A stretch of 36,196 nt of DNA from a virus. Below are positions 1 through 36,196 of the stretch, piece by piece. Where the stretch lies: positions 1 through 36,196 of the IMG/VR virus record IMGVR_UViG_3300008113_000723. One strand, given 5' to 3'. The notes beneath the pieces were generated by a model, which did not search any database, had not been told where the DNA came from, and saw only the letters and a program-made list of their open reading frames with translations. Made by a program: the position numbers and the translations under genes. Every line of letters starts with the position of its first letter. Position 1 is the stretch's first letter.

Positions 1-95
1 CCACTTCGCTCAACGCTTTCAGCAAACTTTCTCCAGCCAAAACCAGCCTTCTTGCAAAAATCAATAAGGTTGCGCTGTCGCTCTGTGAAGGTCAT
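1..95 (-). CDS. Unknown small protein, C-terminus outside window
   Basis: A leftward reading frame starts with ATG at 95 and runs off the left edge after 31 codons. An AAGGAGAA ribosome binding site lies just upstream (about 101-108). The visible part is helical and basic, with aromatic and Arg residues. The start lies inside the 3' end of the preceding gene (35-base overlap), so the two are probably translated together. I do not recognise a family and the missing C-terminus prevents a call. Confidence 0.55.
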   Translation of the reverse strand, partial: MTFTERQRNLIDFCKKAGFGWRKFAESVERS

Positions 96-273
96 GATTT
101 TTCTCCTTGAGTTTGTTGTTTGCCAATGTCAGCAAACGCTCGTTGTAGTCTGGGCACGGACCTTTTGCCGGGGTTTTTCTGGCCTGCTCGACCAGCAGCA
201 TCATGTCTTCATGCGTCAGCCCCACCCACTGACGCTGGTGTGCGTACTCTTGTGTATCGTCGTCGTCATTCAT
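61..273 (-). CDS. Hypothetical protein, 70 aa
   Basis: The ATG at 273 overlaps the TGA of the upstream gene (266-268), which decides the start over a longer alternative frame reaching 495. The protein begins with a Met-Asn-Asp run and has an acidic N-terminal third. The remainder is helical, with a Tyr-Asn-Glu-Arg-Leu segment typical of small phage proteins that carry a C-terminal amphipathic helix. No domain is recognised. It belongs to the tightly overlapped leftward operon 2478-1. Confidence 0.6.
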   Translation of the reverse strand: MNDDDDTQEYAHQRQWVGLTHEDMMLLVEQARKTPAKGPCPDYNERLLTLANNKLKEKNHDLHRATAQPY

Positions 274-532
274 CTTTGAACCCCAGTTCTTCTTTAAACA
301 TGGACAGGCCCAGCACCAAGTCACGCACTTGGGCGTAGTCGAGGCAGACGTAGTAGTCCTGCGTGGTGGAGCTGTGTGATGGGAAGTAGGCGATGTAGCC
401 GTTACCCGTGTTTTCGACTGAGCAGTGTAAGTTGCCGGGGCGGGAGTACCCACTACCCGCCCGAACGGAAGCGGTTTCGCCCAAACGATACACAACCTGC
501 TCCGTGTTGTCGGATTTGTAGATTGCTTTCAT
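266..532 (-). CDS. Hypothetical protein, 88 aa
   Basis: It starts at ATG 532 with a GGAGAGAAG ribosome binding site about 5 bases upstream. Its start overlaps the stop of the small membrane gene upstream (529-531) in an ATGA junction. The sequence has a beta-rich first half with Tyr-Arg-Leu-Gly and Gly-Ser-Gly-Tyr segments, then an acidic helical end. No family is recognised. A longer start (547) exists but would erase the coupling and use a poorer site. Confidence 0.6.
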   Translation of the reverse strand: MKAIYKSDNTEQVVYRLGETASVRAGSGYSRPGNLHCSVENTGNGYIAYFPSHSSTTQDYYVCLDYAQVRDLVLGLSMFKEELGFKDE

Positions 533-624
533 CGCTTCTCTCCCCACAACATCCAGCCCACGATCAGGCCAAACGCCGCGCCAAAGGCCAGCGCCAACAG
601 GATTTGAATTGCTTCAGTGGTCAT
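529..624 (-). CDS. Small single-pass membrane protein, 31 aa
   Basis: This short gene starts at ATG 624 and stops at 529-531. Both ends form ATGA overlaps with the neighbours, and a GGAGAGAAC site precedes the start, which supports translation despite the tiny size. After nine residues, a run of Leu, Ala, Phe, Gly, Ile, Val and Trp about 20 residues long forms one transmembrane helix. It ends in a Gly-Glu-Lys-Arg tail, consistent with an inner-membrane protein with a basic cytoplasmic end. The function is unknown. Confidence 0.6.
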   Translation of the reverse strand: MTTEAIQILLALAFGAAFGLIVGWMLWGEKR

Positions 625-974
625 GTGTTCTCTCCCATCTGGTTAAACAGGTCGTTCGTGGTTCGCGCCATAGCCCAAGCCGACCGAAACGCAATGTTCA
701 CCTCAAAGCCAACTTCTTTTTCGTAGTCTTCAATGGTGGGCCATGCGTAGTCGGGTTGTGCTGCGGGTGGGGTGGTGTCATACACGGGCAGGCTGCCAAA
801 CAAAGTCGCCACAGGCTCCTGCACAGGTGCTTGCGATGCCTCTCGCTCGTCAGCACGGGCAAGGGCAACAAGGCGTTTAAGAGCTTCGTTGCTAATTTCC
901 CAAATGTCCCAAAGTTCGGGGTTATGCGATGGTTTGGCACCAGCCTCACGGGCCAGCTCAATCGTGTCTCTCAT
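621..974 (-). CDS. Hypothetical protein, 117 aa
   Basis: It starts at ATG 974 behind AAGGAGAAACC; a longer open frame reaches 1157 but has no ribosome binding site. The N-terminus is an alpha-helical segment (Arg-Asp-Thr-Ile-Glu-Leu-Ala-Arg-Glu-Ala-Gly). The middle has low-complexity Ala/Pro sequence and the C-terminal helix is rich in Ala and Asn. An N-terminus of this kind is frequent in small proteins of proteobacterial phages, but no function is attached. It overlaps the upstream gene by 17 bases. Confidence 0.6.
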   Translation of the reverse strand: MRDTIELAREAGAKPSHNPELWDIWEISNEALKRLVALARADEREASQAPVQEPVATLFGSLPVYDTTPPAAQPDYAWPTIEDYEKEVGFEVNIAFRSAWAMARTTNDLFNQMGENT

Positions 975-1650
975 TTGGTTTCTCCTTAAATTCATAATCT
1001 TTAAACACTGCGCCTTTGCTGGCATCGCCGCGCCAACACTCTTTGACCCAGCCGCGCTTGCCGGACTTATAAGTGCGCCAATGACCTCTTGCTTGATGCC
1101 TGCGTGGGCTTGCGTGTGTACCGCCGCGAGATTCTGACTGATGCTTGGGCGGCTCAATCGTCACTGTGTGCCAGTCGTACGTGGGCAACTTGCCTTCTTT
1201 TATTTTGCGGCGATTTGTGAATGTGTCTTTGGCTGTTGGCACATATGCTTCAATCTTCATGTCAAGCGACGCATAAAACATAGCCAAAATCCCGCACATC
1301 ATTGACTGGTCTTTTGGGTCAATAGGCTTGTCTACGGCTCCCGTCTTTGGCTCACCATTGTGCTCGGCAACAAGGAACGACCCAAGGGATTTGTATCCCG
1401 TCGGCTTCATAATCCAACCAGTCACAATGGTTGCTGTTGGCTCTGCCAGCACTGACAACATGAAGTCACCCTGCGCTGTCTTTCCACACAACATCATGTT
1501 TTTGTACGGTGCTGGATGTAACAAGTATTGTTTTGGGTCTGCTCCAATGTATTTTTTGATTGCTCCAGTCACATCAAACCACTGCATCTGAGTTGGGTCA
1601 AGATTAGCAACCGATACCATCTTGACCATTTCCCGCACCAACGGCGTCAT
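958..1650 (-). CDS. Conserved phage protein with C-terminal basic His/Arg/Trp motif, 230 aa
   Basis: The start at 1650 follows GAGGAGAAG and overlaps the stop of the preceding gene (ATGA). The N-terminal two thirds look globular and mixed alpha/beta. The C-terminal 65 residues contain a strongly basic segment with the pattern His-x-Ala-Arg-Gly-His-Trp-Arg-x-Tyr then Lys-Ser-Gly-Lys and Trp-Val (about residues 185-205). I have seen this pattern in phage and plasmid proteins of unknown role. The basic and aromatic composition suggests nucleic-acid contact, which is inference only. Confidence 0.65.
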   Translation of the reverse strand: MTPLVREMVKMVSVANLDPTQMQWFDVTGAIKKYIGADPKQYLLHPAPYKNMMLCGKTAQGDFMLSVLAEPTATIVTGWIMKPTGYKSLGSFLVAEHNGEPKTGAVDKPIDPKDQSMMCGILAMFYASLDMKIEAYVPTAKDTFTNRRKIKEGKLPTYDWHTVTIEPPKHQSESRGGTHASPRRHQARGHWRTYKSGKRGWVKECWRGDASKGAVFKDYEFKEKPNERHD

Positions 1651-1784
1651 TGCGGCTTCTCCTCTTCTGCAAAATCCATCTCTGGCGGGTGTGGGATGTC
1701 GTCATGCACGATGACGCCGTATTCATCTGCTGGCAGAAACCTGCCGCACACTACGCAGTGGTAGCCTTCTGTTTTTTCGTTCAT
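1647..1784 (-). CDS. Small cysteine-containing protein, 45 aa
   Basis: It starts at ATG 1784 with GGTGGTGAG upstream, and its TGA (1647-1649) overlaps the next ATG. It contains a Cys-Val-Val-Cys pair near residue 10 and two His residues near the middle, compatible with a minimal zinc-binding knuckle. The acidic C-terminus is short. The function is unknown. A longer frame reaching 1907 is the antisense-like extension of a neighbour and lacks a binding site. Confidence 0.55.
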   Translation of the reverse strand: MNEKTEGYHCVVCGRFLPADEYGVIVHDDIPHPPEMDFAEEEKPQ

Positions 1785-1984
1785 CTCACCACCCCCACAA
1801 ACACAGCCAGCACACCAGCACCGATGGCACCGAGCACGATGCCCAGCCACAGTGCCGCCCAGTACTTCATAGACTTGCGCCATGCGCTGGGGGCTTGGTG
1901 AATCCAAAACGCAGGGTTACGTCTGCCCACCTTGCCGGGGCTGATGCCGAAGTGTTCGAGTTCAAATTGTTGTCTTGATGTCAT
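1781..1984 (-). CDS. Membrane protein with one C-terminal helix, 67 aa
   Basis: It starts at ATG 1984 behind GGAGGAGCAA, overlapping the upstream stop (1981-1983). The first 38 residues are polar and basic. Residues about 41-66 form a Trp/Leu/Ile/Gly/Ala/Val-rich transmembrane helix that ends at the C-terminus. This is a tail-anchored inner-membrane topology. It sits between another membrane protein upstream (1981-2319) and a Cys protein downstream. The function is unknown. Confidence 0.6.
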   Translation of the reverse strand: MTSRQQFELEHFGISPGKVGRRNPAFWIHQAPSAWRKSMKYWAALWLGIVLGAIGAGVLAVFVGVVR

Positions 1985-2319
1985 TTGCTCCTCCGATCAC
2001 AGTACTTGTTGATCTCTTTGATGGCCTTCGGCTCGTCGCCATCGAACCACCATGCGGTGCAGTGCTTGTAGAGCGTCTGATCGTCCATCAGGGCGCGCTC
2101 ACGCCCCTCGACGTAGCCCTGCTCAAAGCCTTTCTGAAAGGCCGACCCCGTCAGTTCGTAACCAACTACGGCGGTAAGCACCAGCCAAATTCCGGCGACA
2201 TACATCAGGGCGGTTTTCTTGTTTGGTTTTGCATCCATCTCAACCAGCGGGCCACGCTCATCAAAGGCTTCCTCCATGGTGCGGGGGTGCTTGTAAGTCA
2301 AGGGGTCGTAATCTTTCAT
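1981..2319 (-). CDS. Single-pass membrane protein, 112 aa
   Basis: It starts at ATG 2319 behind AAGGAGCGGCC. A polar N-terminus (about 35 residues) with a Lys-Lys pair precedes a transmembrane helix at about residues 37-55. The helix is followed by an external or periplasmic acidic/Tyr-rich domain with Cys residues near positions 86 and 107. Membrane proteins at 2329-2478, 1981-2319, 1781-1984 and 529-624 make this operon unusually membrane-rich. A superinfection-exclusion or envelope role is conceivable but unproved. Confidence 0.6.
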   Translation of the reverse strand: MKDYDPLTYKHPRTMEEAFDERGPLVEMDAKPNKKTALMYVAGIWLVLTAVVGYELTGSAFQKGFEQGYVEGRERALMDDQTLYKHCTAWWFDGDEPKAIKEINKYCDRRSK

Positions 2320-2328
2320 GGCCGCTCC

Positions 2329-2478
2329 TTAAAAGAACCAGAGGTAGAAGCCGTGCAGAATCCCGATGGGGAAAAGCAACGCTCCGGCAATCAAGAAACC
2401 CCACAAGCCCTCAGAAAAACAGGTAAAAATGTGGTTCAGCCAAGCCGCAAACACCACGAGTCCAATAATCCAAGCCAT
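2329..2478 (-). CDS. Two-helix membrane protein, 49 aa
   Basis: This is the first gene of the left operon. It starts at ATG 2478 behind a strong AAAGGAGAACT site and ends with TAA at 2329-2331, ten bases before the next start. Hydrophobic stretches at about residues 2-17 and 25-48 make two membrane helices joined by a short Cys-Phe-Ser-Glu-Gly loop, so the protein is a small hairpin membrane protein. No homologue is recognised; holin-like size alone is not enough for a call. Confidence 0.6.
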   Translation of the reverse strand: MAWIIGLVVFAAWLNHIFTCFSEGLWGFLIAGALLFPIGILHGFYLWFF

Positions 2479-2506
2479 ACAGTTCTCCTTTAGTTGTTGA
2501 GTCTGT

Positions 2507-2512
2507 ATATTA
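2507..2512 (-). promoter_or_regulatory. Possible -10 box of the left operon
   Basis: On the leftward strand TAATAT lies 29 bases before the first start codon (2478). No good -35 hexamer is seen at 16-18 bases, so either an activator is needed or the true promoter is elsewhere in this gap. Confidence 0.25.
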
Positions 2513-2545
2513 CACCCCTTTGTAGCGTATCGTGATTGATTGTAA

Positions 2546-2603
2546 CTATCGAGATTTGATTTTCGATAGCATCAAACTATTCTGCCGGGTGGCAGAACTG
2601 CCA
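2546..2603. repeat. Composite control module, copy 1 (inverted repeat plus TGGCAG palindrome)
   Basis: A 24-nt inverted repeat (CTATCGA at 2546-2552, TCGATAG at 2563-2569) is followed after seven bases by CTATT, then by the 14-nt palindrome TGGCAGAACTGCCA (2590-2603). TTCTGCC at 2580-2586 can also pair with GGCAGAA at 2591-2597, giving a competing hairpin. The same arrangement recurs at 9826-9877 with 19 of 24 positions of the first element identical. Both copies sit upstream of a leftward operon, which suggests an operator for a phage regulator. A 26-codon leftward frame with an AAGGAG site (2626-2546) runs across this module and could be a leader peptide. Confidence 0.6.
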
Positions 2604-2653
2604 TGTAGAATGGTCTTGCACTTCATGGTGCATCTCCTTGAGTAAGTTGATTT

Positions 2654-2682
2654 GACCCGGCCCTTGTGTCGGGTCTTTTTTT
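2654..2682 (+). terminator. Rho-independent terminator, rightward
   Basis: GACCCG (2654-2659) pairs with CGGGTC (2670-2675) and is followed directly by seven T residues. No recognisable rightward gene lies immediately upstream, so it would end either a short transcript from the 2480-2650 gap or read-through from elsewhere. Confidence 0.75.
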
Positions 2683-2692
2683 GTCCTATACT
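2664..2692 (+). promoter_or_regulatory. Possible sigma70 promoter for the structured RNA
   Basis: TTGTGT (2664-2669) and TATACT (2687-2692) are separated by 17 bases. The -10 box matches five of six consensus positions and the -35 three of six. It overlaps the preceding terminator and would start transcription near 2699, just before the long hairpin. Confidence 0.3.
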
Positions 2693-2697
2693 GGTGG

Positions 2698-2826
2698 CGT
2701 TGTCGTCGAAAGCAACAAAGTTAGGCCGCTCATGCGAGTATCTTCTGCCTTATCCAATGCCTGTGATGGTGTATCGGATAGGGTTTCGACCAGAGGATGC
2801 TCACTTGAGCGGCCTTTTTGTTTTTC
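2698..2826 (+). ncRNA. Candidate small RNA: long bulged hairpin with T-tract tail
   Basis: Four nested helices can be read directly. They are GGCCGCTCA (2724-2732) with TGAGCGGCC (2806-2814), GAG (2736-2738) with CTC (2800-2802), ATCTTCTG (2740-2747) with CAGAGGAT (2791-2798, one G-U), and CCTTATCC (2748-2755) with GGATAGGG (2776-2783, one G-U). The outer helix is followed by TTTTTGTTTTT. This is both a very strong terminator shape and a 96-nt rod-like RNA. No protein frame fits. A small regulatory RNA, or the 5' domain of a longer RNA ending near 3190, are both possible. Confidence 0.45.
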
Positions 2827-3209
2827 GGGAATCGAGACATAAGTTTGCTCGATGCATAAGTGGGACTCAGAACCCAGCCAAGACCACGCCAACTGGACAC
2901 AGGTAGACCGCTCTGAATGGCCGCCGTAACTGTGTTGAGAGGCTACGGGGGAACCTTCCCAAGCCAAGCCGATATGAGTGAGGCGCAAGCCTGCGAGGAA
3001 CCGGCAGAAGGGCGTGTGCAAACACGGTAATCCTCGACAGTGGAGCTTTTGCAAGCGTCCGCTGGCCCCGATAAGGCCCATCCCGACCGACGGATAGACC
3101 GAGGGCGAAACCCTAAACCCATGCGTGTCGTGGGCTTAGGTGAGTTTTGCCCCTTTCAGAACCCTCCCTCCCTCCGGATAGATAGTAGTAACAACAATAG
3201 GGGCAGACC
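2827..3209 (+). other. Gene-free, hairpin-rich region; candidate large structured RNA
   Basis: No supported protein gene lies here, yet many local helices can be drawn on the rightward strand. They include ATCGAG/CTCGAT (2831-2853), TGGG/CCCA (2861-2876), ACACAG/CTGTGT (2897-2935) and GGCT..AGCC (2941-2965). Two stems are capped by GCAA tetraloops (2981-2992 and 3013-3026). Others are GGCC/GGCC (3064-3078), AGGG/CCCT (3102-3114) and CCTAA-CCCA/TGGG-TTAGG (3112-3140; it competes with the previous one). GNRA-capped stems are typical of large structured RNAs. The region leads straight into the HNH gene at 3210. I cannot assign a known RNA family; GOLLD, ROOL, HEARO and group I introns are the families to compare. 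Confidence 0.35.
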
Positions 3210-3704
3210 ATGGCAAAGAAAAAGGGCTTCCTCTCCGTATCCACCCTAGCGGCGTTCTCGAAGCGGTTTCTCGGTGTGGGCTCACGACTCGGCGCGAGTC
3301 CGTATGCACTGGCGTGTGAGGCGTTGGTCAAAGACGGCATGACTCGGCCTTCTGGTGCGACTGACAAGCAGTGGGTTTACATGAACGCGGCATACATCCG
3401 TAACGCCTCGAAGGGTAGCAAGCAAGGCCCGAAGGTTGCTCGACGGGAGTATGTAGCCACCGATGCGTTTCTGTCCTCGTATGAGTGGCGCAAGGTGCGT
3501 ATGCAAGCCCTCAAAAAATACGGGCCGAAGTGTATGTGCTGTGGCGCAACTCCCTCGACGGGGGCGGTGATGAATGTAGACCACATCAAGCCGCGCAAAC
3601 TATTCCCAAGTCTCGCTCTCGATGTAAACAATCTGCAAATCCTCTGCCATGAATGCAACCACGGCAAAGGCAACTGGGATTCGACCGACTGGCGACCCGA
3701 TTAA
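3210..3704 (+). CDS. HNH endonuclease, 164 aa
   Basis: This is a rightward gene inside an otherwise leftward arm. The C-terminal half carries a zinc-binding HNH fold: Cys108 and Cys111, Val-Asp-His at 123-125, Asn140/Asn141, and Cys146 and Cys149 followed by Asn-His-Gly-Lys. The N-terminal 85 residues are basic and probably bind DNA. The start ATG 3210 follows a run of AGGGG. The family cuts or nicks double-stranded DNA. In phages it acts either as a free-standing homing enzyme or in packaging; its isolation with its own structured leader favours the mobile, homing type. It lacks the RuvC part of IsrB/IscB proteins. Confidence 0.88.
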   Translation: MAKKKGFLSVSTLAAFSKRFLGVGSRLGASPYALACEALVKDGMTRPSGATDKQWVYMNAAYIRNASKGSKQGPKVARREYVATDAFLSSYEWRKVRMQALKKYGPKCMCCGATPSTGAVMNVDHIKPRKLFPSLALDVNNLQILCHECNHGKGNWDSTDWRPD

Positions 3705-3719
3705 TTTCTCGATGGGCAC

Positions 3720-3741
3720 AAAAAAACCACCCGCAGGTGGC
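3720..3741 (-). terminator. Terminator ending the 9724-3772 leftward block
   Basis: Read leftward, CCACC and GGTGG form a five-pair stem with a four-base loop, followed by seven T residues (3726-3720). It also sits just after the rightward HNH stop, where its other side has a weaker T-rich tail, so it may act in both directions. Copies of the CTCGATGG motif flank it on both sides (3708-3715 and 3745-3752). Confidence 0.75.
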
Positions 3742-3771
3742 TTTCTCGATGGATGTAGCAGGTCACAACCC

Positions 3772-4245
3772 TTAGTTTCTAGATTTCCTTGACGCTTTCA
3801 AAAGTTGTTTTGCTAAGAACCGTGTGAAGTGCAGGTCAATATCCTCGTCAGACAATAAGGTTTCATCGAAAACAGTTCGGTTAATCTCCATGAAATTGGA
3901 AAGTTTTTCCATATGAGTGATTGGTTTGGGCAGTCCTAGCAGTTGCACCTTTTTCTTTCTTTCAAGGTGTCTGAAAGTTATGCGCCATCCGCAATAATGA
4001 TTGAAGCAAAGAACGGGGGAAGCATATTCCCTGTGCTCATATCCGTTCACACAATCATGCACTCGACGCTTCTCATCCAAGTCGCCACCACCACAAATGT
4101 CGCACGTCTTGCCAGTGCTTCGCCTTATGTGCTCTTTGTATATGTCGTGAATTTCTTTTGCAAGCATGGCTATCTTGCGCCGCGTCTCATCGTGAACGTG
4201 CGGTCGGTCTGTTTGTGTCACAAAATCAAAAGCGTCATTCAACAT
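3772..4245 (-). CDS. Putative zinc-binding protein, HNH-like, 157 aa
   Basis: This is the last gene of the main leftward block. The start ATG 4245 follows GGGGAG and lies within the end of the upstream gene (11-base overlap). A Cys-Asp-Ile-Cys-Gly-Gly knuckle near residue 47 is followed by Arg-Arg-Val-His-Asp-Cys and later Leu-Cys-x-Asn-His-x-Cys, a spacing resembling degenerate HNH or endonuclease VII-type zinc folds. The C-terminal 60 residues are helical and basic. A nuclease role is possible but the catalytic His/Asn pattern is not clear. Confidence 0.6.
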   Translation of the reverse strand: MLNDAFDFVTQTDRPHVHDETRRKIAMLAKEIHDIYKEHIRRSTGKTCDICGGGDLDEKRRVHDCVNGYEHREYASPVLCFNHYCGWRITFRHLERKKKVQLLGLPKPITHMEKLSNFMEINRTVFDETLLSDEDIDLHFTRFLAKQLLKASRKSRN

Positions 4246-4504
4246 TGTCTTGCTCCCCGATGGGTAAACCCTTTGCTGTCAGGGCCAATGGCACAAAGCG
4301 CAAACCTGCTTTGTGGAATGCGGCGGCGTCAATCTCTAGGCGTTTGGTGTTGATGATTTGCACAGCCAGCTTTGCAACGGCTGATGCGCGGCTTGGGTCG
4401 CTGAGGTTGTTGCGTAGTAGGTCAAACTCCTCGAACAGTGCGCTACATAGTCCTGCGCTTGTTTGCTCGGTGTATTTAACTTTGGTGTCGATGTGTTGCT
4501 TCAT
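4235..4504 (-). CDS. Hypothetical helical protein, 89 aa
   Basis: It starts at ATG 4504 after AAGGAGAAC. The central part reads as two helices with a Glu-Glu-Phe-Asp-Leu-Leu-Arg segment and an Ala-Val-Ala-Lys-Leu-Ala-Val-Gln-Ile segment. This pattern is known in small phage and plasmid proteins of proteobacteria with no assigned role. Two motif copies lie 37-60 bases upstream in the end of the previous gene. Confidence 0.6.
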   Translation of the reverse strand: MKQHIDTKVKYTEQTSAGLCSALFEEFDLLRNNLSDPSRASAVAKLAVQIINTKRLEIDAAAFHKAGLRFVPLALTAKGLPIGEQDNVE

Positions 4505-4519
4505 GCTGTTCTCCTTGGT

Positions 4520-4789
4520 TTAAAAGTCTGAGGCTGTGTCCTCGATGGATGCTGACTCGATGGCGCTGAATCGGCCCGCACTCTCCATGCTACGGGCCAG
4601 TGTGGTGAGCATCACCCGCACACCGATGTGGGTTAGGCGGGCTTGCTCAATGGCGCGGCAAGCATTCGACACTGCGGCCAGTGCTTCGCTCGCCTCTTGT
4701 GCTTCAAGGTCGGCGGCTTCCATCATGTCGCTGAATGCCACGGCCTCGGCCTGTCTCTCGATGGATACCCAGTCAGGGACTTCGGTCAT
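4520..4789 (-). CDS. Hypothetical Ala/Glu-rich helical protein, 89 aa
   Basis: It starts at ATG 4789 after AAGGAGCTGAC, overlapping the NinX-like gene stop in an ATGA junction. The sequence is almost wholly helical and rich in Ala, Glu and Ser, suggesting a coiled-coil or helical bundle. Three copies of the CCATCGAG motif lie within it: one encodes Ser-Ile-Glu-Arg near residue 9 and two encode Ala-Ile-Glu and Ser-Ile-Glu in the last 15 residues. No family is recognised. Confidence 0.6.
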   Translation of the reverse strand: MTEVPDWVSIERQAEAVAFSDMMEAADLEAQEASEALAAVSNACRAIEQARLTHIGVRVMLTTLARSMESAGRFSAIESASIEDTASDF

Positions 4790-5097
4790 GTCAGCTCCTT
4801 GGGTATCTCGACCTCATCGCCGAGTTTTGATGCAACGTAGCACCGCATGGCGGCTATCAAACAGGTGTCGCCCTCACCTTGGACAAAGGTGCCGTCCTCC
4901 CAGTCGGTAATCAACGTAGCAATCCACCCGCCGTAAGTGTTGGTGCAAATGTCGATACCATCACGCTCAATGAGTGGCCCACCTTGTGCCCAGTCGGTAG
5001 AGTAAGAGTCGCAACCGTCAGGCTCAAACGTCCAGTTCTTCTCACACACCGCCACCGCCCAATCAAGTGCGGCCCCGCTCAGTTCAGATGTCTTCAT
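4786..5097 (-). CDS. ninX: NinX-like protein (DUF2591), 103 aa
   Basis: The N-terminus Met-Lys-Thr-Ser-Glu-Leu-x-Gly-x-Ala-Leu-Asp matches the DUF2591/NinX family. So do the central Ser-Thr-Asp-Trp-Ala-Gln-Gly-Gly-Pro-Leu-Ile-Glu-Arg and the C-terminal Ala-Ala-Met-Arg-Cys-Tyr-Val-Ala-Ser-Lys-x-Gly-Asp. NinX proteins occur in the ninR region of lambdoid phages and in many other phages; their molecular function is not established. The length matches the family. The start at 5097 follows GGAGAGAC and overlaps the upstream stop. Confidence 0.85.
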   Translation of the reverse strand: MKTSELSGAALDWAVAVCEKNWTFEPDGCDSYSTDWAQGGPLIERDGIDICTNTYGGWIATLITDWEDGTFVQGEGDTCLIAAMRCYVASKLGDEVEIPKELT

Positions 5098-5321
5098 GCT
5101 GTCTCTCCTTGTGGCCCGTATGAACGGGTCTCGTCAGTTGCAATGTCTTGGTCGTATGCACAGGTGCTGGCGATGGGTGAATCCATTTCCCCGCCGTCTT
5201 TCCAAACGTCCACCACCACGCCTTCATCGGTGGATAGGATGCGGATGGCAAAGCCCTTCACGGTAAACCATGCGGCCCCCTCGGTCAGTGTGTAGTCGTC
5301 GTCTTTTAATTCGTTGCTCAT
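5094..5321 (-). CDS. Hypothetical protein, 75 aa
   Basis: It starts at ATG 5321 after GAGGGCGAC, overlapping the upstream TGA (5318-5320). The sequence is beta-rich and acidic, with an Ala-Trp-Phe-Thr-Val segment followed by a Val-Val-Val-Asp-Val-Trp strand. Small proteins with such a layout commonly sit beside NinX-like genes, but I cannot name a family. The next junction with the NinX-like gene is again ATGA. Confidence 0.6.
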   Translation of the reverse strand: MSNELKDDDYTLTEGAAWFTVKGFAIRILSTDEGVVVDVWKDGGEMDSPIASTCAYDQDIATDETRSYGPQGETA

Positions 5322-5497
5322 GCTGTCGCCCTCGTTGCTTTCTCGATGGATTGTTTGATGGTCTTGAGAACTGCCCTCACTCGCTCGGGCTTGTATGTCT
5401 CGTCATGCTCTGCGTCTTCTACAAATGGGAGGGCCATGCATAGGCTGTGCAGTAGGTCGTCGGTGATGTCGTCGTGCGGCTGTTCTTTGGTTTTCAT
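5318..5497 (-). CDS. Hypothetical protein, 59 aa
   Basis: The frame starts at ATG 5497, overlapping the stop of the upstream gene (5494-5496), and ends in an ATGA junction with the next gene. It has an acidic N-terminal helix, a central Cys, and a C-terminal basic helix. A motif copy (5342-5349) encodes Ser-Ile-Glu-Lys eight residues before the end and lies 21 bases upstream of the next start. No homologue is recognised; the perfect overlaps on both sides support it. Confidence 0.6.
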   Translation of the reverse strand: MKTKEQPHDDITDDLLHSLCMALPFVEDAEHDETYKPERVRAVLKTIKQSIEKATRATA

Positions 5498-5730
5498 GTT
5501 TTCGCCTTGGGTGTGTGGTCTTCGATGGGTGTGGGCGTGTGCTTTGCGATACGTGCGTTGAATTCGTTTTCAAGTCGCGTATGCACTGCGGCCCACCACT
5601 TCGCTTGTTTCTGGGTTTTGACGTGGAACCAGCGGCCCGAATCGTCAAACACGTCGAACCCGCCAATCTTTTTAACGGGGGCAATGATGCACGCCTTGTA
5701 TTGCGTGGGCTGTGTAATTTGTGGCGTCAT
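5494..5730 (-). CDS. Hypothetical protein, 78 aa
   Basis: The start ATG 5730 uses GAGGAGAAATC as its ribosome binding site, part of which is the CCATCGAGG motif itself. A longer open frame reaching 5892 is rejected because the overlapping 51-residue gene fits that strand. The protein has a beta-strand-rich first half, then a helix with Lys-Gln-Ala-Lys-Trp-Trp-Ala-Ala. A motif copy near the C-terminus encodes Pro-Ile-Glu-Asp. The function is unknown. Confidence 0.6.
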   Translation of the reverse strand: MTPQITQPTQYKACIIAPVKKIGGFDVFDDSGRWFHVKTQKQAKWWAAVHTRLENEFNARIAKHTPTPIEDHTPKAKT

Positions 5731-5882
5731 GATTTCTCCTCGATGGATATGAGTTTGTTGTCGGGGTCTGGTTGTTGTTTGAAGTTCTCTAGCACTGCGC
5801 GTATTGCGTCCGGCTTCGATGGTGCTGTTATTTCCATTTGCAAGCGGCTTCCCTTTCTCTCGATGGTGATGATGTAGGTCAC
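5727..5882 (-). CDS. Hypothetical protein, 51 aa, GTG start
   Basis: The start is the GTG at 5880-5882, which overlaps the upstream TGA (5879-5881) in a GTGA junction; GGAGG lies 11 bases upstream. The stop at 5727-5729 overlaps the next ATG. The sequence reads as two beta-strands, a helix and a short C-terminal strand. Three motif copies fall inside: one near the N-terminus (Thr-Ile-Glu-Arg), one in another frame, and one at the C-terminus (Ser-Ile-Glu-Glu) that also supplies the next ribosome binding site. Confidence 0.55.
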   Translation of the reverse strand: MTYIITIERKGSRLQMEITAPSKPDAIRAVLENFKQQPDPDNKLISIEEKS

Positions 5883-6364
5883 TCTTCTTCATCCTCCATC
5901 ATCTCGGCGATGTTGAATCTCTCGGTGAGTTCTTCGGGCTCTTCGCCAAATTCGTATGTCTCGTCGTCGTGGAACCCATCACCTCCATCGGCAATGCCAC
6001 AAAATGCCATGCCACATTCGCAGTAATACAGTCTGTAAGTTATGTCGTCGCGGCTCTGTAATGCTTGCACTGGCGGGCTCCATGCGCTGTCGAATGAAAA
6101 CCGAATCTCCGTATCGCTATCTCGAACGGACAATGCGTCTTTGCCTCCAACATCCCATTTCGTGCCCCAGTTGGCGACGCGCCAATTCCACCAATCGGGC
6201 ATACCCTCGCTGGTGCATGGCTGTCCATTGGGCGCATACCCTTCGTAGGTTGGTTGTGGGCGCAAAGTCTCCAGCAATTCACCCTTCTCAAATGCGGCTT
6301 GCAATTTGTCGATGGTGTCTTTGTCGGCGGTGATGTAGAGGTCGTTTTGGCAATAGTTGGGCAT
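5879..6364 (-). CDS. Api92/DUF1281-like ferredoxin-fold protein, 161 aa
   Basis: The N-terminus Met-Pro-Asn-Tyr-Cys-x-Asn-x-Leu-Tyr-Ile and the central Trp-x-x-x-Asn-Trp-Gly-Thr-Lys-Trp-Asp-Val block (about residues 80-95) are hallmarks of the DUF1281/Api92 family, a ferredoxin-like fold in phages and plasmids. A Cys-Glu-Cys-Gly-Met-Ala-Phe-Cys-Gly stretch follows, and then an acidic tail. The family occurs in phage and plasmid early regions; its function is unknown. It starts at ATG 6364 behind AAGGAGAAC. Confidence 0.8.
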   Translation of the reverse strand: MPNYCQNDLYITADKDTIDKLQAAFEKGELLETLRPQPTYEGYAPNGQPCTSEGMPDWWNWRVANWGTKWDVGGKDALSVRDSDTEIRFSFDSAWSPPVQALQSRDDITYRLYYCECGMAFCGIADGGDGFHDDETYEFGEEPEELTERFNIAEMMEDEEE

Positions 6365-6374
6365 GGTGTTCTCC

Positions 6375-7106
6375 TTAGATTGAAATGAGGTATGGTCGGT
6401 CGGTCAGGTCTTCGATGCGTTTGCGCCACTTCTGAACCTGCGCCCACTCTTTGCGGATGCTGGCACTCAAGGCGGTGCAAACTGCGGGCGTGAATGTCCC
6501 GTGTGCTTTTATTTCTTTTGCCAATGTGCGAATGGCGATGCGGGCTGTTGTGATGTCATCCCGCAATCCCTCGATGGCTTGCTCGGCTTGGTCTTTCTGC
6601 CATGCCTCGCGGTTTTCCTCTGCGGTGCGCTCGGCAATGCTGTCGGCTTGGTATGCAATGCTTCGCATGGCCTCCTCCAGCGCATCGGTCTTGTCGCCTC
6701 GCTCGTCCCATGCTTCGCGGGCTGGCATTTTCTCGATGGAATCCCAGTAGAGGGCATCACAATCCGATTCTTTGTAGGTCACGCCTGCAACGATATAGGC
6801 CCACTTTCCAAGGCGCATCACTGTCACTGTGCCTCGGATGGTTTCGTCTTGGTAATCGTCTGCAAACCATCCTCGATGGTTGAGGCGGGCGCACTCGTCT
6901 GCGTGTGCAAAATGACGGATGTTGGGCGCGTCTTGGTGTGAGTCAAGCCACATATATTTTCTGTCTGGTGCAAAGCCAAAACGGGGCGCGTGTGTGCTGT
7001 TGCTTCGGTGCGCCCTCCAGTCGTGGTAATGCGTGTAGGTCGGTTGCTTCTCTTTCCACTTTGCGGCCTCGGCGCGGGCTTTGTTGAGGCGGTTCAATGC
7101 TGTCAT
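6375..7106 (-). CDS. Hypothetical protein, 243 aa, C-terminal coiled coil
   Basis: This is the largest gene of the left arm. The start ATG 7106 is preceded by AGAAAGG, part of which is a CCATCGAGAAA motif copy. The first half is rich in Tyr, His, Trp and Asp with a globular look. From about residue 145 a long Ala/Glu/Arg helix suggests a coiled coil. Three further motif copies lie within it, two encoding Ile-Glu and one in a different frame. No family is recognised. Confidence 0.65.
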   Translation of the reverse strand: MTALNRLNKARAEAAKWKEKQPTYTHYHDWRAHRSNSTHAPRFGFAPDRKYMWLDSHQDAPNIRHFAHADECARLNHRGWFADDYQDETIRGTVTVMRLGKWAYIVAGVTYKESDCDALYWDSIEKMPAREAWDERGDKTDALEEAMRSIAYQADSIAERTAEENREAWQKDQAEQAIEGLRDDITTARIAIRTLAKEIKAHGTFTPAVCTALSASIRKEWAQVQKWRKRIEDLTDRPYLISI

Positions 7107-7153
7107 GGTGCTACCTTTCTCGATGGATGATTTTTTAGTGTGCGGGCCTTTGC

Positions 7154-7282
7154 TTACGCGGCCCTGACTTCTTCGATGGCGACAATAATTTTTTTCGTTT
7201 TAAAGATGTGTTCGGCGTGGGCCTTTGCATCCTCGATGGTTTTAAATATGCGGGCGGCGCATTTGTATTTGGTCGGCCTCAT
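7154..7282 (-). CDS. Hypothetical basic protein, 42 aa
   Basis: It starts at ATG 7282 behind GAGGAGGTGC, with the start overlapping the upstream stop (7279-7281), and ends at TAA 7154-7156. The protein is basic and helical, with a Phe-Lys-Thr-Ile-Glu-Asp-Ala-Lys-Ala-His helix and a closing Ile-Ile-Val-Ala-Ile-Glu-Glu-Val strand. It holds two motif copies, one in each half. The small size and perfect coupling support a real gene of unknown role. Confidence 0.55.
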   Translation of the reverse strand: MRPTKYKCAARIFKTIEDAKAHAEHIFKTKKIIVAIEEVRAA

Positions 7283-7545
7283 GCTTGCACCTCCTCGATG
7301 GAAACCCAGTAACCCTCACGCCAAACCCGTTGGGGCGCACCTGCCTCGATTTCTGCGAGTCGTGCGCGGTCGGCGGCGCGGTAGGTTTTGCGGTATGTCT
7401 CAAGCCATTGTCGTGCGGGTCTGCTGGTGCGCCCATCGTGGCGGTGTTTAAAGTGGTGCAAAGCTAATCGGCGGGCGTTGCTGGCTTGGGCTTGCATCAC
7501 GTTAATTCCGTTTCTCAGGCATTGCAGTTCGGTGTAATAGGTCAT
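7279..7545 (-). CDS. Hypothetical Arg-rich protein, 88 aa
   Basis: It starts at ATG 7545, overlapping the previous TGA, with GAGGAG (inside a motif copy) 8 bases upstream. The middle is Arg/Ala/His-rich and helical, so nucleic-acid binding is conceivable. The C-terminus Gly-Tyr-Trp-Val-Ser-Ile-Glu-Glu-Val-Gln-Ala includes a motif copy. No family is recognised. Confidence 0.6.
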   Translation of the reverse strand: MTYYTELQCLRNGINVMQAQASNARRLALHHFKHRHDGRTSRPARQWLETYRKTYRAADRARLAEIEAGAPQRVWREGYWVSIEEVQA

Positions 7546-7841
7546 GCGCCCAACTCCTCGATGGTGTCAAGGTGAACCCACTCGGCGCGGTCGCCGTTCC
7601 ATGCCACGGGCGCGACAATTACCCGCAAGCTTTGCGCGGCTGTAAGTGCATCGGCGGGCGTGGCTTTGTCGGCGCATATGGGCATCCCTTGGGAAATAAC
7701 CCTGTATCGGCCTTCGCTGATGCTGAGATAAGCGGGCGGGGTGGCCTCCTCTTTTTCTCGGCGGGCTTCGCGCTCGTTCACTTGGCGGCGTAGTTCGTTG
7801 GCCTGTTCTTTAATGCGGGCGCGGGTTTCTTCGGTGGTCAT
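7542..7841 (-). CDS. Hypothetical protein with N-terminal coiled coil, 99 aa
   Basis: The start ATG 7841 overlaps the upstream stop and follows GGAGCGAC; the open frame continuing to 8042 is a shadow of the next gene. Residues 1-35 form a charged Arg/Glu coiled coil. The rest looks like a small alpha/beta domain ending in Leu-Asp-Thr-Ile-Glu-Glu-Leu-Gly-Ala, where a motif copy lies. The function is unknown. Confidence 0.6.
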   Translation of the reverse strand: MTTEETRARIKEQANELRRQVNEREARREKEEATPPAYLSISEGRYRVISQGMPICADKATPADALTAAQSLRVIVAPVAWNGDRAEWVHLDTIEELGA

Positions 7842-8068
7842 TGTTTGTCGCTCCAAGTGATTGTGTGAAATTCGGCGGGATAACCGGGGGCCGATACGGT
7901 GTAACTGTGCGGGCCGTTTCGTTTGAATGTCCACGGCTGGCTGTTGGTGCGTTTTCGGGCGTTGCTCCTCCATGCTCGAATAAGGCGGGCGGCTCGGTCG
8001 CGGTCCATGCTCGGGTCTGGCTGTGGTGGGTAATCGTTCCATCGGGCGGTGAATTGGCTGGTTTTCAT
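7838..8068 (-). CDS. Conserved small basic protein, 76 aa
   Basis: It starts at ATG 8068 behind AAGGAGGGCCGAACC. The central helix Asp-Arg-Asp-Arg-Ala-Ala-Arg-Leu-Ile-Arg-Ala-Trp-Arg (about residues 22-34) resembles a segment I know from unannotated small proteins of phages. A beta-rich C-terminal half with Phe-Lys-Arg-Asn and a Tyr-Thr-Val strand follows. It may bind nucleic acid through the Arg helix, which is inference. Its upstream sequence closely resembles that of the gene at 8441-8839. Confidence 0.6.
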   Translation of the reverse strand: MKTSQFTARWNDYPPQPDPSMDRDRAARLIRAWRSNARKRTNSQPWTFKRNGPHSYTVSAPGYPAEFHTITWSDKQ

Positions 8069-8081
8069 GGTTCGGCCCTCC

Positions 8082-8273
8082 TTACTGTGGCGGGTTCATG
8101 TCGAAAAAATGCTTCCATCCGTCCGCATCTTGAAAAAATGCGGGTTCGGCGGCTTCGTCGATTCGGTCGGCGGTGGCTTCGTCGATGCGGTCTGGGCCTT
8201 CGGTGCTTCCTAAATAGTCGGCGGCGGTGGCTGGTGGTGCGGCTGATAATCGGCGCATGGTGGTGCTGTTCAT
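8082..8273 (-). CDS. Hypothetical acidic protein, 63 aa
   Basis: The start ATG 8273 overlaps the upstream TGA (8270-8272) and follows GGAAGGAAG. The sequence is acidic and carries a short internal duplication, Asp-Arg-Ile-Asp-Glu-Ala, repeated nine residues apart near residues 28-41. It ends Trp-Lys-His-Phe-Phe-Asp-Met. The function is unknown. Confidence 0.55.
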   Translation of the reverse strand: MNSTTMRRLSAAPPATAADYLGSTEGPDRIDEATADRIDEAAEPAFFQDADGWKHFFDMNPPQ

Positions 8274-8437
8274 TGCTGGGCTTCCTTCCATGCTTTGCAT
8301 GGGCGGCGGCTTATGTAATAGGCGGCGGCGGTATCGCTGGTGCGGTATTCCTGCAACATGGCGCGGGCTTCTTTGTAGGTGGTGAACTCGTCCACAGTCT
8401 CAAGCTGGCGGCGGTCTTTGCGTTGTATGTAGTGCAT
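8270..8437 (-). CDS. Small conserved phage protein, 55 aa
   Basis: It starts at ATG 8437 behind GGGAGCC and ends in an ATGA overlap with the next gene. The pattern of a Tyr-Ile-Gln-Arg start, Leu-Glu-Thr-Val-Asp-Glu-Phe, Lys-Glu-Ala-Arg-Ala-Met-Leu-x-Glu-Tyr, and Tyr-Tyr-Ile-Ser-Arg-Arg-Pro-Cys-Lys-Ala-Trp resembles small unannotated proteins seen in many phages. Their role is unknown. The size and internal pattern fit well, so I regard it as a genuine gene. Confidence 0.65.
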   Translation of the reverse strand: MHYIQRKDRRQLETVDEFTTYKEARAMLQEYRTSDTAAAYYISRRPCKAWKEAQQ

Positions 8438-8440
8438 TTT

Positions 8441-8839
8441 TTAGGCTCCCATTAGGTCGGCATAATCCAGCGCGAGAATCGCGGCGCGGTTGATTCCTGC
8501 GGCCTTCCATGCCTCGGTGATTTCTTCGCGGTGGCGTTTGGCGTAGGCTTGGGCCTTCAGACATTCCAAGCGGATGCATAAAATATCGTCTACGGTGTAT
8601 CGGTCGGGGCTCTCCAGTGATTCCGCTAAGTGTTTGATTGTGAAAAGCTTGGCGGCGGCGGTGGTGGGAAATCCGGTTGTCCTCGGGCTGGTGAATTTGC
8701 GGTGCTGTTTTTCGCCTTCTAGGTTGGCTTCAAATAAAACCTGTTTAACGTCCTTGAACCCGTCTGACATATAAGGGAGGGCGTTATATGCGTTCTCAAT
8801 TGTTCTGAGGGCTTGGGCGCGTGGGTTGGTGGTTTTCAT
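8441..8839 (-). CDS. Hypothetical helical protein, 132 aa
   Basis: It starts at ATG 8839 behind AAGGAGTCCCGCACC; an upstream extension to 8881 lacks a site. The protein is largely helical with a central basic segment and a Tyr-Thr-Val-Asp-Asp-Ile-Leu-Cys-Ile-Arg-Leu-Glu helix. It ends in a hydrophobic Ala/Ile/Leu helix. No domain is recognised. Confidence 0.6.
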   Translation of the reverse strand: MKTTNPRAQALRTIENAYNALPYMSDGFKDVKQVLFEANLEGEKQHRKFTSPRTTGFPTTAAAKLFTIKHLAESLESPDRYTVDDILCIRLECLKAQAYAKRHREEITEAWKAAGINRAAILALDYADLMGA

Positions 8840-8852
8840 GGTGCGGGACTCC

Positions 8853-8993
8853 TTAGAGGGTGAAAAGAAAAACGGCGGCACAGTAAAGCGCGGTCACAAT
8901 TGCGGCGGTGATTAGGCTCACGGCGGCGGAACTGGGCGCGGCTTCGTGTTGGCGGTCATGGTTTGCTTGGTCGATTAGGTCGCGGGTGTTCAT
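8853..8993 (-). CDS. Tail-anchored membrane protein, 46 aa
   Basis: The start ATG 8993 overlaps the upstream TGA and follows AGGAGCCAAACC. The first 22 residues are polar and charged. Residues about 24-46 are an uninterrupted Ala/Val/Ile/Leu/Phe helix that reaches the C-terminus, giving a tail-anchored membrane protein. The function is unknown. Confidence 0.6.
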   Translation of the reverse strand: MNTRDLIDQANHDRQHEAAPSSAAVSLITAAIVTALYCAAVFLFTL

Positions 8994-9184
8994 GGTTTGG
9001 CTCCTGTGGTTTTGCGGGCGATAAATTGCCCGTTTTTGGTGATGGTGGCGGCGGGATAGCAAGCGGCCCATTCAAGGGCGGCGCGGCGGGTGATGGTGTG
9101 GTGGGTCTTGGTGAACCCGTGCCCGTGTGTCTCATACCCTACAAGGCGGGCGGCGGCTTCGCGGATTTTGTCGGCGGTGGTCAT
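8990..9184 (-). CDS. Hypothetical protein, 64 aa
   Basis: It starts at ATG 9184 behind GAGGAGCCCACACC. The sequence opens with a helix, Thr-Thr-Ala-Asp-Lys-Ile-Arg-Glu-Ala-Ala-Ala, followed by a His-rich strand and an Ala-Ala-Leu-Glu-Trp helix, and ends in a basic beta-hairpin. The small alpha/beta layout with basic residues could bind nucleic acid, but no family is recognised. Confidence 0.6.
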   Translation of the reverse strand: MTTADKIREAAARLVGYETHGHGFTKTHHTITRRAALEWAACYPAATITKNGQFIARKTTGAKP

Positions 9185-9198
9185 GGTGTGGGCTCCTC

Positions 9199-9444
9199 TT
9201 AGAAGAAAAATCCAGCGCGGGCGGCGACTGCGGCGGCGGTCAGGGACAAAGCCAAGAAACCCAGCGCGGCGGTTTGGATGTTGTGGCGGGCTTGCTTTTC
9301 TGCCTCTTCCACTGCTGGGGGTTTGTAACCCGCACGCTGGGCGGCGCGGTAGGCTTCAAATGCTTCGGCGTGTCTGCCTGCCTCAAAAAGCCCGTGGGCT
9401 TTGCAGGCGAGAGCGTGGGCGTGTTGTTGTTTGGCTTGGTTCAT
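9199..9444 (-). CDS. Helical protein with C-terminal membrane helix, 81 aa
   Basis: The start ATG 9444 follows AGGAACAACACACC. Using an upstream ATG at 9555 would overlap the preceding gene by 77 bases, so it is rejected. Residues 1-45 form an Ala/His/Arg helical hairpin resembling a TPR-like repeat. Residues about 57-80 are a hydrophobic Ala/Leu/Val helix ending in Phe-Phe-Phe. It is probably anchored in the inner membrane. Confidence 0.55.
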   Translation of the reverse strand: MNQAKQQHAHALACKAHGLFEAGRHAEAFEAYRAAQRAGYKPPAVEEAEKQARHNIQTAALGFLALSLTAAAVAARAGFFF

Positions 9445-9478
9445 GGTGTGTTGTTCCTGTGGTTTATTGGCTGGAATG

Positions 9479-9724
9479 TCATTCCTCGGTGTCCAAGGGT
9501 TGACCATTGGAACGGGTGTGCCAGCGGCCTTCGTGCTGGCGGGCTTTGTCTTCAAGTTCGGCGGCGCGGTCTTCGCACATGGTCACCAAGCCGTCAAAAT
9601 CTTCTGATGGGCCCAGTGTGTAGGCCAAGGTGAAAACCTCGATAAAGTCTATGCCCATGTCATCGGCTAAGTTCTCCAGATAATCACGGCGGCTGGTGTA
9701 ACCCTCTTCGGTATAGATACTCAT
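9479..9724 (-). CDS. Hypothetical acidic protein, 81 aa; first gene of leftward block
   Basis: It is the promoter-proximal gene of the 9724-3772 block. It starts at ATG 9724 behind GGAGAGCCGCACC. The protein is acidic with an N-terminal Tyr-Thr-Glu-Glu-Gly-Tyr segment, a helix predicted around residues 13-35, and a C-terminal charged helix with Arg-Ala-Ala-Glu-Leu-Glu-Asp-Lys. No family is recognised. Confidence 0.6.
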   Translation of the reverse strand: MSIYTEEGYTSRRDYLENLADDMGIDFIEVFTLAYTLGPSEDFDGLVTMCEDRAAELEDKARQHEGRWHTRSNGQPLDTEE

Positions 9725-9775
9725 GGTGCGGCTCTCCTAGGTTGTGCCCAAGGTGGGCGGGTTGTTGATGGGTTT

Positions 9776-9804
9776 ATTATGGGGCTTGGTGTAACCTGGT
9801 GCAA
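9776..9804 (-). promoter_or_regulatory. Leftward sigma70-like promoter
   Basis: On the leftward strand TTGCAC (9804-9799) and CATAAT (9781-9776) are 17 bases apart, placing the start of transcription about 45 bases before the ATG at 9724. The -10 box matches five of six and the -35 three of six consensus bases. Confidence 0.5.
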
Positions 9805-9813
9805 TACATTGCA
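9800..9813. promoter_or_regulatory. Candidate operator TGCAATACATTGCA
   Basis: The arms TGCAAT and ATTGCA are perfect inverted repeats around AC. The site covers the -35 box of the leftward promoter, where a repressor would block polymerase. Confidence 0.4.
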
Positions 9814-9825
9814 ACATAATAATAA

Positions 9826-9877
9826 CTATCGATAATCGGTTTTTGATAGTCTGGGGCTATTGCTGGCAGTTCTGCCA
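9826..9877. repeat. Composite control module, copy 2
   Basis: CTATC (9826-9830) and GATAG (9845-9849) bound a 24-nt element like that at 2546-2569. Seven bases further lies CTATT, then the palindrome TGGCAGTTCTGCCA (9864-9877). Conservation of order, spacing and sequence in front of two different leftward operons argues for a shared regulator. Confidence 0.6.
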
Positions 9878-9917
9878 ATGGGCGCGGCTTTGTTGGTCGG
9901 TGTGGTTGCTCATTGGC

Positions 9918-9931
9918 TGGCAGTTCTGCCA
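9918..9931. repeat. TGGCAGTTCTGCCA palindrome, third copy
   Basis: It is identical to 9864-9877 and lies 54 bases further right. It is not accompanied by the CTATC/GATAG element. Confidence 0.6.
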
Positions 9932-9952
9932 CTCAAGCCCTCCAAAGCGGCT

Positions 9953-9982
9953 TTGTTGATTTGCCGCCAATGTTCCTATAAG
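9953..9982 (+). promoter_or_regulatory. Possible rightward promoter before terS
   Basis: TTGTTG (9953-9958) and TATAAG (9977-9982) are 18 bases apart. They would start a transcript about 35-40 bases before the small terminase start. Confidence 0.35.
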
Positions 9983-10025
9983 ATCAGGCAAAGCGCGGCG
10001 TAAGTTTCGCGTCAGCATTAAACGG

Positions 10026-10751
10026 GTGAACATCATGCGACTATCACGGGAAAGACTAGCGCAGGCAGTCGAGACAATGCCATTGGATTCCATACTAGGC
10101 CAAGGCGCATCTAAGGGATTGACGGGTAAGCAACGCCGTTTCGCGCGCGAGGTAGCACAAGGGGCAACCAAAGCGGATGCATACCGCAAAGCCTATAAAG
10201 CAAGCGCAACACGGGCAACCTTAGAGGGTGAGCCTTATCGGGTGGCATCTAACCCGAGGGTCGCCGCTGAGATACAAGCCCTACAACTGGCTGAGCAGGC
10301 CATGGCATTGCAAACCCCAGCCCAATTGCGGGCCCTCGTAATCCAAACCCTGGTGCAGACTGCCCTAGACCCTCAGACTAAAGCGGCAGTCAGGGTGCAG
10401 GCGGTCAAGGTTCTGGGGTCTGTGGTGGAGGTGGGGGCCTTCGTGCATAGAAGTGAGGTTAAGCATATCTCCAGCAGTGAAGAGGCCCGCGCTAAGGTCA
10501 TGGCCGAAATACGGGCCTTGATGCTTGGCACGGGTGATGCCGAAGACATACAAGCCAAAGAATTGCTGGAGGAACTGAGCGCGACTGATACTGGTGAGGG
10601 GTATGACGACTCGCAACACGTTGATTCATATGACGACGACGGCGACGACGACCAGCAAAGTGCCATAAAAGACGGGTCTAAACACCCAGAATCAGGGGAA
10701 ATAGTGGGGGGAGTATCGACCCCACCACCCCCCGACCGCCCCGCTGTGTGA
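10026..10751 (+). CDS. terS: Terminase small subunit, 241 aa (candidate)
   Basis: The segment Leu-Thr-Gly-Lys-Gln-Arg-Arg-Phe-Ala-Arg-Glu-Val-Ala-x-Gly (about residues 32-46), followed by Ala-Asp-Ala-Tyr-Arg-Lys-Ala-Tyr, is the helix-turn-helix signature of phage small terminases. These bind the packaging site and hand DNA to TerL. A long helical middle could be the oligomerisation core, and the C-terminus is very acidic (Asp runs near residue 200) and Pro-rich. The start is either GTG 10026 or ATG 10035; neither has a strong binding site. The position just ahead of terL supports the call. Confidence 0.8.
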   Translation: MNIMRLSRERLAQAVETMPLDSILGQGASKGLTGKQRRFAREVAQGATKADAYRKAYKASATRATLEGEPYRVASNPRVAAEIQALQLAEQAMALQTPAQLRALVIQTLVQTALDPQTKAAVRVQAVKVLGSVVEVGAFVHRSEVKHISSSEEARAKVMAEIRALMLGTGDAEDIQAKELLEELSATDTGEGYDDSQHVDSYDDDGDDDQQSAIKDGSKHPESGEIVGGVSTPPPPDRPAV

Positions 10752-10962
10752 TGCGAGCACCCGAATTCCTCTGACATACTATCCCGTTCAAACGACCACC
10801 ATGCTTGACCAATTGGGAACACCCCCCCATACCTCTCCAACACGCAGGGGGGAGGGGGGTATATATTTTCAACGGAGCAAGTCGGGGCAGATAGTCAAAA
10901 TCAATCGGAAAATGATTTCCAATAGTCGTGAGCTATCGGAAGAGCAATGTAGGGAGATGGAG
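10752..10962 (+). other. Gap between terS and the winged-helix gene with G-rich hairpin
   Basis: Seven C residues (10822-10828) and a GGGGGG-A-GGGGGG tract (10847-10859) face each other, and ATACCTCTC (10829-10837) can pair with GGGGGGTAT (10854-10862) using two G-U pairs. TATATA follows at 10860-10865 and could be a -10 box. Longer start codons for the next gene (10801, 10912) fall here but lack ribosome binding sites. Confidence 0.4.
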
Positions 10963-11187
10963 ATGACGGCAGCGCAGAGCGAGGTGTTCTTGGCTATTGA
11001 CGAGTTTTGGAAGAGGTATGGGTATGCGCCGTCGTTGGCTGATGTGGCTTTCATGAGGGGTAAAGTTGGGGTGGGAAACACGAAGAGGTTGGTAGACGGC
11101 TTGGTGGCCTTGGGGGTGTTGAAGTATCTTGCGAACAAGAAGCGGAGTGTGCGTCCTGTGTACTTAAACTTTAGGACGCTGAAATGA
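10963..11187 (+). CDS. LexA-type winged-helix DNA-binding protein, 74 aa
   Basis: The chosen ATG 10963 has AGGGAG six bases upstream; ATG 10912 would add 17 residues. The layout Met-Thr-Ala-Ala-Gln-x-Glu-Val-Phe, Ile-x-x-Phe, Gly-Tyr-Ala-Pro-Ser-Leu-Ala-Asp-Val, then Leu-x-x-Leu-Gly-Val-Leu matches the N-terminal DNA-binding domain of LexA. The autocleavage domain is absent. It lies between the terminase genes and its stop overlaps the terL start (ATGA). It is a good candidate for the regulator that binds the palindromes nearby, though a second small-terminase role is possible. Confidence 0.7.
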   Translation: MTAAQSEVFLAIDEFWKRYGYAPSLADVAFMRGKVGVGNTKRLVDGLVALGVLKYLANKKRSVRPVYLNFRTLK

Positions 11188-12707
11188 AAGTAGACAGAAT
11201 TACTGAGCTGCTGGCAGTTCTGCCACCCGGCGACCAAGAAAAGCTCTTGAAGCAGTTGGACGAGTACAAGCAGGCGATTGAGCGGGAGAAGTGTCAGGAC
11301 TCGTTTTTGACGTTTGTGAGGAAGATGTGGCCGGGGTTTATTCATGGTCGGCACCATGCGGTATTGGCTAAGAAGTTTGAGGACGTGGCCAGCGGGAAAA
11401 TAAAGCGGCTGGCTATTTCTTTGCCTCCTCGCCACACCAAGTCTGAGTTCGGGTCTTATATGTTCCCGGCGTGGTTTCTAGGTAAATACCCTGAGAAGAA
11501 GATCATGCAGGCATCAAACACGGGTGAACTGGCTGTGGGGTTCGGACGTAAGGTCAGGAACTTGGTGATGAGTGAGCAGTATGCCGAGGTGTTTCCTGAT
11601 GTCCGGCTTCGTCAAGACTCCAAAGCGGCCGGCCGATGGGCTACCAACAAGAGTGGAGAGTACTTCGCTATCGGTGTGGGCGGTACGATGACCGGCCGGG
11701 GTGCGGATATTGCCATCATTGACGATCCGCACACAGAAGGCGAGGCTACTATGGCCGCTTTCAACCCCGAGGTTTATGACAAGGCGTATGAGTGGTACAC
11801 CTCTGGCCCTCGTCAGCGTCTCCAGCCTAACGGGGCGATCATCATCATCGCCACCCGCTGGTCTGAGCGTGATTTGATCGGCCGGGTTATCAAGGATGCA
11901 CAGGACAGAGGCAAGGTTGACGAGTGGGACGTGGTCGAACTGCCGGCAATCCTGCCTTCGGGTAGCTCTTTGTGGCCGGAATTCTGGTCGATCGAGGAAT
12001 TGAACGCGCTGAAGTCCGAACTTCCGGCGTCAAAGTGGAACGCGCAGTACCAGCAGACCCCAACTGGCGAAGAAGGTGCCATCATTAAGCGCGAATGGTG
12101 GAAGCGGTGGACAAAAGAGACCCCTCCACGGTGCGAATTCATCATCCAAGCGTGGGATACGGCCTATACCAAGGGGCAACGCAACGACTTTTCCGCTTGT
12201 ACGACGTGGGGCGTGTTCCATTTGGACGAAAACCCGAACGACGCCAACATTATTCTGCTCGACCGGTACATGGAGCGGCTGGAATTCCCTGATTTGAAGG
12301 TCAAGGCCAAGGAGCACTACGAGTTCTGGGAGCCTGATGACTGCATCATTGAAGCCAAGGCGTCTGGCCTGCCGTTGATCTTTGAGCTTCGGCAGATGGG
12401 CATACTGGTTTCCGACTTCACCCCTGTTCGTGGCACCCGGCAGCAGTCAAACGACAAGATTGCCCGTATGAACTCGGTCTCGGACATCTTCAAGTCCGGA
12501 AAAGTTTGGGCACCAGAGACGCGATGGGCGCAAGAGTTGATTGATAATACGGCTGCGTTCCCAAATGCTGCCCACGACGACGATGTCGATACGGTCATCA
12601 TGGCTCTCATGCGATTCAGGTCCGGTGGCTTCTTGCGCTTGAACACCGACTATGAGGATAATGACTATAGTTTCAACTCGCGTCGTAAGGGCGCGTACAC
12701 AGTCTAA
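11184..12707 (+). CDS. terL: Terminase large subunit, 507 aa
   Basis: This is the ATP-driven DNA packaging motor and nuclease. A Walker A-like Pro-Pro-Arg-His-Thr-Lys-Ser-Glu lies at residues 81-88. Walker B Ala-Asp-Ile-Ala-Ile-Ile-Asp-Asp lies near 174-181, and the coupling motif Ile-Ala-Thr-Arg-Trp at 222-226. The C-terminal RNase H-fold nuclease shows Asp325 in Ala-Trp-Asp-Thr-Ala, a second acidic cluster near Leu-Leu-Asp (360) and Glu390, and the closing Asp465-Asp469 cluster. Length is normal for the family. It starts at ATG 11184 within an ATGA junction. The palindrome TGGCAGTTCTGCCA lies inside codons 10-14. Confidence 0.95.
   Translation: MKVDRITELLAVLPPGDQEKLLKQLDEYKQAIEREKCQDSFLTFVRKMWPGFIHGRHHAVLAKKFEDVASGKIKRLAISLPPRHTKSEFGSYMFPAWFLGKYPEKKIMQASNTGELAVGFGRKVRNLVMSEQYAEVFPDVRLRQDSKAAGRWATNKSGEYFAIGVGGTMTGRGADIAIIDDPHTEGEATMAAFNPEVYDKAYEWYTSGPRQRLQPNGAIIIIATRWSERDLIGRVIKDAQDRGKVDEWDVVELPAILPSGSSLWPEFWSIEELNALKSELPASKWNAQYQQTPTGEEGAIIKREWWKRWTKETPPRCEFIIQAWDTAYTKGQRNDFSACTTWGVFHLDENPNDANIILLDRYMERLEFPDLKVKAKEHYEFWEPDDCIIEAKASGLPLIFELRQMGILVSDFTPVRGTRQQSNDKIARMNSVSDIFKSGKVWAPETRWAQELIDNTAAFPNAAHDDDVDTVIMALMRFRSGGFLRLNTDYEDNDYSFNSRRKGAYTV
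11212..11225. repeat. TGGCAGTTCTGCCA palindrome inside terL, fourth copy
   Basis: The exact 14-mer of 9864 and 9918 recurs within the N-terminal coding region of terL. A regulator or packaging factor that binds the upstream copies could also bind here. Confidence 0.6.
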
Positions 12708-12716
12708 GGACACACC

Positions 12717-15269
12717 ATGGCAATCGAAAAAGGCTTGTACGCCGCTCCTCAAGGTCTCTCCGATTTGGACACAACCGGCATTGAGATTGAGATCGACAAC
12801 CCAGACCGAGTGGAAGTTGACCTCGGCGACATTGAGATTGAACTGACTCCCGGCAAGCCCACCAAAGAAGACTTCGATGCCAACTTGGCCGAGTTCATGG
12901 ATGAAGGCGACCTCGAGGGTTTGGGCTCCGAATTGGTTTCCGACTTCGAGCGTGACGTCGAAGACCGCAAAGAGTGGATCAAGACCTACGTCGAGGGCTT
13001 GAAACTCCTCGGCCTGAAGTACGAAGAGCGCACCGAGCCATGGGAAGGCGCATGTGGTGTCTTCCACCCAATGCTGACCGAGGCCGTGGTGAAGTTCCAG
13101 TCCGAAGCCATCATGGAGACCTTCCCGGCAAATGGCCCGGTCAAGACCCAGATCATTGGCAAAGAAACTCCAGCGAAGATTGAAGCCTCGACCCGCGTGC
13201 GCGAGGACATGAACTACGAGCTGACCGAGGTCATGCAAGAGTACCGGCCAGAGCAAGAGAAGCTGCTGTGGTCTTTGCCAATCACGGGCTCTGCGTTCAA
13301 GAAGGTCTACTACGACCCAAGCCTTGGCCGTCAGGTGGCCATGTTCATCTCGGCCGAAGACATGGTTGTGCCCTACGGCGCATCCAGTCTTGAGAGTGCA
13401 GAGCGTGTCACCCACGTCATGCGCAAAACCCCCAACGAGATTGCCAAGCTGCAAGCGGCTGGCTTCTACAGCGACGTGAGTTTGGGTGAGCCAAGCAATG
13501 AGCTTGACGACATCGAGAAGCAGAAGGCCGAAGACCAAGGCATGTCAGCCTTGCAAGACGAGCGCTACCGCATCCTTGAGATGCACGTCCACTTGGACCT
13601 CCCCGGCTTCGAAGACAAGGACAAGAAGGGTGAGGCGACCGGCATTGCTCTGCCCTACGTGGTCACGGTCGACAAAGCCACTGGCACCATCCTGTCTGTC
13701 CGTCGCAACTGGTACGAAGACGACATTCTCAAACTCAAGCGCCAGCACTTCGTCCACTACCAATACGTTCCCGGCTTTGGCTTCTACGGCTACGGCCTGA
13801 TCCACCTGATCGGCGGTTACACCAAGAGCGCCACCATGCTGATCCGTCAGCTGGTCGATGCAGGTACGCTGAGCAACTTGCCCGGTGGTTTGAAGACCCG
13901 TGGTCTGCGCATCAAGGGTGACGACACCCCGATCGCTCCCGGCGAGTTCCGTGATGTGGACGTGCCCAGTGGTTCTATCCGCGACAACATCTTGCCGCTG
14001 CCTTACAAAGAGCCAAGCCAAGTTCTGTACTCGCTGTTCAACCAGATCGTGCAAGAAGGCCGCTCGTTTGTATCGGCCGGCGATCTCAACGTCAGCGACA
14101 TGTCGGCCAACGCTCCTGTGGGCACCACGCTGGCTTTGCTCGAGCGCACACTGAAGGTGATGTCGGCTGTTCAGGCCCGCCTGCACTACTCGATGCGTCA
14201 GGAGTTCAAGCTCCTGAAGGTCATCATTGCCGACTACACCCCAGAGGAATACGACTACGAGCCAATCGAAGGCTCACGCCGCGCCAAGAAGTCGGACTAC
14301 GACATGGTCGAGGTCTTGCCTGTGAGCGATCCAAACGCAGCCACCATGGCTCAGAAGATCGTCCAGTACCAAGCCGTAATCCAGTTGGCTCAAGGTGCGC
14401 CTCAGCTCTACAACCTACCCCTGCTGCACCGTCAGATGATCGAGGTCTTGGGCATCAAAAATGCCAACAAGCTCGTGCCAGTCGAGGACGACCAAAAGCC
14501 GGCCGACCCTGTGCAGGAGAACATGAACTTGATCAACGGCAAGCCGGTCAAGGCGTTCATTGAGCAGGACCACGAGGCGCACATCGCAGTTCACATGGCC
14601 GCGATGCAAGACCCCAAGATGGCCAAGCTCATCGGACAGAACCCCATGGCCCAACAGATTCAAGCCGCAGCAATGGCCCACATCAACGAGCACATGGCCT
14701 TCGAGTACCGCAAGCAGATCGAGCTCCAGCTTGGCGTCAGCCTGCCGACCGAGGAGGAGAACGAGAACATGGAGCCAGAAATTGCCGCCAAGGTGGCCCA
14801 GATGGCGGCCGTCGCAGCTCAGCGTTTGCTCCAGCAAAACCAAGCGCAGGCATCTCAAGAGCAGGCTCAGCAGATGGCGCAGGACCCTGTTGTCCAGATG
14901 CAACAGCGAGAGATGGCCCTCAAGGAAGCGGAGGCAAAAGCCCGCATCGAGCAGGGCAACCGCAAGCTCGACATCGAAGAAAAACGCTTCGCTGCAGACG
15001 TTGCGAACAAGGTCGATGAGATGGAATACAAGCAGGACAAGACTGGCGGAGAGCTGCTGTTGGCCAAGCAAAAGCAAGTTGCCGGCGAAGAGTTGGGCGA
15101 GCGCAAGCTGGAGGTCGATGCCTTCCGCGCAGGCGTCATGAGCCGCTCTGCCGACGCATCAATTCTGCAAGCAGATCGAGAGCAGTCAATGAGGCTGATG
15201 CAGCAGATCAACGCTAAAAACGCCACCAACAAAACCGGAGAGTCCGGAACGCCTGAAGGAGCTCAATGA
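12717..15269 (+). CDS. Portal protein, 850 aa
   Basis: The large protein directly after terL fits the dodecameric portal through which DNA enters and leaves the capsid. An acidic N-terminal extension (about 90 residues) is followed by a mixed alpha/beta core. Around residues 480-500 a long helix follows a Ser-Ala-Asn-Ala-Pro-Val-Gly-Thr-Thr loop, typical of portal stem and clip regions. The last 170 residues are Gln/Ala/Glu-rich helix and coiled coil, like the extended barrel of large podoviral portals. The start ATG 12717 follows AAGGACACACC. The size is at the upper end for portals. Confidence 0.85.
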   Translation: MAIEKGLYAAPQGLSDLDTTGIEIEIDNPDRVEVDLGDIEIELTPGKPTKEDFDANLAEFMDEGDLEGLGSELVSDFERDVEDRKEWIKTYVEGLKLLGLKYEERTEPWEGACGVFHPMLTEAVVKFQSEAIMETFPANGPVKTQIIGKETPAKIEASTRVREDMNYELTEVMQEYRPEQEKLLWSLPITGSAFKKVYYDPSLGRQVAMFISAEDMVVPYGASSLESAERVTHVMRKTPNEIAKLQAAGFYSDVSLGEPSNELDDIEKQKAEDQGMSALQDERYRILEMHVHLDLPGFEDKDKKGEATGIALPYVVTVDKATGTILSVRRNWYEDDILKLKRQHFVHYQYVPGFGFYGYGLIHLIGGYTKSATMLIRQLVDAGTLSNLPGGLKTRGLRIKGDDTPIAPGEFRDVDVPSGSIRDNILPLPYKEPSQVLYSLFNQIVQEGRSFVSAGDLNVSDMSANAPVGTTLALLERTLKVMSAVQARLHYSMRQEFKLLKVIIADYTPEEYDYEPIEGSRRAKKSDYDMVEVLPVSDPNAATMAQKIVQYQAVIQLAQGAPQLYNLPLLHRQMIEVLGIKNANKLVPVEDDQKPADPVQENMNLINGKPVKAFIEQDHEAHIAVHMAAMQDPKMAKLIGQNPMAQQIQAAAMAHINEHMAFEYRKQIELQLGVSLPTEEENENMEPEIAAKVAQMAAVAAQRLLQQNQAQASQEQAQQMAQDPVVQMQQREMALKEAEAKARIEQGNRKLDIEEKRFAADVANKVDEMEYKQDKTGGELLLAKQKQVAGEELGERKLEVDAFRAGVMSRSADASILQADREQSMRLMQQINAKNATNKTGESGTPEGAQ

Positions 15270-15463
15270 GAGATTACCAAACCCTCGCACACGTAGTGCG
15301 AGAGCTGCAAGAACTACGCGCTGCGCAAGAGGATCACATCACCTCTGGCCGCGCTGCTGATCATGCCGATTACCGGCATGTGTGTGGGGTCATCCGGGGT
15401 CTGACACTCGCAGAAAACATCGTAAATGACCTTGTGCAAAAGATGGAGAAATCTGATGAATGA
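15266..15463 (+). CDS. Small helical protein, 65 aa
   Basis: The start overlaps the portal stop (ATGA). The protein is two amphipathic helices around an Ala-Asp-His-Ala-Asp-Tyr-Arg-x-x-Cys-Gly-Val-Ile-Arg-Gly-Leu segment. I have seen this pattern in small phage proteins next to portal genes. It may be a head-completion or assembly accessory factor. No enzymatic motif is present. Confidence 0.65.
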   Translation: MRDYQTLAHVVRELQELRAAQEDHITSGRAADHADYRHVCGVIRGLTLAENIVNDLVQKMEKSDE

Positions 15464-15863
15464 CATTAACCCGGCTCTTGCCGTGGACCTGTCCAAAATC
15501 TTGGACGTGCCTGCGGAAAAGAAAGCCACGCAAATCCCCAACCCGGCGACGTTCCATTTACTCTGCATGGTCCCCCAAGCGGAGGAAGAGTACGAGAGTG
15601 GCTTGGCAAAGGCTGGCAACACCATGCACTATGAAGAAGTGCTCACGCCGGTGCTGTTTGTAGCAAAGATGGGTCCGGACGCTTTTGGGGATGAGAAGCG
15701 CTTTCCGAACGGTCCGAGCTGCAAGGTGGGAGATTTTGTGATCGTTCGTCCGAACTCAGGCACCCGCTTGAAGATTCACGGTACCGAATGGCGCATCATC
15801 AACGACGATTCCGTCGAGGCTGTTGTGGAAGACCCGCGCGGCATTCAACGTGCTGGAAACTAA
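15456..15863 (+). CDS. GroES-like co-chaperonin, 135 aa
   Basis: The ATG 15456 overlaps the preceding stop; an upstream frame start at 15426 is less likely. The second half has a Cpn10-like beta-barrel pattern. It contains Cys-Lys-Val-Gly-Asp-Phe-Val-Ile-Val-Arg, then Ser-Gly-Thr-Arg, and Trp-Arg-Ile-Ile-Asn-Asp-Asp-Ser-Val-Glu-Ala-Val-Val. These resemble GroES and phage co-chaperonins that team with host GroEL to fold the capsid protein. It lies two genes before the capsid gene, which fits that job. Divergence is high, so the call needs structure prediction. Confidence 0.65.
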   Translation: MNDINPALAVDLSKILDVPAEKKATQIPNPATFHLLCMVPQAEEEYESGLAKAGNTMHYEEVLTPVLFVAKMGPDAFGDEKRFPNGPSCKVGDFVIVRPNSGTRLKIHGTEWRIINDDSVEAVVEDPRGIQRAGN

Positions 15864-15873
15864 GGAATAAATC

Positions 15874-16798
15874 ATGGCAAAAGTACAAGGTCAAGAATTT
15901 ACCTTCCCTGACGAAGTGGATGAGAAGTCCAAATCCAATGCGGCCGAAGCTGAGGTGACGTTTGAGATTGAAGAACGAGGTGACGGACGATGAGCTTGCC
16001 AGCTACGACGAGAAGGTTCAGAAGCGCATCAAGAAGTTCACCCGTGGCTATCACGATGAGCGTCGCGCCAAAGAGTCGGCTCTGCGTGAACGTGAAGCTG
16101 CTGAGGCAATTGCCCGCCAGCTCTACGAAGAAAACCGAGCCCTGCAGCATAAGCTGGCATCGGGCAGCGAAGAATATATTGTGCAGGCCAAGAAGGTCGC
16201 CGAGACCGAAATGGAGACCGCAGAACGTAAGTACCGCGAGGCTTATGAATCTGCCGACTCCGATGCTTTGATTGCGGCTCAGAAGGAAATTTCAAAAGCG
16301 ACGTTGCGACTTGATCGCGCTGCGCAAATGAAACCTTTACAAGTCCAAGAAAAAGAGGTACAAATACCAGCACAACGTGTTGACACTCGTGCAGAAGAGT
16401 GGAAAGCACAGAATCAGTGGTTTGGTAAGAACCGATCAATGTCTGCATTCGCCCTTGGGTTGCACGCAGAACTGGTTGAGGAGCGAGGGGTCAGCCCAAA
16501 CTCCGACAAGTACTACCAAGAAATTGATCGTACAATGCGCAAGAAATTCCCCGAAGCCTTCCAAGACTCCGGGAGCGATGAAGATGAATCGACTTCTGAA
16601 ACCGATTCAGAACCGGCATATGAGGACCCTCCTCAGCGCCGTGCAACTAAACCCAGCTCGGTAGTGGCTCCTGCCACCCGTAGCACCCCGCCTAACCGTA
16701 TTCGGTTGAAGCAGTCGGAAGTCGCAATCGCAAAACGATTGGGAATCCCGCTTGAACTGTATGCGAAGAAGGTTGCCGAACTGAAGAATGGAGCTTAA
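15874..16798 (+). CDS. Scaffolding protein, reading frame broken near 15962-15993
   Basis: Thirty-nine codons from ATG 15874 (ribosome binding site AAGGAATAA) end at TGA 15991. The adjacent frame carries the rest of the protein from about 15962 to 16798 and lacks a good start of its own (TTG at 15962). Together they read as one scaffold: an acidic N-terminus, a helical Val-Thr-Asp-Asp-Glu-Leu-Ala-Ser-Tyr segment, a long charged coiled coil, an acidic Pro-rich linker, and a basic C-terminal helix. The position before the capsid gene fits. A short out-of-frame deletion or a sequence error is the simplest reading. Confidence 0.7.
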
Positions 16799-16800
16799 TC

Positions 16801-17442
16801 ATGGAAGAAACTCAAAATCGTAAACCCCGCGCTCTCGAAACTCGTGAGCGGGCACAACGACCTGCGGCTTGGCGTCCTCCGGAAACCTTGCCAAAACCGG
16901 ACGACCGTCCGGGTTGGGTTCACCGATATGTGCGCTTGAGCACTATGGGTACCAATGATCCCGGCAACATCTCTTCAAAGTTGCGCGAAGGATATGAGCC
17001 CTGCAAAGCAGAGGATTATCCTGAGCTGATGATGCACGCAACCACTGAAGGTCGCTTTAAAGGCGGCATTGAAGTTGGTGGCCTGTTGCTCTGTCGTATC
17101 CCTGAAGAGTTCTTGGTGCAACGCGCAGAATACTACGCGAACCAAAACAAGGCTCAGATGGAGGCTACGCTGCCAACATCTTCGCTGGTGACGTTGTCAA
17201 GCTGGTTAGCACTGGCGTTATCGAAAAAGACACTGGTACCACTACCGCCACTCCCGTTGGCGTGTTTGTTGGTTGCCAATTCACCAACCCATCGACCAAA
17301 CAGATTCAGTTCCAACAGTACTGGCCTACCGGTACCGTCGCTGCTGACGCTGTGGCATTCGTTTTGGATGATCCGGACGTTCTGTTCAAAGTCGCTGCTG
17401 TGTCTTCGGGCACAACCATCGCTTTCTACGGCCAAACCGTGA
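16801..17442 (+). CDS. Virion-associated protein, 3' end replaced by out-of-frame fusion
   Basis: It starts at ATG 16801 behind GGAG. The first 122 residues are a plausible globular protein with a Trp-Val-His-Arg-Tyr-Val-Arg-Leu segment near residue 40 and a helical end Glu-Tyr-Tyr-Ala-Asn-Gln-Asn-Lys-Ala-Gln-Met. From about 17160 the frame reads into Leu/Ser/Pro-rich sequence without protein character, while the neighbouring frame becomes coding. This looks like the 5' part of a capsid-region gene whose end was lost when it was joined to the following gene. Confidence 0.6.
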   Translation: MEETQNRKPRALETRERAQRPAAWRPPETLPKPDDRPGWVHRYVRLSTMGTNDPGNISSKLREGYEPCKAEDYPELMMHATTEGRFKGGIEVGGLLLCRIPEEFLVQRAEYYANQNKAQMEATLPTSSLVTLSSWLALALSKKTLVPLPPLPLACLLVANSPTHRPNRFSSNSTGLPVPSLLTLWHSFWMIRTFCSKSLLCLRAQPSLSTAKP

Positions 17443-17729
17443 TCGGCACCAACGTGTCTCTGGTCCAAAACTCTGGCTCGACTACCACCGGTAACTCGGC
17501 TGTGGCTATTGACGGTTCTAGCGCTGCTACGACTGCTTCGTTGCCCATCCGAATCATCGCTGGCGTGCCTGACAGTGCAAACGCTTCTGGCAACTTCTGC
17601 GAGTTCATTTGCAAGTGGAACGCGCCTTACGCGGTGTCCGAAACTACGGCTACTGGCAGTCCGTTGGTGTATACCACCACGACCGTCATGACCGGCGGCC
17701 ATCAATACCTCAACCCGACTGGCGTCTAA
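17160..17729 (+). pseudogene. Decoration or head-surface protein lacking its 5' end
   Basis: The frame opens as Gly-Gly-Tyr-Ala-Ala-Asn-Ile-Phe-Ala-Gly-Asp-Val-Val-Lys-Leu at 17160 and continues to 17729 without an early start codon; GTG or ATG near 17262 would cut into the fold. The sequence is beta-rich, small-residue rich (Thr, Ser, Ala, Val) and contains Cys-Gln-Phe-Thr-Asn and a Trp-Asn-Ala-Pro-Tyr-Ala-Val segment. It fits capsid decoration proteins that usually lie just before the major capsid gene. Its own N-terminus appears deleted together with the end of the preceding gene. Confidence 0.6.
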
Positions 17730-17743
17730 TAAGGAGCTAAATC

Positions 17744-18641
17744 ATGGCTATTTCACGCGCACAACTGCTGAAAGAACTGCTCCCCGGCTTGAACGCTTTG
17801 TTCGGTTTGGAGTATGCAAAGTAAGGAAATCTACGAAACCGAGACTTCCGAGCGTTCCTTCGAAGAAGAGACCAAATTGTCTGGCTTCAGTGCCGCCCCA
17901 GTTAAGGCTGAAGGCGCTGCTATCGCTTACGACAATGCTCAAGAAGCATGGTCTACCCGCTACAACCACGAAACCATCGCCTTGGGTTTCTCGATCACTG
18001 AAGAAGCGATCGAAGACAACTTGTACGACAGCCTGTCTGCTCGTTACACCAAGGGTTTGGCTCGTGCTATGGCTTACACCAAGCAGGTCAAGGGCGCTGC
18101 AGTGTTGAACAACGGCTTCTCCGCCAGCTACCCCGGTGGCGACGGCGTTGCATTGTTCAGCTCGGCTCACCCCTTGGTCTCTGGTGGCACCAACAGCAAC
18201 ACTCCTTCTGTGCAAGCTGACCTGAACGAGACTTCCTTGGAAGCCGCCGTTATTCAGATCGCCGCTTGGACCGACGAACGTGGCCTGTTGATCGCCGCTA
18301 AGCCCCGCAAGCTGATCGTGCCTCCAGCACTGATGTTCGTTGCTAAGCGTCTGCTTGACACCGAATTGCGTGTTGCCACCGCTGACAACGACATCAACGC
18401 GTTGAAAGCAATGGGCGCGATCCCCGAAGGTTATGGCGTCAACCACTTCTTGACCGACAACAACGCTTGGTTCTTGAAGACTGACGTGCCTAACGGCTTG
18501 AAGCACTTTGTCCGTACTCCCCTGTCCAATTCCATGGACGGGGATTTTGACACGGGCAACGTTCGCTATAAGAGCCGCGAGCGCTACTCCTTTGGCTGGA
18601 GCGATCCGCTCGGGATGTTTGGTAGCTCCGGCTCCAACTAA
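17744..18641 (+). CDS. Major capsid protein, frameshift after codon 26
   Basis: ATG 17744 follows AAGGAGCTAAATC. It encodes Met-Ala-Ile-Ser-Arg-Ala-Gln-Leu-Leu-Lys-Glu-Leu-Leu-Pro-Gly-Leu-Asn, which I recognise as the capsid N-terminus of a family of phages with HK97-like capsids. The frame stops at TAA 17822, while the next frame continues from ATG 17814 for 275 residues with Glu-Ile-Tyr-Glu-Thr-Glu onward to Phe-Gly-Trp-Ser-Asp-Pro-Leu-Gly-Met. Joining the two gives about 300 residues, normal for the family. A few bases (3n+2) seem missing near 17820-17826. A +1 programmed shift at AAG-TAA-G is conceivable but less likely. Confidence 0.85.
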
Positions 18642-18666
18642 TTAGACCTTACGGTTTAATATGAGA

Positions 18667-18691
18667 GGGGACTTCGGTCCCCTTTCTTTTT
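18667..18691 (+). terminator. Rho-independent terminator after the capsid gene
   Basis: GGGGAC and GTCCCC close a TTCG tetraloop and are followed by TTTCTTTTT. This is the strongest terminator in the rightward half and would end the terS-capsid transcript. Confidence 0.9.
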
Positions 18692-18727
18692 GTGGTATAT
18701 TACCTGTGTCAAAACCAAGGAGCACAC

Positions 18728-19330
18728 ATGGTCACCACAAACCTACCCAAGACCCGCGCCGAAGCCAAGGCCACAGGAGCCGCTTACTACTTCACCGGAG
18801 AGCCTTGCAAGCACGGGCACATTGCCCCACGCAAGACCAAAGGCGCGTGCCTTGAATGCCTGAAGCTTGAGTGGCAGCGCGGCACTGAAACCCGTGCAGA
18901 GTACTTCGCGGAGTACAACAAGTCCAAAGCTGGACAGAAGGCCAAGCAGGACTATTACGCCCGAAATACAGCGGTGGTCAAAGCCCGCTCAAAAGCCCGC
19001 GATACGGCCGTCGTGAGCCAGTACAAGCTGGCCTATAAAGAACGCAACCCAGACCTGTACCGCGAGCTTGTGAACGCTCGCCGCCGACGTTTCCGACAGG
19101 CCACGCCGAAGTGGCTCACGGCCGAGCACAAGCTGGAGATTCGGCTGAAGTACCGGCTGGCCATTGAGTTGAGCCGTCGCATGGGCGTACCCCACGTCGT
19201 GGACCACATCACACCACTACAAGGAGAGACCGTGTGCGGCCTGCATGTGCCGTGGAACATGGAAGTCATCACCCAAGACGAAAACTTAAAAAAATCGAAC
19301 AAGCTCGTTGACCCCACACTACCTGCGTGA
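18728..19330 (+). CDS. HNH endonuclease, free-standing, 200 aa
   Basis: It starts at ATG 18728 behind AAGGAGCACAC. The N-terminus has a zinc-knuckle pattern Cys-Lys-His-Gly-His then Cys-x-x-Cys (about residues 24-43), and the middle is a basic Lys/Arg/Tyr-rich linker. The C-terminus carries the HNH core Val-Val-Asp-His-Ile-Thr-Pro-Leu, Gly-Leu-His-Val-Pro-Trp-Asn-Met and Asn-Leu-Lys-Lys-Ser-Asn. It shares this architecture with the genes at 24038 and 25552. It sits between a terminator and a promoter, as homing genes often do. Its 3' end contains the promoter for the next operon. Confidence 0.88.
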   Translation: MVTTNLPKTRAEAKATGAAYYFTGEPCKHGHIAPRKTKGACLECLKLEWQRGTETRAEYFAEYNKSKAGQKAKQDYYARNTAVVKARSKARDTAVVSQYKLAYKERNPDLYRELVNARRRRFRQATPKWLTAEHKLEIRLKYRLAIELSRRMGVPHVVDHITPLQGETVCGLHVPWNMEVITQDENLKKSNKLVDPTLPA

Positions 19331-19336
19331 TATAAA
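19308..19336 (+). promoter_or_regulatory. Strong sigma70-like promoter
   Basis: TTGACC (19308-19313) and TATAAA (19331-19336) are 17 bases apart, each matching five of six consensus positions. It lies in the last codons of the HNH gene and would start transcription near 19343, reading into the structural genes from 19422. This is the best host-type promoter match I found in the window. Confidence 0.7.
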
Positions 19337-19356
19337 CACATAACCCGGAATCACCG

Positions 19357-19399
19357 GCGTATCTGACAGGTCCGGCTGACGTCATGCAGACAGATACGC
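19357..19399 (+). promoter_or_regulatory. Leader hairpin with TGACGTCA palindrome
   Basis: GCGTATCTG (19357-19365) and CAGATACGC (19391-19399) form a perfect nine-pair stem enclosing 25 bases, which hold the eight-base palindrome TGACGTCA (19377-19384). It would lie at the very 5' end of the mRNA, 22 bases before the start of the next gene. It could stabilise the transcript or be a binding or cleavage site. Confidence 0.55.
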
Positions 19400-19421
19400 T
19401 TAACCGCATGAGGAAATTATC

Positions 19422-19841
19422 ATGGCATTGACCACCTTCTCCGGCCCAGTACGCTCTTTGAACGGCTTCATCACTGGCCACCAACCCACCGATTTCAACG
19501 CAATCAACGCCACGGCAACCGCCACGGCTGCTCAGGTTGCTGATGGCTACATCACTTCGACCTCGGCTGCAGCTACCACGATCACCTTGCCCACCGGCAC
19601 GGCTCTGGGTGCGGCTTTGGGCGCTTCTCGCGGCACTGTGCTGGATTTGTTCATTGACAACACCGCTGGCGCGAACACCGTGACCATCGCAGTGAACACC
19701 AACGCAATCCTGTCTACCGCCGCTGCCGACACCGCTGGTTCTTTTGGTGACCTGACTATCGCCGCCGGCGCTACCGGCTTGGCTCGTTACACCATCATGT
19801 TCTCCAGCGCCACTGCTTACGTGTTCACACGCACTGCCTAA
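19422..19841 (+). CDS. Putative capsid decoration or virion surface protein, 139 aa
   Basis: It starts at ATG 19422 behind GAGGAAATTATC. The protein is rich in Thr, Ala, Gly and Asn with alternating hydrophobic residues, as in small all-beta virion proteins. It opens with Met-Ala-Leu-Thr-Thr-Phe-Ser-Gly-Pro-Val-Arg and has a Leu-Phe-Ile-Asp-Asn-Thr strand near the middle. A strong promoter and leader in front suggest high expression, which fits a head decoration protein. No named family is assigned. Confidence 0.65.
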   Translation: MALTTFSGPVRSLNGFITGHQPTDFNAINATATATAAQVADGYITSTSAAATTITLPTGTALGAALGASRGTVLDLFIDNTAGANTVTIAVNTNAILSTAAADTAGSFGDLTIAAGATGLARYTIMFSSATAYVFTRTA

Positions 19842-19854
19842 TTAGGAGCCCACC

Positions 19855-20166
19855 ATGGGTATGCAAACCGACGTCTTAGCGACCAAGCCGCTGACGGCAA
19901 CGGGCAACTTCAAGACCCAAGGCGATGGTGACATTCCGCGTACTCGTGTCAAAACGATCTACGCTGTGAATGGTGCTACCGCTGGGTCTGTGGTAATCCG
20001 TCAAGGTGGTGCTTCTGGCGAGATCATCGCCACGATTAACACCGCAGCCAACACGACAGCTGGCTACACAATCATCCCCGTTCCCGGTGAAGGGCTCCTC
20101 TGCAAAGAAGGCGCACTGCACGGCACGGTGACGAACACGACCTCAATTATCTTGATCTATGGCTAA
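19855..20166 (+). CDS. Virion protein, beta-rich, 103 aa
   Basis: It starts at ATG 19855 behind TTAGGAGCCCACC. The sequence has repeated beta-strands with Thr/Ala/Gly (Ile-Tyr-Ala-Val-Asn-Gly, Ser-Val-Val-Ile-Arg, Thr-Ile-Asn-Thr-Ala) ending in Ile-Ile-Leu-Ile-Tyr-Gly. It is similar in style to the preceding gene and probably also lies on the head surface. It overlaps the next gene by eight bases. Confidence 0.6.
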   Translation: MGMQTDVLATKPLTATGNFKTQGDGDIPRTRVKTIYAVNGATAGSVVIRQGGASGEIIATINTAANTTAGYTIIPVPGEGLLCKEGALHGTVTNTTSIILIYG

Positions 20167-20413
20167 GAAAACCCCATCCCTTGCAGTCGGTCGTGGCGAA
20201 AAGCTGCCCGTCTCCAAAGGGGCGGGGCTGACTGCCAAAGGCCGTGCCAAGTACAACGCTGCCACCGGTAGCAAACTCAAAGCCCCGCAGCCCCAAGGCG
20301 GCAAGCGCAAGGATTCGTTCTGCGCACGCATGTCTGGGATGCCGGGTCCGATGAAAGATGAGAAGGGCAAGCCTACCCGCAAGGCGGCTTCTCTCGCAAG
20401 GTGGAAGTGCTGA
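20159..20413 (+). CDS. DUF6321-like basic protein, 84 aa
   Basis: The features Gly-Leu-Thr-Ala-Lys-Gly-Arg-Ala-Lys-Tyr-Asn, then Lys-Asp-Ser-Phe-Cys-Ala-Arg-Met-Ser-Gly-Met and the C-terminal Arg-Lys-Ala-Ala-Ser-Leu-Ala-Arg-Trp-Lys-Cys fit the DUF6321 family of small basic phage and giant-virus proteins. The net charge is strongly positive, so DNA binding inside the head is plausible. It opens a cluster of very basic proteins (20159-24851). Confidence 0.8.
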   Translation: MAKKTPSLAVGRGEKLPVSKGAGLTAKGRAKYNAATGSKLKAPQPQGGKRKDSFCARMSGMPGPMKDEKGKPTRKAASLARWKC

Positions 20414-20414
20414 C

Positions 20415-20660
20415 ATGAGTGAAGAAGCTATCCAAACAGCCCGTGAACTTGCTACGCATGCGTCCGACATCAAGCACCTGCAAGATGACATGGACAAGAT
20501 GTTGTCGAACATGAAAGAGATGCAGGTAACGCTGGCGGCAATTGACAAAACACTGTCTGAAGCTCGTGGCGGCTGGAAGGTTTTGATGTTGGTTGGCGGA
20601 GCCAGTAGCGTCATGGGCGCAGGGCTTGTTCAGCTTGTCAATTGGTATGCGGGGAAGTAA
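20415..20660 (+). CDS. Coiled-coil protein with C-terminal membrane helix, 81 aa
   Basis: It starts at ATG 20415, one base after the preceding TGA. Residues 5-52 form a charged coiled coil (Ala-Ser-Asp-Ile-Lys-His-Leu-Gln-Asp-Asp-Met). Residues about 57-77 are a hydrophobic Gly/Val/Leu membrane helix. This layout resembles XhlA-like lysis accessory proteins and some holin-associated proteins. The location among structural genes leaves the role open. Confidence 0.55.
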   Translation: MSEEAIQTARELATHASDIKHLQDDMDKMLSNMKEMQVTLAAIDKTLSEARGGWKVLMLVGGASSVMGAGLVQLVNWYAGK

Positions 20661-21007
20661 TGCCCAGTAAATCACCAGAGCAGAAGAAGTTCATGCAAGC
20701 GGTGGCGAACAATCCCAAGTTTGCCAAAAAGGTCAAGGTGCCGACGAAGGTCGGTAAAGAGTTTGTCAAAGCCGACAAGGCTGAAGGAACTGAGATGAAA
20801 AAATATCGAGATGGCGGCATCTACACCGCTGACATGGGACAGCCACCTCAAGACATCGACGGTGGTTCTGCTCCTCTAAAGAAGGCAGCACCCAAGAAGC
20901 CAGCAGTCAAAAAGCCTGCGCCTAAAAAGCCCGCAGTCAAAATGGCCAAAGGCGGCTCAATCGACGGCATCGCCATTCGTGGCAAGACCAATTGCAAAAC
21001 CTGCTGA
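20660..21007 (+). CDS. Basic low-complexity protein with C-terminal RGxT signature, 115 aa
   Basis: The ATG 20660 overlaps the previous TAA. The N-terminal half has Pro-Glu-Gln-Lys-Lys-Phe-Met-x-Ala-Val-Ala-Asn-Asn-Pro, common in phage proteins. The C-terminal half has Lys-Lys-Pro-Ala-Pro-Lys repeats and ends in Gly-Gly-Ser-Ile-Asp-Gly-Ile-Ala-x-Arg-Gly-Lys-Thr. The same ending occurs in the next gene. The signature may be a tag for packaging into the head; this is inference. Confidence 0.65.
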   Translation: MPSKSPEQKKFMQAVANNPKFAKKVKVPTKVGKEFVKADKAEGTEMKKYRDGGIYTADMGQPPQDIDGGSAPLKKAAPKKPAVKKPAPKKPAVKMAKGGSIDGIAIRGKTNCKTC

Positions 21008-21017
21008 GGAGTAAATC

Positions 21018-21803
21018 ATGAAGAAGACCAAACGATACGAAGACGGCGGCTACCTGCTGGACAGCGAAGGCAAGCGCGTCAAAAGCGGCAGCGGAGATGA
21101 CATCCAAACCGGCTCCTATAACAAGGAAGCCGACATGGAGTCAGCACGCAAGAAGCTTGCAGGCGAAGTCCAAGAGATGGTGAAGGCTAGAGCCTCATCT
21201 GCAAATTCGGAAGAATCCAAAAAAGCCAGTGACGGCGACATGGATGAGCGGGATCGCCGCATGGAGTCCATGGCAAGCATGCCAGCCCGCACGCCAACCC
21301 GTCCCGGCCAGAGTAATGCAAAGACCAAGCGCAGTGATGACGTGGCTCCAAAGAGCAAAGCCAGCACCCCGGCCGTCAGCAGCAGCTACCGCTCTGAAGG
21401 TGCCAATAAGGCAAAGCCAGCCGCATCAAGTGGCAGCGCTGCCAGCACGGCACCTGCAAAGAAGTCTGGCTCGTCTTTTTCAGCCCTACCTATGAACCCC
21501 TCGTTGTTGCGCCAACGTGACGAGGCCGAGAAGAAGCGTGATGCTGCGCGTGCAGCAAGACGTTCGGCTGATGAGGCTGAGGAAAAAGCCCGCCCAGCGA
21601 AAGAGGCAGCACAACGCAAGATGCTCAGCGAGCAGCCCGGTGCTGTTGCGTATCGCAAGAAGCGCGAAGAGCAAGACAAGATGTCTCCCGGCCAGCGTTC
21701 TGCTGCGCGAGGCAAGGCGTTGAAAGAATTCTTCGGAATGAAAAAAGGTGGGTCGATTAACGGGATTGCCAAGCGCGGTCTCACTAGGTGCAAAACTGTT
21801 TAA
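21018..21803 (+). CDS. Charged repetitive protein with C-terminal RGxT signature, 261 aa
   Basis: It starts at ATG 21018 behind GAGGAGTAAATC. The sequence is Lys, Arg, Ala, Ser and Glu rich with little globular character and a helical Asp-Glu-Ala-Glu-Lys-Lys-Arg region around residues 170-200. The last 20 residues, Gly-Gly-Ser-Ile-Asn-Gly-Ile-Ala-Lys-Arg-Gly-Leu-Thr-Arg, match the end of the preceding protein. It could be an internal head protein or a DNA-condensing protein. A specific family is not recognised. Confidence 0.6.
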   Translation: MKKTKRYEDGGYLLDSEGKRVKSGSGDDIQTGSYNKEADMESARKKLAGEVQEMVKARASSANSEESKKASDGDMDERDRRMESMASMPARTPTRPGQSNAKTKRSDDVAPKSKASTPAVSSSYRSEGANKAKPAASSGSAASTAPAKKSGSSFSALPMNPSLLRQRDEAEKKRDAARAARRSADEAEEKARPAKEAAQRKMLSEQPGAVAYRKKREEQDKMSPGQRSAARGKALKEFFGMKKGGSINGIAKRGLTRCKTV

Positions 21804-21814
21804 AGGAGTTCAAA

Positions 21815-22018
21815 ATGAACGAAAACGCAATGATGAAAAAGATGGGTCGCGGCATGGCTAAGTCGGTCATGGCCAAGAAGGATATGCCTGCCAAGGGCAA
21901 GATGCCGGCCATGAAAATGGGCAAGGTCAAGACCAGCTCCAAGCCTGATGGAGTCATCAAAAAAGGTGGCACCAAAGGCAAGATGATCGCCATGAAAATG
22001 GGCGGCAAGACCTGCTAA
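21815..22018 (+). CDS. Small Met/Lys-rich basic protein, 67 aa
   Basis: The start ATG 21815 follows AAAGGAGTTCAAA. The protein is almost entirely Lys, Met, Gly, Ala and Pro with repeats of Lys-Met-Gly and Ala-Met-Lys-Met and a Gly-Gly-Lys-Thr-Cys end like its neighbours. No fold is evident; it would bind nucleic acid through charge. The nearby genes share the same composition, so the group may have arisen by duplication. Confidence 0.55.
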   Translation: MNENAMMKKMGRGMAKSVMAKKDMPAKGKMPAMKMGKVKTSSKPDGVIKKGGTKGKMIAMKMGGKTC

Positions 22019-22021
22019 GCC

Positions 22022-22297
22022 ATGATGGCCTCACGCGGCATGGGTGCCGTCAAACCTTCGAAGATGCCCAAGGCCAAAACCGCCAAACGCAGAGACGGTG
22101 ACCAGTTCACTGAGTATGCGGAGGGCGGCAAGGTCAATGCGGCCGGCAACTACACGAAGCCCGAGATGCGCAAGCGGATCGTGAGCCAAGTCAAAGCCGC
22201 CGCAACCCAAGGCACTGGCGCTGGAAAATGGAGCGCCCGTAAAGCCCAGCTCGTGGCCAAGAAGTACAAAGCCGCAGGAGGCTCGTATCGTGACTAA
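22022..22297 (+). CDS. Basic protein with WSARKxQL motif, 91 aa
   Basis: The C-terminus has Arg-Lys-Arg-Ile-Val-Ser-Gln-Val-Lys-Ala then Gly-Lys-Trp-Ser-Ala-Arg-Lys-Ala-Gln-Leu-Val-Ala-Lys-Lys-Tyr-Lys and Gly-Gly-Ser-Tyr, a motif shared by small proteins of phages and large DNA viruses. The N-terminus is basic. The function is unknown; the arginine-rich helix suggests DNA contact. It overlaps the endonuclease VII gene by eight bases. Confidence 0.7.
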   Translation: MMASRGMGAVKPSKMPKAKTAKRRDGDQFTEYAEGGKVNAAGNYTKPEMRKRIVSQVKAAATQGTGAGKWSARKAQLVAKKYKAAGGSYRD

Positions 22298-22727
22298 GGT
22301 ATGTAAGCATTGCGAGGCTGAAAAAGACACGGCAGAGTTCTACTCGTTTTTTGACAAGTGGTCCGGAAAAAACTATTTGAGCGCTCGGTGCAAGCCGTGC
22401 CATCAAGAGTACAAAAACACAAACCCCAACACGCCAAAAAACAGAAAAGCTGAAAAGCTGCAGCTTCGTTACGGGCTTTCTTATGAGCAATGGGAAAAAC
22501 TGCGCGAAGCCGAGGGGTACGCTTGCATGATTTGCGGGGTAACAGAAGATGAGATGGGCAAGCGTTTGGATGTAGACCACTGCCACGTTTCTGGAAAATT
22601 TCGTGGAGTTTTGTGCAACCCTTGCAACAACATACTTGGGCATGCGAGAGACAATCCATTAATTTTGGATGCTGCAGCCAAGTACATGAGAGATAATGCA
22701 GACGGTTACAACGGGCCACTGCTATGA
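22290..22727 (+). CDS. Recombination endonuclease VII-like nuclease, 145 aa
   Basis: The GTG start at 22290 follows AGGAGG and lies within the previous gene's last codons. An N-terminal zinc knuckle Cys-Lys-His-Cys and Cys-Lys-Pro-Cys precedes the His-Me core. The core comprises Cys-Met-Ile-Cys, Val-Asp-His-Cys-His near residue 91, Arg-Gly-Val-Leu-Cys-Asn-Pro-Cys-Asn, and a C-terminal Leu-Asp-Ala-Ala-Ala-Lys-Tyr helix. This matches the phage T4 endonuclease VII family, which resolves branched DNA during packaging, or related homing copies. It overlaps the next gene in an ATGA junction. Confidence 0.88.
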   Translation: MTKVCKHCEAEKDTAEFYSFFDKWSGKNYLSARCKPCHQEYKNTNPNTPKNRKAEKLQLRYGLSYEQWEKLREAEGYACMICGVTEDEMGKRLDVDHCHVSGKFRGVLCNPCNNILGHARDNPLILDAAAKYMRDNADGYNGPLL

Positions 22728-22957
22728 AGGCTCCGCAAAAATCCCTCAAAGACTGGGGCAACCAAGAATGGAGGACGAAAAGTGGTAAAAAATCTTCTGA
22801 AACAGGTGAGCGATACCTTCCTAAAGCTGCAATTAAAAGCCTCAGCCCTGCTGAGTACGCTGCTACAACGCGTGCGAAACGCGCTGGCAAAAAAGCCGGG
22901 AAGCAGTTCGTAGCACAGCCCAAGACCATCGCAAAGAAAACAGCAGGGTTTAGATAA
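22724..22957 (+). CDS. Conserved basic protein, 77 aa
   Basis: It opens with Ser-Leu-Lys-Asp-Trp-Gly-Asn-Gln and Trp-Arg-Thr-Lys-Ser-Gly-Lys-Lys-Ser. Then come Thr-Gly-Glu-Arg-Tyr-Leu-Pro and a helical Ala-Glu-Tyr-Ala-Ala-Thr-Thr-Arg-Ala-Lys-Arg end with Lys-Gln-Phe. This pattern is familiar from unannotated small proteins in phages, including marine ones. Its function is unknown, and the Lys/Arg content suggests nucleic-acid binding. The next gene's ATG (22957) overlaps its TAA. Confidence 0.65.
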   Translation: MKAPQKSLKDWGNQEWRTKSGKKSSETGERYLPKAAIKSLSPAEYAATTRAKRAGKKAGKQFVAQPKTIAKKTAGFR

Positions 22958-23649
22958 TGGCAACATCCGGCGTAGCAAACTTTAACCTCGACCTCAGTGA
23001 GATCGTCGAGGAGGCGTTCGAGCGTTGCGGCGCAGAGCTGCGCACGGGTTACGACCTGCGCACGGCACGGCGTTCCTTGAACTTGCTGTTTGCTGACTGG
23101 GCCAACCGTGGCATCAACATGTTCACGTTTGAGCAGGGCACCATCAACTTGGTACCGGGCACTGCTACATACAACCTGCCGACCGATACCGTGGACCTTT
23201 TGGAGCACGTCATCCGTACTGGTGCTGGCAGCGCTTCCAATCAAGCAGACCTGACCATCACCCGGATCAGCGTCTCGACCTACGCCACCATTCCCAACAA
23301 ACTCCAGCAGGCCCGCCCAATCCAGATTTGGATCGAGCGCTTGGACACCCCTCGTGTGACCCTGTGGCCCGTGCCGGACAACTCGCAGACCTACCAGTTG
23401 GTCTACTGGCGCATGCGTCGCATCCAGAACGCCGGAGATGGCGTGAACACGATGGACATGCCCTTCCGCTTCATCCCATGCATGGTGGCCGGCTTGGCCT
23501 ACTACTTGGCCCTCAAGGTGCCAGACGCAATCAACCGCTTGGAAGTCCTCAAGGCTCAGTACGACGAAGCATGGCAGTTGGCCTCTGGTGAAGACCAAGA
23601 GAAGGCTGCGCTGCGTTTCGTTCCTCGCCAGATGTTTATCGGTAGCTGA
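22957..23649 (+). CDS. Head-to-tail adaptor, P22 gp4-like family, 230 aa
   Basis: It begins with a helical segment, Ile-Val-Glu-Glu-Ala-Phe-Glu-Arg-Cys-Gly, then Asn-Leu-Leu-Phe-Ala-Asp-Trp and later Tyr-Asn-Leu-Pro-Thr-Asp-Thr. A Trp-Pro-Val-Pro-Asp strand and an Arg-Phe-Ile-Pro-Cys-Met-Val-Ala-Gly-Leu-Ala helix follow. These fit podoviral adaptor or packaged-DNA stabilisation proteins that plug the portal after filling. The length is right. The gene lies in the head-completion region. Confidence 0.75.
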   Translation: MATSGVANFNLDLSEIVEEAFERCGAELRTGYDLRTARRSLNLLFADWANRGINMFTFEQGTINLVPGTATYNLPTDTVDLLEHVIRTGAGSASNQADLTITRISVSTYATIPNKLQQARPIQIWIERLDTPRVTLWPVPDNSQTYQLVYWRMRRIQNAGDGVNTMDMPFRFIPCMVAGLAYYLALKVPDAINRLEVLKAQYDEAWQLASGEDQEKAALRFVPRQMFIGS

Positions 23650-23651
23650 CC

Positions 23652-24041
23652 ATGGGAAACCGCTTCGCATCAGGCAAAAAAGCCATTGCGATATGCGATC
23701 GCTGTGGTTTTCAGTTCCGTCTGAAAGAGCTCAAGGCGCTGGTCATCAAGACCAAGAACGTCAACATCATCGTGTGCAACGAATGTTGGGAGCCGGATCA
23801 GCCGCAGCTGCAGCTTGGTATGTACCCGGTGGATGACCCGCAAGGGTTGCGCAACCCCCGCCCTGATAGCAGCTACCTTCAGTCCGGCCTCTTGGCCGAT
23901 GGCGAACCGGGTGGCGGCAGTCGGGACATTTTCTGGGGCTGGAACCCAGTGGGCGGCGCATCACAATTTGATGAGTTGCTGACGCCAAATCCCTTGGTTT
24001 TGGACGTGGAAGTCGGTCAGGTATCGGTGGTCACAACATGA
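23652..24041 (+). CDS. Zinc-ribbon virion-associated protein, 129 aa
   Basis: It has Cys-Asp-Arg-Cys-Gly-Phe (about residue 15) and Cys-Asn-Glu-Cys-Trp-Glu (about 42) with typical zinc-ribbon spacing. A Pro/Asp-rich tail is followed by a Gly-Gly-Ala-Ser-Gln-Phe-Asp segment. Similar small zinc-ribbon proteins occur beside adaptor genes in podovirus-like phages. The function is unknown. Its stop overlaps the next HNH start. Confidence 0.7.
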   Translation: MGNRFASGKKAIAICDRCGFQFRLKELKALVIKTKNVNIIVCNECWEPDQPQLQLGMYPVDDPQGLRNPRPDSSYLQSGLLADGEPGGGSRDIFWGWNPVGGASQFDELLTPNPLVLDVEVGQVSVVTT

Positions 24042-24550
24042 AAGTCTGCAACCTGTGCAAATGCAACAAACCGGCAGAAGATTTTTATAAAAAAATCGGG
24101 TCAAAAGACGGTTTATTCTGGTGGTGCAAGGCATGCCACAGAAGTCAAATTGCCGCCAGATATCATGCAAAAGCTACGTCTGAGGAGTATAGGGCTGCTG
24201 AAAAAGAACGCTTAAAAAAGTGGCGCTTAGACAATTCTGACAAGGTAAAGAGTGCGCATATAAAATATGCAACAAACAACAAGCCAAAACTCAATGCAAA
24301 GGCGAAGAAATACGTTATGGCCCGCGAAAAGCGCACGCCGTGCTGGTTGCAGGAAGATGATTTTTGGCTCATGGAGCAAGCCTACGAGCTGGCCAACTTG
24401 AGAACGCGGCTCTTTGGCTTTCGCTGGGATGTAGATCACATTGTGCCTCTGCACGGAAAGCTTGTTTCTGGGCTTCATGTACCGCATAATCTGCAGGTGC
24501 TTCCCGCAAAAAGCAACCGTGACAAGTCAAACAAATTTGTTGTAACGTAA
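24038..24550 (+). CDS. HNH endonuclease, free-standing, 170 aa
   Basis: The start is nested in the previous gene's stop (ATGA). Residues 1-35 form a zinc knuckle with Cys-Asn-Leu-Cys and Cys-Lys-Ala-Cys. A basic helical linker follows. The C-terminus has Val-Asp-His-Ile-Val-Pro-Leu-His-Gly, Gly-Leu-His-Val-Pro-His-Asn-Leu, and Asn-Arg-Asp-Lys-Ser-Asn-Lys. It shares architecture with 18728 and 25552 and is probably a homing-type gene inserted between structural genes. Confidence 0.87.
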   Translation: MKVCNLCKCNKPAEDFYKKIGSKDGLFWWCKACHRSQIAARYHAKATSEEYRAAEKERLKKWRLDNSDKVKSAHIKYATNNKPKLNAKAKKYVMAREKRTPCWLQEDDFWLMEQAYELANLRTRLFGFRWDVDHIVPLHGKLVSGLHVPHNLQVLPAKSNRDKSNKFVVT

Positions 24551-24559
24551 GGAGCCAAC

Positions 24560-24706
24560 ATGGCAACCAAGAAACACTCTGATGTGAAGATGGACAAGAA
24601 AGTGGTCAAGGCCGCAGTGCATAAGCATGAGCGCTCCAAACACCCCGGCAAGCCCCTGACCAAGCTCAAAGCTGGCGGCATGCCCAAGAAACCCATGAAA
24701 GGTTGA
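24560..24706 (+). CDS. Small Lys-rich protein, 48 aa
   Basis: The ATG 24560 follows GTAAGGAGCCAAC. The protein reads His-Ser-Asp-Val-Lys-Met-Asp-Lys-Lys-Val-Val-Lys-Ala-Ala-Val then Pro-Gly-Lys-Pro-Leu-Thr-Lys-Leu and a Lys-Ala-Gly-Gly-Met tail. It is a helical, extremely basic small protein of the type found in phage structural regions. Its TGA lies one base before the next ATG. Confidence 0.65.
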   Translation: MATKKHSDVKMDKKVVKAAVHKHERSKHPGKPLTKLKAGGMPKKPMKG

Positions 24707-24707
24707 T

Positions 24708-24851
24708 ATGCAAAACACTCCAGTTAAAACCGTGCCGATCGTTCCAAACAACAACGGCTACCCCAATAACATACCCAACACGCAAACCGTGAAGACCCGT
24801 GGCACTGGCTGCGCCACCAAGGGTACGAACTCGAGCAAGAAACTCGCATGA
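24708..24851 (+). CDS. Small protein with RGTG signature, 47 aa
   Basis: It starts at ATG 24708 right after the preceding stop and ends in an ATGA overlap with the adaptor-like gene at 24848. The C-terminus Lys-Thr-Arg-Gly-Thr-Gly-Cys-Ala-Thr-Lys-Gly-Thr resembles the RGxT ends of the 20660 and 21018 proteins. The N-terminus is Pro/Asn-rich and probably disordered. The function is unknown. Confidence 0.6.
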   Translation: MQNTPVKTVPIVPNNNGYPNNIPNTQTVKTRGTGCATKGTNSSKKLA

Positions 24852-25555
24852 ACTACGCCCAGCTCAGCGCCCAAATTCAGGCGTACCTTGAGAACACGTT
24901 CCCCGACACTTTGACGTGGGACGGCCAGACTGTCACATCCAAAGATCAGATCGACACGTTCATCAAGCAGGCTGAGCAGCGTATTTTCAACACGGTCCAG
25001 TTCCCCTCGATTCGCAAGAACGTGACGGGCGCACTGACAGCCAACAACAAGTACCTGTCCTCGCCCTCCGACTTCTTGTCGGTGTATTCGATGGCTGTGA
25101 TTGATGCCACTGGGCGCTACGAGTACCTGCTCAACAAGGATGTGAACTTCATCCGTCAAGCGTACCCCAACCCCACGAGCACAGGCATCCCACAGTACTA
25201 CGCTCTGTTTGGCCCGACCACAACCAACAACAACCCGCCCGTCATCACCAATGAGTTGAGCTTCATGGTGGGTCCTACGCCTGACGCGGCGTACTCGGTT
25301 GAGTTGCACTACTTCTTCATGCCGACTTCGATCGTTGAGGCTGGTACGACTTGGCTTGGCGACAACTTTGACTCCGTGCTGCTGTACGGGGCTCTGGTTG
25401 AGGCTGCGATCTTCATGAAGATTGACGCACAGACAGAAGGTCTCGTGTTTGAGACCAAGTACAAGGAAGCCTTGGCTCTGGCCAAGAGATTAGGGGATGG
25501 GCTCGAAAGAACTGACAGTTATCGCACAGGCCAGTACCGTCAGGCGGTGACATGA
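24848..25555 (+). CDS. Second head-tail connector or tail-tube-like protein, 235 aa
   Basis: The N-terminus Met-Asn-Tyr-Ala-Gln-Leu-x-x-Gln-Ile-Gln-Ala-Tyr and Phe-Ile-Lys-Gln-Ala-Glu-Gln-Arg-Ile-Phe match a connector family paired with the gp4-like adaptor in podovirus-like phages. The middle is beta-rich (Phe-Met-Val-Gly-Pro-Thr-Pro) and the end is a helix with Leu-Leu-Tyr-Gly-Ala-Leu-Val-Glu-Ala-Ala. It would extend the channel below the adaptor. The protein could equally be named tail tubular protein A-like. Confidence 0.7.
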   Translation: MNYAQLSAQIQAYLENTFPDTLTWDGQTVTSKDQIDTFIKQAEQRIFNTVQFPSIRKNVTGALTANNKYLSSPSDFLSVYSMAVIDATGRYEYLLNKDVNFIRQAYPNPTSTGIPQYYALFGPTTTNNNPPVITNELSFMVGPTPDAAYSVELHYFFMPTSIVEAGTTWLGDNFDSVLLYGALVEAAIFMKIDAQTEGLVFETKYKEALALAKRLGDGLERTDSYRTGQYRQAVT

Positions 25556-26271
25556 CACGCTACACACGACAAGAAGCCAAAGCGCTGGGGTTGCCGACCT
25601 GTTTTGGCAGCCCTTGCAAAGCGCATCCAGAGCTGGAGGGCTTGCGTCGTGTATCAGGTGCTTGCGTAGAGTGCGCAAAACAAAATTTGCGGAAGAGCCG
25701 AGCATCTGACCCCGAACGCACACGGGCACAGGAGCGAAAAGATCGCCAAAAGTACATGGCAGACCCGGTGAGTGCGCAGAAAAAGCGCGACCGCGATGTT
25801 GCGTACCGAGCCAACAACCGCGAAAAATGCGCGGAAATCATCAAGGCATGGTCTGCAAAAAACCCAGACAAAGTGCGCGAGTATTCCCGCAAGACCAAAC
25901 TCAAAAATGCCGAGACGCTGCGTATGGCGGGCATCCGTTACCGGCTTGAGAATCCCGAAAAGCGCAAGCAAACAACCCGCAACTGGCGACAGAACAATAA
26001 GCACCTTGTGGCTGCTGCCCAACAACGGCGGCATGCGGCAGAGCTAAAGCGTACCCCGAGCTGGCTTTCAGACGACGAGCACTGGGTCATGCAACAGGCA
26101 TACGAGATCGCGGCGGTACGCACAAAGCTATTCGGGTTTTCTTGGCATGTGGACCATATAATCCCTCTACAAGGCAGGCGCGTGTCTGGTTTGCATGTGC
26201 CCTTGAACTTGCAGGTCATACCGGGGGTTGAGAATATGCGGAAACTGAATAAATTTGAGGTCACGGCATGA
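25552..26271 (+). CDS. HNH endonuclease, free-standing, 239 aa
   Basis: This is the largest of three related HNH genes. It starts in an ATGA overlap with the connector gene and ends in an ATGA overlap with the next gene, so it is perfectly inlaid. The N-terminus has Cys-Phe-Gly-Ser-Pro-Cys and Cys-Val-Glu-Cys. A long basic middle repeats Lys-Asn-Pro-Asp-Lys and Glu-Asn-Pro-Glu-Lys elements. The C-terminus holds Val-Asp-His-Ile-Ile-Pro-Leu-Gln-Gly, Gly-Leu-His-Val-Pro-Leu-Asn-Leu, and Asn-Met-Arg-Lys-Leu-Asn. It is likely a homing-type nuclease. Confidence 0.87.
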   Translation: MTRYTRQEAKALGLPTCFGSPCKAHPELEGLRRVSGACVECAKQNLRKSRASDPERTRAQERKDRQKYMADPVSAQKKRDRDVAYRANNREKCAEIIKAWSAKNPDKVREYSRKTKLKNAETLRMAGIRYRLENPEKRKQTTRNWRQNNKHLVAAAQQRRHAAELKRTPSWLSDDEHWVMQQAYEIAAVRTKLFGFSWHVDHIIPLQGRRVSGLHVPLNLQVIPGVENMRKLNKFEVTA

Positions 26272-26672
26272 TTACCCAAACCGCAACCACCTCGTTCAAG
26301 GCTGACCTGCTCAAAGCGGTTCACGACTTCAACACCGACACGTTTAAACTGGCGCTCTACGTGGCCACTGCCGATCTGGGCGCAAACACCACGGTGTATG
26401 GCACGGCCGGCGAGACTTCTGGCACTGGCTACGTGGCTGGTGGCAACACCCTCACCGGCGTATCGGTCAATGACGCTGGGTTTGTGATCTTCACCAACAC
26501 GACTTGGAACCCTGCTGCGTTCACCGCACGGGGTGCCCTCATCTACAATAGCACCAAGTCAAACAAGGCCGTAGCGGTTTTGGACTTTGGTTCTGACAAG
26601 ACTGCTACCAATACCTTTTTGGTGCAGATGCCCGCCAACACAGCGACCAGTGCGCTGATCCGATTTTCCTGA
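26268..26672 (+). CDS. Beta-rich virion or tail protein, 134 aa
   Basis: This is the first gene of the fibre region. Features such as Ser-Phe-Lys-Ala-Asp-Leu-Leu-Lys-Ala-Val-His-Asp-Phe, Phe-Lys-Leu-Ala-Leu-Tyr, Gly-Tyr-Val-Ala-Gly-Gly and Thr-Ala-Arg-Gly-Ala-Leu-Ile-Tyr are shared with a class of short phage tail proteins. The second half is beta-rich. It probably lies in the tail or on the capsid; I know no experimentally defined role. Confidence 0.65.
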   Translation: MITQTATTSFKADLLKAVHDFNTDTFKLALYVATADLGANTTVYGTAGETSGTGYVAGGNTLTGVSVNDAGFVIFTNTTWNPAAFTARGALIYNSTKSNKAVAVLDFGSDKTATNTFLVQMPANTATSALIRFS

Positions 26673-26684
26673 TAGGAGCTTGAA

Positions 26685-27206
26685 ATGAGCATTGAAAGAG
26701 TCAAAGCTGGTGGCGTGTTCACCGTACAGTGTTTCGACAGCGAGGGCAACCTCAAGTGGGAAGACAAGCAACACAACCTCGTGGTCAACGAGGGCCTGCA
26801 GTTCATGAACGACAAGTTCTTCAAGGGCGCTACATACACCGCTGCTTGGTACTTCGGCCTGTACGGTGCTGCTGCCTCGAACAACCCTGCCGCTGGCGAT
26901 ACCATGGCCTCCCACGCTGGTTGGACGGAAGTCACGGCCTACTCGGAAGCCAACCGCCCCACGGCCACGTTTGGCACCCCCACCACGGCTGATCCATCGG
27001 TGATCAGCAACTCGGCTTCTGTGGCTGTGTTCAGCATCAACGGCACCGCGACCGTTGGCGGCGCGTTTCTCACCACGAGCAACACCAAGGGCGGCACCAC
27101 TGGTACGCTGTTCTCGGCTGGTGACTTCCAAGCCCCCGGCGATCGCGCTGTGGTCTCTGGTGACGTGATCAACCTCACGTACCAATTCAGCCTCGACGCG
27201 GCGTAA
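26685..27206 (+). CDS. Beta-rich virion or tail protein, 173 aa
   Basis: The ATG 26685 follows GGAGCTTGAA. The N-terminus Val-Lys-Ala-Gly-Gly-Val-Phe-Thr-Val-Gln, then Lys-Trp-Glu-Asp-Lys-Gln-His-Asn-Leu-Val-Val-Asn-Glu-Gly-Leu and a Phe-Gly-Leu-Tyr segment, are typical of phage proteins located beside fibres. A Thr-Thr-Ser-Asn-Thr-Lys-Gly-Gly segment follows. It is probably a minor tail component. Confidence 0.65.
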   Translation: MSIERVKAGGVFTVQCFDSEGNLKWEDKQHNLVVNEGLQFMNDKFFKGATYTAAWYFGLYGAAASNNPAAGDTMASHAGWTEVTAYSEANRPTATFGTPTTADPSVISNSASVAVFSINGTATVGGAFLTTSNTKGGTTGTLFSAGDFQAPGDRAVVSGDVINLTYQFSLDAA

Positions 27207-27207
27207 T

Positions 27208-28050
27208 GTGTTTGCTGGAGCCCCGTTTGCAACTGCACCGTTCTCTGCGCTAAGCGGGAACGTCTTCGTCGCTGTCGTCAACGAGAGCGCGAGCGGGGCT
27301 GATCTAGTTTCTTCTCTGGCGGCATTTGCATCGCAGGTGTCGGAGTCTGCAACAGGCGCTGACGAGGTCTCTACCCGTGTGGTGGTCATCTCTCTGGTCA
27401 CAGAGACGGCGGCTGGCCAAGATCAGGTCAGCACCAACACATCGGTACGCTCGGCTGTGTTTGAGTCGGCCAGCGGGCTGGATGCCTTCATCGGTAACGT
27501 AGCGTTCGGCGCAGCCGTCCAAGACGGCGCAACGGGCCAAGACCAAGTCAGCAGCACCCCTGAGTACGGGGTCACAATCCTTGAGAACGCCTCTGGCCAA
27601 GATGTCACGAGCACGCTGGTCAGTCTGATGGCGTTGGTCTCTGAGTCGGCCGTAGGCGAGGACATCCTCAACGCGCTCAAGGTCACGGTGGCAATGGTCT
27701 TCGAAGGGGCTACAGGCGCAGATCAAGTTGCCAGTAATGTCATCGTGCTGGCCAACGTGGTTGAGGCAAGTACCGGCTCCGAGACGGTTTCTGCTCGTGT
27801 TAACTTTGCCTCTCTGGTCGCAGAAGCTGCACAGGGCCAAGACACCGTGTCAGTGCGTACGCTCTTCAAGGTGCTCATCACTGAGCTGGGCATCGCCGAG
27901 GACAGCGTTCAAGCTGCGTTCTTGTGGAACCTAATCAATGACAGCCAGACGGTGGCGTGGCAAAATGTGAACACTGCAGAGGCAACCAACTGGCAAGTCA
28001 TCAACACTGCTGACGGCACCAACTGGCAAGTCATCAAAACACAGCCTTAA
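27208..28050 (+). CDS. Repeat protein with tandem D-V-S units, 280 aa
   Basis: The GTG 27208 lies just after the preceding TAA. The protein contains about ten tandem units of about 22-24 residues, each close to Val-x-Glu-Ser/Thr-Ala-x-Gly-x-Asp-x-Val-Ser, from residue 17 to 235. The C-terminus has three shorter repeats ending in Trp-Gln-x-Val/Ile-Asn-Thr-Ala. Regular short beta repeats are typical of elongated tail fibre shafts, so a structural or receptor-facing role is likely. Unit number may vary between relatives. Confidence 0.7.
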   Translation: MFAGAPFATAPFSALSGNVFVAVVNESASGADLVSSLAAFASQVSESATGADEVSTRVVVISLVTETAAGQDQVSTNTSVRSAVFESASGLDAFIGNVAFGAAVQDGATGQDQVSSTPEYGVTILENASGQDVTSTLVSLMALVSESAVGEDILNALKVTVAMVFEGATGADQVASNVIVLANVVEASTGSETVSARVNFASLVAEAAQGQDTVSVRTLFKVLITELGIAEDSVQAAFLWNLINDSQTVAWQNVNTAEATNWQVINTADGTNWQVIKTQP

Positions 28051-28059
28051 GGAACGCAC

Positions 28060-28521
28060 ATGGCCTTTGTTGTCAAGGATCGAGTCAAGGTCACAACGAC
28101 CACCACCGGGACAGGCACGCTCACACTCGGCGCTGCTGCTGTGGGCGGCTTCCAAGATTTCTCCGTCATCGGTGATGGCAACACGACTTACTACGCCATC
28201 ACGGACAGCACTAACTCCGCATGGGAAGTGGGCATCGGCGTTTACACATCAAGCGGCACGACCCTGTCGCGTGACACGGTGCTTGAGTCATCGAACGCTG
28301 GCGCACTGGTGGACTTCGCCGCTGGCTCCAAGGACGTATTCGTGACCTACCCGGCAGAGCGTGCTGTGGTGGGCGGCATGGGCTACATCGAGAACGCCGC
28401 TACGGTGACTCAAAGCTCAACGATCAACGCAGGCAACAACGCCATCTCAGCCGGACCTGTGACGATTGCCAGCGGTGTCAGTATTACCGTGCCATCTGGC
28501 AGTCGGTACGTTGTGGTTTAA
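28060..28521 (+). CDS. Conserved tail protein, 153 aa
   Basis: The ATG 28060 follows AAGGAACGCAC. The sequence Met-Ala-Phe-Val-Val-Lys-Asp-Arg-Val-Lys with Thr-Thr-Thr-Gly-Thr-Gly-Thr then Gly-Gly-Phe-Gln-Asp-Phe, Thr-Tyr-Tyr-Ala-Ile, and Trp-Glu-Val-Gly-Ile-Gly belongs to a family I recognise beside tail fibres of many phages. So do Thr-Leu-Ser-Arg-Asp-Thr-Val-Leu and Val-Phe-Val-Thr-Tyr-Pro-Ala. A beta-sandwich fold is likely. It probably links a fibre to the virion. Confidence 0.75.
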   Translation: MAFVVKDRVKVTTTTTGTGTLTLGAAAVGGFQDFSVIGDGNTTYYAITDSTNSAWEVGIGVYTSSGTTLSRDTVLESSNAGALVDFAAGSKDVFVTYPAERAVVGGMGYIENAATVTQSSTINAGNNAISAGPVTIASGVSITVPSGSRYVVV

Positions 28522-28531
28522 GGGGTAAGAC

Positions 28532-29227
28532 ATGGCAATCGTTTTAGATGGAACCAGTGGGATTACATTCCCAAACGCTACTCAGCAGGTGGTGGCAGCT
28601 GCGTACTCATTAATTCGCGCCCCACAAATTTTAACGAGCGGGACCTCGTATACGACTCCATCTAATTGCACGCGCATTTATGTTGAATGTGTTGGCGGTG
28701 GTGGCGGTGGTGGGGCCAGCGGTAACTCACTTGGGGGTCTTTGTGGGGCAGGCGGCGGTGGCGGCGGGTATTCCGCTAAATTTTTTACAGTGGCACCAAG
28801 CACTTCATACGCATACGCGATTGGGGCTGGAGGTACTGGCGGGGCTACTCCGGGTTCTGGCGGCGTAGCGGGAAGCGGCGGCAACACTACATTCACGGTT
28901 GTAGGAACCACCATAACCGCGAATGGCGGGGCCGGTGGAGAAACTGGCGGCGCAGGGCCGGCGGGAACAACCGGTGGCGCTGGTGGTGGGTCATCTAACG
29001 GCGACATTAACATTGGCGGCGGTGGGGGTGCGTCTGCGCCGCCTTCGTATGTTAGCGGGGCGGGAGGCGCGAGCATGCTGGGTGGTGGCGGTAATGGTAT
29101 TTATTACAACGGCGCAGGTCCAGCAGGTAAGAACTATGGTGGTGGAGGTGCGGGAGGCGCTGGAACTACGCCGGGTGGGGGTGGTAACGGAGCACAAGGC
29201 GTGATCAGAGTTTGGGAGTACACATAA
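28532..29227 (+). CDS. Glycine-rich tail fibre or adhesin, 231 aa
   Basis: It begins with Met-Ala-Ile-Val-Leu-Asp-Gly-Thr-Ser-Gly-Ile-Thr-Phe-Pro, a common phage fibre start. Residues about 55-225 are dominated by Gly runs with small residues, as in polyglycine II-type adhesin tips (for example phage S16 gp38). It ends Gly-Val-Ile-Arg-Val-Trp-Glu-Tyr. It probably binds the host surface. It starts 10 bases after the preceding stop. Confidence 0.75.
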   Translation: MAIVLDGTSGITFPNATQQVVAAAYSLIRAPQILTSGTSYTTPSNCTRIYVECVGGGGGGGASGNSLGGLCGAGGGGGGYSAKFFTVAPSTSYAYAIGAGGTGGATPGSGGVAGSGGNTTFTVVGTTITANGGAGGETGGAGPAGTTGGAGGGSSNGDINIGGGGGASAPPSYVSGAGGASMLGGGGNGIYYNGAGPAGKNYGGGGAGGAGTTPGGGGNGAQGVIRVWEYT

Positions 29228-29550
29228 TGAAAGCAGCGCTCGTAAACTTGCAGGGCATCGTTGAGAACGTGATTCTTTGTAGCCCCGATGACGCCGTCCC
29301 CGAAGGCTTGGCGGCAGTTTTTGTAGCGGATGATTCCGCAGTTTCTGCTGGGTGGACTTATGAGGGCGGCGAGTTTTCCTCCAACCAAAGTGCTGCGCCG
29401 GAGCCGTCGTATGCAGATAAACGTCGAGCAGAGTATCCACCGATGTCCGACTACCTCGACGGCGTGGTCAAGGGCGACCAAGCGCAGATTGATGCCTACG
29501 TTGCAGCTTGCTTGGCTGTGAAGGCCAAGTATCCGAAGGAGCAAGCATGA
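29227..29550 (+). CDS. Tail fibre-associated protein, 107 aa
   Basis: The start ATG 29227 overlaps the preceding TAA. The C-terminal half has Ala-Asp-Lys-Arg-Arg-Ala-Glu-Tyr-Pro-Pro-Met-Ser-Asp-Tyr-Leu-Asp-Gly and a helix with Ala-Lys-Tyr-Pro-Lys. This pattern is typical of small proteins near fibres that may help assembly. The N-terminal half is beta-rich. The function is unknown but a fibre chaperone-like role is possible. Confidence 0.6.
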   Translation: MKAALVNLQGIVENVILCSPDDAVPEGLAAVFVADDSAVSAGWTYEGGEFSSNQSAAPEPSYADKRRAEYPPMSDYLDGVVKGDQAQIDAYVAACLAVKAKYPKEQA

Positions 29551-29852
29551 GCAAGGTAGCAATCACGGGCAACGCCTCGGGCACCGGCACGTTCACCATC
29601 GCCAGCCCAAACAGCAACACCAACCGGACGTTGAACCTGCCCGACGCAAGCGGGACAGTTCAGGTATCTGGAAATCCCATTTCAGGCACGACGGGCGCAT
29701 TTACCGGGGTGGTTTCAATTGGCGCGGGTTGGACCCTTGAGCAGTCTGGCACGGATTTGCTTTTCAAGTACAGCGGGACAAACGTGTTCAAGATCACATC
29801 TGCCGGCGCAATCGTTGCCAAAGACAACGTCACGGCTTACGGGACGGTGTAA
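29547..29852 (+). CDS. Beta-rich fibre-region protein, 101 aa
   Basis: The start overlaps the preceding stop in an ATGA junction and follows AAGGAGCAAGC. The repeated Gly-Thr-Gly-Thr-Phe-Thr-Ile, Thr-Asn-Arg-Thr-Leu-Asn-Leu-Pro-Asp-Ala-Ser-Gly-Thr-Val and Lys-Ile-Thr-Ser-Ala-Gly patterns are common at the base of tail fibres. It is probably an attachment or trimerisation piece. The stop overlaps the next start. Confidence 0.65.
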   Translation: MSKVAITGNASGTGTFTIASPNSNTNRTLNLPDASGTVQVSGNPISGTTGAFTGVVSIGAGWTLEQSGTDLLFKYSGTNVFKITSAGAIVAKDNVTAYGTV

Positions 29853-30862
29853 TGGCGCTACCGTCTTCTGGCCCCATCTCGTTATCTCAAGTCAACACGG
29901 AGCTTGGCCGATCGGCTACGGCTTCAATCAACATGAATGATGCGCAGGTCAGGGCATTGGCCGGCCAGCCATCCGGCACTGTGACAATGAACAACTTGCG
30001 GGGCAAGTCTCGGTTTATCGTTGCCTCTGGTGGTTCTGAAACGACATACGGAATATATAAGGTCCACACATTCACCGGTGCCGGAACGCTCACAATTTCT
30101 AACGCAGGCACTGCAGGTTTTAACACCATTGATTACCTCATCGTGGCTGGCGGCGGCGGTGGTGGTTTTGGCATTCAGGGCGACAACGGCTCTGGTGGCG
30201 GCGGTGGAGCGGGCGGGTCCGTTGCTAGCACGACTACACAGGGCATAGGATCGTATGCTGTTGGTGTTGGTGGTGGTGGCGCAGGAAAAGCGTCCGGTTC
30301 AAGTGGTAATGGCGGTAACGGCGGCACCTCGTCCGTTTTTGGAATCGTGCCTAGTGGCGGCGGTGGCGGTGGCGGTGGTTTTGCTGGCGGCAGCGCTGGC
30401 GGCTCTGGCGGTGGCGGTGGAACCAGCAACGGCGCAGGCCCAACTGCCGCAGTGTTGCCCGGCGGTGGAGGCACTGGCGGCCAAGGTAACAGCGGGGGCG
30501 CTGGCATTCGATCAGAAGGTAACTCTGCCCGTCAAGGTGGTGGTGGAGGCGGCGCAGGTGGTGCAGGGGCGACAGCAACATCAAGTTCAGGCAGCGGTGC
30601 TGGGGGTTCTGGCTCAAACAACGCTATTCGAACAGGCTCAAACGAAACCCGTGCAGGCGGTGGCGGCGGTGGATCAGTCATTAACGCGCATTCCCCCGGT
30701 GGTGCCGGTGGTGGTGGACGAGGTGCGTTTGGTACTGGCGGTACAGCAGGCGCTGGCAGCGTCAACACGGGTGGCGGCGGCGGTGGCGGAACATCCAACG
30801 GCCCTCAAAGCGCTGCCAGCGGAGGCTCTGGTATTGTGGTTATTAGATATAGGATTGCATGA
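29852..30862 (+). CDS. Glycine-rich tail fibre, type A module, 336 aa
   Basis: The N-terminus Pro-Ser-Ser-Gly-Pro-Ile-Ser-Leu-Ser-Gln-Val-Asn-Thr-Glu-Leu-Gly is a well-known phage fibre start. From about residue 60 a module runs to the end: Tyr-Lys-Val-His-Thr-Phe-Thr-Gly, Phe-Gly-Ile-Gln-Gly, Gly runs, and Gly-Ser-Gly-Ile-Val-Val-Ile-Arg-Tyr-Arg at the C-terminus. The same module makes up the first half of the 33196 protein. It is likely a receptor-binding tip or surface spike. Confidence 0.75.
   Translation: MALPSSGPISLSQVNTELGRSATASINMNDAQVRALAGQPSGTVTMNNLRGKSRFIVASGGSETTYGIYKVHTFTGAGTLTISNAGTAGFNTIDYLIVAGGGGGGFGIQGDNGSGGGGGAGGSVASTTTQGIGSYAVGVGGGGAGKASGSSGNGGNGGTSSVFGIVPSGGGGGGGGFAGGSAGGSGGGGGTSNGAGPTAAVLPGGGGTGGQGNSGGAGIRSEGNSARQGGGGGGAGGAGATATSSSGSGAGGSGSNNAIRTGSNETRAGGGGGGSVINAHSPGGAGGGGRGAFGTGGTAGAGSVNTGGGGGGGTSNGPQSAASGGSGIVVIRYRIA
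30031..30862 (+). repeat. Type A glycine-rich module, first copy
   Basis: The segment repeats at about 33260-34100 with closely similar wording (shared blocks are the FGIQG start, the Arg-Gln-Gly run, Asn/Asp-Ala-His-Ser-Pro-Gly-Gly and the closing Ser-Gly-Ile-Val). Many bases also match, for example near 30505 and 33745. Confidence 0.75.
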
Positions 30863-31224
30863 TGGCTCACTTTGCACAAATCGACGAACAGGGCACGGTG
30901 CTCACAGTCATCGTGGTGAACAACAGCGACATCTTGGATGAGAACGGCCAAGAGTCTGAAGCTATTGGTAAGCAGTTTTGCACAGACCTTCTCGGCGGCG
31001 ATTGGGTGCAGACCAGCTACAACGGCAACATGCGCAAACAGTACGCCTGCATTGGTGGTAGTTATGATTCGGTGAATGATGTGTTCATTGCGCCCAAGCC
31101 ATATCCGAGCTGGGTATTGGACGAGAACTTTGACTGGCAAGCGCCAGTGCCTGCGCCCGGCGATGATTATGTTTGGGACGAGGATAACCAGCAGTGGGTG
31201 CAAGTGCCCAAGGAGGAAACATAA
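30859..31224 (+). CDS. Conserved tail protein, 121 aa
   Basis: The pattern Ala-His-Phe-Ala-Gln-Ile-Asp-Glu, Val-Leu-Thr-Val-Ile-Val-Val-Asn-Asn and Trp-Val-Gln-Thr-Ser-Tyr-Asn-Gly belongs to a widespread phage family first seen in cyanophages. It continues with Arg-Lys-Gln-Tyr-Ala-Cys-Ile-Gly-Gly-Ser-Tyr and Phe-Ile-Ala-Pro-Lys-Pro-Tyr-Pro-Ser-Trp-Val-Leu-Asp-Glu. Members lie beside tail fibres; the role is unknown. It could start at 30859 or 30862, within the previous gene's last bases. Confidence 0.75.
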   Translation: MMAHFAQIDEQGTVLTVIVVNNSDILDENGQESEAIGKQFCTDLLGGDWVQTSYNGNMRKQYACIGGSYDSVNDVFIAPKPYPSWVLDENFDWQAPVPAPGDDYVWDEDNQQWVQVPKEET

Positions 31225-31673
31225 TGGCAAACGGAACACTGGCCCTAAGTCAGATGGACATGATGTCGCAAAGCGGCACAGGCGTCGTTACCATTGTCCC
31301 GCCAGCGACCAATACCGACCGGACGCTCACACTATCTGACAACAGCGGAACAATCGGTTTTGCAGGTTTGCCGCAGTCGGGGGCAACCAAGACTGGCTCG
31401 TACACATTGGCCGTCAACGACGTGGGCCAACTCATTCAAGTTGGCACTGGCGGCTCAATTACTATCCCCGACGCAACCTTTGCAACGGGAGACATTGTCT
31501 CAATCTTTAACAACACGGCTGGCAGCATCACCATCACTTGCACGATCACCACGGCCTACATCTCTGGCATTGACGCAGACGACGCAAGCGTGTCCCTGCT
31601 CACTCGCGGGGTGTGCTCGGTCTTGTTTATCAGCGGTACGGTTTGCGTCATTACTGGAAGCGTGACCACATGA
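31224..31673 (+). CDS. Fibre-region beta-rich protein, 149 aa
   Basis: The ATG 31224 overlaps the TAA of the preceding gene and follows AAGGAGGAAAC. A short N-terminus (Met-Ala-Asn-Gly-Thr) is followed by beta-rich sequence with Thr-Leu-Thr-Leu-Ser-Asp-Asn-Ser-Gly and a segment Gly-Ser-Tyr-Thr-Leu-Ala-Val-Asn-Asp-Val-Gly-Gln. The end is Val-Cys-Val-Ile-Thr-Gly. A similar block occurs near the C-terminus of the 31670 protein, so the two share a fibre domain. Confidence 0.65.
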   Translation: MANGTLALSQMDMMSQSGTGVVTIVPPATNTDRTLTLSDNSGTIGFAGLPQSGATKTGSYTLAVNDVGQLIQVGTGGSITIPDATFATGDIVSIFNNTAGSITITCTITTAYISGIDADDASVSLLTRGVCSVLFISGTVCVITGSVTT

Positions 31674-33196
31674 CGGGTGTTGTTACCCTTACCGTTGCTA
31701 CTAGGCCACCGTTTATCAACGCCACGGGCGGCACGGAGACGACCTATGCAAGCGGCGGCGCAACTTACAAGGTCCACACATTCACTGGGTCGGGCACACT
31801 TTCTATTCTTCAGAACGGCGGGGTATCAAACACCATTGAATACCTAGTCGTATCTGGCGGTGGCGGCGGCGGTGGCCGAGGCGGTGGCGGCGGCGGAGGC
31901 GGTGTGTTGACTGGATCAACAACAACCACAAATGTTGGTTCGTATTCCATAGTCGTTGGTGCCGGCGGCATCGGCCAGCAAAGTAACGGCGGCGCAACTT
32001 CCGCTCAAGGCGTTAGCTCATCCGCTCTGGGTATATCCACAACAGGTGGTGGTCGAGGCGGAAACTATAACGGCGGCGTTGGTGGCGCTGGAGGTTCCGG
32101 CGGTGGTTCTGGAGGGGGAACCAATGCTTCTGGCGGCGCAGGAGTTTCTGGACAGGGTTTTAACGGTGGTAGCACCACAAACACCAGTGCCTCTGGCGGC
32201 GGTGGTGGCGGCAAGGGCGCAGTTGGTGGAAACTCGACTACTGGCGGCAACGGAATTGCTGGTAATGGTGGAGCGGGCGGTGCCAATGCGCTACAAACGG
32301 GATCAAACATCACCTATGCAGGCGGTGGCGGAGGTGCTGGTATCGCCGGCAGCACTTTAGGTTCCGGTGGCTCTGGTGGTGGCGGGGCAGGCGGTTACCC
32401 CGGCGTGAGCGGAACAGCCGGTACTTGGGGCTCGACTACCAATACCAACCTCGGCACGCTCATCGAAGATGCGATCTCGGGCTACGAGACGGTGTCAGTC
32501 ACCACGGCCAACCAAGCTTTGGTTGCAGCTGACGGCGCATCGGATCAGGCAAGAAACGCCATGATTTCGCTGTCTACCACGACCGGTGCCAACTTCAACG
32601 TTTACGCGCCTCCTAGCCCCAAGCAGTACGTCATCAATAACACCAGCGCGTTCACGGCCACGATCTACAACAGTACGGTGAAGAATCCCGTTGGCACCCC
32701 GATAGCTGCTGGTACCGGCGTAGCCATTGCCGCTGGCAAAAAGATGGTGGTGTTTAGCGATGGCACAAACTTCATCACAATCTACGCAGCCACGGCCGGC
32801 TTGGCGGATGAAGCCACTGCACTGACCACCACGTTGCCAATCAACAAAGGCGGCACAAACGCTGTAACGGCTGCTGCAGCAAGAACAAATCTGGGCGTTT
32901 ACACGGTACCACCCGTAAGCACCACGGGCGCGTATACCTTGCTAGCCACCGATGTTGGGCAGTCTGTCCAAGCTGATGCCAACGTCACGGTACCGCCATC
33001 GGTCTTCAGTGCTGGTGACGTAGTGGTGATCTACAACAACTCGGCCAGTTCCATCTCGGTGCTGCGCGGCGCGGGTGTGACGATGTATTGGATTGGTGGT
33101 GTAAACAACAACCGGGCGCTGACGGCTCGTGGTCTGGCTACGCTGCTTTGTGTGGCGTCCAACGTCTTTGTCATCACTGGCCAAGGTCTCGAATAA
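31670..33196 (+). CDS. Chimeric tail fibre: type B glycine-rich module plus C-terminal domains, 508 aa
   Basis: It starts at ATG 31670 in an ATGA junction. The first 250 residues are a glycine-rich module (Arg-Gly-Gly-Gly runs, Asn-Tyr-Asn-Gly, Gly-Gln-Gly-Phe-Asn-Gly-Gly, Ala-Leu-Gln-Thr-Gly-Ser-Asn-Ile-Thr-Tyr) matching the second half of the 33196 protein. At about 32425 it switches abruptly to a Thr/Ala-rich domain with Ser-Val-Thr-Thr-Ala-Asn-Gln, then Ile-Asn-Lys-Gly-Gly-Thr-Asn-Ala, and a C-terminal beta domain resembling the 31224 protein. The change of module suggests recombination. Confidence 0.75.
   Translation: MTGVVTLTVATRPPFINATGGTETTYASGGATYKVHTFTGSGTLSILQNGGVSNTIEYLVVSGGGGGGGRGGGGGGGGVLTGSTTTTNVGSYSIVVGAGGIGQQSNGGATSAQGVSSSALGISTTGGGRGGNYNGGVGGAGGSGGGSGGGTNASGGAGVSGQGFNGGSTTNTSASGGGGGGKGAVGGNSTTGGNGIAGNGGAGGANALQTGSNITYAGGGGGAGIAGSTLGSGGSGGGGAGGYPGVSGTAGTWGSTTNTNLGTLIEDAISGYETVSVTTANQALVAADGASDQARNAMISLSTTTGANFNVYAPPSPKQYVINNTSAFTATIYNSTVKNPVGTPIAAGTGVAIAAGKKMVVFSDGTNFITIYAATAGLADEATALTTTLPINKGGTNAVTAAAARTNLGVYTVPPVSTTGAYTLLATDVGQSVQADANVTVPPSVFSAGDVVVIYNNSASSISVLRGAGVTMYWIGGVNNNRALTARGLATLLCVASNVFVITGQGLE
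31731..32421 (+). repeat. Type B glycine-rich module, first copy
   Basis: It matches about 34123-34810 almost block for block, including the closing Gly-Gly-Tyr-Pro-Gly-Val-Ser-Gly-Thr-Ala, after which the two genes diverge completely. Confidence 0.75.
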
Positions 33197-34914
33197 TGAG
33201 CGGCGTCCTGTCTGTCCTTGCTGGAGCCTCGGGCAACGACGGCTTCCAACCCATGTCCGCCACGGGCGGAACGATCACGGACATCACGGTCAGCGGCGTC
33301 CCATATCGCGTCCACACGTTTACAAGTTCTGGCACATTTACAGTCACAAGCTTAGGGGATTCTGCGGGAACCGTTGAGTATTTTGCTGTTGCTGGCGGCG
33401 GCGGTGGCGGATTTGGAATCCAAGGTGACTTCGGCTCAGGTGGTGGCGGCGGTGGCGGTGGGATTTTAAGCGGCTCTGCGGTCTGCGCTGTTTCTGCATA
33501 CTCCGCGATTGTTGGACTGGGCGGAGCGGGTAAAGCTGCAGGCTCAAGCGGAAACGGTGACAACGGCGGAAATTCTTCCATATTCGGCGCAACCGCAATC
33601 GGCGGTGGCGGTGGTGGTGGCAACGCTGCAGGCAGCGGCGGCGGTTCTGGTGGCGGTGGCGGTACATCAAACGCACCGGGTGCCACGGCGGCTGTAATCA
33701 GCGGCGGCGCAGGCACTTCAGGTCAAGGCAACGCTGGCGGCGCTGGCATTCGATCAGAGGGCAATTCCTCCCGTCAAGGCGGTGGCGGCGGTGGCGCAGG
33801 TGCTGTGGGCACAACTGCGTCGTCTACGAGCGGATCAGGCAGTGGCGGTAGTGGTGCCTCAAACTCTTTGCAAACTGGTTCTGCTCAAACCTATGCCGGA
33901 GGCGGTGGTGGTGGATCAGTTATTGATGCGCACTCCCCCGGCGGCTCTGGTGGCGGTGGGCGTGGTGCTTTTGGTACAACAGGAACTGCTGTAGCTGGCA
34001 CAGCAAATACTGGCGGCGGTGGCGGTGGTGGAACTTCAAACGGTCCGCAAAACGCAGCCAACGGAGGCTCCGGTATCGTGATTGTGCGCTACCCGCTCGT
34101 GCGTCTTGGAATGATCGCCACTGGCGGCACGACTACTACGTACTCGTCGGGCGGTGCTGTTTACCAGTCCCACACATTTACCTCCAGCAGCGACTTTAGC
34201 GTGGTTCAACTGGGCTCCCTTGGCGGCGCGGTTGACTATCTTGTGGTTGCTGGCGGCGGTGGCGGTGGCGGTCGAGGCGGCGGTGGTGGTGCGGGTGGCA
34301 TGCTCACAGGAGCTACTACAGTCACGCCATTCACCTACCCGGTGGTCATTGGCTCTGGTGGTCTTGGCGCCATACAAGGCGTTCGAGACTCCGCAAACGG
34401 TGGTAACTCATCGGCCCTTAGCATCACAGCCACAGGCGGCGGTGGTGGCGGAAACTACAACGGGATTGCTGGTAAGGCTGGCGGTTCCGGTGGTGGCGGT
34501 GGCGGTGAAAACTCTAGCTCTGGCGGCGCAGGCGTCTCTGGCCAAGGCTTTAACGGCGGCGGCAACCCAAGTGGCAGCGCTTCCGGTGGTGGCGGCGGCG
34601 GTAAAGGCGGGGTCGGCGGTAACTCTGCCCTCGGCGGTAACGGCATTGCTGGTAACGGCGGTGCAGGTGCAGCTAACGCACTCCGCACCGGATCGAACAT
34701 CACATACGCTGGTGGTGGTGGTGGCGCAGGTATTGCAGGCAGCACTCTGGGCTCAGGCGGTTCGGGCGGTGGTGGTGCAGGCGGCTATCCCGGCGTGAGT
34801 GGCACGGCCAACACGGGTGGTGGCGGCGGCTCTGGTGGATCGTCCGGTGGAGTCTGGTCCAATGCTGGTGACGGCGGTTCCGGTATTGTTGTAATTCGCT
34901 ACCGCATCGGTTAA
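33196..34914 (+). CDS. Glycine-rich tail fibre with type A and type B modules, 572 aa
   Basis: It starts at ATG 33196 overlapping the previous TAA. Two glycine-rich modules are joined. Residues about 25-300 equal the 29852 type A module, ending in Ser-Gly-Ile-Val-Ile-Val-Arg-Tyr. Residues about 310-570 equal the 31670 type B module, ending in Ser-Gly-Ile-Val-Val-Ile-Arg-Tyr-Arg. Each module opens with a short Thr/Ser/Val beta segment (His-Thr-Phe). It may be a two-headed adhesin or a store of alternative receptor-binding ends. Confidence 0.75.
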   Translation: MSGVLSVLAGASGNDGFQPMSATGGTITDITVSGVPYRVHTFTSSGTFTVTSLGDSAGTVEYFAVAGGGGGGFGIQGDFGSGGGGGGGGILSGSAVCAVSAYSAIVGLGGAGKAAGSSGNGDNGGNSSIFGATAIGGGGGGGNAAGSGGGSGGGGGTSNAPGATAAVISGGAGTSGQGNAGGAGIRSEGNSSRQGGGGGGAGAVGTTASSTSGSGSGGSGASNSLQTGSAQTYAGGGGGGSVIDAHSPGGSGGGGRGAFGTTGTAVAGTANTGGGGGGGTSNGPQNAANGGSGIVIVRYPLVRLGMIATGGTTTTYSSGGAVYQSHTFTSSSDFSVVQLGSLGGAVDYLVVAGGGGGGGRGGGGGAGGMLTGATTVTPFTYPVVIGSGGLGAIQGVRDSANGGNSSALSITATGGGGGGNYNGIAGKAGGSGGGGGGENSSSGGAGVSGQGFNGGGNPSGSASGGGGGGKGGVGGNSALGGNGIAGNGGAGAANALRTGSNITYAGGGGGAGIAGSTLGSGGSGGGGAGGYPGVSGTANTGGGGGSGGSSGGVWSNAGDGGSGIVVIRYRIG

Positions 34915-34934
34915 TTTTTCAACAGGAGAAACTC

Positions 34935-35399
34935 ATGAAACGATTGATTCTGGCCACTGCTGTGGCACTAACCTTGACGGCTTGCGCTACAAACCAAGAC
35001 GCCTACTACGCTGCCATCGCAGCCCGTGAAGCACGACAGGCAGAGCAAGAACTCCGTGCCGACACTGCCATTGCGCAGATGGCCGCATCCGGTGATGCAC
35101 AGGCCAAGGGTATGGCGTTGATGCATTTTGCGATGAAGGCCAACAACGCCAAGTCGAGCCAGCAGATGATTGCCGCACCCAAATCCACTGCAGAGGCGTT
35201 GCTGCCTTGGGCCGCGCTGATCGTGCCCAGCATCACCCAGTTCTACTCGATCACCAAGAATGCCGAGATCGCCATCAACTCCAGCAACAACTCGTTGACT
35301 GGCAAGCTGGCCGACAACGACATGATTACCGATCTGGTTCATGGCCGCATTGACCCGATCGTTGGGACTTCTGACGACGTGCTGTTGTACCCACGATGA
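34935..35399 (+). CDS. Lipoprotein, 154 aa
   Basis: It starts at ATG 34935 behind ACAGGAGAAACTC. A signal peptide (Lys-Arg-Leu-Ile-Leu-Ala-Thr-Ala-Val-Ala-Leu) ends in the lipobox Leu-Thr-Ala-Cys at residues 14-17, so Cys17 is the lipidation site. The mature part is Ala/Gln-rich and helical with a hydrophobic stretch near residues 87-100. It lies directly before the spanin genes, so it may act in lysis or superinfection exclusion. Its stop overlaps the spanin start. Confidence 0.7.
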   Translation: MKRLILATAVALTLTACATNQDAYYAAIAAREARQAEQELRADTAIAQMAASGDAQAKGMALMHFAMKANNAKSSQQMIAAPKSTAEALLPWAALIVPSITQFYSITKNAEIAINSSNNSLTGKLADNDMITDLVHGRIDPIVGTSDDVLLYPR

Positions 35400-35860
35400 T
35401 TTTCCCTACGCCCTACATTGCAGCAGGTGCGCTGGCTGTGGGGCTTCTCACTGGCTGGACGGCCAATGGGTGGCGTTTAAACTCTAAAATTGACCAGATG
35501 GTGCTGGAGCACACGCAGGCCGTTCAGGCGGCCACGCAGAAAGCTCTGGACGAAACGACACGGATGCAGAGGGAGAAAGACAATGCAATTGCACAAGCCC
35601 AAGCTCAAGCGAAGTCCAATGCTGCCGCTGCTGATTCTGCTCGTGTTGAGCGTGACGGGCTGCGCGACGACCTCGCTGCCAGTCGTACCACCTTCGCCGA
35701 CTCTTCCCACACCTCCCTTGCCGCTTACGCCAGCACCCTCAGTGTCGTATTCGAGCAATGCACAAAAGAATATTCAGACGTGGCGGCAAAGGCTGACGGC
35801 CACGCCCTTGACACAACAACCCTCTTCAACGCTTGGACCGCAATCGCGGCAGTGAAGTAA
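35396..35860 (+). CDS. Rz: Inner-membrane spanin, Rz-like, 154 aa
   Basis: An N-terminal membrane segment (Pro-Tyr-Ile-Ala-Ala-Gly-Ala-Leu-Ala-Val-Gly-Leu-Leu) is followed by a long charged Gln/Ala/Glu/Arg coiled coil in the periplasm. The embedded Rz1 gene lies within it in another frame, which makes the Rz identity strong. With Rz1 it spans the periplasm and disrupts the outer membrane at the end of lysis. Its start overlaps the lipoprotein stop. Confidence 0.88.
   Translation: MIFPTPYIAAGALAVGLLTGWTANGWRLNSKIDQMVLEHTQAVQAATQKALDETTRMQREKDNAIAQAQAQAKSNAAAADSARVERDGLRDDLAASRTTFADSSHTSLAAYASTLSVVFEQCTKEYSDVAAKADGHALDTTTLFNAWTAIAAVK
35583..35855 (+). CDS. Rz1: Outer-membrane spanin lipoprotein, Rz1-like, embedded, 90 aa
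   Basis: The frame is entirely inside Rz but shifted by one base. It starts at ATG 35583 (an alternative is ATG 35619). Leu-Pro-Leu-Leu-Ile-Leu-Leu-Val-Leu-Ser-Val-Thr-Gly-Cys is a lipoprotein signal with Cys at the lipobox, followed by a Pro-rich stretch (Val-Val-Pro-Pro-Ser-Pro-Thr-Leu-Pro-Thr-Pro-Pro). The layout matches lambda Rz1. It would be attached to the outer membrane and pair with Rz. Confidence 0.85.
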   Translation: MQLHKPKLKRSPMLPLLILLVLSVTGCATTSLPVVPPSPTLPTPPLPLTPAPSVSYSSNAQKNIQTWRQRLTATPLTQQPSSTLGPQSRQ

Positions 35861-36196
35861 ATGCTAGCTGAACTGGCCATCGCGAACGCTTGTTTTGCAA
35901 CCATAAAAGAGGCTGTGGCCCACTCGGGCGACCTCATGGCGGCTGGCGATGCGCTGTTCAAATACTTTGACTGCAAGGCAGAGCTCCAGAAAAAGGCCAA
36001 CGAAAAGGGTGGATCAAGGGGTAGTGATCTTGAAGAGTTCATGGCGCTTGAAAAGCTCAAGCAGCAAGAGGAAGAACTCAAGCAGATGATGATCTACGCT
36101 GGTCGCGGTGGCATGTGGGACGACTGGTTGGCGTTTCAAGTCAAGGTCAAGAAAAAGCGTGAAGCGGACAAGCGCCAGAAAGTGCTTGATCGTCAG
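35861..36196 (+). CDS. Conserved phage protein, 3' end beyond the window
   Basis: It starts at ATG 35861 immediately after the Rz stop and is open to the right edge (112 codons). The N-terminus Leu-Ala-Glu-Leu-Ala-Ile-Ala-Asn-Ala-Cys-Phe-Ala-Thr-Ile-Lys and a middle Asp-Leu-Glu-Glu-Phe-Met-Ala-Leu-Glu-Lys-Leu-Lys-Gln-Gln-Glu-Glu-Glu-Leu-Lys are signatures of a family common in aquatic phages. Ile-Tyr-Ala-Gly-Arg-Gly-Gly-Met-Trp-Asp-Asp-Trp completes the match. The function is unknown. The sequence continues as a charged helix. Confidence 0.75.
   Translation, partial: MLAELAIANACFATIKEAVAHSGDLMAAGDALFKYFDCKAELQKKANEKGGSRGSDLEEFMALEKLKQQEEELKQMMIYAGRGGMWDDWLAFQVKVKKKREADKRQKVLDRQ

Follow-up and report, generated by a model that had tools for sequence, protein, structure and literature searches.

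What is the function of a seven-base sequence, CCATCGA, that recurs nineteen times within 3.9 kb of viral DNA and always on the strand from which the surrounding small genes are read? The question is raised by positions 3709-7564 of the 36,196-base virus contig from the IMG/VR collection analysed here (the window). The answer that we favour, with about even confidence, is that CCATCGA(G) serves one lineage of uncultured phages as a start-associated sequence (SAS), borne by a leftward operon of small genes and putatively acting at the level of the RNA.

The leftward arm and the frequency of the repeat

The window is probably a fragment of a larger genome, about half of which is missing; the longest contigs with a related terminase reach ~60-70 kb. 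Rightward genes, among them those for the small and large terminase subunits, the portal and the major head protein, begin at about 10 kb. Divergent from these runs a leftward operon of small genes, from ~9.7 to 3.8 kb, with an intrinsic terminator at its end (GCCACC-TGCG-GGTGG-T7, 3719-3742, minus strand), and it is faced by an HNH endonuclease gene on the plus strand (3210-3704). Thirteen small genes of the operon (3772-7841, minus strand) were called in this analysis: 3772-4245, 4235-4504, 4520-4789, 4786-5097 (NinX-like), 5094-5321, 5318-5497, 5494-5730, 5727-5882, 5879-6364 (DUF1281_C-like, below the Pfam cut-off), 6375-7106, 7154-7282, 7279-7545 and 7542-7841. The start-distance counts given below rest on gene calls of this analysis. 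A megablast search with 25 kb of the window produced no DNA match to named phages, and the portal protein is at most 45% identical to theirs, with distant kin in Pelagibacter, Planktothrix, Roseobacter and Caulobacter phages. A 243-aa protein of the arm has one weak match (27%) among named phages and none that we found in plasmids or bacterial genomes, while a 78-aa protein has no match among named phages. The window contains no known RNA family, tRNA or tmRNA, and no repressor was found among the scanned proteins of this incomplete genome.

The nineteen copies of CCATCGA all lie on the minus (gene) strand, with none on the opposite strand of the same interval, and 15 of them are spelled CCATCGAG. 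Read on the plus strand as TCGATGG, they comprise 15 CTCGATGG, three TTCGATGG and one GTCGATGG, exactly the counts, strand and coordinates given in the initial annotation. The remaining 32 kb contain just three TCGATGG, at 2039 (minus), 17289 (minus) and 25088 (plus); a similar density elsewhere, which had been named as a possible objection, is thus not seen within the fragment. Dinucleotide shuffles of the whole window yielded a mean of 4.2 TCGATGG over both strands, with a maximum of 9. Under a third-order Markov model of the arm, 4.9 CCATCGA (z 6.4) and 1.5 CCATCGAG (z 11.2) would be expected, the latter being the most over-represented 8-mer of the arm. Hence, the excess claimed by the initial annotation holds, but its figure of 0.24 expected copies per strand overstated the contrast. 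A search of the literature yielded no mention of the 8-mer.

Codon usage does not account for this excess. When the synonymous codons of the 13 arm genes were shuffled, a mean of 2.8 coding copies was obtained against the 16 present, and none of 5000 shuffles reached 16; a count no higher than such a codon model predicts was a further objection foreseen at the outset. More than 40 nt from any start, 10 copies are found where codon usage predicts 1.4. The corresponding arm of a related phage, L090 (see below), shows the same, with 9 coding copies against 1.6 and 5 distant copies against 1.0; the former figure includes one L090 gene read one base out of frame, which is set right in the latter. 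As the excess over synonymous shuffles includes copies away from starts, the signal resides at the nucleotide level and not in the protein alone.

Position and anatomy of the copies

Six window copies, all on the minus strand, are located within 25 nt of a start, and their distances are those first reported. The copy at 5740-5746 ends 9 nt before the ATG at 5730 and is followed by GGAG. Those at 7558-7564 and 7295-7301 lie 12 nt before the ATGs at 7545 and 7282, followed by GGAG and GGAGG, respectively, the former doubling as the codons for a C-terminal Ile-Glu in the upstream gene. A noncoding copy at 7120-7126 precedes the start of the 243-aa gene (ATG 7106) by 13 nt and is kept, at 12 nt, before the L090 homologue. 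The remaining two, at 5343-5349 and 5522-5528, are 21 and 24 nt from the ATGs at 5321 and 5497; the latter may be conserved at the protein level, judging from the peptide IEDHTPK, which is also present in L295, and REDHTPK in L090. A one-mismatch variant, CCATCGG-GGAG (4246-4263, minus strand), lies 11 nt before the ATG at 4245. Under a null of uniform copy placement that ignores composition, the 6 of 19 copies found 0-25 nt from a start compare with 1.5 expected (P 0.003), and the 7 of 14 in L090 with 1.1 (P 5e-5).

When both phages are combined and up to one mismatch is permitted, the 12-nt distance accounts for eight matches and no other distance for more than one. Spelled out, the element is CCATCGA-[A]GGAG-ATG with a 12-nt gap between CCATCGA and ATG, which places the core at -19 to -13 relative to the ATG and directly 5' of the Shine-Dalgarno (SD) sequence. 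The SD-like part that follows varies (GGAG, AGGAG, AAAGG, GGAAA or AAGAG) and CCATCGA is constant. The initial annotation proposed that the copies partly form the ribosome-binding site. Indeed, many run into GGAG or AGGAG at the ATG distance of an ordinary SD, but the conserved part lies 5' of it and, unlike an ordinary SD, is kept even at starts where the SD is weak, so that the motif is not simply a ribosome-binding site. CCATCGA is absent from all 29 starts of structural genes and from all 11 leftward starts outside 3.7-7.6 kb.

The other copies, likewise on the minus strand, are scattered through the arm. One at 4542-4548, 37 nt before the ATG at 4504, is the second of a tandem pair with the intragenic copy at 4557-4563, 8 nt away, and another intragenic copy (4758-4764) is close to the start of gene 4520-4789. 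Further intragenic copies occur at 5816-5822 (Pro-Ser frame), at 5860-5866 (within ITIERKG, matched by ATIERKG with a copy in the L090 homologue), and at 6309-6315, 6571-6577, 6733-6739 and 6873-6879 (the last in a His-Arg frame), where the L090 homologue has no copy. Gene 7154-7282 holds two, at 7233-7239 and, toward its 3' end, at 7173-7179. Two noncoding copies flank the operon terminator, one immediately ahead of it (3746-3752) and one immediately past its T-run (3709-3715); together with that at 7120, these are the three noncoding copies originally described. Two simple explanations of the copies were rejected. RNA hairpins at the motif are not indicated, since predicted folds leave it hardly more unpaired than random 7-mers, a point that also weighs against the favoured reading. 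Nor do the intragenic copies mark hidden nested genes, as none is followed by a convincing start 9-16 nt away.

Conservation in a diverged relative and other arms of the group

A relative was reached via the DUF1281_C-like protein (5879-6364). The contigs L089 and L090 are identical over 8.1 kb and hence represent one phage; the motif comparison is one of two phages. Their left end shares 74% DNA identity with the terminase region of the window, while the arm homologues in L090 are 46% (243-aa protein), 55% (DUF1281-like), 78% (78-aa) and 61% (97-99-aa) identical. In the L090 arm, the coding strand carries 14 CCATCGA and the opposite strand has no copy, which disposes of the concern that the repeat might be absent from all relatives. 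Of the 11 gene starts of this arm, seven are preceded by a copy within 15 nt, in six cases exactly 12 nt before the ATG. Most of these near-start copies read CCATCGAAGGAG-N7-ATG, with AGGAG directly after CCATCGA; among the matches listed from viral contigs, this form occurs once per contig except in L089, as expected by chance. Several copies adjoin the preceding stop codon in a noncoding spacer (TAAyCCATCGAAGGAG..ATG), and the start copies resemble each other across ~22 nt (CCATCGAAGGAGTCACAGC-ATG, CCATCGAAGGAGAAACATC-ATG).

After the conserved 97-99-aa gene the element is kept in both phages and the next gene is different. Two intragenic copies are also common to both, namely the ITIERKG/ATIERKG pair and one in SIEKA/TIEKA. 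Homologous genes do not always share the motif, which counts against a role at starts: CCATCGA precedes the DUF1281-like gene in L090 only and the 78-aa gene in the window only. The motif is nonetheless real and heritable.

Further terminase relatives have no CCATCGA clusters, and the starts of arm genes there are stereotyped with other spellings; among related arms in general, such starts read AGGACTGACCTATG, GGAGCCCTC and AGGAGAAACCACC-ATG. The terminase relative L014 (76%) has an 8.7-kb arm with 0 CCATCGA and its own AGGAGAAACCACC-ATG starts; L030 uses AGGAGCC, and L297, L298 and L097, which carry related arm genes, use GGAGCCCTC. Seven contigs (L064, L074, L078, L079, L082, L083 and L085) have AGGACTGACC-TATG starts, and contain 4 to 11 copies of AGGACTGA on one strand. 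In five AGGACTGACC contigs, a sigma-70-like promoter (TTGACA/TTGCAC-17-TATAAT-like) is located shortly past a T-run, and its 17-nt spacer ends in one copy of the repeat.

Competing readings and comparison with known systems

Five observations carry the SAS reading: the single orientation, the sharp 12-nt spacing, the presence in a diverged relative, the excess over the codon model, and the structural starts without the motif. An element of the translation initiation region explains the constant ATG distance and the place immediately upstream of the SD better than do a transcriptional roadblock and an effect of codon usage. The spacing is no proof by itself that CCATCGA is read, since a fixed SD-to-ATG distance would fix anything welded to the SD; the better argument is its retention where the SD is weak. 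Because CCATCGA is not known to pair with the 3' tail of 16S rRNA (the anti-SD) beyond the SD itself, it would need a reader of its own, either a protein or an RNA. CCATCGA would then act in the mRNA: a small RNA or an RNA-binding protein, encoded by phage or host, could sit at the core and raise or block ribosome loading, and such control would hit all motif-bearing genes of the operon together. Gene shuffling may both spread the copies and cause their turnover, partly by way of gene cassettes. The solitary copies in or after genes, including those on both flanks of the terminator, may be leftovers of this shuffling; alternatively, the reader may act on the whole mRNA. A pure translation-start role is indeed insufficient, given the excess copies more than 40 nt from starts (10 in the window, five in L090) and the two at the terminator. 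We tentatively entertain, as possible though doubtful, the broader idea that the operon mRNA bears CCAUCGAG as a sense-strand address label, placed at starts, in gene interiors and at the terminator, and that a single factor of the phage, a protein or a small RNA, reads this label to switch or process the whole operon, each lineage having its own label.

Other readings must be weighed against these data. The protein-level view, hinted at initially by the finding that 14 of the 16 coding copies share one frame (Ser/Thr/Ala/Pro-Ile-Glu/Asp), would make the repeat an artefact of an Ile-Glu/Asp dipeptide favoured regionally as CC-ATC-GA(G). The frame count is right, and such dipeptides number 22 against 13.3 expected; moreover, IEDHTPK at 5522 is shared with L295, and a TIEE C-terminus with L297, there in other codons. 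The frame is, however, the usual one: in other phage loci, 196 of 306 (64%) of the CCATCGA in long ORFs occupy it, so its sharing reflects ordinary codon bias and is uninformative. This frame usage and the synonymous shuffles exclude a protein signal as the main cause, and the noncoding copies in both phages and the 12-nt spacing also go against it. As a sole cause the artefact is refuted and as an overall reading most improbable, but it may explain one to three copies. It is also quite improbable that CCAUCGAG is a processing or decay site, recognised in the polycistronic mRNA by a sequence-specific endoribonuclease or a protecting factor. Such a site would cover junction, intragenic and terminator-adjacent copies alike and be confined to the sense strand, as observed, but cleavage needs no fixed ATG distance, the surroundings of the motif have no conserved structure, and no candidate nuclease was identified.

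Passive spread is harder to set aside, although we consider it rather unlikely. Here recombination or duplication would have multiplied a successful ribosome-binding cassette together with genes, and CCATCGA at its 5' side would be a functionless hitch-hiker. The ~22-nt similarity of the L090 start copies and the differently spelled stereotyped starts of other arms accord with this, and solitary copies could be relics. Yet CCATCGA is more constant than the SD it would accompany, persists in two phages that share only 46-78% identity in their arm proteins, and is in excess within genes where the flanks are non-homologous. The last reading moves the function to the DNA, with CCATCGA as an oriented, asymmetric repressor site that blocks transcription of the operon in the manner of stoperators, its proximity to starts reflecting short junctions. 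The orientation relative to transcription, the copies at junctions, in genes and around the terminator, and the nucleotide-level excess inside genes are all compatible with it, and it is mainly the occurrence of AGGACTGACC in promoter spacers at five loci of the sister lineage, a DNA control region, that keeps it from being dismissed. We nevertheless judge it unlikely. A roadblock would not be expected to keep a sharp 12-nt distance to the ATG; the likely promoter region of the operon (9750-9990) contains 0 copies; and this region and 2540-2605 carry other, symmetric repeats that would suit a repressor. Furthermore, the copies are limited to 3.9 kb, against up to ~30 across both arms in cluster A phages (PMC6550527).

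Comparison with these known systems places the element most clearly. The stoperators of cluster A phages (L5) are likewise asymmetric, repeated, oriented with transcription, partly located at gene borders and spelled differently in each lineage (PMC6550527, PMC9283540). They are, however, widely spread and also found at promoters (PMC6550527), whereas CCATCGA is local to one arm, with only the three copies outside it in this fragment, keeps a fixed spacing to the ATG and is missing from the likely promoter.

SAS, known since 2011 in mycobacteriophages, are described for cluster K of that group (PMC3203893) and for cluster EF of Microbacterium phages (PMC7302621). The initial annotation had likened the repeat to the former, a likeness borne out here. 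Like CCATCGA, cluster K and EF SAS are short asymmetric repeats of 10-20 copies in almost one orientation (19 to 0 in the window arm), confined to the non-structural arm, and they precede unrelated genes and are conserved beyond the need of a ribosome-binding site; CCATCGA precedes different gene families in L089/L090. In a typical SAS virtually all copies would lie a few nt from a start at a fixed spacing; CCATCGA keeps 12 nt in eight matches, but only 6 of its 19 copies in the window and 7 of 14 in L090 are near a start. The sequences (GGGATAGGAGCCC, GGGAAAGGACCCC) are unrelated to CCATCGA. Cluster K/EF SAS span the SD and typically end 3-7 nt before the start (PMC3203893, PMC7302621), whereas the CCATCGA core precedes an SD that varies, and its end is 12 nt from the start. 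Cluster K motifs are also rare inside ORFs (6 of 125; PMC12699233), whereas most CCATCGA copies lie within them. No inverted-repeat extension (ESAS) stood out at CCATCGA on unsystematic inspection. Since the behaviour is shared with cluster K/EF SAS and the sequence is not, and since stoperators are wider spread and sit at promoters, CCATCGA works, as far as sequence comparison can tell, like a SAS and is a new variant outside the cluster K family. Operon-wide labels of gene starts may be common among phages, and an independent case permits their role to be attacked by comparison: here the phage group is unrelated, the sequence differs, the core sits at a fixed distance on the 5' side of the SD, and copies inside genes are in excess.

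Candidate operators in the two leftward operons

The probable control regions of the window's two leftward operons (2545-2603 and 9825-9931) have in common both the element ACTATCGA...GATAG and a 14-bp palindrome, TGGCAGWWCTGCCA, which lies at positions 2590, 9864 and 9918; a fourth copy of this palindrome is found within the terminase gene (11212-11225). Together, these elements look like the operators of a phage regulator. The equivalent terminase/arm border of the diverged relative L090 (~480-700) carries a different palindrome, of the ACTGAA...TTCAGT type and in three repeats, while another, ACTGAAGAATTTCAGT, is located close to the right end of that contig. The spelling of the operators may therefore differ from one relative to another.

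Other repeats and a gene-poor stretch

The word GGCGGTGG occurs 43 times on the plus strand of the window and once on the minus strand, with 39 copies within 28694-34765, a cluster that probably reflects Gly-Gly-rich coding sequence. Among the compared contigs, L295 contains a row of paralogous genes built from WDAARDAA-type repeats (1138-4440) and nine copies of the palindrome TAACGTTA. On L093, the words TAGAGCAG and TTGAGGTA (minus-strand reading) each occur twelve times, on one strand only and within 12 kb, and are a candidate further oriented repeat.

Ahead of the HNH endonuclease gene, window positions 2700-3200 are without convincing genes and produced no Rfam match; this stretch harbours a stem, GGCCGCTC...GAGCGGCC, followed by a T-run.

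Promoter and gene-start repeat in terminase relatives

In the terminase relatives L064, L078, L079, L082 and L085, a TTGACA/TTGCAC-TATAAT-like promoter lies shortly past a T-run, and its 17-nt spacer ends in AGGACTGACC, the repeat that is also start-associated. A single word is thus found both at a promoter and at gene starts.
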